Positions 1-64,000 of a stretch of 64,000 nt of DNA are shown one piece after another. Made by a program: the position numbers and the translations under genes. The notes under the pieces were generated by a model. It did not search any database and had not been told where the DNA came from. It worked only from the letters and a program-made list of their open reading frames with translations. The DNA lies in assembly GCA_015057325.1 (NCBI GenBank), contig SVEQ01000006.1, forward strand, positions 75,324-139,323, in the 5' to 3' direction. The first letter of the stretch is position 1, and the number at the start of each line of letters is the position of its first letter. Source of the DNA: Lachnospiraceae bacterium (GTDB taxonomy: Bacteria > Bacillota > Clostridia > Lachnospirales > Lachnospiraceae).

Positions 1-2454
1 GCATTTTCAGGATGTACAACTCTAAGCAATATAACAATACCAGAGTCTGTTACAAGTATAGGTTCATATGCATTTTCGGGATGTAGCAAATTAAAAGAAT
101 TGGTAATACCTGATGGTGTTAAAACTATCCAGACTTCATTGTGCGAAAACTGTATAGGACTTCAAACGGTAGTTCTTGGTAATGGGGTTCAATACATTTA
201 TTCAAAGGCATTTTCCGGATGTGCTAATTTATCGGATATTGATGTACCTAAAACCGTTGAGGATATACGGGATGACAGTTTTCAAAATTGTGGAGAAAAA
301 CTTGTAATGCATGTGGATGACATATACTCATATGCATATGCTTATGCCAAAAAACACAATATCAAATATGAACTTCCTAAAGTGAAAATAGAAAAGATAG
401 AACTTAGTGATGAAGAGGCGGTCATGAAAATAGGCGACACCTATGCACTAGTTGCAGAAGTGTCACCTGAAGAGTCTAACGAGGGAGTTGTTTGGGAATC
501 ATCAAACGAAGATGTTGCTACAGTGTCGAGAAACGGAACGGTTACTGCAATCGCTGTAGGAGATGCAGTTATAACGGTATCTTCAGAAAGTGATGAGTCA
601 ATATATGCACAATGTCAGGTGACGGTAAAAGATAATAAACCTGTTGTTATATCAATTGCTTCAATAGAGTTTGCTGATACCAATATTAATATTAATGAAG
701 GCAGTTCGACAGTATTAGAGCCGGAGATATTGCCTGAAGACACAACAGAAAAAGTAAAATGGAGCAGTAATGATACGACAGTGGCAACGGTAAGTTCAAA
801 GGGCGTATTGCGTGCACTATCAAAGGGAACGGCAGATATTACAGTCAGCAATCCGGATGGAACGATTAAATCCGTATGTACTGTAACAGTAGTCGGTTCA
901 GAAAATGTTCCGATAACAGCACTTGAGTTTTCTGAAACAAAGGTTGAGCTTAACGATGGAGATTCAACAGTCTTAGAACCGAAAGTTACACCGGAAGATG
1001 CAACGGAAGATCTTGTGTGGACCAGCAGTAATGCTGAAATAGTCAGTGTTTCCAATAAAGGAAAAGTGACTGCAAAGAATGTTGGAGAGGCTGAAATTAA
1101 AGTAAGCAATTTTGACGGGACTATTAAAGCGGTTTGTACGGTTGTTGTTAACAAGGCAGGATTAATAAAGATTCAAAGTCTTTCGTTTGCCAAAGAACAG
1201 GAAAATATAACAGAAGGTGGATCTATAGTATCTGACCTAATACGAGTGCCCGCCAATGCTACCGAAGATGTTGTGTGGAGTAGTGATAACGAAGATATAG
1301 TTACCGTAGACCGTAACGGAACATTGCACGGAAAATCTAAGGGTTTGGCAGTGGTAACGGCATCAACGGATGATGGCAGAATTAAGGCTACGTGTAATGT
1401 TAATGTTGTAGCTTATGTTAAACCAATCACGAAATTAAGTCTTGAAGACCATGAACTAACATTTTCATATTCAGATATGAAGAATATGACGCGAGTTCTT
1501 TCAATTGAAAGTCTTCCTAATAATGCTACAGAGAAAGCAATTTGGAGTAGTGATAGACCTGATGTGGTAAATGTAGATCGTAACGGAACAATTACCGTCG
1601 TTGGAGTGGGAACAGCTATCATCAAAGTAGAAAGTCCGTCAGATTCAAATGTATCTGATTCATGCACAATTAATATTTTGACAGATGAACAGAAAAAAGA
1701 TATTAATGCAAAATCGGTTGTTGTTTCAAATATCAAATCAATGATATATGACGGAAATCCTAAAAAGCAAGATAAAATGAAGTTGTTTGATAATGAGAGT
1801 AACACCAGTCTGACGGAAGAAACGGATTACAGCGTTTCGTATTCACCTAATGTTGATGCGGGTACAGTAGTTATTACCATTACAGGAAAGGGAATATATA
1901 GCGGAACAAGAAAAGAAGAATTCAGCATTATGCCTTATGATGTAAGCGGAAATGATCCTATTGTTATTGAGACGCAAAGATACTATAATGCTTTGAATTT
2001 TCCGGTGAGAAGCGTAACTATTCAAGTGAATAAAGTACGTACAACGGTTACTGAAAATGTTGATTACGTAGTTGATTATGGTGATAGTAAACTACCGGGA
2101 ACAGGTACGGCGCAACTGATTTTTATGGGAAATTATACCGGGGGTATGTATTATACAAGAACTACTGCAGTATATTGTCCGACAATAAAGTCATTGAAGA
2201 AAAAAGGAAAGAAGATAGTTATGCAGTTGTCGAATCCACAATATGTATCAAGCGGATATGAAATATACAGGGCAACGAAATCTAAAGGAAAATATAAAAA
2301 AGTTAAAACCATTAAAAATTCTAAAGTGACTAAATATACAGATTCAAAAGTTAAGAAGGGCAAAACCTATTATTATAAGGTTAGAGCGTATGTCAAGGTT
2401 AATGGAACTACGTACTATAGTGATTACTCTGGTGTAAGTAAGATTAAACGATAG
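1..2454 (+). CDS. Surface protein: BspA-type LRR, five Big2 Ig-like domains, C-terminal FN3-like module (5' end missing)
   Basis: The reading frame is open from base 1, so the true start lies upstream of the window; an internal ATG at 100 has no ribosome site. The first ~110 residues are BspA-type leucine-rich repeats (recurring AFSGC and IPxSVxxI). Five Big2 (bacterial Ig-like) domains follow, each with the VxWSSxxxxVATVxxxGxVTA pattern. After these come two beta-rich segments and a C-terminal fibronectin-III-like module ending in YYYKVRAY and YYSDYS. This C-terminal module resembles the ends of the proteins at 16378 and 18474, so it may be a common anchoring domain. No LPxTG motif is visible. 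The gene ends 10 bases before a PP2C phosphatase gene whose ribosome site overlaps its stop codon, so the two are probably co-transcribed. Function is probably adhesion or surface display; the ligand is unknown. Confidence 0.85.
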   Translation, partial: AFSGCTTLSNITIPESVTSIGSYAFSGCSKLKELVIPDGVKTIQTSLCENCIGLQTVVLGNGVQYIYSKAFSGCANLSDIDVPKTVEDIRDDSFQNCGEKLVMHVDDIYSYAYAYAKKHNIKYELPKVKIEKIELSDEEAVMKIGDTYALVAEVSPEESNEGVVWESSNEDVATVSRNGTVTAIAVGDAVITVSSESDESIYAQCQVTVKDNKPVVISIASIEFADTNININEGSSTVLEPEILPEDTTEKVKWSSNDTTVATVSSKGVLRALSKGTADITVSNPDGTIKSVCTVTVVGSENVPITALEFSETKVELNDGDSTVLEPKVTPEDATEDLVWTSSNAEIVSVSNKGKVTAKNVGEAEIKVSNFDGTIKAVCTVVVNKAGLIKIQSLSFAKEQENITEGGSIVSDLIRVPANATEDVVWSSDNEDIVTVDRNGTLHGKSKGLAVVTASTDDGRIKATCNVNVVAYVKPITKLSLEDHELTFSYSDMKNMTRVLSIESLPNNATEKAIWSSDRPDVVNVDRNGTITVVGVGTAIIKVESPSDSNVSDSCTINILTDEQKKDINAKSVVVSNIKSMIYDGNPKKQDKMKLFDNESNTSLTEETDYSVSYSPNVDAGTVVITITGKGIYSGTRKEEFSIMPYDVSGNDPIVIETQRYYNALNFPVRSVTIQVNKVRTTVTENVDYVVDYGDSKLPGTGTAQLIFMGNYTGGMYYTRTTAVYCPTIKSLKKKGKKIVMQLSNPQYVSSGYEIYRATKSKGKYKKVKTIKNSKVTKYTDSKVKKGKTYYYKVRAYVKVNGTTYYSDYSGVSKIKR

Positions 2455-2464
2455 GAGACTAATT

Positions 2465-3181
2465 ATGCAGTATCACTTACTCACAAATTTGGGCGAACGT
2501 GAACAAAATGAAGACTATATAGGGAAAATCGAACGAGATGGTCGAATGTTGTTTGTTCTGTGCGACGGACTCGGAGGGCATGGAAAGGGAGAGGTGGCAT
2601 CTAAAATGGTAGTAGAAAGCATAATTGAATACTACCAATATGCCACTGAAATACCTGATATTTCAGAGTGTATAGAATATGCACAACAAAAATTGCTCGA
2701 GAAACAGGCAGAAGAGCGCATGACTATGGGGATGAAAACAACCCTTGTGTTGCTTGAAATCGATGGTTACAGAGCAAGATGGGCACATGTCGGCGATTCA
2801 CGATTATATATGTTTCATCATAATAAGATTGTTACTCGAACATTGGATCATAGTGTACCGCAGATGCTTGTGGCAGCGGGACAACTGAAGGATAAAGATA
2901 TCCGTTTTCATGAGGATCGTAATAGGTTGTTAAGAGTTATGGGAATAGAGTGGGACAAGCCGCTATATGTAGTTTCTCAATGGACTGCTATAGAACCTAA
3001 AGATGCATTTTTGCTGTGTAGTGATGGGTTTTGGGAATGGATTCCTGAAAAGAAGATGGAGAAAAATATTAAGAAAAAATCATCGATAAAGAACTGGTTG
3101 GAATTGATGGAGTATGACATATGCAATGCCGGAAAAGGCAAAGACATGGACAACTATTCTGCAATTGGGATTGTAATCTGA
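2465..3181 (+). CDS. PP2C-type serine/threonine protein phosphatase
   Basis: This 238-residue protein covers a single PP2C (PPM) domain of normal bacterial length. The metal-binding motifs are all present: an Asp in NEDYI near residue 17, DGLGGHGKGE near residue 34, GDSRLY near 116, CSDGF near 184 and DNYS near the C-terminus. PP2C enzymes are Mn/Mg-dependent and reverse Ser/Thr phosphorylation. The obvious partner is the kinase encoded at 8013, in the same island. The ATG follows an AGGAG that overlaps the upstream stop codon. A second PP2C lies at 9256, so the island has two phosphatases and one visible kinase. It has no membrane segment and should be cytoplasmic. Confidence 0.93.
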   Translation: MQYHLLTNLGEREQNEDYIGKIERDGRMLFVLCDGLGGHGKGEVASKMVVESIIEYYQYATEIPDISECIEYAQQKLLEKQAEERMTMGMKTTLVLLEIDGYRARWAHVGDSRLYMFHHNKIVTRTLDHSVPQMLVAAGQLKDKDIRFHEDRNRLLRVMGIEWDKPLYVVSQWTAIEPKDAFLLCSDGFWEWIPEKKMEKNIKKKSSIKNWLELMEYDICNAGKGKDMDNYSAIGIVI

Positions 3182-3224
3182 TTTGAAAAAATCAACAAAA
3201 CAGTAAATGTGAAGGAGAAAAAAG

Positions 3225-3926
3225 ATGATTCGAATTGGGGTATGTGAAGATGATGAAAAGCAGGCAAATGACATACGCGAAATAATTGAAAGAGCATTGT
3301 TCAAGAGAACGGAATATGAAATAAAGACATACAAGTCAGGTGAACAATTAGTGCAGGATATAGATAATGGTGATTTTGCGATAGATTTGTTGTTGCTTGA
3401 TATTAATATGAATCAACTAAATGGGCTTGAAGTAGCCGGCTATATACGAAAAAACACAATAGACGTTGATATTATATTTGTTACAGTTTCGGGAGAACAT
3501 GTATACGAAGGTTATACATATAGAGCATTTTCATATTTATTGAAAAGCAATATAGAGCAAAGATTGGATAGCGAACTGAACAGGTATATGGATGAAAGAG
3601 AACGCGTTGATGTTTGTTTGGAAGTTTCAGTCAATGGAACTGTTATGAAACTTCCGATTGGAAAAATATTTTATTTAGAAAGTAATGCCCGTAAGGTTAT
3701 AGCTCATATGAGTGGTGAAGATGTAGAGTTTTACAGTAAGCTGGATGATTTGGAGGAAATATTGTCACAGACAGGTTTTTTGCGTATTCACCAAAGTTAT
3801 TTGATAAATGAGTTGTTTGTAGATGCAGTGAGCAGAGAATCAGTGATTGTTAATAAAGTAACGATTCCTATGAGTCGTAAGTATTATGAGAGATTGCGAG
3901 AAAACGGTAAGTATTTTGGTAAATGA
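3225..3926 (+). CDS. LytTR-family response regulator
   Basis: A 233-residue regulator. The N-terminal receiver has an acidic pocket (CEDDE) and a probable phospho-acceptor Asp in LLLLDINM near residue 56. The usual receiver-end Lys appears as YLLKS. The C-terminal ~100 residues match a LytTR DNA-binding domain (GKIFYLESNARKV, TGFLRIHQSYLIN, IPMSRKYYERL). Members of this family (AgrA, VirR, LytR) usually control surface proteins or secreted peptides. No sensor kinase is adjacent, so its partner is either elsewhere or outside the window. GAAGGAGAA precedes the ATG. It lies between a phosphatase and an FHA gene and is probably part of the island transcript. Confidence 0.9.
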   Translation: MIRIGVCEDDEKQANDIREIIERALFKRTEYEIKTYKSGEQLVQDIDNGDFAIDLLLLDINMNQLNGLEVAGYIRKNTIDVDIIFVTVSGEHVYEGYTYRAFSYLLKSNIEQRLDSELNRYMDERERVDVCLEVSVNGTVMKLPIGKIFYLESNARKVIAHMSGEDVEFYSKLDDLEEILSQTGFLRIHQSYLINELFVDAVSRESVIVNKVTIPMSRKYYERLRENGKYFGK

Positions 3927-3997
3927 AAATAATATGAATGATTGGTAGGATGAATAAAGAAGTAGTAACAAGCACTTTTGATAGGAGGAAGTTAAGC

Positions 3998-4387
3998 ATG
4001 GGGAATGGATACGGAGAGGCACGACTCACTCGAAGTCTTACAATGAATTTATATGATAATTCTGCGGTTAACAGTTCAATAGGAGCGCTTATTTGTATTT
4101 CAGGTGAGTTTTTAGGAGCGATTTTTAGGGTCAAATCCAACAAAAAAATTAACTTTGGAAGAGATTATAGAGTTGCCGATTTTTGTTTTTGTAATGAAAC
4201 CATAAGTAAAGAACACTGTTGGGTTGAGTATGATGCAATAACAGGAAAATATGTGATATGTGACACATCACTTAATGGAGTGTTCCTAAATGGTGATAAC
4301 AGACTGGAAAAAAATAAAAAGTATTATCTAAAAAAAGGTGATGAGATAAGACTCGGCAAAACAGATAATGTATTCAAAATGGGATGA
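3998..4387 (+). CDS. Small FHA-domain protein
   Basis: The start at 3998 is chosen because AGGAGG sits 9 bases upstream; the frame also runs back to an ATG at 3938 with no ribosome site. The 129-residue product is essentially one forkhead-associated (FHA) domain at residues ~40-128. The phosphothreonine-binding signature is intact: FGR, SKEH and the SLNG loop Asn. FHA domains bind phosphothreonine peptides, so it is a candidate reader of marks placed by the kinase encoded at 8013. It has no membrane segment. Its N-terminal ~35 residues are polar and may carry a phospho-site (TRSLT), which is only a suggestion. Confidence 0.85.
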   Translation: MGNGYGEARLTRSLTMNLYDNSAVNSSIGALICISGEFLGAIFRVKSNKKINFGRDYRVADFCFCNETISKEHCWVEYDAITGKYVICDTSLNGVFLNGDNRLEKNKKYYLKKGDEIRLGKTDNVFKMG

Positions 4388-4417
4388 TACATTAGTTGAT
4401 GAGGGAGAAGTTGAAGC

Positions 4418-5548
4418 ATGAAAAATAAATTAAGTCTTAAGAAGTATTTTGTGATATGGGGAGTGGCTATTGGAATTAGGCTGATTATGTATATTTATGC
4501 CGGTTCAGATCTAGATAATTTTATATACAATTATCCATATTATAAATGTATTGAAGTCATAACAACTATAGTTGTAGTTGCGTTGGACATTATAGCAATA
4601 AAAAAATGTATAACAACTGTTGTTGAATTATGTCCGGGTAACAAAAAAAAGAGTAGTGCGTGTGGGGTGATTTTTCTAACAGGAATTACTCTTGGTGTAT
4701 ATGGTGGATTTTGGTTAAAATCGCAACTAAAGCGAATTGAAAATAGATGCAATGAACTTGGGAAACAGGTTAATGTTAAAAAGACGTTATATATATATAT
4801 ATTATGGGCAATATTTAACAATGTTTCTATATTTTATCCTCAAAGTGTACAACAAACCGTTGAAACTGCAGAAGATTTTTCGGATTATTTTATGACATTA
4901 ATAACTGCGGGCATAATAGCGTGGGGATTGTTTGTAATATTGGTTGTTTTGTATGCTTCAAATATTAATGACCTTATAGATGCAGATAATAATTATAAAG
5001 AATCTGTAAAAAAACAAGCTGCAGAGAAAGTAGAAAAGAATGTTGAAGAAATAGGCTCGCATGAGGAATTAAAACAACAAGATAATGAAAAAGAAGAAAA
5101 AACAGAAAATCAAGAAGAGCCGCAAAAGAATGAGGAAACCGATCATAATCAAGATAGTGAAAAGACAGAAAAAAATAGAAGAGTTAAAGTTTTAGAACCG
5201 GTTACTCAAATCGATTACTCCTTATGGCACTATAGTTTGTTGGGTTTGGAAGGCGAGTATGCTGGAATGGATATCCCTTTAGAACCGGATGATTTTGTAA
5301 TGCTTGGACGTAATGCCGGAACAGTTAATATAGTCTTTAAACATGCAAGCGTAAGTGGGTTACACTGTCAGGTAAGATACAGTGTTGATGATGATTGTTT
5401 TCAAGTGGCAGATTTTTCGAGTTATGGAACTTTTGTTGATGATGTAAGAGTGGAAAAGGGAGAACTTAAAGAATGTCAGCCGGGAGCAATATTAGACTTG
5501 GGAAGAACAGGAAATAGATTTAGGCTTGTGGCCGAGAGACATATTTGA
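4418..5548 (+). CDS. Membrane protein with DUF4234-like N-terminus and C-terminal FHA domain (paralogue 1)
   Basis: A 376-residue protein with about five hydrophobic segments in residues 10-190. The stretch TGITLGVYGGFWLKSQLKRI resembles the DUF4234 membrane family. A charged Glu/Lys/Gln-rich linker follows (~195-265). The C-terminal FHA domain has LGRN and SVSGLHC, but the conserved Asn that contacts phosphothreonine is Tyr (SSYGT). The next gene encodes a clear paralogue with the same substitution. The FHA part is probably cytoplasmic. The ribosome site is GAGGGAGAA. Phosphopeptide binding may be lost or altered; this inference rests only on the missing Asn. Confidence 0.82.
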   Translation: MKNKLSLKKYFVIWGVAIGIRLIMYIYAGSDLDNFIYNYPYYKCIEVITTIVVVALDIIAIKKCITTVVELCPGNKKKSSACGVIFLTGITLGVYGGFWLKSQLKRIENRCNELGKQVNVKKTLYIYILWAIFNNVSIFYPQSVQQTVETAEDFSDYFMTLITAGIIAWGLFVILVVLYASNINDLIDADNNYKESVKKQAAEKVEKNVEEIGSHEELKQQDNEKEEKTENQEEPQKNEETDHNQDSEKTEKNRRVKVLEPVTQIDYSLWHYSLLGLEGEYAGMDIPLEPDDFVMLGRNAGTVNIVFKHASVSGLHCQVRYSVDDDCFQVADFSSYGTFVDDVRVEKGELKECQPGAILDLGRTGNRFRLVAERHI

Positions 5549-5589
5549 ATATGGAGTCAAGAAGTGAATGTTTGATGGAGGAAATCAAA

Positions 5590-6636
5590 ATGGAATCTAA
5601 AAAAGTTCATATAAAAAGTTTTTATTGTGGGTTGTTAATTGCAACACTCTTAAAACTTGTTATTCATGGAGCTGTTTACCTTAATATGCCATTCTTTATT
5701 ATTGGTAAAAGATTTTTGTTTATCAACGCAACTGATTTTTTGATTACTGTAATATGGCTTACCATACATTTATTAAAATGGGTTGATGTATATAGTGATG
5801 TTTGCATAGATAAACAACACAATAATGCTGTTGTTGATTATGTAATCAATATATTTACATTTATGATTTATGGTTTGTTTTGGATTAAGAGAAAAGAAGA
5901 AAAGATAAAGGGAAAGGCGTTAGAATACAACGGCACTGTCAATGTCAGTAGAATACATTATTCATATATTTTATGGTTTGTGTTTTGTGTAATAATGACA
6001 GTTTACACAATAGCATATGGCACTAACATTACATCGATGGATAAGTATAGTAATTATTATATAGTGATAAGTGTGATGGAAATAGTATCACATATTTTTA
6101 TTACTATATTTGCGTTACAAATGGTTGGAGTGTTAGATGAACTGTGCAGTTTGCGTGAAAGCTTTAATGTAGAATTGGTAAATGAAGAACCGGAAAGCGA
6201 AGAACCGGAAAGCGAAGAACCGGAAGATGAAGAACCTGAAGACGAAGAGCCGGAAGATGAAGAGCCGGAAGATGAAGAACCTGAAGACGAGCAGCAGGAA
6301 AAAGAAGAAACAGAAAAGAAACTTTATGTTTTAAATTGCATTGAGGGTGAATATGTTGGTGTGGAGTTCCCGCTTGAAGAGGATTCATTTTTAATGCTGG
6401 GAAGAGATTCGACGAGAGCCAATATAGTTTTTTCTAACTTAAGTGTTAGCGGATTGCACTGCCAGATAAGATACAGTATCGACGATAAATGTTTTCAAGT
6501 GGTGGATTTTTCGACGTATGGAACTTTGGTGAACGGTGAAAAAATACCTCCACAAGATTTGGTAAATTGTCCGGTTGGAAGTATTGTAGATCTTGGTGGA
6601 ACAGGAAATCTTATACGTCTGGATGAAGTAAATTGA
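5590..6636 (+). CDS. Membrane protein with DUF4234-like N-terminus, acidic repeat linker and FHA domain (paralogue 2)
   Basis: The start is placed at 5590 because GGAGG lies 8 bases upstream; the frame is open further back to a TTG inside the upstream stop region. The 348-residue protein repeats the layout of its neighbour: several membrane segments (residues ~10-190, including NIFTFMIYGLFWIKRKEEKI), an acidic linker and a C-terminal FHA domain. The linker contains seven tandem EEPE(S/D) pentapeptides. The FHA has LGRD and SVSGLHC, but STYGT replaces the usual S/T-x-N-G, as in paralogue 1. Identical core strings in both FHA domains point to tandem duplication. Its function is unknown beyond a probable scaffold role in the island. 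Confidence 0.82.
   Translation: MESKKVHIKSFYCGLLIATLLKLVIHGAVYLNMPFFIIGKRFLFINATDFLITVIWLTIHLLKWVDVYSDVCIDKQHNNAVVDYVINIFTFMIYGLFWIKRKEEKIKGKALEYNGTVNVSRIHYSYILWFVFCVIMTVYTIAYGTNITSMDKYSNYYIVISVMEIVSHIFITIFALQMVGVLDELCSLRESFNVELVNEEPESEEPESEEPEDEEPEDEEPEDEEPEDEEPEDEQQEKEETEKKLYVLNCIEGEYVGVEFPLEEDSFLMLGRDSTRANIVFSNLSVSGLHCQIRYSIDDKCFQVVDFSTYGTLVNGEKIPPQDLVNCPVGSIVDLGGTGNLIRLDEVN
6184..6288 (+). repeat. Seven in-frame 15-bp repeats encoding EEPES/EEPED
   Basis: Seven consecutive 15-base units encode EEPES twice and then EEPED five times, in the cytoplasmic linker of the FHA membrane protein. Third-base differences (CCG/CCT, GAA/GAG, GAT/GAC) show some age. Unit number could vary between strains by slippage or recombination without shifting the frame. 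Confidence 0.95.
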
Positions 6637-6687
6637 TAATATAGAAAATGTACTACAAATAAATAATTATATTTGGGAGAGGATGAT

Positions 6688-7998
6688 ATGAAAATACTTA
6701 AAAGTGACAGTAAATTAATAATTTTGACCGTGTTTTGTTTGAATATGGTGATATTAAGTCCGGCACTTACGGTGTTTGGAACAAGTTCTGAAAGTGAAGA
6801 AAATAAGAGTGATATCGATCGTATAAATGATAAGTATGATGACTTTAATAATGAAACGTATGTATCAATCAAGTATAAGGAAATACAGAGTAATAACAAC
6901 AAAACAGAACAAGACGATAATAGCAAAACTATTAACTATGAAATAGAACTGGATCGAGAAAATAATATTAAACATATAGTTAAAAAAGACACTCAAGCGT
7001 ATGAGTGCTATATAGATTATGCAAGGAATAAGAAATATTACAAGACTTCTGAAAAAGATTATAAATCGACATCATTGAAAGATAATGGGGAGTATGGAGA
7101 TTTTAACGCTTTATATACAGAATCAAACGAAGCAGTCAATAAGATTAAATTGATGCAAAAACATGATGGATACAACGATATTTCATATTCAGATGACCAA
7201 ATAACATTTACAGATGAGAGTGATTGTAGATATGAGATTAGTCTGTATGATAACGGTAAAATAAAAACGGTTAGAGAGACAAAAGAAGATAATGAGATTG
7301 CATACTTTGAGTTTTCATATGAAAACAAAATTATTGAAATACCATCGGAATGTTTGAACAGTAATGATAATCAAAAAGATAATAATGAAAGCGAAGAAAC
7401 TGTTGAGAAACAAACAGAAGAAAATGTAGATAATAATAAAAAAAATCAGTTGGAAAATTATAATGCCAAGATAATTATAATAGCTATAGCTGTAGTTGGA
7501 CTAGTATTGGTGCTAATTATAATAGTCGTTTTGATAAGAAAAAATCATAAAAAAGAAAAGATTGAGCAGAAATTTATATCAAGTAATAAAAAGCAGAATA
7601 GTGTATCAATTTCAAAAATCAGCCACGATAACTTTACGGATGATAAGGACGGGCTAAATACGGCAGATAAATCATCAGGGTTGAATGGTTTAGGTATATA
7701 TAATATTAGATTTACTGTTATTAAAGATGACAAGAAAAAAGAAGAACAACATTACGAACTTAAAAAGGGAGAAAACGTGATTGTAGGACGTTCTGACATG
7801 AGCGGTGTTGTTATTGAAGATCCGTTATTGTCAAGGCAACACTTTGTTATCATATCAGAATATGACAATCTCTATATAGAGGATTTAGAAACAACTAATG
7901 GGACAATGGTTAATGATGAAAAAATAGATGGCCGTTATAAACTATCAAAAAGGGATGCAGTAAGTGCAGGTAATTATACTATTAGGATTGATTGGTAA
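6688..7998 (+). CDS. Single-pass exported sensor-like protein with cytoplasmic FHA domain
   Basis: The ATG at 6688 follows GGGAGAGG by 5 bases; the frame is open to a TTG at 6673. The 436-residue protein begins with a signal-peptide-like stretch (residues ~9-30). A hydrophilic extracytoplasmic domain of ~225 residues rich in Asp, Asn and Lys follows, resembling small lipoprotein-type beta domains. A strong transmembrane helix is at ~260-283, followed by a basic stop-transfer KNHKKEK. The C-terminal FHA domain has the full signature (VGRS, LSRQH, TTNGT). The layout suggests a link between an extracellular ligand and the cytoplasmic kinase circuit. Its stop is 14 bases from the kinase start. 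Confidence 0.85.
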   Translation: MKILKSDSKLIILTVFCLNMVILSPALTVFGTSSESEENKSDIDRINDKYDDFNNETYVSIKYKEIQSNNNKTEQDDNSKTINYEIELDRENNIKHIVKKDTQAYECYIDYARNKKYYKTSEKDYKSTSLKDNGEYGDFNALYTESNEAVNKIKLMQKHDGYNDISYSDDQITFTDESDCRYEISLYDNGKIKTVRETKEDNEIAYFEFSYENKIIEIPSECLNSNDNQKDNNESEETVEKQTEENVDNNKKNQLENYNAKIIIIAIAVVGLVLVLIIIVVLIRKNHKKEKIEQKFISSNKKQNSVSISKISHDNFTDDKDGLNTADKSSGLNGLGIYNIRFTVIKDDKKKEEQHYELKKGENVIVGRSDMSGVVIEDPLLSRQHFVIISEYDNLYIEDLETTNGTMVNDEKIDGRYKLSKRDAVSAGNYTIRIDW

Positions 7999-8012
7999 AG
8001 GGGACAATATGC

Positions 8013-9263
8013 ATGGATGATGTGAAGAGAAATATGTTATTGCTCCAGCCCGAGACGGTTTTGGAAGGACGATATAAAGTACTTTGCGATATAGCTTCCG
8101 GAGGGTTTGGGACTACATATAAGGTTTGGGATGAACAGGACAAAGTTGAAAGGGCAATGAAAGAATACTTTCCGCAGAATCTTTCAACACGACTTCCTGA
8201 TGGAAGGGTTGTGCCATATAGCAAAAGCAAACAAGAGGGATTTGAACATGGTAAACTTCGATTTGTTGAGGAAGCAGAAATGATATATCACCTCAATGGT
8301 CTTCCGAAAAATGGTGTTGCCCGTATTGTAATGCTTACTGATTATTTTGGCGCTAATGATACAAAATATTACGTAATGGAATATATAGACGGGAAGAGTC
8401 TTTATAATGAATTGTGTGAAAATCCTAATGGATTATCGTATATAAAAGTAATAAATTATCTGAATGAACTATGTGATACTTTAGATGAACTGCATACTAA
8501 ACATGATATATTTCATAGGGACATTAGTCCTGAAAATATTATGCTCAATAGAAATGGACACCTACAGTTGATCGATTTTGGCAATGCGAGAAACATTAGT
8601 GCGATAAAGGGACACACAATTAACTTAAAAGTCAACTATGCACCTATAGAACAATATACAAGACAAGGAGAACAGGGCTCATTTACAGATGTTTATTCCT
8701 TGGCGGCAACAGCTTATCATTTACTGACCGGACAGGTTGTACCGCGTGTAGACGATCGTTTGGATGGGGTTACATATGTACCGTTATGTGAGATTAAACC
8801 TGAAATATCCGAACGAGTGTCTAAAGCTTTTGACCATGCGTTGGAAATACATGCGAAAAACAGAACTCAAACAATGAGAGAATTCAAACAGGAGCTTGGA
8901 ATAGAAGAACTGCTTAAAAAAGAACGTTTAAAGAGAGGAAAAGCAATACCATATTATAAAGTGTTAGTAGGCGATGTTCCTCAGTCAATCAAGTGTTTGG
9001 AAAGCGAAAGAGAACTGGTTTTGGGAAGATCAAAAGAAGCGGATATCTATGTGGGAGATAATCAATTTATCGGACGAAAACATTGCTCGATAAGATTTAA
9101 TGAGGAAGAAGAAATGTTTTATATCATAGATTATTCCAAAAACGGAACATACATAGATAACAAATCTTTGCCACAAGGTCGAGAGGTTAAGGTTTCTGTT
9201 GGAACGCAAGTTATTTTAGCAAATCATATATATGAATTTGAACTGGGGGTGAAGTATGAATAG
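8013..9263 (+). CDS. Serine/threonine protein kinase with C-terminal FHA domain
   Basis: The in-frame ATG at 8013 follows AAAGGGG by 9 bases. Residues ~18-285 form a Hanks-type kinase: glycine loop (IASGGFGTTYK), catalytic Lys in AMKEY, HRDISPEN catalytic loop, DFG in LIDFGNARN and an activation segment reading APIEQYT. The HRD loop has Ser where many kinases have Lys, a form I recall in related bacterial FHA-associated kinases. Residues ~320-415 are an FHA domain with LGRS and SKNGT, but the usual Ser of SRxH is Gly (IGRKH). There is no transmembrane or PASTA region, unlike PknB/PrkC, so it is probably soluble and recruited through FHA contacts. It overlaps the next phosphatase gene by 8 bases, making a kinase-phosphatase pair. 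Confidence 0.93.
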   Translation: MDDVKRNMLLLQPETVLEGRYKVLCDIASGGFGTTYKVWDEQDKVERAMKEYFPQNLSTRLPDGRVVPYSKSKQEGFEHGKLRFVEEAEMIYHLNGLPKNGVARIVMLTDYFGANDTKYYVMEYIDGKSLYNELCENPNGLSYIKVINYLNELCDTLDELHTKHDIFHRDISPENIMLNRNGHLQLIDFGNARNISAIKGHTINLKVNYAPIEQYTRQGEQGSFTDVYSLAATAYHLLTGQVVPRVDDRLDGVTYVPLCEIKPEISERVSKAFDHALEIHAKNRTQTMREFKQELGIEELLKKERLKRGKAIPYYKVLVGDVPQSIKCLESERELVLGRSKEADIYVGDNQFIGRKHCSIRFNEEEEMFYIIDYSKNGTYIDNKSLPQGREVKVSVGTQVILANHIYEFELGVKYE

Positions 9264-10098
9264 TGCAGCAGTACAAAACTATATTAAGACAGTTACTCTT
9301 GAAGAAAATCAAAAAATAGTTGAAGCAATAAAAAAGATGGAAAAGGAAAGGCCAATGATATCGGTTGGAGCAGCGGCTGATATTGGACAAAGAGAAAATC
9401 AGCAAGATTCTTCTTTTGGACAGGCGGAGCAGGAGACTGCTTTTGGTGTTGTTTGTGACGGTATGGGTGGACTTGCAGGTGGAGAAATGGCAAGCCAAAC
9501 CGCTGTGCAGACACTGATAGAAGATTATTATGATAAAACCACAAGTGATATGGGTTCATTCTGGAAGCAAGAGGCATATAGACTTAATGATATTGTGAGT
9601 GGATTAAAGGATGACAATGGTAAGTCATTAAATGCGGGTTCAACATTGGTTGCGGTGAGTATAGAACAAAACCGTTTAAATTGGGTGTCTGTTGGAGATA
9701 GCAGAATATACAGAATCAGAGGAGATGTTATTACTCAATTAAATCCTGAACATAATTATAAAGCTACTTTGGATGCCAAACTTGCACTTGGAGAGATAAC
9801 AAATGATGACTATTTGGCAGATGAAGATAGGGCTGAAGCATTAACAAGTTTTCTAGGTATCGGTAAACTTAAATTAGTTGCTCAAAATCGTGAAGTTGAA
9901 ATGCTGCAAAGCGGAGATGTAATTCTGTTGTGTAGCGATGGTTTGTATAAAGCGTTAGAAGATGAATTGATTGTGGAAGTTGTAAAGAGTGCACTTCCCA
10001 ATGTTCAATTGGCAGCAAATAGATTGATTGATGCAACATTAGCGAAAAAAGTTAACCAACAGGACAATGTAAGCGTTGTACTGTTACAATATTTATAA
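9256..10098 (+). CDS. PP2C-type protein phosphatase paired with the kinase
   Basis: A 280-residue PP2C enzyme with an N-terminal ~35-residue helical extension before the catalytic core. Metal ligands are visible in ENQQDSS, CDGMGGLAGGE, GDSRIYR, CSDGLY and QDNVSVV. The start codon lies inside the end of the kinase gene (GGGGGTGA upstream), which suggests translational coupling. It is the closer partner of the kinase; the phosphatase at 2465 is more distant and shorter. It should be cytoplasmic. Confidence 0.94.
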   Translation: MNSAAVQNYIKTVTLEENQKIVEAIKKMEKERPMISVGAAADIGQRENQQDSSFGQAEQETAFGVVCDGMGGLAGGEMASQTAVQTLIEDYYDKTTSDMGSFWKQEAYRLNDIVSGLKDDNGKSLNAGSTLVAVSIEQNRLNWVSVGDSRIYRIRGDVITQLNPEHNYKATLDAKLALGEITNDDYLADEDRAEALTSFLGIGKLKLVAQNREVEMLQSGDVILLCSDGLYKALEDELIVEVVKSALPNVQLAANRLIDATLAKKVNQQDNVSVVLLQYL

Positions 10099-10120
10099 TT
10101 TAAAAGGAGGAAAATAAAAA

Positions 10121-10789
10121 ATGGGAAAGGCAATGGCAAAATGTCCAAATGGACATTTCTATGAGTCTGACAAGTTTGCAGCTTGTCCGTTCTGTGAAAG
10201 TGTAGTGGGAGGTGGAAACGGTCAAAAAGTAACTATGCCTATTGGAGAGAATCCTGGCATGAACAAAACTATTCCAACAGATGAGGTGAAAGAAATGCAA
10301 AAAACAGAACCAATAAAATCTGCAGATGATAATAAGGATAAACCAAACGGAAATCTTACAGACAAATTTGATAAGGATATAAAGAAACAGGGCGATATGC
10401 AAAAAACAGTTAGTTTCTTCTCTGAAAATGGCAGTAATCAGGTGCCGGCTGTTGGATTGTTGCTTTGTGTTGAGGGAGATAATTTTGGAGAAACATATTT
10501 GTTGAAGGCCGGTAAGAACTTTATTGGTCGTTCTAATACAATGGACGTTGTTATTTCAGAAGACAATAGTGTTTCCAGAGAGAAACATGCAATTATACTG
10601 TATGAGCCAAGAAAGAGAATGTTTCTTGCTCAACCGGGTGAATCAAGCGAATTGTACTATGTAAATGGTGAAGTGGTACTTAATGTTTTGGAGTTACATG
10701 AGTATGATGAAATCTCTCTCGGCAAAACAAAGTTGTTATTTGTACCAATCTGTGGACCTCAATTCTCTTGGGAAGATTATACAAAATAA
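10121..10789 (+). CDS. FHA protein with N-terminal zinc-ribbon-like motif
   Basis: A 222-residue protein with AAAGGAGG upstream. The N-terminus carries C8-x3-H12-x9-C22-x2-C25 (KCPNGH, CPFC), consistent with a small zinc-binding knuckle. A flexible linker (residues ~40-110) is rich in Lys, Asp, Thr and Met. The C-terminal FHA domain has IGRS and SREKHA, but the NG loop is degenerate (GESSELYYVNG). FHA proteins with similar zinc-ribbon starts are known near bacterial kinase clusters, but I cannot name this one. It follows the phosphatase by 22 bases. Confidence 0.8.
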   Translation: MGKAMAKCPNGHFYESDKFAACPFCESVVGGGNGQKVTMPIGENPGMNKTIPTDEVKEMQKTEPIKSADDNKDKPNGNLTDKFDKDIKKQGDMQKTVSFFSENGSNQVPAVGLLLCVEGDNFGETYLLKAGKNFIGRSNTMDVVISEDNSVSREKHAIILYEPRKRMFLAQPGESSELYYVNGEVVLNVLELHEYDEISLGKTKLLFVPICGPQFSWEDYTK

Positions 10790-10801
10790 ATTCTTATCAT
10801 G

Positions 10802-10837
10802 GCACAGAACAACCGTATCTTAATGGTTGTTCTGTGC
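10802..10837 (+). other. Perfect 13-bp RNA hairpin between two island genes
   Basis: GCACAGAACAACC (10802-10814) is the exact reverse complement of GGTTGTTCTGTGC (10825-10837), with a 10-base loop. No T-run follows, so it is not a canonical terminator. It could be a processing or stability element separating the FHA gene from the membrane protein gene, or a partial attenuator. Confidence 0.75.
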
Positions 10838-10878
10838 GGATTAAAGTAGGCAAAACTAATGTCGGGGGAATACGTTAT

Positions 10879-12546
10879 ATGAGTAAAAGATACAAAATAG
10901 AGATAATTGGTTTCGTACTATTAGGAATTGTTTTGTTGCTGGGATTTTCATTTAAATGCTATGCAACAGAAGAGAATGTTTTGGAAATATCGGATTATGT
11001 TTATGATGTAGATTTACTATTGGAGAAAGCATCCGAAAAATTTCCGGATGAAAAAGATATCATATTGTATGATCCGTCGGAAGATTTAGGAATAACAACG
11101 AGTAGTGACAAGATATCATTGTTTGGATTTGGGGTTGGTGACAACAAGGATGTTGCTATTGAAAAGTTTAAGAAAGTTAATTCTTTTCAAATGCTTTTTG
11201 GAGATTGCCCGGCAGAGAATGAAACGATTTTTTTTGTAGAACATAAAGACAGTTTTTTTGTGTTAATTTTAGAACTTGAAGATAATATCATAACATCAAT
11301 GAGTATAATTAATGAAGAGGATATAGAGACGTATATCGAAAAATATCCTGGGGAAGAAGATACTGAAGATATGCGTGCTCCTGACAAGATAAGCGATTGG
11401 TTAAAAGCCATTAGAACTACTTTGGATGAGCAGAATACTTATGGAACGGTTTATGATTGTGAATGGAAACAGGTTTTGCTTACATATGTATTTTTTGTAG
11501 AATCTGAAGCATCAAGTGATGGGATTGCTACTCATTACAATTTGACTGATATTGATGAGGATGGAGTACCGGAGTTATATTGTGCTTGTTTTGATCAAGG
11601 TGTCGATTGGGAGGATATTGTTGCAGGGAAATTAACAGATGATGAATGTGAATCAATAAGCGGTGATTATAATTTATCAAATTACATTGAGTCGACAGGG
11701 TTGGTTTATACAAGTGAATTTTATGATGGTAAGAATAATGATAAAATATATAAATTAGAAAATAATGAATTTACTGAACTTTTTAAAGGGGAAAGAGCAG
11801 TGGATGATGAAGGTCATGAGATATATTTCTTGGATGGCCAGGAAGTTTCAGTTGAAGAATATAATAATAAAATTAATAAAATATATGACAAATCAAAAGC
11901 CCAATCTTTTAATACAAGACAACTTAGTTGTGATGAGGTTATAAAAGAAATTTTTGAATATGAACAAAATCACCCACAGGAAAATAGTGGTAAGGACGTT
12001 TTGCCAGAAGGTAATGGTAAAGGAAGTATAGTCAACCTTATCATGGATACGAAAGCATATATTATAACAATTCTTGTTCTACTGATATTGATTGGTGGAG
12101 CTCCTTTTATGATAAGGATGATAAAAGGAGTTCCTTATAGAGTATTTTTGGGAAGTAAAGCGATTGGTAATTTATGTGCAATTTCTTCTATGTTGCTATG
12201 TACGGCTATGTTTGTAGTTATGAAAATAATGTTGTCAAATAGCAATGTGGATGTCGGAGAATCCGTTCAACTTTTTGGATTTACAATTAATCTTTCAATA
12301 GTTGTTTGGATGTTTGTTATTGTAAATGTGTTGAATGTAGTTTCACATTTATTCCGATTTAATAAGGTATGGAATGTGCTTGGAAATATTACTGCTTTAT
12401 GCATGGCTATGATTGTTGCAGTAATCTGTAATTACATTTTATCAGATGGTGCTCAAACAGCATCGAGCCCTTTCTGCATAGGTATGTGTGTTGTATGTGT
12501 GGTTGTTGTGTTGGCATCAGCATTGGAGATTTATGATAGCGAATGA
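10879..12546 (+). CDS. Exported-domain membrane protein with C-terminal multi-pass region
   Basis: The ATG at 10879 follows CGGGGGA by 9 bases; an in-frame ATG at 10768 lies inside the preceding gene and is unlikely. The 555-residue protein starts with a hydrophobic signal (residues ~8-30). A ~360-residue extracytoplasmic part follows, holding a DxDxDGxPE loop (DIDEDGVPEL) similar to one in the lipoprotein at 14097; such loops often bind calcium. Five hydrophobic segments fill residues ~390-550. I recognise no family. Its stop overlaps the JAMM protein gene by 14 bases, so the two are probably expressed together. Confidence 0.75.
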   Translation: MSKRYKIEIIGFVLLGIVLLLGFSFKCYATEENVLEISDYVYDVDLLLEKASEKFPDEKDIILYDPSEDLGITTSSDKISLFGFGVGDNKDVAIEKFKKVNSFQMLFGDCPAENETIFFVEHKDSFFVLILELEDNIITSMSIINEEDIETYIEKYPGEEDTEDMRAPDKISDWLKAIRTTLDEQNTYGTVYDCEWKQVLLTYVFFVESEASSDGIATHYNLTDIDEDGVPELYCACFDQGVDWEDIVAGKLTDDECESISGDYNLSNYIESTGLVYTSEFYDGKNNDKIYKLENNEFTELFKGERAVDDEGHEIYFLDGQEVSVEEYNNKINKIYDKSKAQSFNTRQLSCDEVIKEIFEYEQNHPQENSGKDVLPEGNGKGSIVNLIMDTKAYIITILVLLILIGGAPFMIRMIKGVPYRVFLGSKAIGNLCAISSMLLCTAMFVVMKIMLSNSNVDVGESVQLFGFTINLSIVVWMFVIVNVLNVVSHLFRFNKVWNVLGNITALCMAMIVAVICNYILSDGAQTASSPFCIGMCVVCVVVVLASALEIYDSE

Positions 12547-12958
12547 TGAGAAATTGTATATACATAGCGAAATTGTACACAAAATCAGTGAAACTATTGG
12601 TAATGTGATTGAATATGAAACCGGTGGGCTCATAGGAATGCGAGAAAATGAGTGTACGGACTTTGTGTTTGATAAAGGAATTCTTTCAGATGAGAATACA
12701 TATATACCCGACACTCATTTTCTAAATGATATTTTGAAAAGGTGGAATGCATTAGGAATTGATTTCTGTGGTTTGGTACATAGCCATAAAAACAATCCCG
12801 AATTGTCTGCGGATGATTTGAAGTATGCTGTAGAAATACTAAAATCCAATGATTTAAAAGAAATATATATGTTTATATACATCACAAGCAGAAAGAAGCT
12901 TAATTCGTATATTGTTACAACAGAAACTGTGAAGAGGGTGCGGCTAGTTGTAGTCTGA
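12533..12958 (+). CDS. JAMM/MPN-domain metalloprotease (JAB-like)
   Basis: The start at 12533 gives 141 residues and overlaps the upstream gene. The zinc-protease JAMM signature is complete: Glu29 in YETGGLIG, His83 and His85 in VHSHK, Ser92 and Asp95 in LSADD, fitting HxH-x6-S-x2-D. JAMM enzymes cleave isopeptide or peptide bonds next to ubiquitin-like folds. Bacterial forms occur with ThiF/E1 proteins, sulfur-carrier proteins, or YukD-like proteins of type VII secretion loci. No ubiquitin-like or E1 gene is visible in this window, so the substrate is unknown. The usual Pro after the second His is displaced (HSHKNNPE). Confidence 0.82.
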   Translation: MIANDEKLYIHSEIVHKISETIGNVIEYETGGLIGMRENECTDFVFDKGILSDENTYIPDTHFLNDILKRWNALGIDFCGLVHSHKNNPELSADDLKYAVEILKSNDLKEIYMFIYITSRKKLNSYIVTTETVKRVRLVVV

Positions 12959-13004
12959 AACACTTTTTGTACTAATTAAGATAAACTCAAAGGAGGGATT
13001 TGCA

Positions 13005-13193
13005 ATGAGTGATAAGAAAAAGAAAGTGGTAAAGATTCCGGAAGGATGTTGCAAAGGTGGAACATGTTGGGATTGTACACATATGGATCAATCATCACCA
13101 ACGGTCACAAGTTTGTATTGGTGCGAGATTTATAAAACATATTATCCTTCGTCGCAAAGTGCTTCATCATGCAGTTATTATGAACGGAGATAG
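13005..13193 (+). CDS. Small Cys-rich protein, probable zinc-binding
   Basis: A 62-residue protein preceded by AAAGGAGGG at good spacing. It has a basic start (MSDKKKKVVK) and six Cys: two in a CC pair, C-x2-C in TCWDC, then YWCE and SSCSYY near the end. The pattern suggests metal binding or disulfides, as in small zinc proteins of unknown function. It sits between the JAMM gene and an FHA gene, 5 bases from the latter, which implies co-expression. I do not recognise the family. Confidence 0.7.
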   Translation: MSDKKKKVVKIPEGCCKGGTCWDCTHMDQSSPTVTSLYWCEIYKTYYPSSQSASSCSYYERR

Positions 13194-13198
13194 TCTTT

Positions 13199-14005
13199 AT
13201 GCAGGAAGTTTTAGGAGATAAAAACAATGTTAAAAACTCGGCATTTCTAACAATAATAACAGGTGAAATGAACGGGTATAGTTATGAATTGCATGAAGGT
13301 GAAAGTGTTAATATTGGACGAGAGATAGAGAATGGTATTGGAATTGCCGATTCCTATACTTATGTAAGCAGATATCATTGTTCAATTTGTTTTGATAATG
13401 ATTGCAAAAAATTTTTTGTGCATGATCATTCGTCAAATGGTATTTTCAGCGAAGAAGGGACAAGGTTGGATTCGAAAACAGAACTTAACCCCGGAGATGT
13501 CATTTGCCTTGGTGGAGATGAATGCAAAATTATTTTATCAATATTGAAAACACAAGGCGCAGATGTTGCTTATGATAAGAATATTATATTTGATGACATT
13601 ATAGAGATTGTGATTGAGTATGATCATAAACGTTATAAATTGAATAATAAAAAAAGTATATTAGATTATCGCAATCTATGGAATATGAGAGGAAAGCCGG
13701 AAGAAGATGATTATTATGAAGAAAAAACAACCCGTTTGACAGATGATGTATTGAAGGAATTAGAACTTCTTTTTGATAAATTTAAGAGCAATTGTTTGTT
13801 TGAAAAAGAATTGGATCTTTTGCCTGACGGTGCTTCACGCAATGCCTATATGAGTATTAATTATAATGATAGATGGCTATATTACACGGATACACATGCA
13901 GATAATGATGGGGGATGCGGAATAAAGCGTGAGCCGATTCAGGAAGTTTTTTTGGATATTGTTCAGTTACTTGACGGCTACTGTGATTTTCCGATAACGG
14001 AATAG
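13199..14005 (+). CDS. FHA-domain protein with unknown C-terminal domain
   Basis: A 268-residue protein; GGAG lies 9 bases before the ATG. Residues ~15-115 are an FHA domain with a complete signature (IGRE, VSRYHC, SSNGIF). The C-terminal ~150 residues are soluble and acidic, with no family I recognise; they contain a Trp/Tyr-rich patch (NDRWLYYTD) and GGCGIKREP. It is the last FHA gene of the island. The FHA module probably recruits it to phosphothreonine marks, with the C-terminal part as the effector. Confidence 0.8.
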   Translation: MQEVLGDKNNVKNSAFLTIITGEMNGYSYELHEGESVNIGREIENGIGIADSYTYVSRYHCSICFDNDCKKFFVHDHSSNGIFSEEGTRLDSKTELNPGDVICLGGDECKIILSILKTQGADVAYDKNIIFDDIIEIVIEYDHKRYKLNNKKSILDYRNLWNMRGKPEEDDYYEEKTTRLTDDVLKELELLFDKFKSNCLFEKELDLLPDGASRNAYMSINYNDRWLYYTDTHADNDGGCGIKREPIQEVFLDIVQLLDGYCDFPITE

Positions 14006-14096
14006 TAGTGTATTGTAATGGGGAAGTATATGCATTTTACTACAATGAAAAGATTATGTCCTTTCCTATGACAAAGTTATAATGAGGAGGTGTTTT

Positions 14097-15515
14097 ATGA
14101 TACTTAAAAAAAAATTGGGACCTTTTTTGATCTTATGCTTATTAACAGGTTGCGTTGCAAAACCCAATATTGCAATTTCGGATAATTTGGAAGGAGTATC
14201 GACAGAGAAGGCAACAGAACAACAAACGACGGAAGATATATCTGAATCAAGTGAACAGGCTGTTGATTCCGAGAGTGTAATTTCGGAAGAAGATTGTAAA
14301 AAATATGCTGATGCGGTTATAGGGGGTGAGGATATATGGTTAAATGAATTAAAAGAAATGATGAAAGAATCCGGGGATGTTGCCGGGTGCTGGTTTCAAG
14401 ATTTTAACATGGATGGAATTCCTGAATTTATTGTAGGACCGCATACTATTGGCGTACATGCCGCCCAATGTTATAAAGTATATAGTGTTGCAACGGGTGT
14501 GCTTAAACCGTTGATGATAAGAGAATATGAATCTGAAGATAATAGTCTTCAATTCTGGAAACACGCAGCCATTTTCAATTCTGAAGAGTTAGACTTTCCT
14601 AATTTTCAAGGCTATTTGTATATGAATGATGCAGGAGAATATAACTTTTATATAGGGTCGACTGATGGTACCGGCTCGGGACAGTATTACGCTATAGATG
14701 AGTTAGTGCCAAACGGGGATTCATTTACAAGAGAGAGCAGGATTGCCATTAGCTATGGTTACTTGGATTATGACCAGAGTGAATTGGGGTGGACCGCAAC
14801 GATTTCTTTTCGGGGACAGGATGCTATAACAACGGATTCGGTAGAAGATGTTAGGAATGCTTTAAATAAATTGTTTGAGGGAAAGGAGAGAAAGTGTGTT
14901 AACGTGTCATCATATATTGTGTGCGAGTATGATGATAATGGTACAAATCCTTATTTGGATTTGTCTTATGATAAAAAATTGGAATTATTGAAGAGTTCCA
15001 TAATGGAATGCTATGAAAATGCTAGCATTAGTACTCCTGAACAGAAAATTCCATTTGAATATTTATTGGATGAGATTCCTAATTGGGAAACGAGTACAAA
15101 TACAGGACAGAACGAAAGTGATGATAGTTATTCATTTTCTCTGGATGAATATGTGACGGAATACTTGTTTATGTCACCGGGAGTGCATGATACTTATTGG
15201 GAACTATACGATTTTGACGGTGAAGGACATTATAATAAGGATGCTTATAGTGTTGATGGAGAATATTTGGGTAGTGGAGGTGAAGGAACTTATACATGTA
15301 CAGGCTCGTATTTGATTATTGATAATGTAATGGAATTTAAAATAATCCATTCTACAGGATCTTTATTTATGGATGGAGAGGAATGGGATTCGCGTGGAAT
15401 CCTTGTTCCACTGGTCGAACCTGATGTGATGAACGCAGATGAGTACCAGGAACTGGTAGATGATTTTATTTATGATAAAGATGGTTGGCTAGATGGTTCT
15501 GATTATAGAAATTGA
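14097..15515 (+). CDS. Lipoprotein with DxNxDG loop, unknown function
   Basis: The start at 14097 follows GAGGAGG by 6 bases; an ATG at 14082 overlaps the ribosome site. The 472-residue protein has a lipoprotein signal ending in LLTGC, so Cys18 should be acylated. A Thr/Glu/Ser-rich tether follows. The body contains DFNMDGIPEF, a DxNxDGxPE loop like that in the protein at 10879 (known from calcium-binding or FG-GAP-like repeats). The C-terminal ~90 residues form a beta-rich domain (GEGTYTCTGSYLII). It is separated from the FHA gene by 91 bases, so it may have its own promoter. Confidence 0.75.
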   Translation: MILKKKLGPFLILCLLTGCVAKPNIAISDNLEGVSTEKATEQQTTEDISESSEQAVDSESVISEEDCKKYADAVIGGEDIWLNELKEMMKESGDVAGCWFQDFNMDGIPEFIVGPHTIGVHAAQCYKVYSVATGVLKPLMIREYESEDNSLQFWKHAAIFNSEELDFPNFQGYLYMNDAGEYNFYIGSTDGTGSGQYYAIDELVPNGDSFTRESRIAISYGYLDYDQSELGWTATISFRGQDAITTDSVEDVRNALNKLFEGKERKCVNVSSYIVCEYDDNGTNPYLDLSYDKKLELLKSSIMECYENASISTPEQKIPFEYLLDEIPNWETSTNTGQNESDDSYSFSLDEYVTEYLFMSPGVHDTYWELYDFDGEGHYNKDAYSVDGEYLGSGGEGTYTCTGSYLIIDNVMEFKIIHSTGSLFMDGEEWDSRGILVPLVEPDVMNADEYQELVDDFIYDKDGWLDGSDYRN

Positions 15516-15536
15516 TTTTTTAGGAGGTTATTCATT

Positions 15537-16217
15537 ATGAATAAAAAGATATTTATTGCAATTCTACTTGTGATATGTGGAGTGATGTTTGGTGTGAGGG
15601 TTGATGCAGATGCAGCCAATAAAACCACTAAAAGTAAAGCGGTTTACACAATAAAAAAGAATAAAAAGCTATTAAAAGGGAAAAAACTCAAGTTGGAATA
15701 TCGCTATGATGTCCCTAAACTTAAAGGTAATTCAGCTGTTGTAAAAAAAATAAATAAATCATTAAGCAAAGAATATAATAAAGAAAAGAATAATACAATT
15801 ATTGATCGGTATAAAGATTCGGTAAATACGTATAGATATAAAGAATCATGGATTGATTCAAAAAAATGTAAATGTACATATAATGAAAATGGGTATTTAT
15901 CGTTTAAATATCACACAAAATGGTTTGCTGGCGGAGTGTGTAATGAACAGTATTATGGAAAAAATTATAACTTGAAAACCGGAAAGAAATTAAAGTTGAC
16001 AGATGTTATGACTGGAGATTCATATGAAATCAAAAGAAGAATCGCAGATGCAGCTGTTGAAAATGGATATTCTTTAATTGAGGATGACATTATGGGTATG
16101 AATATATCAAAGTTTGATTTCTACCTTAAGAACGGAAGTGTTACAGTTTGTTTTCCACCGTATTTTTCCGTTCTGGGAAATGGGCATGTAGAGGTTACTG
16201 TTGGTGGAGATTATTGA
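15537..16217 (+). CDS. Exported DUF4163/DUF3298-like protein
   Basis: A 226-residue protein with a clear signal peptide (MNKKIFIAILLVICGVMFGV) and a basic first third. The order VPKLKGNSAVVKKINKSL, then SFKYHTKWFAGG, then LKLTDVM, and finally YFSVLGNGHVEVTV resembles the paired DUF4163 and DUF3298 domains found in RsiV-like anti-sigma factors and PdaC. Here there is no anti-sigma or deacetylase part, only the extracytoplasmic module. In RsiV that module binds lysozyme, but this cannot be assumed here. AGGAGG precedes the ATG. Confidence 0.75.
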   Translation: MNKKIFIAILLVICGVMFGVRVDADAANKTTKSKAVYTIKKNKKLLKGKKLKLEYRYDVPKLKGNSAVVKKINKSLSKEYNKEKNNTIIDRYKDSVNTYRYKESWIDSKKCKCTYNENGYLSFKYHTKWFAGGVCNEQYYGKNYNLKTGKKLKLTDVMTGDSYEIKRRIADAAVENGYSLIEDDIMGMNISKFDFYLKNGSVTVCFPPYFSVLGNGHVEVTVGGDY

Positions 16218-16275
16218 AAGTTTTAGCATAAAGCCATTAGCAAAATAGCCTACATTCACAATAATAACAAAATAG

Positions 16276-16356
16276 TTGTCAACATTTACAATTTAATAAA
16301 ATGATGCAGAAAACCATGTATGGTGTGCCTATAAGGAGCAACATACATGGTTTTTT
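16276..16356 (+). promoter_or_regulatory. Leader element copy 1: TTGTCAA-NN-TTTACAA motif plus terminator-like hairpin
   Basis: TTGTCAACATTTACAATTT at 16276-16294 is an imperfect dyad (TTGTCAA/TTTACAA, 2-base gap). A perfect 13-bp stem starts 34 bases downstream: AAAACCATGTATG 16310-16322 with CATACATGGTTTT 16342-16354, followed by more T. The AAGGAGG ribosome site is just after. The same arrangement precedes the next two secreted hydrolase genes. The hairpin plus T-run could terminate transcription unless opened, i.e. act as an attenuator. Confidence 0.6.
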
Positions 16357-16377
16357 ATTATAAGGAGGATGAGGGAT

Positions 16378-18357
16378 ATGTTAAAAAAGAAAAAATTAAA
16401 AATGAATTTGGAAAAAAGAATAGGGTTATTGGTGTTGACGTTTGCATTGATGCTTATATTGGTTCCCGTGAATACTATTGATGCTAAAGCAGCTGTTTCA
16501 TTATCAGAAACACAGGTTGCATCATATTGTAATGGTAAAGTCGGAACTACTTATCCGGCTGGCTTATGTCTTGCTTGGGTAGCCGGTATATTCAAAGAAT
16601 TGGGGGCGGGTTCATCAAGTGCATGTTGTGCTTATACTTATGGAAAACAGCATCTGGTATCAACTTCAGCAGATAATATTCCTGTTGGAGCAGATGTGTA
16701 TTTTAGCGGAAGTAAGACAAGGTGCAGCAAGTGCGGTAATACTTGCGGACATGTTGCAATCTATGTTGGAGATGGCTATATAGTACATTCATATAGTGGG
16801 ACAATACATAAAGATAAACTATCAACTGTAATGAATTGGACGAATTACAGTTATATGGGTTGGGGTTATCACGGAAATGTAACTCTTAGCAATAGTTCTC
16901 CGGTTGTAAAAGGAGAGCAGACAATATCTAACGGAAGGTATCATATTGTAAGTAATCTTAATGAGAATATGGGATTAGATGTGGCTGGAGCAAGCAAAGC
17001 AAACGGTGCTAATATCAATCTTTACAACAATACAACGGATAATGCGCAGACATTTGATATAACGTATCTTGGTGATGGTTATTACAAGATAATCAATTCT
17101 TATTCCGGTAAAGCTGTTGATGTTAATGCCGCATCATGCGCAAGCGGCACAAACGTACATATTTATGATCAGAATGGATCAAATGCACAAAAGTGGATAA
17201 TCAAAGAAACAGGCGATAGTTATACATATAATATTATTTCTGCTTGCGGATACAAATATCTTGATGTTGTCGGAGGTTCGACGAAAAATGGTACTAATGT
17301 ACAGATATATGATGGAAACGGAACTAATGCACAAAAGTGGAAGTTCATAGCGGTTGGTAATAATACCGGTAAAACAATTGAAAACGGAGAATACCATATA
17401 GTATCTGCATTGGATAATAATAAAGGTGTGGACGTGACAGGTGCAGGTAAAGCTAATTTTACCAATATTCAATTATATTCGAATGTTAACGACAAAACAC
17501 AAACTTTTGATGTCACATATCTTGGGGATGGATATTATAAAATTATCGGAAAGTTTTCGGGTAAATCTTTGGATGTAAATGGATGTCAGACATATAAATA
17601 CAGCAATGTACAATTGTGTGAATGGAATAACAGTAATGCCCAGAAATGGATTATAAAGAAAAACGGTAATTATTACAACATTATTGCAAAAGGCAGTGGA
17701 ATGTATCTTGATGTAAATGCTGCTAATTCGGCTAATGGTACAAATATTCAGGTTTATACCGGTAATAATACTAAGGCACAAATGTGGAAATTCGTGCCTG
17801 TAATAAATGAGCAGCCTGTAACTGAAGAGAAAAAAGTGGTTGAAACTAAGCAGAAAGAAAGCAAAGCTGAGGATGAAGTAACACCTGAGCAGGAAGACAA
17901 TAAGGTTGGGGATGAGATACTATCTGAAGAGGAAGACGGCAAAGTTGCAGGTGAAGTATTGCCTGAGCAGGAGGACAATACATCAGAAATTAGTAATTAT
18001 GTGTGGGAAGATGATGAACTGGATTCTCCTGATATCATTAATGTAACAAATTCAAAGAAAAAATCGTTAAAGGTTAAAATCGAAGCTGTTGATGATGCAG
18101 ATGGTTATGAGTATACATTTGCAAAAGTAACAAACAGCTCTTTGAAAGCATTTAAGAAAGAAGTTAGAACATCAAACGGAAACAGTATATCATTTAAGGT
18201 GGCAAAGATTTTTACATCAAAATCAACCACAGTCAAATTATCAGGCCTTAAGAAGAACAAGAAATATGCAGTTGTTGTAAGAGCATATAAGGTTGTTAAT
18301 GGAGAAAAATATTACAGTGATTACTCATCTGTAAAATGCGTAAAAGTTAGAAAATAA
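16378..18357 (+). CDS. Secreted CHAP/NlpC-like amidase with ricin-type repeats and FN3-like C-terminus
   Basis: The start is set at 16378, 9 bases after AAGGAGG; an ATG at 16369 abuts the ribosome site. The 659-residue protein has a long signal peptide (to about residue 40). Residues ~45-165 form a papain-like amidase domain with a probable catalytic Cys in AGLCLAW and His in CGHVAIYVGDG; a CSKCGNTCG insert may bind metal. Two ricin B-type trefoils follow (~180-475), with repeated AQKW and LDVNGA-like motifs, suggesting glycan binding. An acidic linker with imperfect EVTPEQED repeats leads to a C-terminal FN3-like module. It probably cleaves peptidoglycan peptides or host glycan-linked targets outside the cell. 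Confidence 0.8.
   Translation: MLKKKKLKMNLEKRIGLLVLTFALMLILVPVNTIDAKAAVSLSETQVASYCNGKVGTTYPAGLCLAWVAGIFKELGAGSSSACCAYTYGKQHLVSTSADNIPVGADVYFSGSKTRCSKCGNTCGHVAIYVGDGYIVHSYSGTIHKDKLSTVMNWTNYSYMGWGYHGNVTLSNSSPVVKGEQTISNGRYHIVSNLNENMGLDVAGASKANGANINLYNNTTDNAQTFDITYLGDGYYKIINSYSGKAVDVNAASCASGTNVHIYDQNGSNAQKWIIKETGDSYTYNIISACGYKYLDVVGGSTKNGTNVQIYDGNGTNAQKWKFIAVGNNTGKTIENGEYHIVSALDNNKGVDVTGAGKANFTNIQLYSNVNDKTQTFDVTYLGDGYYKIIGKFSGKSLDVNGCQTYKYSNVQLCEWNNSNAQKWIIKKNGNYYNIIAKGSGMYLDVNAANSANGTNIQVYTGNNTKAQMWKFVPVINEQPVTEEKKVVETKQKESKAEDEVTPEQEDNKVGDEILSEEEDGKVAGEVLPEQEDNTSEISNYVWEDDELDSPDIINVTNSKKKSLKVKIEAVDDADGYEYTFAKVTNSSLKAFKKEVRTSNGNSISFKVAKIFTSKSTTVKLSGLKKNKKYAVVVRAYKVVNGEKYYSDYSSVKCVKVRK
18013..18357 (+). 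repeat. C-terminal FN3-like module, DNA copy A
   Basis: These 345 bases, ending at the stop codon, are nearly identical to 20076-20420 in the next gene, also 345 bases to its stop. The shared core encodes LKVKIEAVD, AFKKEVRTSNGNS and YYSDYSSVKCVKVRK. Such low third-base divergence implies recent duplication or gene conversion. Confidence 0.9.
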
Positions 18358-18368
18358 TTACAAAATAA

Positions 18369-18449
18369 TTGTCAACATTTACAATTTGAATATTTGTAGT
18401 CCAAGACCATGTACTATGTATCCATAAGGAAACATTGTACATGGTTTTT
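18369..18449 (+). promoter_or_regulatory. Leader element copy 2: conserved motif plus terminator-like hairpin
   Basis: TTGTCAACATTTACAATTT at 18369-18387 is identical to copy 1. The hairpin starts 36-37 bases downstream: ACCATGTAC-T-ATGT (18406-18419) pairs with ACAT-T-GTACATGGT (18432-18445), with one internal mismatch, then a T-run. The loop shares ATAAGGA with copy 1. The arms differ from copy 1 at paired positions while remaining complementary. Confidence 0.6.
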
Positions 18450-18473
18450 ATATTACTAAGGAGGATGATTAAA

Positions 18474-20420
18474 ATGATAAAAGATGTAAAAAGGACTGTT
18501 GGTACAATAATGCTGGCGATTATGATGGTGATGCTTTGTCCATGTATGTTTGCTAAGGAGGTAAAAGCTGCATCATATGATGCAAATAAGGCGTTGCAGT
18601 ATGCAAAAGATCATTGGAATGACGGAAACGGATTATGTGCGGAGTTTGTATCGAATTGCGTTCGTGCCGGTGGACTTGGTATTGGTGTAGAAAGAGGAAC
18701 CGGTGGATGTGCCAATGCAGTAAGCAATGCATCAGGTGTTCCGATGGTTGATTTGAAATTGGATAGTCGTGGTTATGCGACATCTGCATTGGACGGCAAT
18801 ATTCTTTCAGCCGGTGATGTGGTGTTTCAATATTGTTATACACATTCTATTGGACCTCATATTATGATATGTGGAGGCTACGATTCAGAAGGCGTAGCAA
18901 CATTCTACGCACACAATGGTGCGATGAATAACAGCAGATATAATTTGTCACGCAATACGGCGTATCAGCATACAACATCATGCAATATGGGTGCAAAAGT
19001 AATTCATATAAGCAATATAGGTCAGAAACCAATAGGTGATGTCAATCAGATAAATGCAACTTCGGACGGAAAGGTTCATGTCAGAGGTTGGGCATTTGAT
19101 CCTGATTCAACTTCAACTAATATTCAGGTTCACATATATGTTGGTGGTCCGGCAGGAACAAAGGATGCTGATGTGGTTGGAATTGTAGCAAAAACATCAC
19201 GACCAGATGTGGATAATGTTTATCATTCGGGTTCAAATCATGGTTTTGATTACAATTTTGCCACTAAAAAGACAGGAAAGCAGCCTGTATACATTTATGC
19301 GATTAATGTTGGTGGCGGAAACGAAAACCCATTGATAGGACAGGGAACAGTAGATATTCCGGCAACAGCCCATTATCCCAAGTTTGAAATTGAAGAGCTT
19401 TATGTAACCGACAAAGGTAAGCTTAGAATTAAGGGGTGGACCTATGACCCTGATGACACATCAAAATCCCTTGATTATCATGTGTATATTGGTGGAGATT
19501 GTTCAACATTTAAAACTACAGAATGTTCGTCACATAAAGCTGATGCAGTAAGAACGGATATTGCTCAAAAGTATAATGTGGGAGAAAAACATGGTATAGA
19601 TATTGAGCTGGATGTTAAAAGTGAAGGAAGTCAGACAGTATATTTATATGCAATTAATATAGGAGCGGGAAATATCAATCCGGAAATGAAGAAGGCAACA
19701 CTCGTTTTTCCCAAAAAGAGTGATGTGTGTGATCATGAGTTTACAAAATATGTATCAAATAATGATATGACATGCGGAAAGAATGGTACTAAAACAGCAG
19801 TATGTGATAAATGCCATGAGAAGACGGATACAATAGTTGATAAGAACAGCGCAACAGGAAATCACACATGGGATGAGGGAACAGTTGTTAAAGAAGCAAC
19901 ATATGATGAAAAAGGAATTATAGAGTACAGGTGTAAAGAGTGTGGAGCAATAAAACGCGCAGAAATACCGATGCTTGAAAAGACTACGGATGATAATGCA
20001 AATATCAAAAAGAATGTAGAAACTGAGAGTGAACAACCTGTAAGTGGTTCAGACTTGGTATGGTCAGAAGATGTTGATGAACTGGATTCGCCTGATATCA
20101 TTAAAGTGAAGAATGTAAAGAAAAAATCGTTAAAGGTTAAAATCGAAGCTGTTGATCATGCAGATGGTTATGAGTATACATTTGCAAAAGTGACAAACAG
20201 CTCTTTGAAAGCATTTAAGAAAGAAGTCAGAACATCAAACGGAAACAGTATATTATTTAAGAGTGCAAAGACTTTTACATCAAAATCAACCACAGTAAAA
20301 TTACAAGGCCTTAAGAAGAACAAAGAATATGCAGTTGCAGTAAGAGCATATAAGGTTGTTGATGGAGAAAAATATTACAGTGATTACTCATCTGTAAAAT
20401 GCGTAAAAGTTAGAAAATAA
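18474..20420 (+). CDS. Secreted amidase-like protein with Ig-like repeats and FN3-like C-terminus
   Basis: The ATG at 18474 follows AAGGAGG by 9 bases. The 648-residue protein has a signal peptide (to about residue 33, KEVKAAS). Residues ~35-180 resemble amidase_6/CHAP folds: AxxYAKDHW, then LCAEFVSNCVRAGG with the probable catalytic Cys, then a His in GPHIMICGG. Two ~105-residue beta repeats follow, each with VHVRGWAFDPD or LRIKGWTYDPD and VYLYAIN, resembling surface Ig-like modules. Next come Cys/His-rich segments (CDKCHEK, CKECGA) and the C-terminal module shared with the upstream protein. It is probably a cell-wall or glycoprotein hydrolase. Confidence 0.78.
   Translation: MIKDVKRTVGTIMLAIMMVMLCPCMFAKEVKAASYDANKALQYAKDHWNDGNGLCAEFVSNCVRAGGLGIGVERGTGGCANAVSNASGVPMVDLKLDSRGYATSALDGNILSAGDVVFQYCYTHSIGPHIMICGGYDSEGVATFYAHNGAMNNSRYNLSRNTAYQHTTSCNMGAKVIHISNIGQKPIGDVNQINATSDGKVHVRGWAFDPDSTSTNIQVHIYVGGPAGTKDADVVGIVAKTSRPDVDNVYHSGSNHGFDYNFATKKTGKQPVYIYAINVGGGNENPLIGQGTVDIPATAHYPKFEIEELYVTDKGKLRIKGWTYDPDDTSKSLDYHVYIGGDCSTFKTTECSSHKADAVRTDIAQKYNVGEKHGIDIELDVKSEGSQTVYLYAINIGAGNINPEMKKATLVFPKKSDVCDHEFTKYVSNNDMTCGKNGTKTAVCDKCHEKTDTIVDKNSATGNHTWDEGTVVKEATYDEKGIIEYRCKECGAIKRAEIPMLEKTTDDNANIKKNVETESEQPVSGSDLVWSEDVDELDSPDIIKVKNVKKKSLKVKIEAVDHADGYEYTFAKVTNSSLKAFKKEVRTSNGNSILFKSAKTFTSKSTTVKLQGLKKNKEYAVAVRAYKVVDGEKYYSDYSSVKCVKVRK
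20076..20420 (+). repeat. C-terminal FN3-like module, DNA copy B
   Basis: Near-identical partner of 18013-18357. Most differences are single scattered bases (for example GATGAT to GATCAT), and the copies have equal length and end at the same stop codon position. Confidence 0.9.
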
Positions 20421-20476
20421 TTCCCAAAAACTAATTGATTAACCGATTAAACCAATCTACAAAATTTACATTTTCC

Positions 20477-20555
20477 TTGTCAAATTTTACAACTTAATCA
20501 TTAGAAAACAAGAAACGTGTATGATGAAACCAAGAAACAAAGTCATACACGTTTT
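20477..20555 (+). promoter_or_regulatory. Leader element copy 3: diverged motif plus terminator-like hairpin
   Basis: TTGTCAAATTTTACAACTT at 20477-20495 keeps the TTGTCAA-NN-TTTACAA dyad. A 12-bp perfect stem follows 36 bases from the motif start: AAACGTGTATGA (20513-20524) and TCATACACGTTT (20543-20554), 18-base loop, then TTG. The stem sequence differs from copies 1 and 2, but position and pairing are kept. AAGGAGGATGAGG-N3-ATG follows, as in copy 1. Confidence 0.55.
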
Positions 20556-20595
20556 GCTTTGATTATAGCAAAAAAGATTAAGGAGGATGAGGACT

Positions 20596-22566
20596 ATGTT
20601 AGGAAAGATGTTTAAAAGAAATGTTGCAATTTTTATGTCGGCAATGATGATTGTGGGTTTGGTGAATGTGTCACCAATAAGTGCACAGGCGGCAGAGAAG
20701 TTAGTTAAGAAATTATCAGTGTCAAAGGCTTGTGTTGAGATTGAAGAGGGTGAAAGCGATAAAGTAAAATATCAGATTAAAGCAGACGGAGATGCAAGTA
20801 AGAAAGTGACAGTTAAGGTTGCCGACAAAGCAGTGGCATCGGTTAAAAAATCTTCCGGTAAGATTATTATTACCGGAAAAAGTGAAGGAGAAACCACGGT
20901 TACAATTGCAACAAAAGCAAAAAACAAGAAAGGAAAAAGACTTGCAAAAAAGATCAGGGTTATAGTCGAAAACGATGATTTTGATGAGTCAGAACTTGAC
21001 TATAGTGATGACGAAGACGTGGTAAATGAAAATACACAGCAAACCACAAATACACAGATACCAATAAAAGAAACGAGACAGGAAACTACCACTGAAGAAG
21101 TATCCAAAATAACAGAAGTATCAACCGAAACAATAAATGAGACAACTGAAGTGCCGACAGTAGAAGTTGTTAAGGAAGAGGTTGTTCCGTCAATATCATA
21201 TCAGGCACATATACAAACTAATGGATGGATTGCAACTGTAAAGGACGGTGCAACAGCCGGAAGTACAGGTCAGAGCAAACGTTTAGAAGGAATAAAAATA
21301 GTATTAAATGATCAAAATGGAAACAGCATGATTACTTACCGAGCTCATGTACAAGGACCGGGATGGCAGGATTGGAAGAAATCAGGAGAACTTGCAGGTA
21401 CGGAAAAAGCTTCAAAACGTATGGAAGGAATTATGATTAAACTTACTGGCGAGTATGCTGAAAAATATGATGTTTATTACAGAGCACATGTTGCACATTT
21501 TGGCTGGCTTGGCTGGGCAAAGAATGGTGAACTTGCAGGTTCGGAATGCATCTCGTTAGCTATGGAAGCAATTCAGATAAAACTTGTAAAAAAAGGTGAA
21601 TCATTTAATGCCGGAGGAAAAGCCGCAATAGTTAAACCTAAATTGACATATCAGGCACACTGCCAGGATTATGGTTGGAGACCAACAGTCGGTGAAGGGT
21701 CTACAGCAGGAACAACAGGTGAGTCAAGACGTCTTGAGGGCTTGAAGATTGATCTTTTAAATCTTGATGGCAGCAACGGAATTGAATATCGTGCACATAT
21801 CCAGGGACCAGGTTGGCAGGATTGGAAAAAGTCAGGTGAACTTGCAGGTACAGAGAATGCGGCAAAACGAATGGAAGCAATCCAGATAAAACTTAAGGGT
21901 GATTTGGCAAACTATTTCGACATTTATTATAGAATGCACGTTGAAGGTTACGGTTGGCTTGGCTGGGCGAAGAATGGTGAAGTGGCAGGAACTACAGGAT
22001 GTAGTGCAAGAGCAGAAGCTATTGAAATTGTCCTTACATACAAAGAAAAGGATTTTGACTGCGGTGGTGCGGCTTATCATGATACAAAGAAAACGGATTC
22101 TGCTAGTAGTAAAGCGGAAGTATTGGTTAATCTTGCAGCATCGCAGGTTGGCTATTACGAGAAAGCCACTAATTCAAATCTTGATGATTTTACAGCGAAC
22201 AGGGGATCTAATAACTATAATAAGTATGCACGAGATATAGGTGTTGCTAACGGTCAGGCATGGTGTGCAACATTTGTATGGTGGCTTATGAGAACGGCCG
22301 GAGTATCTGAAGGTGCTTATCCTGCTAGGACAACAGCGACAAGAGATTGGTTTAACGATAGAGGCTTGTATAGAGCAAGAGGAACATATACACCAAAGCC
22401 GGGAGATTATATCGTGTTTGAAAATGTGTCTCACTGCGGAATTGTTGAATCTGTTTCCGGAGGTTATGTTACAACCATAGAGGGCAACAGTAGCGATCAG
22501 GTGAAGAGAAACAGATATTCGTTAGATAATTCAAGGATTTTAGGATACGGCATAATCAATTACTAA
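20596..22566 (+). CDS. Secreted ChW-repeat protein with C-terminal CHAP amidase domain
   Basis: The start at 20596 is 9 bases from AAGGAGG. The 656-residue protein has a signal peptide (to about AQAAEK), then a Big-like beta domain (~35-130) and a Thr/Glu-rich linker. Six Clostridial hydrophobic W (ChW) repeats lie in two triplets (~200-335 and ~350-490), each with GWxxWxKxGExAG and a KRMEGIxIKL end. The C-terminal ~150 residues are a CHAP domain with the catalytic Cys in GQAWCATFVWW and His in VSHCGIVES. ChW repeats bind cell surface or glycan partners in clostridia. Role: peptidoglycan remodelling or cell separation. Confidence 0.88.
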   Translation: MLGKMFKRNVAIFMSAMMIVGLVNVSPISAQAAEKLVKKLSVSKACVEIEEGESDKVKYQIKADGDASKKVTVKVADKAVASVKKSSGKIIITGKSEGETTVTIATKAKNKKGKRLAKKIRVIVENDDFDESELDYSDDEDVVNENTQQTTNTQIPIKETRQETTTEEVSKITEVSTETINETTEVPTVEVVKEEVVPSISYQAHIQTNGWIATVKDGATAGSTGQSKRLEGIKIVLNDQNGNSMITYRAHVQGPGWQDWKKSGELAGTEKASKRMEGIMIKLTGEYAEKYDVYYRAHVAHFGWLGWAKNGELAGSECISLAMEAIQIKLVKKGESFNAGGKAAIVKPKLTYQAHCQDYGWRPTVGEGSTAGTTGESRRLEGLKIDLLNLDGSNGIEYRAHIQGPGWQDWKKSGELAGTENAAKRMEAIQIKLKGDLANYFDIYYRMHVEGYGWLGWAKNGEVAGTTGCSARAEAIEIVLTYKEKDFDCGGAAYHDTKKTDSASSKAEVLVNLAASQVGYYEKATNSNLDDFTANRGSNNYNKYARDIGVANGQAWCATFVWWLMRTAGVSEGAYPARTTATRDWFNDRGLYRARGTYTPKPGDYIVFENVSHCGIVESVSGGYVTTIEGNSSDQVKRNRYSLDNSRILGYGIINY

Positions 22567-22601
22567 TGACTTTAAGCGGTTAAAATGGAATGATCAGGAC
22601 A

Positions 22602-22649
22602 TTGAAACCTCCCAACGTCTATGCTACAATTATAGATGTTGGGAGGTTT
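22602..22649 (+). promoter_or_regulatory. Promoter embedded in an 18-bp hairpin that covers the next ribosome site
   Basis: TTGAAA (22602-22607), a 17-base spacer and TACAAT (22625-22630) form a good sigma-A promoter; transcription should begin near 22637. The same DNA holds an 18-bp inverted repeat (22605-22622 with 22632-22649, one G-U pair), whose right arm contains the GGGAGG ribosome site at 22641. Transcripts read through from upstream would fold and hide that site, whereas transcripts starting at ~22637 lack the left arm and leave it free. Confidence 0.7.
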
Positions 22650-22654
22650 TGTCT

Positions 22655-23542
22655 ATGAGGAGAAGAGTTTTTACTATATTTTTGGCTTTTTTGTTGATTC
22701 TTGGATCGTCGCAAAATAGCGTTTCAGCCAAGAAAAAGACAGACTATAATAAGTATTCCAATACGAAGAGTGGTTTTGGACTTAGTCTTAATAAAGAACA
22801 TAAAAAACCGGGTTGCTCGATAGCGCAGGGTGTTACAAAACTCTCGGATTACAATGCTTATTATTGTGATACGAAATCCGCAAAGAAGAAAAAGAAGATA
22901 ATTTATCTCACATTTGATTGTGGTTATGAGAACGGTAATACCAAGACGATACTCAAGATTTTGAAGAAGAACAAAGTCAAGGCGATTTTCTTTGTGACCG
23001 AGCCTTATATAAAACAGAATCCTAAACTTGTCAAGAGAATGAAAAAGGAAGGGCATCTCGTGGGTAACCACACCTGCACTCATCCACAACTTCCGACAAA
23101 ATCTGTTTCACAGATTAAGAAAGAAGTTAAACAATGCGAGAAAACCATGAAGGAGCTTACAGGATATTCCATGGATAAATATATTCGTCCTCCGCAGGGC
23201 AGTTATAGTGAACGAACACTTAAAGTTCTTCAGGATATGGGATATGCAACTATGTTTTGGAGTCTTGCTTGGAAGGACTGGGAACCGTCTAACCAACCTG
23301 GAAAATCAACCGTGGTTAATATGTTTAAAACTTATCATCACCCGGGCATGATGCCACTTATACATGTGATTTCAAAGTCTGATACAGAGGCGTTGCCGGA
23401 GATAATTAAGTATATGAAGGACAAGGGGTATAAGTTTGGTGAAGTGTCGGATTTTGTCAAGTTGCCGGGACAAACAAAGAAGTCAAAGAATAAAGATAAG
23501 ATCACTAAGAAGATAACAACAAGTAATAAAGATAAGAAGTAA
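22655..23542 (+). CDS. pdaA: PdaA-like polysaccharide deacetylase (CE4 family)
   Basis: The ATG at 22655 is 8 bases after GGGAGG. The 295-residue protein has a signal peptide (to ~residue 25, SVSAKKK) and a NodB/CE4 domain at ~80-265. The motifs are [11 protein letters not shown] (catalytic and metal Asp), GNHTCTHP (metal His pair), RPPQGSYS and LIHVIS near the end. PdaA enzymes deacetylate N-acetylmuramic acid on the way to muramic delta-lactam of spore cortex; related enzymes act on vegetative wall. The Lys-rich C-terminal tail is unusual but matches the basic wall-binding ends of neighbouring proteins. Its nearness to a Spo0E-like gene is compatible with a sporulation role. Confidence 0.85.
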
Positions 23543-23555
23543 AAGAGGAAGAAAA

Positions 23556-24002
23556 ATGAGATTTGTAATACAACGTGTGAAAGAAGCATCAGTAACAATA
23601 GACGGTAACAAAGTGGCAGAAATAGGAAAAGGTTTCCTTGTTCTAATAGGAGTGGAGGATGCCGATACCAAAGAGATAGCTGATAAGATGGTGAAAAAAC
23701 TGGTTGGGATGAGAATATTTGATGATGCGGAAGGTAAGACCAATCTTTCGCTAGAAAATGTTGACGGACAGTTATTGTTGGTTTCGCAGTTTACCTTATA
23801 CGCAGATTGTAAGAAGGGTAATCGTCCTTCCTTTATAAGAGCAGGAAAGCCTGATTTTGCTAATGATATGTATGAGTACATTATTAGTAAGTGTAAGGAA
23901 CAGGTTCCGGTTGTCAAGACAGGTGAGTTTGGAGCGGACATGAAAGTTGCACTTCTTAATGATGGACCATTTACAATAATCTTAGACAGCGACGATTTAT
24001 AG
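23556..24002 (+). CDS. dtd: D-aminoacyl-tRNA deacylase
   Basis: A 148-residue protein of exactly the family length. It starts with the hallmark [13 protein letters not shown] and has SQFTLYAD and a C-terminal NDGPFT (usual form NxGPVT). DTD removes D-amino acids and glycine mischarged onto tRNA. It lies 13 bases after the deacetylase gene and probably shares its transcript. A strong bidirectional terminator follows. Confidence 0.96.
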
Positions 24003-24017
24003 ACAATATCGTACATG

Positions 24018-24053
24018 AAAAAAGACTTTGACATTAATTGTCAAAGTCTTTTT
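24018..24053. terminator. Bidirectional intrinsic terminator between convergent genes
   Basis: GACTTTGAC (24024-24032) pairs with GTCAAAGTC (24040-24048). An A-run precedes and a T-run follows, so it can stop both dtd and the convergent Spo0E-like gene. Confidence 0.9.
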
Positions 24054-24071
24054 ATCATTTGTAACCCACTG

Positions 24072-24284
24072 TTACATGCCTATGGCTTCAATCCTTGATA
24101 ATTCGTCGTTGATTTTGTCGAACACACCAATATGCTCGTTCAAACTCTTGCAAATTATGACCAGCTTAGGACAGTTGATTCTTCTGCCGGAGTCAATGAT
24201 GTCTGATAAGGTTTTTCTGCATCTGGCAATCTGTCGGCCTTCGGCTTCTAGCTGCTGTAACAGCATCTCTTCACGTTCTTCCAT
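24072..24284 (-). CDS. Spo0E-like small regulator (tentative)
   Basis: The start at 24284 (complement) is chosen for the AAGGAGG 7 bases upstream; a longer frame runs back to 24380. The 70-residue product is helical: a Glu-rich first helix, then CRKTLSDIIDSGRRI and ICKSLNEHIGVFDKI. The two-helix length and the spacing of the second helix resemble Spo0E-type aspartyl-phosphate phosphatases (SQELDxxI), with KSLNEHI in that place. The catalytic Asp appears as Asn, so activity is doubtful. Several Spo0A-box-like sites lie just upstream, which supports a link to the Spo0A phosphorelay. Confidence 0.45.
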   Translation of the reverse strand: MEEREEMLLQQLEAEGRQIARCRKTLSDIIDSGRRINCPKLVIICKSLNEHIGVFDKINDELSRIEAIGM

Positions 24285-24329
24285 AGTTTTTTCCTCCTTG
24301 CGTATTTTGGCACAACGCCTTTTCTTGTA

Positions 24330-24482
24330 TGTCGACATTGATATCGTACCATATATTGTGTAAATGTGAGCTGCTATCATGTGTCATTTTTGTACCGGTT
24401 TCGACAAGAAACACCGTTTTGCAGTTAATAAGTCGACAGAAATATCATTTATATAAGGAAGTATTATGTCGGAAATGTCGAT
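24330..24482. promoter_or_regulatory. Cluster of five Spo0A-box-like heptamers
   Basis: The Spo0A box is TGTCGAA. One perfect copy is on the minus strand at 24400-24406 (TTCGACA). One-mismatch copies lie at 24330-24336 (TGTCGAC), 24432-24438 (GTCGACA, minus), 24467-24473 (TGTCGGA) and 24476-24482 (TGTCGAT). They fill the gap between the divergent Spo0E-like and aldo/keto reductase genes. The 373-base gap also holds the promoter at 24493 and a short reading frame at 24566. Confidence 0.5.
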
Positions 24483-24492
24483 AAAAAGTTGC

Positions 24493-24521
24493 TTGTTAAG
24501 GAGTGTAGTATAGGGTATAAT
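24493..24521 (+). promoter_or_regulatory. Sigma-A promoter for the aldo/keto reductase unit
   Basis: TTGTTA (24493-24498), 17-base spacer, perfect TATAAT (24516-24521). A stem GTAGTTT/AAACTAC (24526-24532 with 24544-24550) starts at the expected transcription start. Confidence 0.7.
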
Positions 24522-24565
24522 TAATGTAGTTTTTTCAACAGTTAAACTACGGTAGGGATAGCATT

Positions 24566-24640
24566 ATGAATATTTGGCATGATATCGATGAGATTAAGCG
24601 TTTCTTTAGTGTGTACTTGGACGCTAGGTTTATTTTTTAA
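24566..24640 (+). CDS. 24-codon leader ORF or remnant of an inorganic pyrophosphatase start
   Basis: An ATG 7 bases after GGTAGGGA opens a 24-residue frame beginning MNIWHDID. That start matches what I recall of clostridial soluble inorganic pyrophosphatases (MNIWHDI...), but the rest ([16 protein letters not shown]) does not. It lies between the promoter at 24493 and the aldo/keto reductase gene. It may be a degraded gene start or a translated leader peptide. Confidence 0.35.
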
Positions 24641-24657
24641 ACGAAAGGAGAAAGCGT

Positions 24658-25779
24658 ATGGCAGCAAAGAAACTTGGTTTTGGACTTATGAGGTTACCCT
24701 CTCTTGATCCAAATGATGCAGGTAAGATTGATATCGAACAGGCAAAGAAAATGGTGGATTCATTTATTGAGCAGGGATATACCTATTTTGATACGGCATG
24801 GATGTATTGTAACTTCCAGAGTGAGTCAGCAACAAAAGAGATACTTGTAGACAGATATCCAAGGGATTCATTTACATTGGCGACCAAGCTTCATTCGGGC
24901 TTTATTCATTCCAAAGAAGATAGGGATAAGATATTCAACGCACAGCTTGAAAAGACCGGTGCGGGATATTTTGACTATTATCTTCTGCATGATATGGGAA
25001 GCAGCTCATATAAGATTTATAATGAGTTGGATTGTTTTACATGGATTAAGGAGAAGAAGGAAATGGGGCTTGTTAAGCACATTGGTTTCTCCTGCCATGA
25101 TAACGCGGAGTTTGTGGAAAAGGCACTTAATGAGCATCCTGAGATGGAGTTCATACAGCTTCAGATTAACTATCTTGATTGGGAGAGTGCTGCTATTCAA
25201 TCGAAGCTTTGCTATGAGGTGGCAACAAAACATGGTGTGCCGGTTATCGTCATGGAACCGGTTAAGGGTGGCACGCTTGCTAATGTGCCTGAGAATGTTG
25301 AGCAGTTATTTAAGAGTTACAAACCTGATATGTCAATACCGTCATGGGCGGTGCGATTTGCAGCAAGTCTTGATAATGTAATGATGGTGCTTAGCGGAAT
25401 GAGCAACATGGAACAGCTTTTGGATAACACAAGTTATATGAACGATTTTAAGCCGCTTACCGATGAGGATTATAAGGTGATTAAAACAGCGGTGGATATG
25501 ATCAATTCTAACATAGCCATTCCGTGCACGGGCTGTTCTTATTGTACCGATGGCTGCCCGATGAATATTGCGATACCGAAGTATTTCTCATTATATAATG
25601 CGGATAAGCAAGAAGTTAAGAGCAAAGGCTGGACACCGCAGGGTACGTATTATGAGAGACTTCTTGATGTATTTGGCAAAGCCAGTGCCTGCATAGAGTG
25701 CGGTCAGTGCGAGAGGGCGTGTCCTCAGCACTTGCCTATTATAGAGGATTTAAAAATCGTTGCAGAGTATTTTGAGTAG
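24658..25779 (+). CDS. Aldo/keto reductase with C-terminal 4Fe-4S clusters
   Basis: A 373-residue protein. Residues ~1-270 are an AKR barrel with the catalytic set Asp in FDTAWMY, Tyr in AWMY, Lys in LATKLH and His in LLHDMG. The C-terminal ~100 residues carry [12 protein letters not shown] and [12 protein letters not shown], giving two 4Fe-4S sites. This fused form is common in anaerobes, where the substrate is usually unknown. It reduces carbonyls using NAD(P)H or ferredoxin-linked electrons. AAAGGAG precedes the ATG, and the next gene, an Ldh2-family dehydrogenase, starts 12 bases on, suggesting a redox pair. Confidence 0.92.
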
Positions 25780-25791
25780 ATGGAGGAATAA

Positions 25792-26907
25792 ATGATGACA
25801 GAAACGAGACCTTTTGTTGATTGGGATTTGATGAACAATTTTATGATTGACGCATTTAAGGGGTACGGAGTGCCCGAAGAAGATGCAAAGATTTGTGCGG
25901 ATGTACTGCTTGAATCTGACAGACGAGGCATAGAGAGTCACGGCTGCAATCGTTTCAAACCTATATATATCGACAGAATTATTAAAGGGACGTTACTTCC
26001 TGTTACTGAGGTAGAGATTGTCAAAGAGACACCGACCACTGTTGTTATGGATGCACATGACGGTATGGGTATGGTTGCCAGTCATAAAATGATGACAATG
26101 CTTATAGAAAAAGCAAAGACTTATGGTATGGCAGGTGGCGCAATCAGAAACTCTACGCATTACGGTATTGCAGGTTACTGGTCATCAATGGCAAGCAAGG
26201 AAGGAATGATTGGACTTACAGGAACTAATGCAAGACCTTCTATTGCACCTACATTTGGTGTTGAGAATATGCTTGGAACTAATCCACTTACATTCTCACT
26301 TCCAACGGATGAGGAGTTTCCTTTCTGTCTTGACTGTGCAACTTCTATAGTTCAGCGTGGAAAGATTGAGTATTACGCAAGAGAGGGTAAGCCAACACCT
26401 AAGGGAATGGTTGTATCCGAGGAAGGTGAAGCACTTACTGACAGCGAAGAGATACTTAAAAGACTTGTGGATGGCACGGCTGCACTTGCACCACTTGGTG
26501 GAATAGGCGATGAGCTTTGCGGATACAAGGGATATGGATATGCGTCTGTCGTTGAGATTTTATCAGCTGCACTTTCAGGTGGACAGTTTATGAAGGCACT
26601 TACAGGTGTTGATGATAAAGGCAATCCTTCAATGTATCATCTTGGTCATTTCTTCTTCGTGGTTGACCCGGATGCATTCATGGGAAGAGAAGAGTTTAAG
26701 AAGATTGCCGGAGATATCTGCCGTGCATTAAGAGCTTCAAAACTTGCACCTGGACAGGATAGAATATATACTGCCGGAGAGAAGGAATATGAGACCTGGT
26801 TGTTTAGAAAAGATAAGGGGGTACCGGTAGGAGAAGCGGTTCAGAAGGATATAATTAAGGTAAGAGATGAACTTGGACTTCCTTACAAGTTTCCATTTGA
26901 GAACTAA
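25792..26907 (+). CDS. Malate/L-lactate (Ldh2) family NAD(P)-dependent dehydrogenase
   Basis: A 371-residue protein with GGAGG 5 bases upstream. It matches the Ldh2/YbiC/ComC fold: ESDRRGIESHGCNRF near residue 45, THYGIAGYWSSMA near 120 (catalytic His), MLGTNPLTFSLPT near 165 and YKGYGYASVVEILSAALSG near 245. Members oxidise or reduce 2-hydroxy acids such as malate, sulfolactate or ureidoglycolate. The substrate cannot be read from the sequence. It is the last gene of its unit, followed by a strong terminator. Confidence 0.9.
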   Translation: MMTETRPFVDWDLMNNFMIDAFKGYGVPEEDAKICADVLLESDRRGIESHGCNRFKPIYIDRIIKGTLLPVTEVEIVKETPTTVVMDAHDGMGMVASHKMMTMLIEKAKTYGMAGGAIRNSTHYGIAGYWSSMASKEGMIGLTGTNARPSIAPTFGVENMLGTNPLTFSLPTDEEFPFCLDCATSIVQRGKIEYYAREGKPTPKGMVVSEEGEALTDSEEILKRLVDGTAALAPLGGIGDELCGYKGYGYASVVEILSAALSGGQFMKALTGVDDKGNPSMYHLGHFFFVVDPDAFMGREEFKKIAGDICRALRASKLAPGQDRIYTAGEKEYETWLFRKDKGVPVGEAVQKDIIKVRDELGLPYKFPFEN

Positions 26908-26931
26908 AACAAGTTGATTATAAATACAGTT

Positions 26932-26967
26932 AAAAAGCTGCTAAGGTTATTTCTTAGCAGCTTTTTG
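26932..26967. terminator. Bidirectional terminator
   Basis: A 14-bp perfect stem: AAAAAGCTGCTAAG (26932-26945) and CTTAGCAGCTTTTT (26953-26966), 7-base loop. It serves the plus-strand dehydrogenase and the minus-strand regulator that ends at 26971. Confidence 0.93.
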
Positions 26968-26970
26968 TAT

Positions 26971-27570
26971 TTACCCATTTCCTAACAACTCTTTGATTGA
27001 CACACCGAGCAGTCTTGATAATTCGATAAATGATACAATGTCCGGAATACGCTCGCCGTGTTCCCAACGGTGTATTGTCTGTCTTGTAACGTTCATTTGT
27101 TCAGCCAATTCCTGGCGGGATATGTTCCTCTGTTCGCGATACATCTTAATTTTAGGCCCGATAATATTGGCGCCGGAAGAAAAATCTTCTTCAAAATTAT
27201 CACCGATGTCATTGAACGGTTTTCGCAGATTTTCAAAAGCCTGCTTGAGTTTCTTCATGCTGACCGGCTTAACAAGGAAAGCACTACAGAAAAGTTCATG
27301 AGCATCCAAGGCATACTCGTTGTAACCGGTTATGAAAATAATATTAACGTAAGGACAAGTCTCAACAAGCTTTTGCGACAGTATGAGACCGTTCATTCCC
27401 GGCATGTCGATATCTAATAATGCCACGTCGTATTTGATTTGTTCTGCACTTGCAAGTCCGTCATACGGATCCGTGAATCCGTCGATTTTGGCATCGGGAA
27501 ATAGTGTTTCCACATCGATAGTCAAATCTTCAACTATCAGTTTTTCGTCATCAATTATCAGAATGTTCAT
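26971..27570 (-). CDS. Response regulator with XRE-type HTH output
   Basis: A 199-residue protein. The N-terminal receiver (1-~120) has IIDDEK, the phospho-acceptor Asp in LLDIDMPGMNG near residue 54 and Lys in FLVKPVS. The C-terminal ~65 residues are a Cro/C1 (XRE) helix-turn-helix: KMYREQRNISRQELAEQMNV and TRQTIHRWEHGERIPD. Receiver-XRE fusions are much rarer than LytTR or winged-helix outputs. The gene overlaps the upstream kinase gene by 20 bases, so the two form a two-component system. Confidence 0.9.
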   Translation of the reverse strand: MNILIIDDEKLIVEDLTIDVETLFPDAKIDGFTDPYDGLASAEQIKYDVALLDIDMPGMNGLILSQKLVETCPYVNIIFITGYNEYALDAHELFCSAFLVKPVSMKKLKQAFENLRKPFNDIGDNFEEDFSSGANIIGPKIKMYREQRNISRQELAEQMNVTRQTIHRWEHGERIPDIVSFIELSRLLGVSIKELLGNG

Positions 27571-28903
27571 AAATACAATCCCCTCCTTGTACTATATTTG
27601 CAGTTGGTGAAATCTTTGCAGTGTTTTTCTTTGGAAGGCGTATTGTGACGCTGGTTCCACTATTACTGCTGACTATACTCATTGTTCCGTTGCAAATAGT
27701 TGCAAGTCGTGCTTCAACATTTTTAACTCCTATACCTGTGCGCTTTTTTGCTTGGTATGTGGTTCCGGGATCGAAACCGTGTCCGTTATCTTTTACGGTT
27801 ATAATGAAATTTTCATCGTCGCTATAGCTTGAAAGCTTGACTGTATCGCCGGTTTTTAAACCATGACGTATGGCATTTTCGACTATAGGCTCAACAGACA
27901 GTGGCGGAAGAAAAAAATCTTTTTCTTTGATGTCATATTCAATGATCATATTTTTGCTTTTATCTGCAAGCGCAAGAGATACATAAGCATCAATGTGTGT
28001 AAGCTCATCTTCAAATGAAATCATATTGTCTGAGGATATGGCATCAAGATTGGCATGCAGATAATCCGAAAAATCCTCAACGGCTTGTATTGCACGGCCC
28101 TGATCTTTCCTTATAAGAGCTTTTATCAAATACAATGAGTTGAAAAGAAAATGCGGTTGTATTTGCTCTCGAAGAATTCTGACTTTGTTTTGAGTAAGCT
28201 CCAACTCATTCTTGACAAGTTTTGTTTCCATATCAGATACATGAACGGTCATCAGATATACGTAATAAATGAAGATGCCAACAGCAAAAGACTCATCTGT
28301 ATGTCCTGGTGCAATATTAAGATATTCCAGTATTCCTGTTAGAATTGCTATTCCTCCAATGAAGAACAAAAGAATACTTCTTCGCCTGTCTTGGTGCATA
28401 TACAAAAAAGACCATATCAAGAGCAGGGCAAGGTAAATGAAGGTTGTAATAAATATTGAATATCCAAGTGGTCCGCGGTTGAAATAATAGTTCTCGTCAT
28501 AACAAAAAACCAAAGTACCGGTAAATGGTGCTATAAGATAAATGATAGTGTTTGCAAAAAAAGGAATTGCCAGAACAAGATTGTTGGCTTTTTTCATGTA
28601 TTCGCTACCCGGTATAATAAGCAATACTTCCAAATATAAAGTTAGCGGCTGCATGATGTAATGTATGACGGATGAAGTAACTCTAACATCCAACATGGAA
28701 GGATCGTTTCTTGCCCATGATTCAAAACTGCCGGCAATATTCATTATGAAGAGAACGATGATCATAGCAATGTAGTTCTTTGTTGCCGGTGGATGTATGT
28801 TTCGGTAGGCAAGCATGATAACAAGAAGTCCACCCAAAAGAAGAAAAGAAAAATAGTTATCATTTAAAAACTCCCTATAATTAATGTGTGAAAGAATTGA
28901 CAT
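27551..28903 (-). CDS. Membrane sensor histidine kinase (LytS/YehU-like, His_kinase family)
   Basis: The start is set at 28903 because GGAGG lies 10 bases before it. The 450-residue protein has about seven hydrophobic segments in residues 15-215 with few extracytoplasmic residues, then a coiled linker. The phospho-acceptor His is in REQIQPHFLFNSLY (~residue 250). The ATPase has VEPIVENAIRHG, DNGHGFD and GIGVKNVEARL. This short kinase type normally pairs with LytTR regulators; here the overlapping partner has an XRE output instead. It diverges from the giant surface protein gene at 29080, a likely target. Confidence 0.9.
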   Translation of the reverse strand: MSILSHINYREFLNDNYFSFLLLGGLLVIMLAYRNIHPPATKNYIAMIIVLFIMNIAGSFESWARNDPSMLDVRVTSSVIHYIMQPLTLYLEVLLIIPGSEYMKKANNLVLAIPFFANTIIYLIAPFTGTLVFCYDENYYFNRGPLGYSIFITTFIYLALLLIWSFLYMHQDRRRSILLFFIGGIAILTGILEYLNIAPGHTDESFAVGIFIYYVYLMTVHVSDMETKLVKNELELTQNKVRILREQIQPHFLFNSLYLIKALIRKDQGRAIQAVEDFSDYLHANLDAISSDNMISFEDELTHIDAYVSLALADKSKNMIIEYDIKEKDFFLPPLSVEPIVENAIRHGLKTGDTVKLSSYSDDENFIITVKDNGHGFDPGTTYQAKKRTGIGVKNVEARLATICNGTMSIVSSNSGTSVTIRLPKKNTAKISPTANIVQGGDCIYEHSDN

Positions 28904-28921
28904 ATTTAAGTAACCTCCATG

Positions 28922-28940
28922 TGTTACCGTTGTGGTAACA
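28922..28940. promoter_or_regulatory. Operator-like inverted repeat between divergent genes
   Basis: TGTTACC (28922-28928) and GGTAACA (28934-28940), a perfect 7-bp dyad with a 5-base spacer, sit directly upstream of the sensor kinase gene. Further GGTAA half-sites occur at 29013 and 29034, towards the surface protein gene. This is a candidate binding site for the receiver-XRE regulator. Confidence 0.5.
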
Positions 28941-29079
28941 GACATAAATACATAAAAGTAATATAATTTGCATATGAGTTGTGAAAATTATACCATATTT
29001 CACTGGGAAATTGGTAATTTTTTCACTTTTTTTGGTAACTAAGGGATATTTTACATGTATTGTTAGGAGGGAAGGACTT

Positions 29080-32000
29080 ATGTGTAAAGAAAAAAAGAAA
29101 AACAAATTAGGCCGACGAATACTGTCGGTAACGTTAACGTTTGTTATGGCGTTAACATTAGTACCAACTTATGCGGTACAGGCAGAAACTCCTGTAGCTG
29201 ATACAGTACAGGCTGAGAAAGAAATAATTACAGAGAAAGTAGCAACAAAGGACGTTGTATATTCTGCAACTCCAAACTCTCCGATTAAGTTGAAAGAACT
29301 TCAGGAAATCGACTTGTCGGAATCAGTATCTTCAATAGCAGGTGGTACAATCAAACTTACTGCAGAGGATATTGATACAACAGATCTTAGTGGATGGTAC
29401 GTATATGACCATTATGATACTATGTATTATCCGAATCAGGCTTCGTATATTGAAGGAACAGGTTATAATCCTGAAAGAAGACCATATTTCCCTGAGACAG
29501 ATACTACGGCAGGTAGCAATAAGACTACAATCGCAGACTGGATTACTGCTAATTCCAATAGTTCATATCTCCAACTTGATAGATTCAATGAACATATTCT
29601 TTCGGCAGCTGATGCGATGGGTAATGCAAGTATGACTTTTGTTGGGTATGCAACAAGGCCGTATGTTGACTTCCTTTTTTATCCTGCTGATTCATCAGGT
29701 ACAAAGAATGTTGACTTTACAGTTGATGGAAGTAAGTTGAGTACGCATACACTTTATTATGCTGGATTTTTGTTCAATACTGCAATTGATGAAAACGAAA
29801 AGTTAAAAGGATATGCGTTAATCTTACAGTATTCGTCTACTACAAGTGGAACAGCTTATATCCAATACTTAAATGGAGTAGATGCAGTAGCTTTGCATAA
29901 CTCAACAAGTCAGACTATTCCAGGAACAACGGTAGGACAAAGTAAAGCCTTTAATGTTGCTGCAGTATGTGATATAGCTATGACAATTACTGATAATCAT
30001 GTAAAGGTAACTACCAAAAATGACGGTGCAGAAACAGCAACAACTCTTTTTGATACTGATCTATCAGATGCTACAGGTTATGGTGGATTTGGTCCGATTG
30101 TAGGATATAAAAGCCATAATTGTAGAGATGCAACTGTATATAAGTATTCTAATCTTAAGATGGGAATTAAAACTTCATCTTCAATTTTTGCATCGTACTT
30201 TGATGCAGATTATGCGCAAAAAGATAAAAGCGGAGGCAACGACAAGTATTATGTTGTAATTGGTGATCCTGCAAAGAAAGATGGATTTGATATTAGAAAT
30301 GATAAAGAAGCACTTGCACTTCTTCAAAAAGAGGGCGTTGTAATAATTACAAATTTAGATATCGCTAAATCAAATGTAGGCGATGGCTTGGATTCTGTAC
30401 CAAATTATAACGTAGCGGATTATCTCGGTAATAACGTGTATAAGTTCCCGAATAATAATAACTATGCAATTAATTCCCCTGAGTATTATGAGGATTTGAA
30501 AGACTTTATTCAGAAGACGATTGAAACGGAGAAATGGAAGCCATTAACTAATGGCGAAACTACAGCGATTGCTGGAGATCTTGGAACAGGTGTTGAAGCA
30601 GTTAAACCTATACCAAATACTCAGCTTTTGTATACAACAACAGCAGAAGAAGGAGAACCTGCAGCGAAGGTTACATATCAGGTTGCTAATATCAATGCAG
30701 ATATGCTTGAGTCATTACCGGGACAGCGTGCAACGATAACTATTAATGATGATTTGGGTTATGATGATGGCTACACCGGTACAACTTCTTATAGTATTAT
30801 CAAACCGGATGGAACACAGAAGGAACTTACTACTAATACTTTCACAGTAACGGAAGATGTTAATGAATGGCCTGCAGGTCAGTACAAAGTTGTAACAACA
30901 TTTGCAAACGGAATGACATCTACATCTACTTTTGGTATAACAAATGGTCTTGACGTAATTGTTGTCGGTGATGGCAAAAACTCTAATTTATGGTTTGACT
31001 ATGCAACAACCGGAAATAATGTTGCTCGAACAAATGTAGATTATGAGACAAAGATTCATGCTCAGGATGGATACGTATTACCTGACAGCGTATATATATA
31101 TGTTGATAAGGACCGCATCGGAGGAGATGATTTATCAGACTTTGAGTTGTTGGATGATTCGCAGTATTCTTACAATCCACAGAGTGGAGTAATAAGAGTT
31201 AATGGAGCAGAGGTTACCGGTGATATCTATATCAAAGCAGATACAAGAAATATAAAATATACACTTACTACAGATCCTGCAGTAGATCCTAGCCTTAAGG
31301 TGTATGGTAATACAGCTCATACAACAACTGCTATTGATTGTTTCTCATCATATTATAAGAATGATGGAAAACAGCACAATGCCTACCTTGTAGCACCTAC
31401 AGGATATGCATTCCCTAAAAATGATGAATTAGTCATTAAAGCTACAGAATATGAGAAGAACACACAGGGTAATGTTAAAAGAGATGCACAGGGTAATCCT
31501 ACAGTTGTAAGAACAAAAGAATATAAGGGAACAAGTTATTATAATGCAAATACAGGAGTGATTAAGTTCCCTAAGAACGCATATGACTATGACGAGATAG
31601 AGGTTATCGCTAAGTCAGAACCAAAAACATTTAATGTAACTACTAAGTTCCAGGCAATTAATAATACAAATACTGCAGATGCATCTATAATAGAAGCTAA
31701 GAAGGTTGACGATTTGGATACAGCTGCAACCACTTCGGTAATTTGGCACACTGCTTATGATTGTACCTTGAAGGTAAAAGATACTGAGCCTTCATACAAG
31801 ATAGCTGAATCTTCTATAGCTGTTAAGGTTGGAGGCGTATCATTAGATACTTCTAAATGGACAAAGACTGATAACACTGATGGAACCTATACAATTCATA
31901 TTAATGATAATGTAATTGAAGGTAATGTTGAAATCTCAGCAAATGCTATTAAGCAGTATGATGTAAGTGCAGTATTTACGGCTGTCACATCATCAGATGG

Positions 32001-35000
32001 ATTAACTAATACGAGCAGCAGAAAACTGAATGCGCAGTCTGATTATTCAGCAGTGCTTTCGGTTGATGGTTCAAGTGACCATCCGTTGTCACAGTTAGTT
32101 AAGGTTGAGATTAAGGATGCAAGTGTTGAAGGTGGATACAGAGAACTTACTTCAGGCAATGCGTATACCTATAACCAGAATACAGGTGCATTGACAGTTG
32201 GCAGAGCATACATCACAGACGATATCAAGATTACTGCCAATGCAGGTAACAGGATCTACTATGAGTTAGATAACTTACATGTTACACCTGAGGTTAAGGG
32301 TGTTGCAGATGGCGGAACACTTAATACTGTGATTGCGGTTGATAATGATGCATATAAGCTTCCGGAAACAATCCATGTATACCAGGGAGATATCCTTGTA
32401 TCAAATTATACCTATAATGATGAGACCGGTGCTTTGCAAATTACAGGCATCAACAAGCCGGTTGTAATCCGTGCTACAGCTGTTCTTAAGCCGGTAAATG
32501 TAATGTTGAATAATGATGATGGATGTTTGGAACTTACAGATACTACACACAATAAGGCTTCTGCTGATTCGGATTATCATGCAAAATTAGCAGTAAAAGA
32601 TGCTCAAACCGGTGAGGAGAAGTTACCTGAGGAAATTACTATTGAGGTTGACGATCCTACAGCTACAGAAACAAACGGAATCAGAACACTTACAGCGGGA
32701 ACAGATTATACGTACAATCCAACAACAGGAGAAATCGTAGTTAAGCATCAGAATATTACAGGTAATATTGTCATAATAGCAAGTGCGGTTGATAAGACAA
32801 AGTATAATGTAACTGCTAATATTGTAAATGCTACAGTAACTGTTTCGGGAAACAACAAAGCAACAGAAGGAAGGAACTTTGTAACAAAGGTTATTCCTAA
32901 TCAGTATTATGAACTTCCGGACGATGTAACAGTTAAAGTTGCTGATTCTACAGCTGACGGTGGTTATAAGACACTTGAAGCTAATGTTGATTATACTTAT
33001 TCAACAAATGGTTGGATAACAGTAAATGCTAGCGCAGTTACTGGTCATATCACAATAACAGGTGAAGCAACAAAGGCTAACTTCCCGCTCACAAGAGAAT
33101 ATACTAATGTTACAGGTAAAACACTTGCTAATAGTATAGTAAGTAAGGGAGTTGATTTCCACGATAGAATTAAGCTTGTAACAAATGATGAGAATCTCTT
33201 GATGCCTTCAAAGGTTGAAATTACCGTTTCGGGTAACAAACTTGTAGCGGGTGAATATAATTATTATCGGGATGGCGGAGACATTATAATTGATGGTGAT
33301 AAGATCACCGGTCCGGTTGTAATTAAAGCAGCTGCTGAATACGACTTAACATTTGTACTTGATGATGGTATTCAGCCTGTAGATAAAGACAGTAATCCTA
33401 TTGATGATGAAAAGGATAATGTAGATACTTCAGAAAACTATGAAACTACTTTGACAGTAGACCCTGAACGTTATAAGTTACCAACAACCATAGTTGTTAA
33501 GGTTAATGATGAGACACTTACAGCTCCAACCGATTACACATATGATCCTACAACAGGTAAGGTTGTAGTCTTTAAGGAGAAGATTACAGGCCCTGTAGTT
33601 ATCCAGGCAAAACCGGATTGTATTGTAGCTAATGACGGAACAAAGTGTTCAATCACAGAGCTTGATGCTGAGAATAATGTTGATGACGATAATCTTGCAG
33701 AGCACGATAAGGATTACGTTGCAGTAATTACTCCTAACAACGGATATCTTCTTCCTGAGAATATCGTAGTTACTGCCGGAGACAAGACACTTGTTGAAGG
33801 AACAGATTATACATACGATAAGGAAACAGGAAAGGTAGTAGTTAATAGCGATAAGGTTGATGGTAAGTTAATCATCAAGGCTGTAGCAGATCCAAAACAG
33901 TTTGATGTTGACACCACTGGTGTTAAGAAAGCAGAAGTAACTAATAGAGAAAAGGCAATATTTGACCAGGATTATACAACAACAATTCAACCTAATGAGG
34001 GTTATGCGTTACCTGATAGCATTAATGTGACTGTTGGAGAAGAGGTTCTTGTACAAGGAACAGATTACACATACAACAGAACTACAGGCGAGGTAGTAAT
34101 CAAGAAAGAAAAGATTACAGCTCCTATAGTTATCGAAGCAAAACCGGATTGTGTTGTTGTCAAAGACGAAACAAAGTGTTCAATTACAGAGCTTGATGAT
34201 GAGAATAATGTTGATGACGATAATCTTGCAGAGTACGGTTGCGATTACGTTGCAGTAATTACACCTAACAATGGATATCTTCTTCCTGAGAATATCGATG
34301 TTACTACCGGAGGCAATACACTTGTTGAAGGAACGGACTATACATATGATACAGAAACAGGAAAAGTAGTTGTTAACAGCGACAAGATTGCTGGTAATTT
34401 AACCATTAAGTCTGTAGCAGTTCCAAAGCAGTTTAATGTTGATACTACAGGTGTTAAGAAAGCAAAAGTAACCAATAAAGAAAAAGCAACATTTGATCAG
34501 GATTACACAACAACAATTAAGCCTAACAAGGGTTATGCATTACCTGATAGCATAAATGTAACTGTTGGAGAAGAGGTTCTTGGTGAAGGAACAGATTACA
34601 CATACGACAGTACTACAGGTGAGGTAGTAATACCTAAGGAGAGTGTTGTTGACGACATTAAAATCGCAGCTGACATGAAGGTTTTGAAGAATGATATAGT
34701 TATTAATACAGAGAACCTTGATACAGATGCAAAGAAGACTGTTGAGACAGATGACGAGTACAAAGTTATTGTAAAACCTACAAATAACAAGTATGAGCTC
34801 CCTGAAACAATAGAAGTTAAAGTAGATGGAAAAACGCTTGAGCCTGGTAAGGATTATACTTACGATAAGAAGACAGGACAGGTTGTTATCAAAAAAGATG
34901 TTATTAATGGTAAAGTTGTAATTAATGCACAAGCAATTCCAATTCATGTATTAACTAAGGTTCCGGCAAAAGCACCTACATGTACAGAAGAAGGTAATAT

Positions 35001-35796
35001 AGAGTACTACACATGTTCTAAGTGCAGCGATATCTTTGCAGATGCAAATGCTGATAAGCCAATTGATAAAGCAGCAACTGTTATTAAGGCAACAGGACAT
35101 AAGTGGGGCGACTGGGTAGTAGATGAAAGTGGTAAGACAAGATCTCATGTATGTACTGTATGTGGTGAAAAAGAGCAGGAAGCATATGATGGTTCTAAGG
35201 CTAATGCACTTGCATTGAACGCAGAACTTAAGGTTGATCAGGTTGGTAAGAAGATCAAGATTGCTTGGGGTAAAGTTGATGATGCTGATGGATACATGCT
35301 CTACTGGACATATTGTGGAACTAAGTTCTCAAATAGAAACAGAAAGACAGTTAAGTCTCCATCAATAACAACTTATACAATTAAAAAGATTAACGGTAAG
35401 AAACTTAACCTTAAAAAGAACTTTAAGTTATACGTTGTCGCATACAAGAATGTTGATGGCAAGAAGCAGACAATAGGTAAGACCGTTACAGCACATATTG
35501 TTGGACGTCTGAATAATGACTACACCAACGTTAAGGCAGTTAAGGTTTCTAAGAAGACTATGTCGCTTAGTGTTAACAAGACTGCAAAGATCAAAGCCAA
35601 GACTGTATTGGTTGATAAGTCTAAGAAGCAACTTACAGATGAGCATGCAAAAGAGTTACGTTATGCATCAACAGATGACAACGTAGCTACAGTAAATGCT
35701 AAGGGTGTTGTGACAGGTAAGTCAAAGGGTACATGTAAGGTTTATGTATATGCAAGAAATGGATATGCACAGGCTATAACAGTTACCGTAAAATAA
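29080..35796 (+). CDS. Giant secreted surface protein with tandem beta repeats and C-terminal Big2 domain
   Basis: The ATG at 29080 follows AGGAGGG by 8 bases; the frame is open back to a GTG at 28981 without a ribosome site. The 2238-residue protein has a basic signal peptide (to AVQAETP). An N-terminal region (~60-500) resembles a lectin or jelly-roll domain. More than ten ~80-90-residue repeats follow, each with YxLPDSIxVxVxxxxL, GTDYTYDxxTGxVV and ITGxVVIxA. Near the C-terminus are a Cys-rich segment (CTEEGNIEYYTCSKCSD), an FN3-like module and a final Big2 domain (VATVNAKGVVTGKSKGT). No LPxTG is seen. It is a likely adhesin or stalk protein, possibly controlled by the divergent two-component system. 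Confidence 0.88.
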   Translation: MCKEKKKNKLGRRILSVTLTFVMALTLVPTYAVQAETPVADTVQAEKEIITEKVATKDVVYSATPNSPIKLKELQEIDLSESVSSIAGGTIKLTAEDIDTTDLSGWYVYDHYDTMYYPNQASYIEGTGYNPERRPYFPETDTTAGSNKTTIADWITANSNSSYLQLDRFNEHILSAADAMGNASMTFVGYATRPYVDFLFYPADSSGTKNVDFTVDGSKLSTHTLYYAGFLFNTAIDENEKLKGYALILQYSSTTSGTAYIQYLNGVDAVALHNSTSQTIPGTTVGQSKAFNVAAVCDIAMTITDNHVKVTTKNDGAETATTLFDTDLSDATGYGGFGPIVGYKSHNCRDATVYKYSNLKMGIKTSSSIFASYFDADYAQKDKSGGNDKYYVVIGDPAKKDGFDIRNDKEALALLQKEGVVIITNLDIAKSNVGDGLDSVPNYNVADYLGNNVYKFPNNNNYAINSPEYYEDLKDFIQKTIETEKWKPLTNGETTAIAGDLGTGVEAVKPIPNTQLLYTTTAEEGEPAAKVTYQVANINADMLESLPGQRATITINDDLGYDDGYTGTTSYSIIKPDGTQKELTTNTFTVTEDVNEWPAGQYKVVTTFANGMTSTSTFGITNGLDVIVVGDGKNSNLWFDYATTGNNVARTNVDYETKIHAQDGYVLPDSVYIYVDKDRIGGDDLSDFELLDDSQYSYNPQSGVIRVNGAEVTGDIYIKADTRNIKYTLTTDPAVDPSLKVYGNTAHTTTAIDCFSSYYKNDGKQHNAYLVAPTGYAFPKNDELVIKATEYEKNTQGNVKRDAQGNPTVVRTKEYKGTSYYNANTGVIKFPKNAYDYDEIEVIAKSEPKTFNVTTKFQAINNTNTADASIIEAKKVDDLDTAATTSVIWHTAYDCTLKVKDTEPSYKIAESSIAVKVGGVSLDTSKWTKTDNTDGTYTIHINDNVIEGNVEISANAIKQYDVSAVFTAVTSSDGLTNTSSRKLNAQSDYSAVLSVDGSSDHPLSQLVKVEIKDASVEGGYRELTSGNAYTYNQNTGALTVGRAYITDDIKITANAGNRIYYELDNLHVTPEVKGVADGGTLNTVIAVDNDAYKLPETIHVYQGDILVSNYTYNDETGALQITGINKPVVIRATAVLKPVNVMLNNDDGCLELTDTTHNKASADSDYHAKLAVKDAQTGEEKLPEEITIEVDDPTATETNGIRTLTAGTDYTYNPTTGEIVVKHQNITGNIVIIASAVDKTKYNVTANIVNATVTVSGNNKATEGRNFVTKVIPNQYYELPDDVTVKVADSTADGGYKTLEANVDYTYSTNGWITVNASAVTGHITITGEATKANFPLTREYTNVTGKTLANSIVSKGVDFHDRIKLVTNDENLLMPSKVEITVSGNKLVAGEYNYYRDGGDIIIDGDKITGPVVIKAAAEYDLTFVLDDGIQPVDKDSNPIDDEKDNVDTSENYETTLTVDPERYKLPTTIVVKVNDETLTAPTDYTYDPTTGKVVVFKEKITGPVVIQAKPDCIVANDGTKCSITELDAENNVDDDNLAEHDKDYVAVITPNNGYLLPENIVVTAGDKTLVEGTDYTYDKETGKVVVNSDKVDGKLIIKAVADPKQFDVDTTGVKKAEVTNREKAIFDQDYTTTIQPNEGYALPDSINVTVGEEVLVQGTDYTYNRTTGEVVIKKEKITAPIVIEAKPDCVVVKDETKCSITELDDENNVDDDNLAEYGCDYVAVITPNNGYLLPENIDVTTGGNTLVEGTDYTYDTETGKVVVNSDKIAGNLTIKSVAVPKQFNVDTTGVKKAKVTNKEKATFDQDYTTTIKPNKGYALPDSINVTVGEEVLGEGTDYTYDSTTGEVVIPKESVVDDIKIAADMKVLKNDIVINTENLDTDAKKTVETDDEYKVIVKPTNNKYELPETIEVKVDGKTLEPGKDYTYDKKTGQVVIKKDVINGKVVINAQAIPIHVLTKVPAKAPTCTEEGNIEYYTCSKCSDIFADANADKPIDKAATVIKATGHKWGDWVVDESGKTRSHVCTVCGEKEQEAYDGSKANALALNAELKVDQVGKKIKIAWGKVDDADGYMLYWTYCGTKFSNRNRKTVKSPSITTYTIKKINGKKLNLKKNFKLYVVAYKNVDGKKQTIGKTVTAHIVGRLNNDYTNVKAVKVSKKTMSLSVNKTAKIKAKTVLVDKSKKQLTDEHAKELRYASTDDNVATVNAKGVVTGKSKGTCKVYVYARNGYAQAITVTVK
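33610..34671 (+). repeat. Two tandem 531-bp units inside the surface protein gene
   Basis: Unit 1 (33610-34140) and unit 2 (34141-34671) both start with AAACCGGATTGT and encode two beta repeats each (177 residues). Long stretches differ at only a few bases, for example around GAGAATAATGTTGATGACGA. The DNA similarity is far higher than among the other repeats of the gene, so this is a recent tandem duplication that could change copy number by recombination. Confidence 0.9.
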
Positions 35797-35828
35797 TTTA
35801 GTTGAACAGGGTTATATATCCTTCCCTC

Positions 35829-35872
35829 GTGCCTCTGGTATCACTTCATAAAGTGGTACCGGGGGCACTTTT
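35829..35872 (+). terminator. Intrinsic terminator after the surface protein gene
   Basis: An 18-bp stem with G-U pairs (35829-35846 with 35851-35868), CATA loop and TTTT tail. Confidence 0.85.
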
Positions 35873-35962
35873 ATGTATTACGGAAGCAAATAATCATTGT
35901 ATTTTCTTGAAATTATGTTATTATGATTTGAGAAAATGATTCAAAAACGGAGGATAATAACT

Positions 35963-36562
35963 ATGAATATTGTTTGCCTTGATATGGAAGGTGTATTGGT
36001 ACCGGAGATTTGGATTGCTTTTGCAGAGGAGACAGGTATTCCCGAGCTTAAGAGAACAACAAGAGACGAACCCGATTACGATAAGCTCATGAATTACAGA
36101 ATTAATATTCTCAAAGAGCATGGTCTTGGACTTAAAGAGATTCAGGAGACTATCGCTAAGATTGATCCGATGCCGGGTGCAAAGGAGTTCCTTGATGAGC
36201 TTCGTTCCATAACACAGGTAATCATTTTAAGTGATACATTCGAGCAGTTTGCTACACCGCTTATGAAGAAGCTTGGCTGGCCTACAATATTCTGTAACAC
36301 ACTTGAAGTTGCAGATAATGGCGAGATAACAGGATTTAAGATGCGATGTCCTAAGTCAAAGTTAACTACAGTTAAGGCTTTACAGTCAATCGGTTACGAT
36401 ACAATCGCAAGCGGAGACAGCCACAATGATTTGGGTATGATTGAGGCAAGTAAGGCAGGCTTCCTCTTTAAGAGTACAGATGCAATCAAGGCTGAGTATC
36501 CTCAGTATCCTGCATTTGAGGAGTACGATGAGCTTCTTGATGCAATTAAGAAGGCGCTTTAA
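35963..36562 (+). CDS. thrH: Phosphoserine phosphatase / homoserine phosphotransferase (ThrH)
   Basis: The ATG at 35963 follows CGGAGG. The 199-residue HAD protein has DMEGVLVPE (nucleophile Asp), ILSDTFEQF, PKSKLTTVK and GDSHNDLGMIEASKAG. These and the length match ThrH, which dephosphorylates phosphoserine and can phosphorylate homoserine. It therefore links serine, and so cysteine, with the threonine/methionine branch. This fits the trans-sulfuration-type genes that follow. It has its own terminator. Confidence 0.92.
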   Translation: MNIVCLDMEGVLVPEIWIAFAEETGIPELKRTTRDEPDYDKLMNYRINILKEHGLGLKEIQETIAKIDPMPGAKEFLDELRSITQVIILSDTFEQFATPLMKKLGWPTIFCNTLEVADNGEITGFKMRCPKSKLTTVKALQSIGYDTIASGDSHNDLGMIEASKAGFLFKSTDAIKAEYPQYPAFEEYDELLDAIKKAL

Positions 36563-36593
36563 TTCTCAAAAGTTAATAGAGTATCTTCTATAT

Positions 36594-36626
36594 AAGAGTG
36601 ATTCTTGAAAAAGAGTCACTCTTTTT
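36594..36626 (+). terminator. Intrinsic terminator after thrH
   Basis: AAGAGTGA (36594-36601) pairs with TCACTCTT (36616-36623) and runs into a T-tract. Confidence 0.85.
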
Positions 36627-36649
36627 TGCTATAGGTCATGACTATAGCA
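36627..36649. promoter_or_regulatory. Inverted repeat upstream of the trans-sulfuration gene
   Basis: TGCTATAG (36627-36634) and CTATAGCA (36642-36649) form a perfect 8-bp dyad around GTCATGA. It lies in the 197-base gap before the PLP enzyme at 36760 and may be an operator; no regulator can be assigned. The rest of the gap shows nothing definite except AGGGAGAAAGG before the next ATG. Confidence 0.35.
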
Positions 36650-36759
36650 AGCCATAATCTATACATATTTTTCAACAACTTACATGTATGATAATATATC
36701 TGCAAAACCTACCAAAACGATATGCGTATATTAATTAGGGAGAAAGGCAGGTATTTATT

Positions 36760-37902
36760 ATGAGTTATAAGATTGAAACACGATGTATGCACTTAGATGA
36801 GGACATTGTTCCCTGTGAGAAGACCGGAAGTATATCATTTCCAATATATCAGACGGCAACCTTCTGTCACGAGGGGGTTGGGAAAAGTACAGGTTATGAC
36901 TACACAAGACTTCAGAATCCCACAAGGGAACGTTTGGAAAAGATAGTGGCAAAACTTGAAGGTGGAATTGATGCGCTTGCGTTTTCTTCGGGAATGGCTG
37001 CTGAAGCGGCACTTATGGAATTGTTTAAGCCCGGGGATCATTTAATAGTAGAAAATGATTTGTATGGTGGAAGCGTTAGATTGTTTGATAAGATTAACAA
37101 AAAGAATGGAATTGAGTTTACCGGGCTTGATTTGTGGAAGGATAATGTTGAAGATTATATAAAGGAAAACACAAAAGCGGTTTTTGTTGAGACACCGACC
37201 AATCCGATGATGAATGTTACTGATATACAGGCGCTTGCGGATAAATTAAAAGATAAAGGAATATTACTTATTGTTGATAACACATTTCTGTCACCATATT
37301 TGCAAAATCCATTAAAGCTTGGTGCGGATATTGTTGTACATAGTGGAACAAAGTATTTGGGTGGACACAATGATACATTGGCAGGATTTATAATTGTTGA
37401 TGATGACGAGATAAGTGATAAACTCAGATTTTTGATAAAGACTACCGGTGCGGGACTTTCGCCTTTCGACAGTTGGTTGATTATGCGAGGCATTCAGACG
37501 TTGTCGGTACGCATGGAGAGAGCACAAAGTAATGCAGGGCTTCTTGCAGAGTGGCTTTTAAAACAACCGGGAATAAAGAGAGTAATTTATCCGGGATTAT
37601 CAACACACCCCGGACATGAAATAATGAAGAAACAGGCAAGAGGATTTGGTGCTATGCTTACATTCGAATGTGAAAGTAAAGAGCTTGCGTTAAAACTTCT
37701 TGAGGATACGAAGCTTATACAGTATGCGGAAAGTTTGGGCGGAACGGAAACGCTTATAACCTATCCGCTTACCCAGACACATGCCGACGTTCCGGAGGAG
37801 AAAAGACTTAAGAATGGAATTACGGATAAGGTTCTTCGTTTGTCGGTAGGATTAGAGGCGATAGAGGATTTGATTGCTGATTTTGAGCAGGCATTACAGT
37901 GA
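36760..37902 (+). CDS. Cys/Met metabolism PLP enzyme (cystathionine gamma-synthase/lyase family)
   Basis: A 380-residue fold-type I PLP enzyme. Visible motifs are YDYTRLQNPTR near the start, FSSGMAAEAA, DNTFLSPYLQNPLKLGADIV and SGTKYLGGHND with the PLP Lys. The end reads ESLGGTETLITYP and LRLSVGLEAIEDL. The family includes MetB, MetC, MccB and methionine gamma-lyase, which make or break C-S bonds via cystathionine or homocysteine. The exact reaction cannot be told by eye. The MalY-type enzyme 15 bases downstream suggests a paired gamma/beta step. Confidence 0.9.
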   Translation: MSYKIETRCMHLDEDIVPCEKTGSISFPIYQTATFCHEGVGKSTGYDYTRLQNPTRERLEKIVAKLEGGIDALAFSSGMAAEAALMELFKPGDHLIVENDLYGGSVRLFDKINKKNGIEFTGLDLWKDNVEDYIKENTKAVFVETPTNPMMNVTDIQALADKLKDKGILLIVDNTFLSPYLQNPLKLGADIVVHSGTKYLGGHNDTLAGFIIVDDDEISDKLRFLIKTTGAGLSPFDSWLIMRGIQTLSVRMERAQSNAGLLAEWLLKQPGIKRVIYPGLSTHPGHEIMKKQARGFGAMLTFECESKELALKLLEDTKLIQYAESLGGTETLITYPLTQTHADVPEEKRLKNGITDKVLRLSVGLEAIEDLIADFEQALQ

Positions 37903-37917
37903 ATGTGAGGGAAGCTT

Positions 37918-39096
37918 ATGAGTGAAAAGAATTTGGATTTTGACACAGTCGTTAACAGACGTCATACCGACAGTTTGAAATATGACTTTGCAAAGAGAAG
38001 AGGACTTCCTGAAGACGTGCTTCCACTCTGGGTTGCAGACATGGATTTTAAGACTTCTTCTTACGTGCAGGAGGCATTATCTCAATCTGTAGAGCATGGA
38101 ATATTCGGTTATACCGAAACGGATGTGGACTATTATGAGATAGTCAAGAACTGGATGAAAGAGCAATATGACTGGGAGCTTGAAAGCATAAGATGGCTTG
38201 TTAAGACGCCCGGAGTGGTGTTCGCACTAGGTGCAATAGTTCAAGCATTTACAAAAGAAGGTGATAACGTGCTTATTCAACAGCCGGTATATTATCCCTT
38301 CTCGGAAATAATAACGGATAATGATAGAAATATAGTCAGCAATACGCTGATTGATGATGGAAGCGGAAGATATAAGATAGACTTTGACGATTTTGAGAAA
38401 AAGATTGTCGAGAATAATGTGAAACTGTTTCTCTTAAGCAATCCACACAACCCGGGAGGAGCTGTATGGACAAAAGAAGAACTTATACGCATTGGAGATA
38501 TCTGCTTAAAGCATAATGTTATTATTGCAAGTGACGAAATACATGCAGATTTTGTGTGGAAGGGCAAACACAATGTGCTAGTTAATCTAAAAGATGAGTA
38601 TCGTGATATTGTTATTACATGTACATCACCTACAAAAACATTTAACATTGCAGGCTTGCAAATATCAAACATTATTATTCCCAATACTGCGCTTCGTCGT
38701 ACATTTAAGAAGAAGGTCGCAGCATTCGGCTACAGTCAGGCTAACACGGCCGGAATCATTGCGTGTGAGGCGGCATACACAAAAGGTCAGGAATGGCTTG
38801 CTGCAATCAGAGAATATATATGGAGCAATATCGAATATACAAAAGAGTTCGTAGATAATAATTTAACCGGAGTTAAAATGTTCGTTCCGGAAGGTACGTA
38901 CCTTGTATGGCTTGATTTTTCGGGAACGGGCTTGGAAGATTCAGAGATAAACAGGCGTATAATCCATGAAGCAAAGTTGTGGTTAGATGCCGGCAACATA
39001 TTCGGCGATGCCGGAAAAGGCTTCCAGAGAATTAATGTTGCGTGTCCAAGAAGCGTATTAACAGATGCACTAAAACGGATACAAAAAGTTTTTTAA
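37918..39096 (+). CDS. MalY/PatB-type cystathionine beta-lyase (aminotransferase fold)
   Basis: A 392-residue PLP enzyme. It starts FDTVVNRRHTDSLKYD and has LPLWVADMDFKTS, SNPHNPGGAVWTKEEL, IASDEIHADFVW and TSPTKTFNIAGLQ with the PLP Lys. These are typical of MalY/PatB, which release pyruvate, ammonia and homocysteine (or a thiol) from cystathionine or Cys S-conjugates. That activity would suit the organosulfur operon just downstream. It probably shares a transcript with the upstream PLP gene. Confidence 0.92.
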   Translation: MSEKNLDFDTVVNRRHTDSLKYDFAKRRGLPEDVLPLWVADMDFKTSSYVQEALSQSVEHGIFGYTETDVDYYEIVKNWMKEQYDWELESIRWLVKTPGVVFALGAIVQAFTKEGDNVLIQQPVYYPFSEIITDNDRNIVSNTLIDDGSGRYKIDFDDFEKKIVENNVKLFLLSNPHNPGGAVWTKEELIRIGDICLKHNVIIASDEIHADFVWKGKHNVLVNLKDEYRDIVITCTSPTKTFNIAGLQISNIIIPNTALRRTFKKKVAAFGYSQANTAGIIACEAAYTKGQEWLAAIREYIWSNIEYTKEFVDNNLTGVKMFVPEGTYLVWLDFSGTGLEDSEINRRIIHEAKLWLDAGNIFGDAGKGFQRINVACPRSVLTDALKRIQKVF

Positions 39097-39104
39097 AAAA
39101 GGTA

Positions 39105-39133
39105 TTGACATACATAAAAATGTGTGGTTTAAT
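39105..39133 (+). promoter_or_regulatory. Promoter of the organosulfur operon
   Basis: Perfect TTGACA (39105-39110), 17-base spacer and TTTAAT (39128-39133). Transcription should start near 39140, exactly at the left arm of the leader structure. Confidence 0.8.
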
Positions 39134-39139
39134 AACATC

Positions 39140-39210
39140 ATTCCGATAAACCTACAAAGCCTAGCGAGATAGTGGGGAATATCAAAAACTTGTAGGTTTC
39201 TCTTCGGAAT
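39140..39210 (+). other. Structured 5' leader, riboswitch-like
   Basis: Two nested helices: P1 ATTCCGA/TCGGAAT (39140-39146 with 39204-39210) and P2 AAACCTACAA/TTGTAGGTTT (39148-39157 with 39190-39199). P2 encloses a 32-base apical region (GATAGTGGGGAATATC inside). The structure starts at the predicted transcription start. I cannot match it to a known riboswitch class by eye. Confidence 0.55.
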
Positions 39211-39229
39211 ATTATTTTTACCCCTAATA

Positions 39230-39246
39230 CCTACTAAATACATAGG
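39230..39246. promoter_or_regulatory. Rrf2/CymR-like operator: CCTAC-N7-ATAGG
   Basis: CCTAC (39230-39234) and ATAGG (39242-39246) with a 7-base gap. The same arrangement (CCTAT-N7-ATAGG) lies downstream of the cysK promoter at 51801. Its place is between the leader structure and the first ribosome site of the operon. Confidence 0.5.
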
Positions 39247-39282
39247 ATAAAGGGAGAATGGATAATCAGGAGGAAAAAGGAA

Positions 39283-39510
39283 ATGGCAGTAGTAATTGAT
39301 TATGACAAGTGTACGAATTGTAAGCTTTGTTACGATCGATGTCCGGAAGGACTGTTTGGATTAGATGAGCAAGGCAAAGTTTATGTGAAGTACCAACATG
39401 AGTGTTGGTTGTGTGGGGCCTGTCAGATGGATTGTCCATTCGGTGCTATACAGGTTAGATATGAAGAAAATGTAAAACCGATTTTTTTAAAAAGAGACGA
39501 TAAGGAGTAA
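39283..39510 (+). CDS. Ferredoxin-type 2x[4Fe-4S] protein
   Basis: A 75-residue protein with CTNCKLCYDRCP and CWLCGACQMDCP, two classic 4Fe-4S sites. CAGGAGG precedes the ATG. It is encoded 5 bases before a flavoprotein related to AprA, an arrangement like AprB-AprA, but it lacks the long AprB tail. It probably passes electrons to the flavoprotein in the cytoplasm. It is the first gene of the ~11.5-kb operon. Confidence 0.92.
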   Translation: MAVVIDYDKCTNCKLCYDRCPEGLFGLDEQGKVYVKYQHECWLCGACQMDCPFGAIQVRYEENVKPIFLKRDDKE

Positions 39511-39515
39511 CGAAT

Positions 39516-41360
39516 ATGGCATATCAGATTGAAAGATTAAAAACAGATGTTGTTGTTATAGGTGGTGGTCTTGCCGGTTCGCTTGCTTCTATAAGAGCTA
39601 AGGAAGATGGAGCTGATGTAATTGTTTTGGAGAAAGCCAATACAAACAGAAGCGGTAACGCAGGATCGGGACTTGATCACATGTTCAGTTATGTACCACC
39701 GGTACATGAGAAGGTTGGATACACAAAAGACTTTATGAAGAGTGATATGTATCAGATAGCCTTGATGGGACTTGGACTTGGTAATAAGAAGATTGTTGAT
39801 CATTTTGTTGATGTTAGTTATGAGAGAGTTATTTCACTTGAGAAATACGGTGTCAACTTCCGATTTGAAGACAGTCACCTGGCTGAAGGATTCAGACTTG
39901 TACCGCAGTTCCATTCGGTTCCGACAAGCTTTCATTTTGAGGGTAGAGACTTGATGGTTAAGCTTACGGAGGGAATGAAGAAAGCCGGAGTTAATATAGT
40001 CAATCATGCACAGGTAGTTAAGATAATTAAGAACAAAGAAGGCAAAGCATCAGGCGCGATTGCTGTTTCGGACAGAGAGGAAAAGATATATGTGGTTGAG
40101 GCCAAGACAGTAATTCTTACAACCGCAGGCGGTGCAGCAAGAGTAGGAGATAAGATGAACTTCGAGAATCCTTACTTCGAGCATCCGTCATCAACAGACA
40201 GCGGTTGGGGACACACCCTGGCAATGAACGCCGGAGCAGATGTCATCAACATGGAGTTCATGATTAAGAACGGCGGACTTGCTTTCCCACAGTTCACATT
40301 TACAGCAGGAGCACCCGGAGGAACCTGGTGGCCGGCAGCACGAGTTGTGGATGATGAGGGTAACGTCATAGTTGAAAGAGTTACCGACTACAGCATAGAC
40401 GAGCCGGATTACCTTAAGAAGAATGTTGAGATGCTTGATAAGTACGCAATACAGAAGGTTACAATCGGTAAGCTGCTTAACGAAGGAAAACAACTCTATG
40501 TTGATTTGAAAGAAGCAACCGACGAAGAAGTTGAGTACATCAAATGGAGCATGCACAACGAAGGAAAATGTTGGTTGTATCTTAGAAACCTCGAGTACAA
40601 CAATATTGACCTTCGTGATGTGAAGATACCATACAGATTGTTTAGACACGTAACAATTGGTGCAGGTGCAGCGGGAGTTTTGGTTAACGAACGTACAGAG
40701 ACAACAGTTGAGAATCTTTATGTTGCAGGTGACCTCATGGGAGGTGCCGGAACAATCGGAGCACCAACTGCTGTTGTTTATGGAATTGAAGCAGGACTTC
40801 AGGCGGCCAAGAAAGCCAAGGAGACAACATACAGTAATGATGAGTCTTTTGTTGAGAGTCAGATAAATGAAGTTAAAGCCACAGTCGAAAAACTTCGTGG
40901 CAACAAGGGCGGAGAGAAATGGCAGTCGTTACTTGAGAGAGTACATTCGATTGTAGAAACATTCGGAATATATCCGCTTACTGACGGAAAGATCAACTCG
41001 GCGTTAGAGCTTATCAGAAAGCTCAAAGAAGAGGTTAACATTTATGCACCGGATGAGCACGAGTTAACAAGAGCATTTGAAGTTCTTTCAATTATTCAGA
41101 CTGCAGAAGCAATATTTACCGCAGCCGATCTTCGAAAAGAGAATCTCGGACCATTTAAGAGATACAAGGATAATGACACACGTATCTATGGCGAGAGAGT
41201 TCCTGCAGAGAATGCGGTGCTTCCGGAAGCAACAGAGTACGGTTTGTACATAGGAGAAGATGGAACGATACATCATCATATTCATAAGACAAATCAGGAT
41301 GGTGGAGAGATTCCATACAAAGAACAAACGTTAAATGCACCTTATATCAGGTGGGAATAA
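39516..41360 (+). CDS. AprA-like FAD flavoprotein (fumarate reductase/APS reductase superfamily)
   Basis: A 614-residue protein with an N-terminal FAD site (VVVIGGGLAGSLASIRAKEDG, then LEKANTNRSGNAGSGLDHM) and a late FAD motif (LYVAGDLMGGAGTIGAPTAVVYGIEAG). Length and the GSGLDHM region resemble the alpha subunit of adenylylsulfate reductase. There is no sulfate adenylyltransferase or Dsr gene in the window, so dissimilatory sulfate reduction is not supported. With its ferredoxin it more likely reduces an imported organosulfur compound or an oxidised sulfur species. The substrate is unknown. Confidence 0.85.
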   Translation: MAYQIERLKTDVVVIGGGLAGSLASIRAKEDGADVIVLEKANTNRSGNAGSGLDHMFSYVPPVHEKVGYTKDFMKSDMYQIALMGLGLGNKKIVDHFVDVSYERVISLEKYGVNFRFEDSHLAEGFRLVPQFHSVPTSFHFEGRDLMVKLTEGMKKAGVNIVNHAQVVKIIKNKEGKASGAIAVSDREEKIYVVEAKTVILTTAGGAARVGDKMNFENPYFEHPSSTDSGWGHTLAMNAGADVINMEFMIKNGGLAFPQFTFTAGAPGGTWWPAARVVDDEGNVIVERVTDYSIDEPDYLKKNVEMLDKYAIQKVTIGKLLNEGKQLYVDLKEATDEEVEYIKWSMHNEGKCWLYLRNLEYNNIDLRDVKIPYRLFRHVTIGAGAAGVLVNERTETTVENLYVAGDLMGGAGTIGAPTAVVYGIEAGLQAAKKAKETTYSNDESFVESQINEVKATVEKLRGNKGGEKWQSLLERVHSIVETFGIYPLTDGKINSALELIRKLKEEVNIYAPDEHELTRAFEVLSIIQTAEAIFTAADLRKENLGPFKRYKDNDTRIYGERVPAENAVLPEATEYGLYIGEDGTIHHHIHKTNQDGGEIPYKEQTLNAPYIRWE

Positions 41361-41385
41361 TAAATGATTTTAGGAGGAAAGAATT

Positions 41386-42993
41386 ATGAAAAAGAATAAA
41401 GTGATTAAAAAATTAGCAACAGTTTTATTGACAGGTCTCTTGGCGGTGAGCGCAGTGGGATGCGGTGCTGCAGATAACGGAGCAACAGGAAGCGGTGCTT
41501 CAACAGGTGAGAAAGTATTAAATGTAGGTGTAATCAATATAGCAGATACACCGTTTGATCCGGCACAGACAAGCTTGTCATCAATAGAGCAGATTGAGCC
41601 GCTTAACGACACATTACTTCATGTAGATAAGGACGGTAATTATACACCGGGTATTGCAAAGTCTTGGGAGCTTTCAGATGACTACAAGACATTCACAATC
41701 AATCTTAGAGATGATGTGAAGTTCCATGACGGTACAAAACTTACATCTGACGATGTTAAGTTCACATTAGAGTATTACATTTCAGAGGAGTCAAATCAGT
41801 CTGATAAAGGAATCCTTCAGGCTAACATTGATTCAGTAGAGGCAAAGGATGAGACAACAGTTGTTGTTAACTTCAAAGAGCCATTCACAGATTTTGAATA
41901 CCTTATTTCAGAAGGAGGTACAGGAGCAGGAATTATCATTCCTAAGGCTTACTTTGAGAAAGTTGGTTCTGAAGGATTTAACAAAGCACCTATCGGAGCA
42001 GGACCATTTAAGTTCGAGTCATTTGCAGCAGGCGAGGAAATCGTATATACAGCTTTTGAAGATTACTATCAGGGCAAGGCAAAGATTGACCGTCTTGTAA
42101 TCAGACAGTTGGCAGAGGAGAGCACAAAGATTTCAAGTATTCAGGCAGGTGATGTTGATTTCGCACCTATTAACATTAACAGTGTTGAGACAGTAGAGGC
42201 AACACCGGGAGTAAATGTTGAGAAGGTTGATTATTCTAACACACTCGGAGTATTCGCAACAGCAGCAAACGGTGATGACGGAAAGCCATTACAGAATGAT
42301 AAGGTAAGAGAAGCATTATACATTTCAGTTAATCGTGCAGAACTTGTAGATACAGTATTTGGTGGAGATGCTATTGAGTCTCCTGTATGGGGAGTGTTCC
42401 CATTCACAGTTGGTTACGAAGGTGGCAGAGAGAATATCCCTTACGATGTTGAGAAAGCAAAAGATTTGCTTAAGGAAGCAGGATACCCTGAAAACTTTGA
42501 TGACCCTGTAATCAAGCTTTACATTACAGAGACAACAACTTACAACAAAGAGGTTGCACAGTCATTGGTTTCTTACTGGGATGCAATCGGTGCACAGGTT
42601 GAAATCGTAACTACTGACCCTGTAACACTTAGAGGTGGATACACAAAGAAGCCACTTGATCCAGAGTTTACCGGAGTATTGTTCTTCTTCAATCCTCCAA
42701 AGAAATATAGTGCAAATGATGCAATAGCACCATTCTTCCCTACTAACTCTACAATGGAACTTATTAAAGATAATGATGAGTTTGACAATGACGTTCAGCA
42801 GCTTGTTCGTGTAGGTGCACAGGAGAGAACACAACTTGTGAATAAACTTCTTGATACTATCGAAGAAACACACGTAGCAATTCCTATTGTATATCCTAGC
42901 CAGAATTATGCAGTAAGTGAAAATGTTGTTTCATGGGATCAGAACTATTCAGCACACTGGGGCAACTGGTTCTACACATTTGAAGTAAAATAA
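41386..42993 (+). CDS. ABC transporter substrate-binding lipoprotein (SBP_bac_5, Opp/Dpp/Gsi type)
   Basis: A 535-residue protein with a lipoprotein signal ending VSAVGC, then a short Gly/Ala/Ser tether. The family 5 solute-binding fold is shown by GIAKSWELSDDYKTFTINLR, DDVKFHDGTKLTSDDVKF, GAGPFKF and VREALYISVNRAELVD. This family binds oligopeptides, glutathione, nickel chelates and opines. The operon context points to a sulfur-containing ligand such as glutathione or an S-conjugate; this is inference. TTAGGAGG precedes the ATG. Confidence 0.93.
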   Translation: MKKNKVIKKLATVLLTGLLAVSAVGCGAADNGATGSGASTGEKVLNVGVINIADTPFDPAQTSLSSIEQIEPLNDTLLHVDKDGNYTPGIAKSWELSDDYKTFTINLRDDVKFHDGTKLTSDDVKFTLEYYISEESNQSDKGILQANIDSVEAKDETTVVVNFKEPFTDFEYLISEGGTGAGIIIPKAYFEKVGSEGFNKAPIGAGPFKFESFAAGEEIVYTAFEDYYQGKAKIDRLVIRQLAEESTKISSIQAGDVDFAPININSVETVEATPGVNVEKVDYSNTLGVFATAANGDDGKPLQNDKVREALYISVNRAELVDTVFGGDAIESPVWGVFPFTVGYEGGRENIPYDVEKAKDLLKEAGYPENFDDPVIKLYITETTTYNKEVAQSLVSYWDAIGAQVEIVTTDPVTLRGGYTKKPLDPEFTGVLFFFNPPKKYSANDAIAPFFPTNSTMELIKDNDEFDNDVQQLVRVGAQERTQLVNKLLDTIEETHVAIPIVYPSQNYAVSENVVSWDQNYSAHWGNWFYTFEVK

Positions 42994-43017
42994 TAAGCTT
43001 TTGCCGGGAGATTTACT

Positions 43018-43935
43018 ATGAGATATCTTGCAAAAAAAATAATAGAAGCATTAATTACAATTTTCATAGTGACGATTATCGTATTTCTTGCAATCCACTC
43101 AAGTGGTGATCCGATTAACAGCCTGTTGCCGGATAGTGCTACGGAAGCACAAAGGCAGGAGCTGACAGAGAAGCTCGGACTTGACAGACCACTTGTTGAG
43201 CAGTACGGACGATTTGTTAAAGATGCATTATCAGGAGATCTTGGTACATCTTACACAAGCAAACGTCCGGTGCTTGAGATGATTGCCGAGAAGCTGCCTT
43301 ATACATTTGAACTTGCACTTGTAGCAATAATAATTGCTTTCATTGTAACAATCATTTTCGGTAGCCTGGCAGCTATTTGGAAGAACACGATATTGGATAG
43401 AATAATACTTGCAATTGCAGCATTTTTCAAAGCGTCTCCTATCTTCTTTATAGCTATACTTGCAGTACAGCTATTGGGAGTTAAGCTTAGAGTCCTACCC
43501 GTTGCGGGTGCCGGTACACCTCTACATCTGGTGATGCCGGCAGGACTTCTGGGTCTTGCGATTGCCTCCGATATGACAACACTTTTAAGAAGCAATATGA
43601 TTGCAGTGTTGGAGAGCGATTTCATCAAGTTTGGAAGACTTAGAGGTCTTCCGGAATACAAGGTGATATTAAAACATGCACTTCGTAATTCGTTCTCGTC
43701 AGTGTTGGCACTTAGTTCATTTATTTTTGCAAGTCTTATTTCCGGAAGTATAGTCGTTGAAACGATATTTGCATGGCCGGGAGTCGGAATCCTTTCTTAC
43801 AACTCGGTAATATCGAGAGACTTTCCGGTGGTACAGGGAATCGTTTTAATCCTTTCAATATTAACAATTTTACTCTCATTTACAATGGACGCATTGCTTG
43901 CAATGTTAGATCCGAGAATCCGTAAGAGTGTGTAG
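43018..43935 (+). CDS. ABC transporter permease (DppB/GsiC type)
   Basis: A 305-residue permease with the family start MRYLAKKIIEALITIFIVTII, about six membrane segments, and the EAA loop region (FIKFGRLRGLPEYKVILKHALRNSF) that contacts the ATPase. It ends LDPRIRKSV, the usual DppB end. It forms the channel with the next gene product. Confidence 0.94.
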   Translation: MRYLAKKIIEALITIFIVTIIVFLAIHSSGDPINSLLPDSATEAQRQELTEKLGLDRPLVEQYGRFVKDALSGDLGTSYTSKRPVLEMIAEKLPYTFELALVAIIIAFIVTIIFGSLAAIWKNTILDRIILAIAAFFKASPIFFIAILAVQLLGVKLRVLPVAGAGTPLHLVMPAGLLGLAIASDMTTLLRSNMIAVLESDFIKFGRLRGLPEYKVILKHALRNSFSSVLALSSFIFASLISGSIVVETIFAWPGVGILSYNSVISRDFPVVQGIVLILSILTILLSFTMDALLAMLDPRIRKSV

Positions 43936-43944
43936 GTGATTGCA

Positions 43945-44784
43945 ATGAAGAAGTTATATAAACAAAAACAAGTAAATAGTTTGCCAATCGTGTCATTGGT
44001 GGTCATTGGAATATTTGTTTTAAATGGACTCTTTGGTTCGTTGATACTTCCGAAAGATCCTACAGAAACGGATTTGGTTAATAAGCTGCTTCCTCCGGTT
44101 TTCTTCGGAGGTACATGGAATTATCCGCTTGGTACTGATGAACTCGGAAGAGATGTTTTAAGTAGAATTATCGCAGGTGGAAGAGTTTCACTTATTGTAG
44201 CAGCTGCAGCAATTGTTGTCGGAGGAATAATAGGAACTGCACTTGGAATTATTGCAGGCTACTACGAAGACCTTGCAGACACAATTATTACACGACTTAC
44301 TGATGCATCACTTGCATTTCCAAGCATCTTGCTGGCACTGCTTCTTTCGATAGGAATCGGTCCCGGTGAGAAGGCAGCGATTATCGCGATAGCATTTGCA
44401 ATGTGGGCAAAATACGCAAGAACAGTAAGAAGCGAAGTACTGATAATTAAGAAAGCTAATTACATAACGCAGGCGAAAATCATGGGAGCCGGTGACTTAA
44501 GAATAATAACAAGACACATTCTACCAAACATCAAGGACATGATAATAGTTATGGTTTCGTTAGAGGTTGGAATGTCAATTATTTCCGAAGCATCATTAAG
44601 TTTTTTGGGACTTAGCGTTGTGCCCCCTACACCCTCCTGGGGACAAATGATAGCTGATGGTAAGAATTATTTTCAAAACGGCTGGTGGGTTTCCGTATTT
44701 CCTGCGTTAATAACAATAATAACCGTATTGTCATTTCAGAGGTTTGGCAATTGGCTTAAGGTTTCTAAGGGAGGAAAAGTATGA
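43945..44784 (+). CDS. ABC transporter permease (DppC/GsiD type)
   Basis: The ATG at 43945 follows AGGTG; a GTG at 43936 is also in frame. The 279-residue protein has an N-terminal membrane anchor, then GTDELGRDVLSRIIAGGRVSL typical of DppC, and an EAA region (ANYITQAKIMGAGDLRIITRHILPN). It ends near the usual FGNWLK. It overlaps the next ATPase gene by 4 bases (ATGA). Confidence 0.94.
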   Translation: MKKLYKQKQVNSLPIVSLVVIGIFVLNGLFGSLILPKDPTETDLVNKLLPPVFFGGTWNYPLGTDELGRDVLSRIIAGGRVSLIVAAAAIVVGGIIGTALGIIAGYYEDLADTIITRLTDASLAFPSILLALLLSIGIGPGEKAAIIAIAFAMWAKYARTVRSEVLIIKKANYITQAKIMGAGDLRIITRHILPNIKDMIIVMVSLEVGMSIISEASLSFLGLSVVPPTPSWGQMIADGKNYFQNGWWVSVFPALITIITVLSFQRFGNWLKVSKGGKV

Positions 44785-45743
44785 ATATTCTTGAGGTTAA
44801 GAATCTTGTAAGCCAACTTAATACGGAAGACGGAGTATTACACATTATAAATGATGTAAGCTTCGCGGTGAAAGAAGATGAGTGTTTTGGAATCATTGGA
44901 GAATCCGGTTGTGGTAAAACAATGACTTCAATGTCGATTCTTGGATACTCTGACCGAATCGGATTAAAAGCTGTATCCGGAGAGATTCTTTTTAAAGGAG
45001 AAGATGTACTTAAGTTTTCAAAGAAAAGACTTAGAGAGTACAACGGCAAGGAAGCAGCAATCATATTGCAGGATCCGATGCAGGCGTTAGATCCTCTATT
45101 CACCATAAAAGACCAAATGATTGAAACCATAAGAAGACACCAGAAGGTTTCAAAAAAAGAAGCAGAAAAGATAATGATTGAAACAGCAGAAAGTCTTTCG
45201 GTTGCCAAAGAAAAACTTAACTGTTATCCACATCAGTTAAGTGGCGGAATGCTTCAGAGAATAGTGGGTGCGATGGTGTTAAGTTGCAGACCAAAGCTCA
45301 TTATTGCTGATGAACCAACAACGGCGCTGGATGTGACTATTCAGCTTCAGTATTTGAAATTATTAAAAAGACTCCAGAAGGAATACCACACGGCATTAAT
45401 TTTCATTTCGCATGACATCAAAGTTATTTCGATGATGTGTGACAGAATTGCCGTAATGTATGCCGGGGAGATTGTGGAAACGGGAACAAGGGACGATTTG
45501 TTTTATCACCCAAAGCACCCGTACACACAGGCGCTTTTTAAAGCGACCAACATAGATGGTAATATTCGTGAAAGATATGAAACTATAGATGGTGCGCCGC
45601 CAAACCTCAAAGAGGAGATTGCAGGATGTCCGTTCGCGGAACGTTGCCAGTACGCAACGGATGCATGTATAAGCGGCAAACCGGAGGTTGTTAAGATAAA
45701 TGATGAGCATACCGTAAAATGCCGGAGGATAGCCGATGAGTAA
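44781..45743 (+). CDS. ABC transporter ATPase (DppD/OppD type)
   Basis: A 320-residue ATPase with Walker A GESGCGKT, signature LSGGMLQR, Walker B LIIADEPTTALD and the C-terminal Oligo_HPY Cys motif (GCPFAERCQYATDAC), which in some relatives binds an Fe-S cluster. The start overlaps the permease stop. It works as a heterodimer with the next gene product. Confidence 0.95.
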   Translation: MNILEVKNLVSQLNTEDGVLHIINDVSFAVKEDECFGIIGESGCGKTMTSMSILGYSDRIGLKAVSGEILFKGEDVLKFSKKRLREYNGKEAAIILQDPMQALDPLFTIKDQMIETIRRHQKVSKKEAEKIMIETAESLSVAKEKLNCYPHQLSGGMLQRIVGAMVLSCRPKLIIADEPTTALDVTIQLQYLKLLKRLQKEYHTALIFISHDIKVISMMCDRIAVMYAGEIVETGTRDDLFYHPKHPYTQALFKATNIDGNIRERYETIDGAPPNLKEEIAGCPFAERCQYATDACISGKPEVVKINDEHTVKCRRIADE

Positions 45744-46743
45744 TGTTATTGAACTGAAAAACGTTGATAAATCTTATACAAACAGCGGCTTCTTAAAGAA
45801 GACTACATGCGCTCATATTCTCAAAAATATTTCCTTGCAGGTTGAGAAAGGAACGACACTCGGACTTGTTGGCGAGTCGGGGTCAGGTAAGACCACAACA
45901 ACAAGAATGATTCTTCGTCAGGAAAAACCGACAAACGGCGAACTCTTCTACGAGGGCAAGAATGTTGAAGAACTTACCAAAGAAGAGGAGGAAGAATATC
46001 GCAACAATGTACAGGTGGTATTCCAGAATCCATACAGCTCTCTTAATCCCAAAATGAGAGTCGGAGAGATAATCGCAGAGCCTTTGGTTATAACGGGAAA
46101 GTACAACAAGGAAGAAATAAAAAAACGTGTGAGAAGCATCATGGAAAAGGTTGGTCTTGCACAGGATTATGTTGAAAGATTTCCAAGTGAGTTTAGTGGT
46201 GGACAGCGTCAGAGAATAGCAATTGCAAGAGCGCTTATTCAGAATCCGCAGCTTGTGATATTAGATGAGCCGGTATCGGCATTAGACGTATCTGTCAGAG
46301 GACAGATTATGAACCTGTTAAAGAGATTGCAGGAGAAAAACAAGACTACATATATTTTTATTTCGCATGATATTGCAACGGTAGGTTTCTTAAGTGACAC
46401 AATCGCGGTTATGTATTTCGGTACGATTGTTGAGTATGGAAAGACAGAGGACATACTGGAAAACTACAGACACCCGTACACGGAAATGCTCATTTCTTCT
46501 GACTCGGTTAGAAACTTAAGTGAGGCGGAGGAAGAAAGCGGAGAGATACCTTCGCACTATGATGAACCAAAAGGTTGTCCTTTCGCCGGAAGATGTAAGT
46601 ATGCAACTGATGAGTGTAGAAATGTTACCCCGCAGCTTAAAGATATTGGCGATGGACATAAGGTTGCTTGTCACAACGCGGAAAGCATTACGCTTAAGTC
46701 CGTTGTTAAGATTAACAGAAGGAAACCGGAATATCAGATTTAG
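45736..46743 (+). CDS. ABC transporter ATPase (DppF/OppF type)
   Basis: A 335-residue ATPase with Walker A GESGSGKT, signature FSGGQRQR, Walker B LVILDEPVSALD and a C-terminal CPFAGRCKYATDEC motif. It overlaps the preceding ATPase gene by 8 bases. It completes a five-component Opp-type importer. Length is normal. Confidence 0.95.
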   Translation: MSNVIELKNVDKSYTNSGFLKKTTCAHILKNISLQVEKGTTLGLVGESGSGKTTTTRMILRQEKPTNGELFYEGKNVEELTKEEEEEYRNNVQVVFQNPYSSLNPKMRVGEIIAEPLVITGKYNKEEIKKRVRSIMEKVGLAQDYVERFPSEFSGGQRQRIAIARALIQNPQLVILDEPVSALDVSVRGQIMNLLKRLQEKNKTTYIFISHDIATVGFLSDTIAVMYFGTIVEYGKTEDILENYRHPYTEMLISSDSVRNLSEAEEESGEIPSHYDEPKGCPFAGRCKYATDECRNVTPQLKDIGDGHKVACHNAESITLKSVVKINRRKPEYQI

Positions 46744-46753
46744 GAGGTGCAGC

Positions 46754-47764
46754 ATGGCTTCGGATTTTGAAGGAATTGAATTGTTTGAGAGAACATTTCG
46801 CCATCAGATCAAAGAGAATGGTGAGATTGGCGAATTGGATTTTATGTTTAAAAAGAAGTTTGGTGATGGAGAGGATGAGTGGCCGGTAGAGGCTGACAGA
46901 TACAGAATCGTATGGATGCCGGGTTGTCCTCACGCACATAAAGTTATTATAACGAGAAAACTTCTCGGACTTGATAAGGTTATAAGTCTTGCGACAACAG
47001 GAATCTTCAGAACACCGAAGGGCTGGGTGTTTTCGGAAGACCCTGATGGTTTGGATCCTGTGTTAAAGATACATTATCTGCATGACATTTATACAAGACA
47101 CGATCCTACATACACGGGACGTTCAACGGTTCCGACAATTGTGGATACGATAACAGGTCAGGGTGTTAACAATGACCATTATTATATTCCTATTTATTTC
47201 AACACGGCATGGAAGAAGTTCCATAAGGAGAATGCACCGGACTTGTATCCGGAGGAGATAAGAGGTGATATTGATGAACTTAATAAATTTGTGTATGAGC
47301 GTATCAACACCGGGGTCTATAAATGCGGTTTTGCTAGAAATCAGAAATATCTTGATGCTGCATACGACAGATTCTTCGAAGCACTTGATTTGATGGAGGA
47401 ACATTTATCTACGAGAAGATTTCTTTTCGGAGACCATATAACGGATACGGATATAAGATTGTATCCGTCGCTTGTAAGATTCCAGGTGACTTATCATCAG
47501 CTCTTTAGAGCAAACAAAAAACGCTTGGAGGATTATCCGAATCTTTGGGCGTATGCGAGAGACTTGTATCAGACAGAAGGCTTTGGTGAGACAACCTATC
47601 TTGATTTGATTAAGAAGCATTATCAGTTGTCGCCACATCTTCGTGCTTTGTTTGGAAATGTTGACGGCATTTATGCAAAAGGACCGGATGTTTCATCTTG
47701 GAATCTTCCTCATGGAAGAGAGAAGTTGTCCGGTGATAAGGATAAGTTTAAAAGATTTAACTAG
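46754..47764 (+). CDS. Xi-class glutathione transferase (glutathionyl-hydroquinone reductase-like)
   Basis: The ATG at 46754 follows TAGGAGGT. The 336-residue protein has the Xi-class layout: a thioredoxin-fold half with the catalytic Cys in MPGCPHAHK (usual form CPWAHR), RSTVPTIVD for thiol binding, and a helical C-terminal half (FGDHITDTDIRLYPSLVRF). Xi enzymes reduce glutathionyl-quinones or other S-conjugates, releasing a second thiol. Clostridia seldom make glutathione, so the thiol used here is an open question. Its place after an Opp-type importer suggests cleavage of an imported conjugate. Confidence 0.9.
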   Translation: MASDFEGIELFERTFRHQIKENGEIGELDFMFKKKFGDGEDEWPVEADRYRIVWMPGCPHAHKVIITRKLLGLDKVISLATTGIFRTPKGWVFSEDPDGLDPVLKIHYLHDIYTRHDPTYTGRSTVPTIVDTITGQGVNNDHYYIPIYFNTAWKKFHKENAPDLYPEEIRGDIDELNKFVYERINTGVYKCGFARNQKYLDAAYDRFFEALDLMEEHLSTRRFLFGDHITDTDIRLYPSLVRFQVTYHQLFRANKKRLEDYPNLWAYARDLYQTEGFGETTYLDLIKKHYQLSPHLRALFGNVDGIYAKGPDVSSWNLPHGREKLSGDKDKFKRFN

Positions 47765-47779
47765 AGGGAGGAAATGAAA

Positions 47780-48691
47780 ATGAAAGTTGTAAACAGTGCA
47801 TTGGAATTAATCGGTGAAACACCGTTAATAAAATTAAATCATTTGGTTCCCGAAGGAGCTGCAGATGTTTATCTTAAGTTGGAAAGCTTTAATGTAGCGG
47901 GAAGTATCAAAGACAGAACCGCACTCAGCATGATTGAAGGAGCGGAAAGAGAAGGACTTATCAAGCCCGGTGAGACAACACTTGTTGATTCGACAAGCGG
48001 AAATACCGGTATTGGTCTTGCACTTGTCGCTGCACTTAAAGGTTACAGACTTGTTATTGTTATGAGTGAGCTGGCAAGTATCGAGCGCAGAAAACTTCTT
48101 CAGGCATATGGTGCCGAGATTGATCTTGTGCCGGCATCACCAAAAGGAATACTTGCCGACATGGAGGAACTTGACAGACTGGTTGACGAGAAAGGATATT
48201 TCCCATTAAGACAATTTGAGAACAAGTACAATCCGTATATTCACAAGACAACAACAGGACCTGAAATATATGAGCAGTTAGATGGCAAGATTGATGCATT
48301 TGTTTCTGCTGTTGGAACAGGAGGAACATTTACAGGAATTGCAGAATATTTAAAGGAGCAGAACAAGGACATACTTACATATGCGGTTGAGCCGGAGGGT
48401 TCACCGGTGCTTCGAGGCGGCAAGCCGGGACCTCATAAGATTCCGGGAATCGGTTCAGGTATTATTCCGGCAATCCTTAATAGGGAAATCATAGACGAAG
48501 TTATAGATGTATCTGATGAAAATGCTGCAGAGACCGCAAAGCAACTTGCGCTCAAAGAAGGATTGTTCGTCGGCCCATCATCGGGAGCAGCAACTTATGC
48601 AGCTATCGAGAAAGCAAAGATACTTGGCAAAGGCAAAACGATTGTTGCGATTGCACCTGACGGTGGAGACAGATACGTTTCACAGTTATAA
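47780..48691 (+). CDS. Cysteine synthase family PLP enzyme (CysK paralogue)
   Basis: The start at 47780 has GGAGG 8 bases upstream; an ATG at 47774 is too close to it. The 303-residue protein has NVAGSIKDRTA (PLP Lys), [17 protein letters not shown] and VGTGGTFTG. The family makes cysteine from O-acetylserine and sulfide, but paralogues use other thiols or acceptors. A second, more typical cysK is at 51864. Its position among GST genes suggests a specialised thiol acceptor or lyase; this is inference. Confidence 0.9.
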   Translation: MKVVNSALELIGETPLIKLNHLVPEGAADVYLKLESFNVAGSIKDRTALSMIEGAEREGLIKPGETTLVDSTSGNTGIGLALVAALKGYRLVIVMSELASIERRKLLQAYGAEIDLVPASPKGILADMEELDRLVDEKGYFPLRQFENKYNPYIHKTTTGPEIYEQLDGKIDAFVSAVGTGGTFTGIAEYLKEQNKDILTYAVEPEGSPVLRGGKPGPHKIPGIGSGIIPAILNREIIDEVIDVSDENAAETAKQLALKEGLFVGPSSGAATYAAIEKAKILGKGKTIVAIAPDGGDRYVSQL

Positions 48692-48729
48692 GAAGACATT
48701 TAAAGCCAAATGGCAGAAAGGCAGACACG

Positions 48730-49626
48730 ATGGAAGTTATTAAGGTGACAAAGGAGTGGCAAAGAGCTGCTTCTAACTGGGTGAGAATTAAGACTATGGT
48801 CGAAGGAAAAGGTATCGCATACGATATCGAATTCGACGATGACAATATAGAAAATCCGGATTATTTTCTCGTTTTGGACGAAGAAAAACCTGTAGCAACT
48901 TGTCGTGTTGAGTATTCTGACACGACAACCGCAAAGATTGAGAGAGTAATCGTAATTCCGGAATACCAGGGTAAGGGCGTCGGAAGACTGATGATTACCG
49001 AGGTGGAAAAGAAGTTAAGAACTTACGGTTACAACAAGTCGTTTATAAGCAGTAGAGAAACCAAAGTAGGCTTTTATGAGAAACTCGGATACACTCCGGA
49101 TTGGGATGGACTTGAGGAACATGAAGTATTTAATTGTGTTCCTACACAGAAATATCTTGATGTGTTAGACATAGATGCTGTGCAAAATGATTCATCAAAC
49201 GAGTATATCAAATGGCTTGATGAGTATCTGTATGACCCTGCGTTTCGTGCAGGCTCTGCAAAGACTCAGGAGAGTTATGAAGAAAACTATGACAAGGTGT
49301 TTGATGCTATTGATAAGATTGAGGATATATTATCGAAGAAGAAATATATTACCGGTGATGAGATAACCAAGGCAGACGTTTTTCTGTATTCATTTCTTGT
49401 AAGATTTGAGGCGGTATATTATTTTGCTTTCAGACTTAACAGAAACAAGTTAAGAGATTTAAATAATATTTGGAGATATGTAAGGGAATTGTATAGCATT
49501 GAAAGTTTTGCTAAAAAGACGGATTTTGAGGAGATAAAAAAAGAGTATTATCTTGCTCTTGATGATGAGAGAAATCCATACCATTTAGTGCCGGACGGTC
49601 CGGATGTGACAGATTGGAGCATTTGA
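48730..49626 (+). CDS. GNAT acetyltransferase fused to a Xi-GST-type C-terminal domain
   Basis: A 298-residue protein. Residues ~1-140 are a GNAT domain with the acetyl-CoA loop in VIPEYQGKGVGRLMITEVE and GFYEKLGY near its end. Residues ~150-298 align by eye with the helical half of the Xi-GST two genes upstream: FDAIDKIEDILSKKKYITGD against FEALDLMEEHLSTRRFLFGD, and shared LVRF, RNKLRDLNNIWRYVRELY and DGPDVTDW-like ends. The thioredoxin-fold half with the catalytic Cys is absent. It may acetylate a thiol-conjugate breakdown product recognised by the GST part. I know of no characterised protein of this design. Confidence 0.85.
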   Translation: MEVIKVTKEWQRAASNWVRIKTMVEGKGIAYDIEFDDDNIENPDYFLVLDEEKPVATCRVEYSDTTTAKIERVIVIPEYQGKGVGRLMITEVEKKLRTYGYNKSFISSRETKVGFYEKLGYTPDWDGLEEHEVFNCVPTQKYLDVLDIDAVQNDSSNEYIKWLDEYLYDPAFRAGSAKTQESYEENYDKVFDAIDKIEDILSKKKYITGDEITKADVFLYSFLVRFEAVYYFAFRLNRNKLRDLNNIWRYVRELYSIESFAKKTDFEEIKKEYYLALDDERNPYHLVPDGPDVTDWSI

Positions 49627-49628
49627 TT

Positions 49629-50750
49629 ATGACAGATTATCCTAACACAAACAGAATAGTCGATGAGTTTACGGAACTTACTTCCATAGATTCGGTAAGT
49701 TTTCGAGAAAGAGTATTTGCTGATGCTTTGAAAGAAAAACTTACAGCACTTGGTTTTGAGTTTTTTGAGGATGAAGCAGGGGATGCGTACGGTGGTAATG
49801 CCGGCAACATTTATGCTTTTTTAAAAGGCAATTCCGATGCGGAGCCGATTCTTCTTTCGTCTCATATGGATACGGTACAACCCGGAATCGGAAAGAAGCC
49901 GATTGTAAGAGATGACGGTAGAATAACAAGTGACGGAACAACAGTGTTGGGAGCCGATGATGTGGCAGGCATTGTCGAGATATTAGAGGGTATCAGAATT
50001 ATCAAAGAGTCCGGTGTTCCTCATAGAAGCATAGAGCTTTTGTTTCCCATCGGCGAGGAGGAATATATTAAGGGAACGGACGTGTTCGATTTTTCAAAGA
50101 TTAAATCAAAGGATGCCTACGTTCTTGATATGAGTGGCAAGGTTGGCAGCGCTGCAATAAAAGCACCGTCGATAATATCATTTGAGGTCGTCGTCAAAGG
50201 CAAGGCTTCACATGCGGGTTTTCATCCGGAAGAAGGAATAAATGCTATACAGGCAATGGCGTATGTCGTGTCATCTGTTTCACAGGGCCGAATCGATGAA
50301 GAAACAACTCTTAATATCGGTACGATAAGTGGCGGAACGGCAACTAACATAATATCGGAGCAATGCGTATGTACCGGTGAGATAAGAAGCTATGTTCACG
50401 AAAAAGCGTTAGCGCAACTTGATAAGTTAAAGGCTGCATTTGAGGAAGCAAAAAATAAGTATGGTATCGACTACGAGTTCAAGACAGATATCAACATGAA
50501 GGCATACGAGATTGATAAGTCTTCAAGTGTTGTGAGTAGATTTGAAAATGTATGTTCAAAACTTAATCTTCCCGGAAATCTGACGGAGACTTTCGGAGGA
50601 AGTGACAACAACAACTTTGTTAAGAACGGGATAAGCGGGATCGTTCTTTCCTGTGGAATGTACAACGTTCATTCAAAGGCGGAGTACACAACTATAGAAG
50701 ATTTGGAAAAAGGCTCAAAATTAGTGGCAGAACTTATATTGGCAGAATAA
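49629..50750 (+). CDS. M20 family peptidase (PepT/PepT2-like)
   Basis: The ATG at 49629 follows GGAG by 9 bases and is 2 bases after the upstream stop. The 373-residue zinc peptidase has SSHMDTVQPG (His and Asp), GADDVAGI, GEEEYIKG (catalytic Glu pair), VLDMSGKVG, ASHAGFHPEEG (dimerisation domain) and a late HSKAEY. M20 enzymes remove amino acids from small peptides. In this operon it could split the peptide part of an imported tripeptide or conjugate. It is the last gene of the operon. Confidence 0.9.
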   Translation: MTDYPNTNRIVDEFTELTSIDSVSFRERVFADALKEKLTALGFEFFEDEAGDAYGGNAGNIYAFLKGNSDAEPILLSSHMDTVQPGIGKKPIVRDDGRITSDGTTVLGADDVAGIVEILEGIRIIKESGVPHRSIELLFPIGEEEYIKGTDVFDFSKIKSKDAYVLDMSGKVGSAAIKAPSIISFEVVVKGKASHAGFHPEEGINAIQAMAYVVSSVSQGRIDEETTLNIGTISGGTATNIISEQCVCTGEIRSYVHEKALAQLDKLKAAFEEAKNKYGIDYEFKTDINMKAYEIDKSSSVVSRFENVCSKLNLPGNLTETFGGSDNNNFVKNGISGIVLSCGMYNVHSKAEYTTIEDLEKGSKLVAELILAE

Positions 50751-50818
50751 ATAACTTGACAAAATGATTCTCTGTATAATAATTATTATAGTTGTTTTTA
50801 TACGGAGGAATTAGCCAC

Positions 50819-51730
50819 ATGACACTTATGCAGTTGAAATATGTAATCAAGGTTTCTGAATCGTCATCAATGAGTGAGGCGGCGAGAGATTTGTTTATAT
50901 CACAGCCGAGTCTTTCGGAGTCTATTAAGGACCTCGAAGAAGAGGTGGGACTTGAGCTTTTTAACAGAAGCAACCGTGGAATTACGTTGACTAATGAAGG
51001 CAAAGAGTTTATCGGTTATGCCAAGCAGGTGGTTGAGCAGTACACACTTATGGAGTCGAAGTATATTGAAAAGACTGCTGAAAAGAAGAAGTTTTCCGTG
51101 TCCATGCAACATTACAGCTTTGCGGTTAATGCGTTTGTTGAACTTGTCAAGCAGTTTGGAATGGACAAGTACGAGTTTGCGGTTAAGGAAAGCAGAACTT
51201 ATGATGTTATAGATGATGTAAGAACTTTTCGTAGCGAACTTGGAATACTCTATGTAAATGATTTCAACCGTAAGGTTATGATGAAGCTTTTTAAGGATAA
51301 TGATTTGGAGTTTGTTCCGATTGTTGATTGTCCTATATATGTCTATCTATGGAAGAAACACCCTCTTGCAAAAAAAGAGTCGATAGATATAGAAGAACTG
51401 TCTGAATATCCTTGTCTTGCGTTTGATCAGGGTACCAACAACTCATTTTATTTTGCGGAGGAAGTACTTAGTACTTATGAGTATAAGCAGATTATCCGTG
51501 CTAATGATAGAGCTACAATGCTTAATCTCATGGTTGGACTTAACGGATATACATTGTGTTCCGGAATTATATGTGAGCCATTAAATGGAGTTGATTTCTG
51601 TGCGGTCAAGCTTGAGTCTGATGAGATAATGACCATTGGATATATCAAGAGAAAGAATGTAACGCTTACAAAGCTTGGCCAGAAGTACGTTGAGGAACTT
51701 TCAAAGTACCAGGATCAGGCAATGCACTAA
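50819..51730 (+). CDS. LysR-family transcriptional regulator
   Basis: The start at 50819 is 10 bases from GGAGG. The 303-residue protein has an N-terminal winged HTH (LMQLKYVIKVSESSSMSEAARDLFISQPSLSESI is its helix region) and a LysR effector domain. TTGACA at 50756 could be its -35, but no good -10 is spaced correctly. Given its place between the organosulfur operon and cysK, it may sense a sulfur metabolite such as O-acetylserine (as CysB-type regulators do); the ligand is not readable. Confidence 0.9.
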   Translation: MTLMQLKYVIKVSESSSMSEAARDLFISQPSLSESIKDLEEEVGLELFNRSNRGITLTNEGKEFIGYAKQVVEQYTLMESKYIEKTAEKKKFSVSMQHYSFAVNAFVELVKQFGMDKYEFAVKESRTYDVIDDVRTFRSELGILYVNDFNRKVMMKLFKDNDLEFVPIVDCPIYVYLWKKHPLAKKESIDIEELSEYPCLAFDQGTNNSFYFAEEVLSTYEYKQIIRANDRATMLNLMVGLNGYTLCSGIICEPLNGVDFCAVKLESDEIMTIGYIKRKNVTLTKLGQKYVEELSKYQDQAMH

Positions 51731-51748
51731 TAAAATATAAAAAATTAA

Positions 51749-51787
51749 ATATCCCCTATTGACAAATATGAAAGTAGGGGATATAAT
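51749..51787 (+). promoter_or_regulatory. cysK promoter inside a 10-bp inverted repeat
   Basis: TTGACA (51759-51764), 17 bases, TATAAT (51782-51787): a consensus promoter. ATATCCCCTA (51749-51758) and TAGGGGATAT (51775-51784) form a perfect dyad with a 16-base gap that spans the -35 and touches the -10. Such a consensus promoter would be very strong unless repressed. Confidence 0.8.
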
Positions 51788-51800
51788 CATACCCATAAAA

Positions 51801-51817
51801 CCTATTTATCACATAGG
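51801..51817. promoter_or_regulatory. Rrf2/CymR-like operator: CCTAT-N7-ATAGG
   Basis: CCTAT (51801-51805) and ATAGG (51813-51817), 7-base gap, 13 bases after the -10 of the cysK promoter. A protein bound there would block transcription. It matches the site at 39230. Confidence 0.55.
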
Positions 51818-51863
51818 AATTATAGAAATAATAAAATTAGAACGAAAAAGGGAGGACAAAGAC

Positions 51864-52799
51864 ATGAGTAATATTAAAGAGAGTTCATTAGAATTAATCG
51901 GAGGAACACCAATTTTGAAATTAAGCAGATATTCAAAGCAGGCAGGAGTTGAAGGTGCAACTATCCTTGGTAAGCTTGAGTATCTTAATCCGGCAGGTTC
52001 TGTTAAGGACCGTATCGCACTTGCAATGATTGAGGATGCAGAGGCTAAGGGATTACTTAAGCCGGGTGCAACAATTATAGAGCCTACATCAGGTAATACA
52101 GGTATCGGTCTTGCAGCTGTTGCAGCAGCAAAGGGATATCATGCTATACTTACACTTCCTGACACAATGAGTGTTGAGAGACGTAATCTTCTTAAAGCAT
52201 ACGGTGCAGAGCTTGTACTTACAGAAGGTGCAAAAGGAATGAAGGGAGCTATCGCAAAAGCAGAAGAACTTAAGAACGAGATTGAAGGTTCTGTAATTCT
52301 TGGACAGTTCGTTAACCCTGCTAACCCTAAGGTTCATCGTGAGACAACAGGTCCTGAGATTTGGGAGCAGACAGACGGCAAGGTTGACATCTTCGTTGCC
52401 GGTGTTGGTACAGGTGGAACAATAACGGGTGTTGGTGAGTATTTGAAGTCACAGAATCCTGATGTAAAGGTAGTTGCAGTAGAGCCTGCAGGAAGCCCTG
52501 TACTTTCAAAGGGTACAGCAGGACCTCATAAGATTCAGGGTATCGGTGCAGGATTCGTACCTGACACATTGAATACTAAGGTATATGATGAGATTCTTCC
52601 TATCGACAATGATGATGCATTTGCAGAGGGCAAGGCTTTTGCTGTAAGTGAAGGTATCCTTGTAGGTATCTCTTCAGGTGCAGCACTTAAGGCTGCTTCA
52701 ATTCTTGCAGCTCGTCCTGAAAATGCAGGTAAGACAATCGTTGCATTGCTTCCTGATTCAGGTGACAGATATTTATCGACAGCATTATTTAGCAACTAG
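51864..52799 (+). CDS. cysK: Cysteine synthase A
   Basis: The ATG at 51864 is 8 bases after GGGAGG. The 311-residue enzyme has the start [27 protein letters not shown] (PLP Lys), [31 protein letters not shown] and [10 protein letters not shown]. It condenses O-acetylserine with sulfide to give cysteine. Codon use (many GCA, ACA, CTT, GGT) is more biased than in the paralogue at 47780, consistent with high expression from its consensus promoter. Confidence 0.94.
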
Positions 52800-52840
52800 T
52801 ATGATTTCGTTATGTGAATAATACATTTATAAATATCTTC

Positions 52841-52870
52841 TTGAAAGGCGTATTAACCTTGTGGTATAGT
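52841..52870 (+). promoter_or_regulatory. Promoter of the first Rrf2 gene
   Basis: TTGAAA (52841-52846), 18-base spacer, TATAGT (52865-52870), then GGAAGG before the ATG at 52894. Confidence 0.6.
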
Positions 52871-52893
52871 ATGAATAAGGAAGGTGGGTATAA

Positions 52894-53325
52894 ATGAAAG
52901 TTTCAACAAGAGGTAGATACGCAATTCGAGTAATGCTCGATCTTGCAGAATATAGTAATGGAGAATGTATACCATTAATGGACATTGCCAAGAGACAGGA
53001 TATATCAGAAAAATATCTTGAGGCGATTGTTTCATTACTTGTCAAAGCAGGACTTTTAACTGCAACCCGTGGTAAGAAGGGAGGATACAGACTTACAAGG
53101 TCTCCGGAGGAATATACACTCAAGGATATTTTACAGATTACGGAAGGCGCGTTTGCACCTGTATCGTGTCTTGAAACTTCGCCTAATACATGCGAGCGTG
53201 CAACTACATGTAAAACGCTCAAGGTATGGACAGATTTTCAGGATTTGGTTAACGACTATTTTGCGGGAATTACTTTGGCAAGTTTGCTTGAAGATAACTC
53301 TTGTGCAGACAATTATTCCATATAA
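52894..53325 (+). CDS. Rrf2-family regulator with Cys cluster (IscR-like)
   Basis: A 143-residue regulator with the Rrf2 start MKVSTRGRYAIRVMLDLAEY and a winged HTH (ISEKYLEAIVSLLVKAGLL, GKKGGYRLTRSPEE). Three Cys (CLETSPNTCERATTC, near residues 93-107) sit where IscR and NsrR bind an Fe-S cluster, although the spacing is C-x7-C-x5-C. It may sense Fe-S or redox state. It lies directly after cysK, and a second Rrf2 gene lacking these Cys follows. Confidence 0.9.
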   Translation: MKVSTRGRYAIRVMLDLAEYSNGECIPLMDIAKRQDISEKYLEAIVSLLVKAGLLTATRGKKGGYRLTRSPEEYTLKDILQITEGAFAPVSCLETSPNTCERATTCKTLKVWTDFQDLVNDYFAGITLASLLEDNSCADNYSI

Positions 53326-53340
53326 AGAAACGATGATTTT

Positions 53341-53375
53341 AAGGCTGCTGTCACGAAATATGATGGCAGCCTTTT
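53341..53375 (+). terminator. Intrinsic terminator after the first Rrf2 gene
   Basis: A 13-bp stem with two G-U pairs (53341-53353 with 53361-53373) enclosing CGAAATA, then T-run. Confidence 0.88.
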
Positions 53376-53460
53376 TGGATTTGTAAGTATACATTATCCC
53401 GTTGCGAACATAACACAGTTCCAACACTGAATACATAATGACAGTAGGAAGGAGGATTTT

Positions 53461-53883
53461 ATGAAGATATCAACAAGGGGGAGATACGCTCTTATAATTA
53501 TGCTTGATCTTGCAACGTATAATACCGGCGAGCCGATACGTCTTAAGGATATTGCCAAGAGACAGTTGATTTCGGAAAAGTACCTTGAACAGATTATCGC
53601 GATGCTTAATAAGGCGGGATACGTTAAGAGTATTCGTGGACCGCAGGGAGGATATCTGCTTAAGAACTCACCGGAGGAATATACGGTAGGAATGATTCTT
53701 CGACAGACAGAAGGTGATTTGTCACCCGTATCGTATGAGGATGAAGAGAGCTATCAGCGCGAGACAATTATTTCGAAAGTATGGGTTCAGATAGAAGAGG
53801 CAATTAATGATATTGTTGACAATATCACACTTCGTAATCTGATTGATTGGCAGGAAGAGGAGTTCTATAATTACGTTATTTAA
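53461..53883 (+). CDS. Rrf2-family regulator without Cys cluster (CymR-like)
   Basis: A 140-residue paralogue of the preceding regulator (MKISTRGRYALIIMLDLATY). The HTH and wing are conserved (ISEKYLEQIIAMLNKAGYV, GPQGGYLLKNSPEE), but the effector region has no Cys. This resembles CymR of Firmicutes, which represses cysteine genes in complex with CysK rather than through Fe-S. Two Rrf2-like operators precede the organosulfur operon and cysK. It is therefore a good candidate for the repressor, by inference. AGGAAGGAGG precedes the ATG. Confidence 0.88.
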   Translation: MKISTRGRYALIIMLDLATYNTGEPIRLKDIAKRQLISEKYLEQIIAMLNKAGYVKSIRGPQGGYLLKNSPEEYTVGMILRQTEGDLSPVSYEDEESYQRETIISKVWVQIEEAINDIVDNITLRNLIDWQEEEFYNYVI

Positions 53884-53890
53884 TTGTCTA

Positions 53891-53918
53891 TTGAAATGTT
53901 ATTGTTCTTTGTGATAAT
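53891..53918 (+). promoter_or_regulatory. Promoter of the rhodanese-TtcA gene
   Basis: TTGAAA (53891-53896), 16-base spacer, GATAAT (53913-53918). Confidence 0.5.
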
Positions 53919-53964
53919 ATATCGTGGAAATACGAATTAGGTTTAGTTAGATAAGGAATAGACA

Positions 53965-55110
53965 ATGTTATTGGTAACAATCGATGATATGAAGCGTGAT
54001 GAACGCGATAAACTTATAGTAGATGTCAGAAAGCCCGGAGATTATGAGAAAGATACTTATCCGGGAGCAATCAATATATACTGGGAAGAATGGGATAGTC
54101 ATAAGGAAGATATTCCCAAAGACAAACCGGTATATCTTTTTTGCTATACGGAGATGAGGTCTAAGGAAATTGCCGAAATGATGCAGGACGAAGGATATGA
54201 AGTCTATGCGATAGAGAACGGTATTCAATCTTATCTGCGGTTAAAATTGGCTGACATGATGAAGAAGTTTGATGAAGAAGAGAATGTCTGCAAGGACATT
54301 GAACGTAGTATTGTCAAAAAGTTCCGTAAAGATATATGGCGTCCTTTTACGAAAGCTATTAATGAGTATGAACTTGTTCAAGATGGTGACAAGATAGCTG
54401 TATGTATATCCGGTGGTAAGGATTCAATGCTCATGGCGAAACTTTTTCAGGAATTGGAACGTCACGGTAAGAAGAACTTTGAGGTTGTTTTCCTTGTTAT
54501 GAATCCCGGATATAATGAGATTAATTACAAAACTATCAAGGATAACGCAAAGCTTCTTAATGTTCCTATTACGGTATTTGAGAATGATATATTTGATGTG
54601 GTTGCAGGTGATGATATTGGCGGTTCACCATGTTATCTTTGTGCACGAATGAGGAGAGGATATCTCTACAGTAAGGCGCAGGAATTGGGCTGTAACAAGA
54701 TTGCACTCGGTCATCATTACGACGATGTTATAGAGACGATAGTAATGGGAATGATGTACGGTGGTCAGATTCAGACAATGATGCCGAAGCTTCATAGTAC
54801 AAACTTTCCGGGAATGGAACTTATAAGACCGCTTTATCTTGTTAGAGAATCTGCAATCAAACATTGGCGTGATTATAACAATCTGTATTTTATACAATGC
54901 GCGTGTCGTTTTACGGAAAGTTGCGCATCTTGTGGAGGAACAGAGAAAGGATCAAAGCGTGCGGAGGTCAAACAACTTATCGCCGAGCTTGCAGCCAAAG
55001 ATCCGCTTATAGAAAAGAATATATTCAGAAGTGTGGAGAATGTTAACCTGTCCACGGTAATCGCATACAAAAAGGACGGGGTAAAGCATCATTTTCTCGA
55101 TGAGTATTAA
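53965..55110 (+). CDS. Rhodanese domain fused to TtcA/TtuA-type tRNA sulfurtransferase
   Basis: A 381-residue fusion. Residues ~1-95 are a rhodanese domain with catalytic Cys in LFCYTEMRSKE, which carries persulfide sulfur. Residues ~115-381 are a PP-loop ATPase with CISGGKDSM, a Cys pair in SPCYLCARMRRG and ALGHHYDDVIET. A late CACRFTESCASCGG adds more Cys that may hold an Fe-S cluster. TtcA-type enzymes thiolate tRNA (2-thiocytidine 32) or related targets. The fused rhodanese could feed sulfur directly. It sits among cysteine genes with its own promoter and terminator. Confidence 0.88.
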   Translation: MLLVTIDDMKRDERDKLIVDVRKPGDYEKDTYPGAINIYWEEWDSHKEDIPKDKPVYLFCYTEMRSKEIAEMMQDEGYEVYAIENGIQSYLRLKLADMMKKFDEEENVCKDIERSIVKKFRKDIWRPFTKAINEYELVQDGDKIAVCISGGKDSMLMAKLFQELERHGKKNFEVVFLVMNPGYNEINYKTIKDNAKLLNVPITVFENDIFDVVAGDDIGGSPCYLCARMRRGYLYSKAQELGCNKIALGHHYDDVIETIVMGMMYGGQIQTMMPKLHSTNFPGMELIRPLYLVRESAIKHWRDYNNLYFIQCACRFTESCASCGGTEKGSKRAEVKQLIAELAAKDPLIEKNIFRSVENVNLSTVIAYKKDGVKHHFLDEY

Positions 55111-55144
55111 GCATCTTCAAATAGCGAAGATGCTTTCTTTTTTT
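55111..55144 (+). terminator. Intrinsic terminator
   Basis: GCATCTTC (55111-55118) with GAAGATGC (55126-55133) and a T-rich tail. Confidence 0.88.
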
Positions 55145-55168
55145 AACTAATCTCAGACAAAATATTAA

Positions 55169-55227
55169 TTGAGATTATGCGCATTTTGTGGTAATCTTTA
55201 GTAGTGCCTGTATGTATGGCACATACA
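55169..55227 (+). promoter_or_regulatory. Promoter and downstream dyad before the TrpB2 gene
   Basis: TTGAGA (55169-55174), 17-base spacer, TAATCT (55192-55197). A perfect dyad TGTATGT-N5-ACATACA (55209-55215 with 55221-55227) lies just after the expected start site and may be an operator or leader hairpin. Confidence 0.45.
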
Positions 55228-55259
55228 TGGAAAAGTTTTTATTTAGGAGGATACTACTA

Positions 55260-56627
55260 ATGAGTGAGATACCTTACAAAATTTATCTTGAGGAGAAGGA
55301 GATGCCGGATAAATGGTACAACGTACGTGCGGATATGAAGAAAAAACCTGCACCGATTTTAAATCCGGGGACTTTACAACCTGTAACGCTTGATGAATTA
55401 TCAGGAATATTCTGTAAGGAGTTGGCACAGCAGGAACTTGATGATACAACAGCATATTTCGATATCCCTGAGGAGATAAGAAACTTTTATAAGATGTATC
55501 GTCCGTCACCACTTGTACGTGCATACTGTCTTGAGAAGAAGTTGGGTACACCGGCTCACATTTATTATAAATTCGAAGGTAACAACACATCCGGAAGTCA
55601 TAAATTAAACTCTGCTATTGCGCAGGCATATTATGCAAAGAAGCAGGGACTTAAGGGTGTAACAACAGAAACCGGCGCTGGTCAGTGGGGAACAGCTCTT
55701 TCAATGGCATGTTCTTATTTTGACCTTGACTGTCAGGTGTATATGGTTAAGGTTTCTTACGAGCAGAAGCCTTTCAGACGTGAGGTTATGAGAACATACG
55801 GTGCCAAGGTTACACCTTCACCGTCTATGAATACAGAGGTTGGCCGCAAGATAAATGCAGAGTTTCCGGGAACTACAGGAAGCTTGGGATGCGCAATCTC
55901 AGAAGCTGTTGAGGCAGCAGTAAGCCAGGAGGGATACCGTTATGTTTTAGGTTCGGTTCTTTCACAGGTACTTCTTCATCAGTCAGTTATCGGATTAGAG
56001 ACAAAGGCTGCACTTGATAAATACGGCATTAAGGCTGATATGATTATCGGTTGTGCCGGAGGTGGTTCAAACCTTGGTGGTCTTATTTCACCATTTGCGG
56101 GAGAAATCTTAAGAGGCGAGAATAACTACGATATAGTTGCAGTTGAACCTGCGTCCTGTCCAAGTCTTACAAGAGGTGTGTACGCATACGATTTCTGCGA
56201 TACAGGTAAGGTTTGTCCTCTTGCTAAGATGTACACATTAGGAAGTGGATTTATCCCTTCAGCTAACCATGCCGGCGGTCTTCGTTATCATGGTATGAGC
56301 TCTGTTGTTTCAGAGTTGTATGATCAGGGAATTCTTCGTGCAACAAGTGTTGAGCAGACAAAGGTTTTTGAGGCTGCAGAAATGTTTGCGAGAGTTGAGG
56401 GAATCCTTCCTGCACCGGAGTCATCACATGCAATTCGCGTTGCAATTGATGAAGCACTTAAGTGCAAGGAGACAGGTGAGGCTAAGAACATCGTATTCGG
56501 TCTTACAGGAACAGGATACTTTGATATGGTTGCATACCAGAAGTACAACGACAAGGAAATGAGCGATTATATTCCTACAGATGAGGATTTGCAGAAGTCA
56601 ATCAGTACTTTACCTAAAGTCGATTAA
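55260..56627 (+). CDS. trpB2: TrpB2-type tryptophan synthase beta chain
   Basis: The start at 55260 is 9 bases from AGGAGG. The 455-residue protein is longer than TrpB1 (~400) and has TrpB2 hallmarks: MPDKWYNVRADMKKKP near the start, IPEEIRNFYKMYRPSPLVRA, GSHKLNSAIAQAYYAKKQG (PLP Lys), TETGAGQWGTALSMA, GCAGGGSNLGG and a long SANHAGGLRYHGM region. It makes tryptophan from serine and indole. No trpA or other trp gene is adjacent, so it is an orphan that probably salvages indole. Confidence in the family is high. Confidence 0.93.
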   Translation: MSEIPYKIYLEEKEMPDKWYNVRADMKKKPAPILNPGTLQPVTLDELSGIFCKELAQQELDDTTAYFDIPEEIRNFYKMYRPSPLVRAYCLEKKLGTPAHIYYKFEGNNTSGSHKLNSAIAQAYYAKKQGLKGVTTETGAGQWGTALSMACSYFDLDCQVYMVKVSYEQKPFRREVMRTYGAKVTPSPSMNTEVGRKINAEFPGTTGSLGCAISEAVEAAVSQEGYRYVLGSVLSQVLLHQSVIGLETKAALDKYGIKADMIIGCAGGGSNLGGLISPFAGEILRGENNYDIVAVEPASCPSLTRGVYAYDFCDTGKVCPLAKMYTLGSGFIPSANHAGGLRYHGMSSVVSELYDQGILRATSVEQTKVFEAAEMFARVEGILPAPESSHAIRVAIDEALKCKETGEAKNIVFGLTGTGYFDMVAYQKYNDKEMSDYIPTDEDLQKSISTLPKVD

Positions 56628-56654
56628 TAAAAGAGTCTCATAGGGGGAGACGAT

Positions 56655-57341
56655 ATGATGAAAGTTTTGGTTGTGGAAGATGATGCGGAGATTAGAGAAC
56701 TCCTTAATAACTTTCTGACCGGACATGAGTATGAAGTCATCCTTGCCGGTAACGGTAAGGATGGCTCTATGCTTATTAGGGAGGAATCATTTGATATAAT
56801 TCTTATGGATATGATGCTTCCGTTTAAGTCCGGGGATGATTTGATCCGTGAATTAAGAGACCTTTCTGATGAAAGAAAGAACACGCCGGTAATCGTGCTT
56901 TCTGCAAAGTCGGGAATGGACACGAGATTAGAGGTTCTTCGCATGGGCGCAGATGATTATATTATCAAGCCTTTTGATCTTGATGAGGTTTTAGTAAGAA
57001 TCGAGGTTGTGCTTAGAAGAAGCAGAGTAAATGATGAGCAGCCCAAAGAATTAAAATGTGGCGAACTGACAGTTGATGTGGATAATAATTCAGTAGTGTA
57101 TAACGACAAGGAGATACGCCTCACATCAAAGGAACTGCAACTACTTATCCTGTTTCTTGAAAATCCGAAGAAGACATTTACTAAAGCTAATTTATACGAG
57201 AAGGTTTGGAATGACGTGTATTACAGCGAAGACAATACTATCAATGTTCATATGAGTAATCTTCGCTCGAAGCTTAAGAAGGCTACGAAAGTTGAGTTTA
57301 TTGAGACTGTATGGGGAATAGGCTATAAGCTAAAAGATTAG
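56655..57341 (+). CDS. OmpR-family response regulator
   Basis: A 228-residue regulator; AGGGGGA precedes the ATG pair. The receiver has VVEDDAE, phospho-acceptor Asp in ILMDMMLPFKSG (~residue 52) and Lys in YIIKPFD. The C-terminal winged helix (LTSKELQLLILFLENPKKTF, NTINVHMSNLRSKL, VWGIGYKL) is typical. It pairs with the kinase 17 bases downstream. In similar clusters such systems respond to antimicrobial peptides or envelope stress, but no target is visible here. Confidence 0.95.
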   Translation: MMKVLVVEDDAEIRELLNNFLTGHEYEVILAGNGKDGSMLIREESFDIILMDMMLPFKSGDDLIRELRDLSDERKNTPVIVLSAKSGMDTRLEVLRMGADDYIIKPFDLDEVLVRIEVVLRRSRVNDEQPKELKCGELTVDVDNNSVVYNDKEIRLTSKELQLLILFLENPKKTFTKANLYEKVWNDVYYSEDNTINVHMSNLRSKLKKATKVEFIETVWGIGYKLKD

Positions 57342-57358
57342 TATATGGGGAATGGGAT

Positions 57359-58270
57359 ATGATTTTAATATGCATTATTCTTTTGTGTATATGTTTTGCT
57401 CTTGTCGTATATGTGTATATGATAAAGAGGCAGGTAATCAACATACGTAGAGAACTTGAAGCAACAAGAAAATCAGGTTATAACAGACAATTAAAAATAG
57501 CTCTTTTTGATGATGACATGGAGCAAATGACGGCAACAATTAATGAAAATCTTGATTATCAGAAAGAACTCAAATTAGAAAATGAACAATCAAAACAACA
57601 GTTGAAGCAGTCGGTGTCGGATATTGCCCACGACCTTAGAACACCTCTTACAGTTATTAAAGGTAACCTGCAAATGTTAGAACAGGAAGAAAACCTATCT
57701 CCACGAGGAAAAGAATTTGTTCGAGTAAGCGTAGAGAAGACAGACGCGTTAAGAGAGATGGTTGATGATTTTTTTGAACTATCTGTATTGGAAAGTGATG
57801 CCTCGGCTGTTTCGTTGAAACGAATAGATGCTACTGTTTTTTTGACACAATTTATTATAGATAATGAGGTGGTTATACGCCAGAGAGAGCTAACACCGAA
57901 GCTTTTGATTCCTGAAAAAAGCATATTTATAGATGCAGATGAAAAGCTACTTTCGAGAATGTGTAATAATCTGCTTAATAATATTTTGAAGTATGCAAAG
58001 GATGAGTTTTTGCTTGAACTTAGATGTGACTCTATAGATAATGGTAAAACGGTAATTACATTTGCTAATGATATTTCACATGAAAATGAAATAGATATAG
58101 ATAAGATTTTTAATCGAACTTACAGGGGAGATATAGCAAGACCTTCGGGAGGTGCAGGCCTTGGTTTGTATATCGTTAAACTGTTAGCAGACAAACAAGG
58201 TGCGGATGTTTCCGCATATATAAAAGATGACAAATTATATATTAGTGTGAGTTTTGCGAAGGAGGACTAG
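57359..58270 (+). CDS. Sensor histidine kinase with a single N-terminal membrane segment
   Basis: A 303-residue kinase with one transmembrane helix (residues ~1-21) and no extracytoplasmic sensor domain. The HisKA motif is SDIAHDLRTPLTVIKGN (~residue 95) and the ATPase has NNLLNNILKYA and GGAGLGLYIVKLLAD. Short intramembrane-sensing kinases of this type often rely on a nearby transporter or lipid signal. It follows its regulator by 17 bases and precedes the CDF gene by 2 bases. Confidence 0.93.
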   Translation: MILICIILLCICFALVVYVYMIKRQVINIRRELEATRKSGYNRQLKIALFDDDMEQMTATINENLDYQKELKLENEQSKQQLKQSVSDIAHDLRTPLTVIKGNLQMLEQEENLSPRGKEFVRVSVEKTDALREMVDDFFELSVLESDASAVSLKRIDATVFLTQFIIDNEVVIRQRELTPKLLIPEKSIFIDADEKLLSRMCNNLLNNILKYAKDEFLLELRCDSIDNGKTVITFANDISHENEIDIDKIFNRTYRGDIARPSGGAGLGLYIVKLLADKQGADVSAYIKDDKLYISVSFAKED

Positions 58271-58272
58271 TT

Positions 58273-59412
58273 ATGGACAACGTATATGAAAAAGAAAACA
58301 AACGAGGAAGGATTATAGTTCGAGCAAGTATAATAGGAATATTGGCTAATATTTTTCTTGCAGGTTTCAAGGCGGCAGTTGGATTGTTTAGTCACTCGAT
58401 TGCGATTGTACTTGATGCGGTTAATAATCTTTCTGATGCGCTAAGCTCGGTAATTACAATTGTGGGAACCAAGCTTGCAGGAAAAGAGGCTGACAAGAAG
58501 CACCCGTTTGGATATGGAAGAGTAGAATATTTAAGTTCACTTGTTATTTCTTTCATCGTGTTATACGCAGGAATAACCTCCTTCGTAGAATCAGTCAAAA
58601 AGATTGTTCATCCGGAGGTTCCGGATTACAAGGTTGTTTCTCTTGTAATTGTAACGGTTGCAATCTTTGTTAAGATTGGACTTGGTCTGTATGTTAAGAC
58701 AACCGGCGAGAAGGTTAATTCCGATTCATTGATTAATTCCGGCAAGGACGCATTACTTGACAGCGTTATTTCATGTGCGACTTTAATAGCGGCACTTGTG
58801 TTTACATTTACAGGATTATCACTTGAGTCATATCTTGGTGCATTAATTGCATTAGTTATTATTAAAGCAGGCTTGGAAATGCTTTCAGAGACAATATCCA
58901 AACTGCTTGGTGAGCCGGGAGATGTTGAGTTTTTGCAGGCTATTAAGAATACAGTCAGCAGTTTCCCTCAGGTTATCGGTGCGTATGATCTTGTGCTTCA
59001 CAACTACGGTCCTGATGCCTATAACGGTTCCATTCATGTGGCACTTGAAGACAATGTTTCGCTTACGGATTTTGATAAGCTTTCAAGAGAGATTACAAAC
59101 AAAGTTTATGCGGAACATAAGGTGATTTTAACATCTGTAGGAACTTACTCAGTTAATACACGTGACGACGAGACAAAGAGGCTTTTTGAGGAGATAAAAG
59201 AGCGCGTAGTTAAGCATGAGTTTGTCAAACAGATGCATGGTTTTTACTACGATAAGGAAGAAAAACAGATACGATTTGATGTGGTAATAAGTTTTGATTC
59301 TCCAAGCCGTCAGGCAAGCTTTAAAGAGGTGTTAGCTGATTTAAATGAAGCCTATCCGGATATAGACTTTACTTTGGCCATGGATATGGACTACGGAGAA
59401 TTGTTGGGATAA
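58273..59412 (+). CDS. Cation diffusion facilitator (divalent metal efflux)
   Basis: A 379-residue CDF protein with six predicted membrane helices. Metal-site residues appear in SIAIVLDAVNNLSDALSS (helix II) and the helix V region (NSGKDALLDSVISCAT). The C-terminal ~100 residues form the ferredoxin-like cytoplasmic domain (IGAYDLVLHNYGPDAYNGSIHV). CDF proteins export Zn, Mn, Fe or Co in exchange for protons. Coupling to the kinase gene (2-base gap, GAAGGAGG) suggests the two-component system controls metal efflux. Confidence 0.94.
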   Translation: MDNVYEKENKRGRIIVRASIIGILANIFLAGFKAAVGLFSHSIAIVLDAVNNLSDALSSVITIVGTKLAGKEADKKHPFGYGRVEYLSSLVISFIVLYAGITSFVESVKKIVHPEVPDYKVVSLVIVTVAIFVKIGLGLYVKTTGEKVNSDSLINSGKDALLDSVISCATLIAALVFTFTGLSLESYLGALIALVIIKAGLEMLSETISKLLGEPGDVEFLQAIKNTVSSFPQVIGAYDLVLHNYGPDAYNGSIHVALEDNVSLTDFDKLSREITNKVYAEHKVILTSVGTYSVNTRDDETKRLFEEIKERVVKHEFVKQMHGFYYDKEEKQIRFDVVISFDSPSRQASFKEVLADLNEAYPDIDFTLAMDMDYGELLG

Positions 59413-59437
59413 CATTCCTGCCTTTTTGGCAGGAATG
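59413..59437 (+). other. Perfect 10-bp hairpin after the CDF gene
   Basis: CATTCCTGCC (59413-59422), TTTTT loop, GGCAGGAATG (59428-59437). The stem is strong, but T-runs are absent after it, so termination is likely weak or Rho-independent only in part. Confidence 0.65.
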
Positions 59438-59453
59438 CCAATTGGATGTTAAT

Positions 59454-59621
59454 TTACGATTTGAAAATTTCCCGATACTTTCTTCCAATAGGAATTCTTG
59501 TGGCTACACCCTTAATGTTTAGTATTGCGGGAGTTGGTTCCGGCATCATTAACATTTTATTTACAGCATTTATTACTGCTTCATCGTTATAAGGTTTTTT
59601 GATTACGATAAAACCAAAAAA
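59454..59621 (-). pseudogene. Remnant of a response regulator (receiver end plus LytTR-like tail)
   Basis: The minus strand reads FFGFIVIKKPYNDEAVINAVNKMLMMP, the typical end of a receiver (Lys-Pro and following helix), then GVATRIPIGRKYREIFKS and stop. The tail resembles the LytTR end of the regulator at 3225 (IPMSRKYYERL). The receiver start, phospho-Asp and most of the LytTR domain are missing, and the frame runs into the repeat at 59623. This suggests a deletion-truncated gene at the edge of the accessory patch. Confidence 0.5.
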
Positions 59622-59622
59622 A

Positions 59623-59700
59623 TGTCGTTTACGCTCTGTACAGGTCGTTCGTGCAAAACCCCTTGTAAAAATTAAAGAGGATGATAATATTAGTTCAAGT
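59623..59700 (+). repeat. Accessory-patch repeat, copy 1
   Basis: Contains the 37-bp core (59623-59659, TGTCGTTTACGC to GTGCAAAAC) identical in all three copies, then CTTGTAAAA and GATAATATTAGTTCAAGT shared with copy 2. The core contains the palindrome CTGTACAG. It lies between the response-regulator remnant and a small membrane-anchored protein gene. Confidence 0.9.
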
Positions 59701-59812
59701 GATTTTTTATTATATGTAAAGTTACAACAATATAAAAATATAATACTTGGACTTGGACATTTTCGCTTTCTTTCTATGCATAACTTGTTATTGTAAAGGA
59801 GAACTAATTAAT

Positions 59813-60217
59813 ATGAAAAAAATATTGATTATACTATTATTTTTTCTTGTTGTCTTAGGATTTCTGGTTTTTGTGGGAGGTAATAATTTGAATAAAATCA
59901 ATTCAAGTGAAGTACAGGAAATTGAAATTACAAATCCGAGATCTAACTTTACCATCACAAATCAGAAAGATATTCAGAATTTGCTGAAGGTTCTTCAAAA
60001 AACCGAATTAAATAGGAAATATTTTCATAGTCATCCAGATGGTTTTGCATTTATGATTGAAATTCGATTGGTTTCTGGGGAGACCACACACATCTCCATC
60101 CGATCGGATTCTGCAACCATTGACCGGAATTTCTATAAATCGCCTGCTTCTTTATGTGATGAAGTGGATTCTTATTTTGAATCCATAAAAAATAAATACC
60201 CAGTTAATTCTTTCTGA
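59813..60217 (+). CDS. Small N-terminally anchored exported protein, unknown function
   Basis: The ATG at 59813 follows AAAGGAGAA. The 134-residue protein has a strong hydrophobic N-terminus (residues ~3-22), with no lipobox Cys, then a soluble domain. The domain has INSSEVQEIEITNP, ITNQKDIQNLLKVLQKTEL and HISIRSDSATIDRNFY, a layout seen in small exported proteins of Firmicutes with no known role. It is the first of the lipoprotein-type genes in the repeat-flanked patch. Confidence 0.72.
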   Translation: MKKILIILLFFLVVLGFLVFVGGNNLNKINSSEVQEIEITNPRSNFTITNQKDIQNLLKVLQKTELNRKYFHSHPDGFAFMIEIRLVSGETTHISIRSDSATIDRNFYKSPASLCDEVDSYFESIKNKYPVNSF

Positions 60218-60224
60218 ATATATA

Positions 60225-60306
60225 ATAGCATAGGTTCAACATTTACCCCACTGGTAAATATTGGTGAGATATTCTGTAGCATATTATCTGGTCACACCAA
60301 TGCTAT
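60225..60306 (+). other. Possible three-way-junction RNA in the gap before the next lipoprotein gene
   Basis: P1: ATAGCA (60225-60230) with TGCTAT (60301-60306). P2: ATTTACC (60241-60247) with GGTAAAT (60253-60259). P3: TTGGTG (60261-60266) with CACCAA (60295-60300), extended by AGATA/TATCT (60267-60271 with 60285-60289). All three fit together without overlap. Its function is unknown. Confidence 0.35.
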
Positions 60307-60346
60307 ATGATAACAAAACACTAAAATATAAATGGGAGAATTGAGT

Positions 60347-61090
60347 ATGAATAAACAATACATATTATTTATGTTGAGTCTTCTTGTACTATTGCTATGT
60401 GCGTGCAATCGGGAAGATGTAGAGAAAGATAATCAAATAGATATTAGTCAGTTGGAGGATGTGTCAATTGAATCGGACTTTGTATATTTTAAGTATAGTG
60501 ATTTGGAAAGAGATGCTTCGATTATTGCTAAAGTAGAGGTTATTGATGATTTGACGGCAAATAACAGTTTGACCGATTATATGAATGTTGAAGGTGACAC
60601 TTATCTTATTAATGCAATGTCCAAAAGAAAAATACGTATATTGGAGTATTACAAAAATGATAGTGGTAAAGAACAGTCAACTATGGAAATAATAGAAGGG
60701 GCTGCGATTGTTGGGAAACAATTTTTTCACGACGAAGAGTATACACCTCTTGAAAAAGGTAAAACTTATATTCTATATTTGAGTAATGAAACTTCTAGTG
60801 GTGAATATAGTTTGATGAGTGGATTAAATAGTGTGATAGATTTAGACAAGCCTTTTGAAAATAAAAAATATGCGGATATAGCTGTGAAAACTATTATAAA
60901 CTATGAAAGCGATTTGCCAGTCAAAGAAAAACAGGCTTTGCTGAAAGAGAAGATGACTTTTGTTGATGATATACCAGATGAGCAACAGAAGGATATGAAT
61001 ATTTCTGTCGATACATATAATGGTGAGAAAGAAATAAATATATCATATGCTAATGATGACGGAGACATATTGATCGAGATTGATAATTAG
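60347..61090 (+). CDS. Lipoprotein of unknown function (247 residues)
   Basis: The ATG at 60347 follows GGGAGAA. A signal peptide ends LLLLCAC, so Cys19-20 is the likely lipidation site. The rest is acidic. Residues ~40-190 look like an exported beta domain (YFKYSDLERDASIIAKVEVID, then EKGKTYILYLSNETSSGEYSL); this resembles small surface proteins that appear in clostridial genomes, with no assigned role. The stop is 13 bases before repeat copy 2. Confidence 0.72.
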   Translation: MNKQYILFMLSLLVLLLCACNREDVEKDNQIDISQLEDVSIESDFVYFKYSDLERDASIIAKVEVIDDLTANNSLTDYMNVEGDTYLINAMSKRKIRILEYYKNDSGKEQSTMEIIEGAAIVGKQFFHDEEYTPLEKGKTYILYLSNETSSGEYSLMSGLNSVIDLDKPFENKKYADIAVKTIINYESDLPVKEKQALLKEKMTFVDDIPDEQQKDMNISVDTYNGEKEINISYANDDGDILIEIDN

Positions 61091-61102
61091 TAAAAATACG
61101 TA

Positions 61103-61189
61103 TCTTTTATTTGTCGTTTACGCTCTGTACAGGTCGTTCGTGCAAAACTCCTTGTAAAAAAGTAAATGAATGATAATATTAGTTCAAGT
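61103..61189 (+). repeat. Accessory-patch repeat, copy 2
   Basis: TCTTTTATT plus the identical 37-bp core (61112-61148), CTTGTAAAA, and the GATAATATTAGTTCAAGT tail shared with copy 1. It follows the lipoprotein stop at 61090. On the plus strand the core reads CRLRSVQVVRAK in all copies. Confidence 0.92.
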
Positions 61190-61202
61190 AAGGGGAGAGA
61201 CG

Positions 61203-61322
61203 ATGGAAGATAAGCTTTTGGATTTAAGTAAGATAATTACATACCAACTTTCAAAATTTGATTCAAGTGTAAAGGATATTTATGACAACACACAGGGAGT
61301 AAATGCAAATATATCTTATTAA
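61203..61322 (+). CDS. Short ORF of 39 residues, possible truncated gene
   Basis: GGGGAGAG lies just upstream of the ATG. The product MEDKLLDLSKIITYQLSKFD... is helical and polar with no signal. It may be the broken start of a longer helical protein, since it directly follows repeat copy 2 and nothing in frame continues it. No family recognised. Confidence 0.4.
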   Translation: MEDKLLDLSKIITYQLSKFDSSVKDIYDNTQGVNANISY

Positions 61323-61349
61323 AATGGTAAGAAGTCAGGAGGTGCTTAT

Positions 61350-62300
61350 ATGTTGGTAAAAGAATTGTTTGCAGTTATTGGTATATGTGTATGCATGCTA
61401 CTTGCGGGGTGTGGAGAAATAAATGTAAGGAATCATTTTGATGAAACCGCAAAATCTGAAAATAAGACTAATGGTGAAGAGCTAATTGCATATAAAGAAA
61501 ACGCAGGTGATGAAAAAACGAAAATCGTTTTTACGAGTGATGAGATATATGCTAATGTGCAAAATGATTTAGAATGGGGATTGTTTAACGATTATGCGGA
61601 TTATTATTTTAATTACATGAATGCTGAGCAGACAGACTATTACTATAAACAAGCATCAGCAGAAGATATCTATGAAGCTTTACAATCCATTTACAAAATG
61701 CAGTTTCATTATGATAAATTGGATGTTGTTGATGATGACAAAAATGTGACAATCAGAATTCCGGTAACAATTATGAACAGCGAGTATGTATATTCATATG
61801 AGGGTACCAAAACTTCTGATGATACATTACATTTTACCGGATGTAAGTTGTACGATAAAGATGAAAAAGATGTTTTTGAGGAAGCGAAAGTTGTCCATAC
61901 ATTATCAATAAAGGTCAGGATAGATACGGATAAAGAGATTGAAAAAAACAGTTCGTTGAAGTCGCCTGATTCTAAGATGATTAGTTATATAGAACAGCAC
62001 AATTTTCTTGAGCAGGGCAAATATATGTCGGGAGCGAAACTCACATCAGGTACATACTATTTAAATGGTGATGCTAATTCAAAACAATACTATGTAGTAT
62101 ATGATAATCAAATTGAATTTTCGGCTGAAAATGGTAATAAATGGTATTACAAAACATTATCTAAAGACGATGGTGATTATGTTTATTATGGCTATGGTTT
62201 GAACGGAAATGGGTTTTCAGAAGGTATTGGTTTGAAATATACGAATGATAAGCTAATATCCGAGGTGGATGGTAGTACTTACATTTTGTGTGACAAGTAA
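61350..62300 (+). CDS. Lipoprotein of unknown function (316 residues)
   Basis: CAGGAGG precedes the ATG. The signal peptide ends MLLAGC, a canonical lipobox. After a polar tether, residues ~60-165 form a small alpha/beta domain (FTSDEIYANVQNDLEWGLFNDYADYYFNYM is its first part) like domains found in staphylococcal and clostridial lipoproteins. The C-terminal ~90 residues are beta-rich and Tyr/Gly-rich (LTSGTYYLNGDANSKQYYVVY). The stop is 18 bases before repeat copy 3. Confidence 0.75.
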   Translation: MLVKELFAVIGICVCMLLAGCGEINVRNHFDETAKSENKTNGEELIAYKENAGDEKTKIVFTSDEIYANVQNDLEWGLFNDYADYYFNYMNAEQTDYYYKQASAEDIYEALQSIYKMQFHYDKLDVVDDDKNVTIRIPVTIMNSEYVYSYEGTKTSDDTLHFTGCKLYDKDEKDVFEEAKVVHTLSIKVRIDTDKEIEKNSSLKSPDSKMISYIEQHNFLEQGKYMSGAKLTSGTYYLNGDANSKQYYVVYDNQIEFSAENGNKWYYKTLSKDDGDYVYYGYGLNGNGFSEGIGLKYTNDKLISEVDGSTYILCDK

Positions 62301-62318
62301 ATTGGTTCATATCACCTG

Positions 62319-62380
62319 TCTTTTATTTGTCGTTTACGCTCTGTACAGGTCGTTCGTGCAAAACCTCTTGTAAAATTAAA
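62319..62380 (+). repeat. Accessory-patch repeat, copy 3
   Basis: TCTTTTATT plus the identical 37-bp core (62328-62364) and CTTGTAAAATTAAA. It lacks the GATAATATTAGTTCAAGT tail. It follows a lipoprotein stop at the same kind of distance as copy 2. Confidence 0.92.
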
Positions 62381-62392
62381 TAGTAATAACTG

Positions 62393-62445
62393 AAAAATCA
62401 GTCTATCCGTACCTGGCTAAAGTACAAGGATGGACTGATTTTTTT
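62393..62445 (+). terminator. Strong intrinsic terminator
   Basis: A 16-bp stem with one G-U pair (62393-62408 with 62428-62443), inner GTAC/GTAC pairing and a T-run. It separates the accessory patch from the ABC transporter. Confidence 0.92.
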
Positions 62446-62532
62446 ATTATTTAAGAATTTCTTTAAATTTTAATTTTATACTGTAGTTAAGTTAAGAAAC
62501 TATGAGAAGAAAGTTTTTACAAGGAGGCAATT

Positions 62533-63447
62533 ATGTCAGAAGTAATAGTAGATGTGAAAAATCTTACAAAACAGTATGGAACGCAGCTCGCACTTGATAA
62601 CATTTCATTTCAGATTAAGAAAGGAAGTATCGTTGGTCTTATCGGTCCTAACGGTGCAGGTAAGACTACCATAATGAAGATAATGGGTGGCCTTGCGTTT
62701 CAGACAAGCGGAGAGCTTTCTATGTATGGGGCAAGTGATGAGAAAGGACTTAATCATGCAAGAACAAGAATGAGCTTTATGATTGAGACACCTTATGAAA
62801 AGGATAAAATGACAGCAAGAGAGAATCTTGAAAAGCAGAGACTTCAAAAAGGTATTCCCGATAAGAAAAGAATAGATGAGGTGTTAGACATAGTTAATCT
62901 TTCAGATACAGGCAAGAAGCTTGTTAAGAATTTCTCACTTGGTATGAGACAGCGACTGGGACTTGCCAATGCACTTATGGGAAAACCTGAGTTCATGGTA
63001 CTTGATGAACCGATTAACGGTCTTGATCCGGAGGGTATCGTCGAGATAAGAGAATTGTTTAGAAAGCTTAATAAGGAAGAGGATATTACGCTTGTAATTT
63101 CATCACATATCTTAAGCGAGTTGTCACTTCTTTGTACGGATTACATATTTATTAACCATGGTCAAATTAAGGGAGTGTTTACTGCTGATGAGCTTAAGGC
63201 GGCTTGCAGCGAGTACTATCATATCGACACGGACAATAACGAAAAAGCAAGTGCAATACTTATCAATAAATGTGGAATTGAAAAAGTGGAGGCACTAGAA
63301 GATGGAAGTCTTAGAATATATGACGGACTTGAGGATATAAGGAACATTTCAAAGACATTATATGAGAATGGAATCATTCCGATAGAACTTTCGAAGAATG
63401 AAGTTAATCTTGAGGATTACTACATGAAAATGGTACAGGGGGAGTAG
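62533..63447 (+). CDS. ABC transporter ATP-binding protein (ABC-2 type export)
   Basis: A 304-residue ATPase with Walker A GPNGAGKT, signature FSLGMRQRLGLANAL, Walker B FMVLDEPINGLDP and the H-loop in ISSHIL. The C-terminal ~90 residues are the variable domain found in BcrA/CcmA-like exporters of antibiotics or lantibiotics. AAGGAGG precedes the ATG. The permease gene begins 2 bases after its stop. Confidence 0.93.
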   Translation: MSEVIVDVKNLTKQYGTQLALDNISFQIKKGSIVGLIGPNGAGKTTIMKIMGGLAFQTSGELSMYGASDEKGLNHARTRMSFMIETPYEKDKMTARENLEKQRLQKGIPDKKRIDEVLDIVNLSDTGKKLVKNFSLGMRQRLGLANALMGKPEFMVLDEPINGLDPEGIVEIRELFRKLNKEEDITLVISSHILSELSLLCTDYIFINHGQIKGVFTADELKAACSEYYHIDTDNNEKASAILINKCGIEKVEALEDGSLRIYDGLEDIRNISKTLYENGIIPIELSKNEVNLEDYYMKMVQGE

Positions 63448-63449
63448 AT

Positions 63450-64000
63450 ATGTATAACATTGTTAAATCTTTAAACTACAGTGCCCGCCGTGATACGACC
63501 ATTATAATAACAATAATCTCAATGTTAGGTATTCCTGCATTTGTTGCGTATCTTAGTGGAATGCTTAATGGTGACTCGATGCAAAAAATGACACCGTCGG
63601 CATATTTTGGCGGACAGACTATGGGTACGGTTTTTGTGTTTACGTGTTTTGGAATAATGATTCTTGCCTGTAAGCTTTGCGCGGGTGATGCATCGGATAA
63701 GACGATTAATTATGAGTTTTTGGCAGGACATAGCAGAGTAAGCATATTTGCAGGAAGAATGGTGGCAGGATTTCTTTGGGGAGCGGTACTTAACTTCATA
63801 ATAATGATGGTTCCGGTAGTTGTTTTTGAGATGCTTTACGGCTGGGGATTGGAAACTGATAAGACAGAGGTACTTATACGCTGCGGACTTGTGTTTTTTG
63901 CAATAGTAAGATTTACGGCATACAGCATGATGTTAGCAACAATTACAAGAAGTGCCGGCAAGGGAATAGCACTCGGCTATGCAACGCTTATGGTTATTGC
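63450..64000 (+). CDS. ABC-2 type permease subunit (3' end beyond the window)
   Basis: Starts at the ATG at 63450, after GGGGGAG, and is open to the window edge (183 codons). The product begins MYNIVKSLNYSARRDTT and has several membrane segments: IIITIISMLGIPAFVAYLSG, TVFVFTCFGIMILACKL, LWGAVLNFIIMMVPVVVFEML and others. The cytoplasmic loop KTINYEFLAGHSRVSIFAGR is typical of ABC-2/BcrB-like permeases. With the ATPase it would form an exporter of an unknown substrate. Confidence 0.88.
   Translation, partial: MYNIVKSLNYSARRDTTIIITIISMLGIPAFVAYLSGMLNGDSMQKMTPSAYFGGQTMGTVFVFTCFGIMILACKLCAGDASDKTINYEFLAGHSRVSIFAGRMVAGFLWGAVLNFIIMMVPVVVFEMLYGWGLETDKTEVLIRCGLVFFAIVRFTAYSMMLATITRSAGKGIALGYATLMVI

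Follow-up and report, generated by a model that had tools for sequence, protein, structure and literature searches.

The window analysed here is a stretch of 64,000 nucleotides from a Lachnospiraceae bacterium (GCA_015057325.1, contig SVEQ01000006.1, positions 75,324 to 139,323 of the forward strand). From 39283 to 50750 it carries eleven + strand genes, all with open frames, whose spacing ranges from overlaps to 38 bases at most, in agreement with the compact set (gaps under 40 bases) claimed in a preliminary description. Next to this operon lie cgl and malY/patB on the upstream side and lysR, cysK and two rrf2 genes on the downstream side. The features are as follows.

36760..37902, + strand, cystathionine gamma-lyase/synthase-type PLP enzyme (cgl/metB; PF01053, 482 bits), directly before malY
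37918..39096, + strand, MalY/PatB-type C-S lyase (TIGR04350, 449 bits, cut-off 340)
39105..39133, + strand, candidate operon promoter TTGACA-17-TTTAAT, read by eye
39283..39510, + strand, ferredoxin, 75 aa, with two C-x2-C-x2-C-x3-CP motifs
39516..41360, + strand, AprA/fumarate-reductase-superfamily flavoprotein (FAD_binding_2)
41386..42993, + strand, oppA, family-5 substrate-binding lipoprotein (PF00496)
43018..43935, + strand, oppB permease (sequence; homologue at the equivalent place in L022)
43936..44784, + strand, oppC permease (sequence; homologue in L021/L022)
44781..45743, + strand, oppD ATPase (sequence; homologue in L021)
45736..46743, + strand, oppF ATPase (sequence; homologue in L021)
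46754..47764, + strand, Xi-class GST, proposed thiol-dependent C-S-splitting reductase (sequence relatives, residues)
47774..48691, + strand, cysK paralogue (cysteine synthase A; TIGR01139, 379.8 bits, cut-off 350.95)
48730..49626, + strand, GNAT acetyltransferase fused to an Xi-type GST C-terminal domain (PF00583, PF13410)
49629..50750, + strand, PepT-like M20 metallohydrolase (TIGR01883; ATG at 49629, open frame from TTG 49614)
about 50819..51730, + strand, LysR-type regulator (PF00126/PF03466), after the operon and before the second cysK
51864..52799, + strand, second cysK (homology to cysK)
52894..53325, + strand, Rrf2-type regulator (sequence and likeness to the second Rrf2; earlier label, no profile scan)
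53461..53883, + strand, second Rrf2-type regulator (sequence; earlier label, no profile scan)

The gene identities proposed earlier for the eleven-gene set were confirmed. Pfam and NCBIfam name the ferredoxin, AprA-like flavoprotein, oppA, GST, CysK paralogue, GNAT-GST_C fusion and PepT-like M20 genes, and oppB, oppC, oppD and oppF were assigned from their sequences and from the homologous importers that they match, not by profile scan. The preliminary description had correctly placed malY upstream and cysK and Rrf2 genes downstream, but it had missed lysR and the cgl-type gene. The protein encoded by the latter passes no NCBIfam cut-off among the models shown, and the gene probably belongs to the same regulon as the eleven genes. 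The start given for lysR is an estimate from the model alignments, in which residue 10 is the first one aligned. The candidate promoter is missing from a promoter scan because of the scan's rule for the second hexamer; that scan returned 57 promoter-like matches versus 53.1 expected by chance, i.e. no excess, and includes a consensus promoter for the second cysK (51759-51787, 12/12 match). No Rfam family reached its gathering score in the whole window, so that no known RNA or riboswitch was found before the operon, and positions 39090-39290 gave just a chance SNORA31 match (E 0.94) on the opposite strand. An inverted repeat at about 39147-39200, seen only in the near-identical genome G004, was rejected as an RNA structure (z -1.09; 29 of 200 shuffles fold as well).

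A further genome of the genus (L015) carries all eleven genes in unchanged order, 98-100% identical. In another genus (L021/L022) the set is rearranged and 42-69% identical, and an additional GST (36%) and an additional AprA are present. The eleven-gene set is more than a chance neighbourhood, and it is rare. Of 144 relatives, 8 have a GST match, and the corresponding figures are 14 for 392 genomes of the order and 3 for 398 genomes of the phylum, own genome counted each time; plasmids yielded GST homologues in 173 records, all below 60% identity. The preliminary description had suggested a neighbourhood search for the ferredoxin-AprA-Opp-GST set. What recurs elsewhere is a different combination: a Xi-class GST, a GNAT and an importer, often with cysK, malY, cgl or M20, and not the Opp or AprA-like genes.

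Within 6 kb and on the same strand, the 68 non-actinobacterial GST loci have a GNAT in 46 cases, an importer in 44, CysK in 25, M20 in 17, MalY in 10, Cgl in 11 and any partner in 62, compared with 0/11 actinobacterial or Chloroflexota loci with any partner within 6 kb; these counts are not independent, because the GNAT models were built from the same loci and because the loci were picked by likeness to the window GST, several of them from close relatives. A count over six genes on either side gave similar figures (GNAT 41, importer 42, CysK 23, M20 17, MalY 10, Cgl 11, any 62), with GNAT making up 45 of 525 near genes versus 3 of 494 far genes. Longest-frame gene calling is poor in G+C-rich actinobacterial loci, the GST itself being missed in several; a recount on six-frame open frames gave 46 instead of 41 GNAT-bearing loci among the 68, with the controls unchanged at 0/11. 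No GNAT lies within 6 kb in 22 of the 68 loci, five of which are contigs shorter than 8 kb, GNAT and M20 are found together in only 13, and a LysR gene is near the GST in seven. In a separate set of 21 GST-bearing stretches, 12 have a labelled GNAT. Among cultured anaerobes, Lacrimispora celerecrescens is an example of a carrier of a GST/GNAT cluster. With the PatB and CysK models passed and these partners recurring, the earlier suggestion of organosulfur import, C-S cleavage and return of sulfur to cysteine is supported. No description of a GST-GNAT sulfur cluster was found in the open-licence literature.

For the GST, ATG 46754 is the most probable start; GTG 46520, with which the open frame begins, would be far inside oppF. 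Its solved relatives include 3m1g (E 1.1e-86) and the glutathionyl-hydroquinone reductase YqjG (E 2.7e-53), and it has in common with YqjG and with MstX of C. glutamicum the fold family, the catalytic cysteine (Cys58, invariant in the 22-row alignment A1) and the substrate-site tyrosines (Tyr189, Tyr247, Tyr290), a triad described for Xi-class enzymes in PMC6345682. Among 119 GSTs compared, the cysteine is kept in 117, Tyr189 in 118, Tyr247 in all 119 and Tyr290 in 104. Unlike MstX and YqjG, the window GST has the active-site motif CPHAHK instead of the family's CPWA and is clustered with GNAT and sulfur genes, often in several copies; some clusters hold 2-5 divergent ones. A further difference concerns N-[E/D]-S, which we take to be part of the glutathione-type G-site. 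This motif is present in 4/4 glutathione or gamma-Glu-Cys reference enzymes and in three solved ones. The window GST reads NNDHYY, with D141-H142 where glutathione types have E/D-S, and N-D-[Y/H/F] replaces the glutathione-type motif in 107 of the 119 GSTs, as it does in 13/13 actinobacterial relatives. The remaining 12 deviate from N-D-[YHF] and include a CPHSNK subgroup, with NEA or NDP, that is close to the window GST.

The closest parallel to the wider arrangement is found in the scm (yxe), ytn and yha clusters of B. subtilis, which likewise combine an importer, an acetyltransferase and an M20 protein and which are described in PMC12757645 and PMC9706529 as acetylating, breaking down and deacetylating S-alkylcysteine. 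According to the same papers, their M20 proteins YxeP/ScmP, YtnL and YhaA are N-acetylcysteine deacetylases, a monooxygenase is encoded in the clusters as well, and the enzyme that does the breaking down can be replaced by another within the acetylation strategy. The GNAT domain (PF00583, residues 32-121 of the fusion) would match the acetyltransferase of such clusters at family level. The window differs in having a Xi-class GST in place of the ScmK-type monooxygenase or the 2SL lyase, neither of which is among the eleven genes or, in other clusters, among the best 25 of 53 Pfam families (54 unlabelled neighbours). Its importer is of the Opp type, PatB, Cgl, CysK and AprA-like genes are added, and no ScmP-type (M20D) deacetylase is in the operon, the M20 being PepT-like (TIGR01883 passed at 318.1 bits, cut-off 274.25; amidohydrolase TIGR01891 failed at 59.0 versus 153.75). 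The best solved relative of this protein is 3gb0 'Peptidase T' (E 9.9e-74), with E 3.5e-06 only to the yxeP structure 1ysj. Peptide trimming, as first proposed, is one option for the M20. The alternative is N-deacetylation, to which the presence of an M20D amidohydrolase at the corresponding place in other clusters points (10 of 68 loci; a representative scores 373.6 bits to TIGR01891, cut-off 153.75). The GST_C part of the fusion is 51% identical to a 208-aa protein adjoining the GST gene in L021 and 43-49% identical to GST C-terminal domains.

The sequence data establish the genes themselves, their recurrence together in several phyla, the conservation of the catalytic residues, the changed thiol-site motif and the absence of PF01747/PF01077 in three genomes; all reactions of the following scheme, as well as their sequence, the substrate and the thiol, are inferred. 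The operon may carry out an oxygen-free salvage of S-substituted cysteine by amine protection, C-S cleavage and deprotection, a reading whose chances we judge to be about even. An S-substituted cysteine, or a small peptide of it, would be imported by Opp and acetylated at its alpha-amine by the GNAT part of the fusion. Cys58 of the GST would then attack the conjugate sulfur, as in Xi reductases, so that the organic group would depart in reduced form and N-acetylcysteine would be set free by a second thiol. The PepT-like M20 would remove the acetyl group or trim the peptide, PatB/MalY, Cgl and the two CysK proteins would recover sulfur from derivatives cut by beta- or gamma-elimination, and the ferredoxin and AprA-like protein would supply low-potential electrons, most likely reducing the organic part of the conjugate or the leaving group. 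We propose this pathway, in which the GST would split the C-S bond, as a counterpart of the Bacillus acetylate-cleave-deacetylate route that needs no oxygen. Counting against the salvage reading, the window M20 is PepT-like and lies outside the family of the known deacetylases.

Mycothiol carries an N-acetylcysteinyl thiol. MstX is described in PMC6815410 as a mycothiol-dependent Xi-class mycothiolyl-hydroquinone reductase with one essential cysteine and without activity toward CDNB or a phenacyl-type conjugate. Broad C-S cleavage by the window GST would therefore be an extrapolation, since Xi reductases are known for hydroquinone-type conjugates. The same paper reports that MstX protects C. 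glutamicum from oxidants and acts as a thiol transferase and dehydroascorbate reductase, which fits a reading of the window GST as a stress enzyme for thiol-disulfide or quinone detoxification that uses gamma-Glu-Cys, glutathione or cysteine, with the import and CysK genes merely feeding the thiol pool. The preliminary description had stated that Clostridia usually lack glutathione. The window's own genome nevertheless encodes a glutamate-cysteine ligase (PF04262), so that gamma-glutamyl thiols are possible partners of the GST there, and a ligase gene lies inside the L043 cluster, which has no GNAT; both ligases speak for the detoxification reading. In a survey of ligases of the PF04262 type, however, 18 of 20 GST-bearing genomes lack the family, which is found in only 2/20 of them and equally in 2/20 genomes without the GST. 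Glutathione was rejected as the general thiol on this distribution. The distribution and the GSTs' lack of the glutathione-type motif also weigh against a detoxification role, as does the strong linkage to GNAT, importer and C-S-enzyme genes, unlike the contexts of actinobacterial and proteobacterial homologues, and we consider such a role rather unlikely.

Another reading, that of the preliminary description, has a peptide-like sulfur compound or a sulfonate taken up and reductively desulfurated by the AprA-like protein and ferredoxin, with sulfide passing to CysK. The pair recalls AprAB and MtPAPSR, which likewise consist of a fumarate-reductase-superfamily FAD flavoprotein and a small 2x[4Fe-4S] ferredoxin, and the nearest solved relatives of the AprA-like protein are PAPS and APS reductases (best, PAPS reductase alpha 8a8o, E 1.2e-25). 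A ferredoxin gene adjoins the AprA-like gene in all three lineages where the latter was found (equivalents at 11975-12193 in L021 and 5739-5963 in L036), and in L036 the AprA-like gene follows two nitrogenase-component-1 genes and precedes Ssu/Tau-type import genes. The scores are nevertheless far below the model cut-offs (AprA model 59.3 of 641.75 bits, AprB 32.6 of 135.65; best NCBIfam PRK08275, 177.8 bits versus a cut-off of 587). PF01747 and PF01077 (NIR_SIR) are each absent from the three AprA-bearing genomes (G000, G004, G145), in searches whose controls were positive in 11 and 5 of 14 and which cover the PF01747 type of sulfate activation. These absences argue against an APS/PAPS reductase, a candidate rejected on the scores as well, and make a sulfonate-to-sulfide route unlikely. 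Lacking PF01077, the three genomes could not reduce sulfite by a known siroheme enzyme; the earlier idea of sulfide release from sulfonates was not borne out, and the low model scores together with the missing partner enzymes led us to reject the AprA-like protein as the enzyme that opens sulfonate use. The AprA-like gene is also absent from nearly all GST clusters. Wider searches recovered it from 2/295 genomes at E 1e-60 within the order and from 2/341 at E 1e-100 within the class (own genome and G145 in both), the carriers G004 (L015) and L036 having been found by other routes. Viral contigs gave no relative, and the 77 plasmid records with relatives are all below 60% identity (best among those listed, 24-30%). 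The new role claimed for the ferredoxin-AprA pair is supported in part: the pair is a genuine unit and does not resemble a sulfate enzyme, but it is rare (three lineages). Overall, reductive desulfuration appears improbable. MarDK-like genes of the methylthio-alkane reductase type (MarHDK), not in the window, occur in GST clusters L103 and L036; their MarD-like subunits match 9fmg, which is MarDK2H2 (PMC12552129), at E 4e-80 and 2e-76, versus 4.5e-31 and 1e-24 for the best NifD, and do no more than hint that C-S bonds are handled by clusters of this kind.

The oppA product passes none of the NCBIfam cut-offs for GsiB, NikA, OppA and DppA (NikA 165.7 bits and GsiB 155 bits, both far below), and its best solved relatives are AgaA (6hlx) and YliB/GsiB (1uqw). 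Importers near the GSTs of relatives are mostly of the cystine-type PAAT or Ssu/Tau type, not Opp; the preliminary description's Opp importer is thus not general, and a peptide substrate is not supported as a general feature. A further reading is that mixed disulfides (cystine, cysteinyl-glutathione or peptides) are imported and then reduced by the Xi GST acting as a thiol transferase, an activity described for Xi enzymes in PMC6815410. It would suit the cystine-like PAAT binding proteins of most relatives (match to the cystine model at E 1.5e-24, which is below its cut-off), but it is very unlikely, as disulfides need no C-S lyase and the GNAT, the M20 and the 2-5 divergent GST copies per cluster would be left unexplained.

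Returning to the salvage of S-substituted cysteine, we tentatively extend it to a class, a step that we judge somewhat less likely than not to be right. The GNAT-linked Xi proteins may be N-acetylcysteine-conjugate (mercapturate) reductases, a new class that would undo, without oxygen, the cysteine S-conjugation of host and plant detoxification in anaerobes and other bacteria, and in the window's lineage the ferredoxin-driven AprA-like protein may form another new reductive module that acts on these compounds. If true, this would add a third, oxygen-independent breakdown of S-substituted cysteine to those by ScmK monooxygenase and 2SL lyase, and would give a reason for several GST genes in bacteria without evident glutathione synthesis. 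It would also provide a testable role for a ferredoxin-linked AprA-like flavoprotein of no assigned subfamily, and a way in which bacteria of the gut and rumen could reverse mercapturate-type conjugates of drugs, plant phenols and damaged cysteine.

The eleven-gene arrangement claimed in the preliminary description is borne out, with intergenic gaps ranging from overlap to 38 bases, and profiles class the ferredoxin as two-cluster, the flavoprotein as FAD-dependent and the binding protein as family 5, and recognise besides these the GST, a cysteine synthase, an M20 hydrolase and a GNAT that carries a GST C-terminal domain. In a model search the binding protein fell far under the cut-offs for GsiB, NikA, OppA and DppA. 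The operon is flanked 5' by cgl/metB and patB/malY. On its 3' side come lysR and another cysK, which has a consensus promoter, followed by two Rrf2-like genes and the gene of a rhodanese-PP-loop protein (PF00581, PF01171). The last is a TtcA-like fusion (window 53965-55110) near sulfur genes, and the same domain pair lies near GST genes in locus L059 (1849-2991). A plus-strand scan put terminator-like sites at 36594-36623, 53341-53373 and 55109-55135, and the stretch from the first to the second was free of them; as the scan found 9 sites against 11.1 expected by chance, this has little weight. Between malY and the ferredoxin gene (39147-39215) an inverted repeat, AAACCTACAA...TTGTAGGTTT, lies within a longer hairpin; it is kept only in the near-identical genome G004 and is a possible operator.

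The GST is rare, being found in 8 of 144 relatives, 14 of 392 genomes of the order and 3 of 398 of the phylum. We fetched 22 stretches around it from relatives' genomes (GST present in 21) and a further 79 named loci from species genomes, out of the best 80 matches, a sample that leans towards loci of the window's type; the sets overlap (L042 = L026, L076 = L028, L103 = L017). The named loci span Clostridia, Treponema, Bacillales, lactic acid bacteria, Gilliamella, Snodgrassella, Pectobacterium and Actinobacteria. Partners were counted in six-frame open frames on the same strand within 6 kb of the GST, using models built from these same loci. Among the 68 non-actinobacterial loci of the best-80 sample, a GNAT was found in 46 (41 in an earlier gene-based count of the 68), an importer component in 44 (42), CysK in 25 (23), an M20 protein in 17 (17), Cgl in 11 (11), MalY in 10 (10), at least one partner in 62 (62), and GNAT and M20 together in 13 (11). 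None of the 11 control loci (10 actinobacterial, 1 Chloroflexota) had any partner within these limits; the earlier count had one permease-like gene somewhere in them. Among the 21 GST-bearing stretches from relatives, 12 carry a labelled GNAT. Bacillus and Psychrobacillus loci are pared down to a GST-GNAT pair, those of Gilliamella and Snodgrassella hold the GST, an amino-acid-type importer and a GNAT, and Lachnospiraceae loci additionally have cysK, malY, cgl, lysR and M20. The GST C-terminal domain on the window GNAT has as its top match a separate 208-aa protein adjoining a GST gene of L021, in another genus (51%), and in several relatives a second such domain sits on the GST itself, giving two-domain forms of 480-490 aa. 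This movement of the domain between both proteins argues that GNAT and GST work together. Some clusters carry from three up to five Xi-class GST genes that have diverged from one another (L024 9291-12820, L037 8.9-13 kb, L043 8-17.8 kb), suggesting a range of substrates.

In four of four glutathione-type plasmid references (Azospirillum, Pseudoalteromonas, Halorussus, Ruegeria), and likewise in three solved glutathione-type Xi enzymes (YqjG, 6gzf, 4fqu), the cis-proline strand is followed by N-[E/D]-S, whose E/D-S holds the gamma-glutamyl group. N-D-[Y/H/F] stands there instead in all 13 actinobacterial GSTs and in 107 of 119 cluster GSTs, a count that omits four labelled control-locus sequences and every fragment of <250 residues. 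Exceptions are NEA or NDP in a subgroup that has CPHSNK and is related to the window GST, NNY in three GSTs, and one GST with neither the Cys nor NDY. The catalytic Cys is kept in 117 of the 119, and the tyrosines that bind substrate in Xi-class enzymes (PMC6345682) in 118, 119 and 104. In a tree, cluster and actinobacterial GSTs group apart from the four glutathione-type references with support 0.97, a grouping that the sampling favours. The thiol of mycothiol is that of N-acetylcysteine. The Corynebacterium Xi enzyme MstX uses mycothiol and reduces mycothiolyl-hydroquinone (PMC6815410). From this, and from the motif shared with actinobacterial GSTs, we infer that the cluster GSTs may handle N-acetylcysteinyl sulfur, the GNAT being its putative supplier.

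Another protection may be gamma-glutamylation, because the window's own genome (G000) encodes a PF04262 glutamate-cysteine ligase and the five-GST cluster of L043 holds a glutamate-cysteine ligase and no GNAT. Perhaps gamma-glutamyl replaces acetyl in some cluster members, L043 for example. At L043 11469-15445 the ligase lies with a class-II glutamine amidotransferase, an ATP-grasp-like protein and an esterase. At G000:C11 36029-42980 (L119 6029-12980) the ligase of the window's own genome adjoins an O-acetylhomoserine-sulfhydrylase-like gene (PF01053), along with a 471-aa protein without a Pfam match and, by eye, IscU-like and NifS-like genes.

The nearest solved relatives of the AprA-like protein are the PAPS reductase alpha subunit of Methanothermococcus (E 1.2e-25) and APS reductase; the former enzyme combines an AprA-like flavoprotein and a ferredoxin subunit with two clusters (PMC10322725). 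Four AprA-like copies fall into three lineages, that of the window and G004 (same genus), that of G145 (another genus, two copies) and that of L036, with 41-50% identity to the window protein (98.7% in G004), and a 72-75-aa ferredoxin adjoins the copies in all three. A family search of G000, G004 and G145 found neither PF01747 nor PF01077, which rules out the pair as a sulfate enzyme in these genomes and would make a sulfite intermediate a dead end there. In L036 the pair comes after two genes for nitrogenase component 1; their D subunit gives E 2e-76 to solved methylthio-alkane reductase and 1e-24 to NifD. Methylthio-alkane reductase cleaves C-S bonds (PMC12552129), and from this match among the pair's neighbours we speculate that the pair could reduce C-S or adjacent C=C/quinone bonds. 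Nitrogenase-like genes adjoin GST, CysK and Ssu/Tau-type import genes (L103 1750-6567, L045 1378-6297, L091 5896-8762, L036 996-3862). Two of the D subunits were set against solved structures, and each is far closer to methylthio-alkane reductase than to nitrogenase; these genes may represent a branch of that enzyme in gut bacteria.

B. subtilis first puts an N-acetyl group on S-(2-succino)cysteine, then cleaves the product with a monooxygenase that needs O2, and takes the acetyl group off again with an M20 enzyme; in other bacteria a lyase takes the monooxygenase's place, and the authors emphasise that the strategy of acetylation, breakdown and deacetylation is nevertheless retained (PMC12757645; PMC9706529). 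The GST clusters match this strategy as one more variant. The M20 protein is an M20D amidohydrolase in 10 of the 68 loci of the best-80 sample, and the one M20D representative scanned passed TIGR01891 at 373.6 bits. The window's own M20, in contrast, is PepT-like, so the deacetylation step is weaker for the window. We give an even chance to a salvage role of the operon in which imported S-substituted cysteines would be acetylated by the GNAT, split at the C-S bond by the GST and deacetylated by the M20 enzyme, with no need of oxygen.
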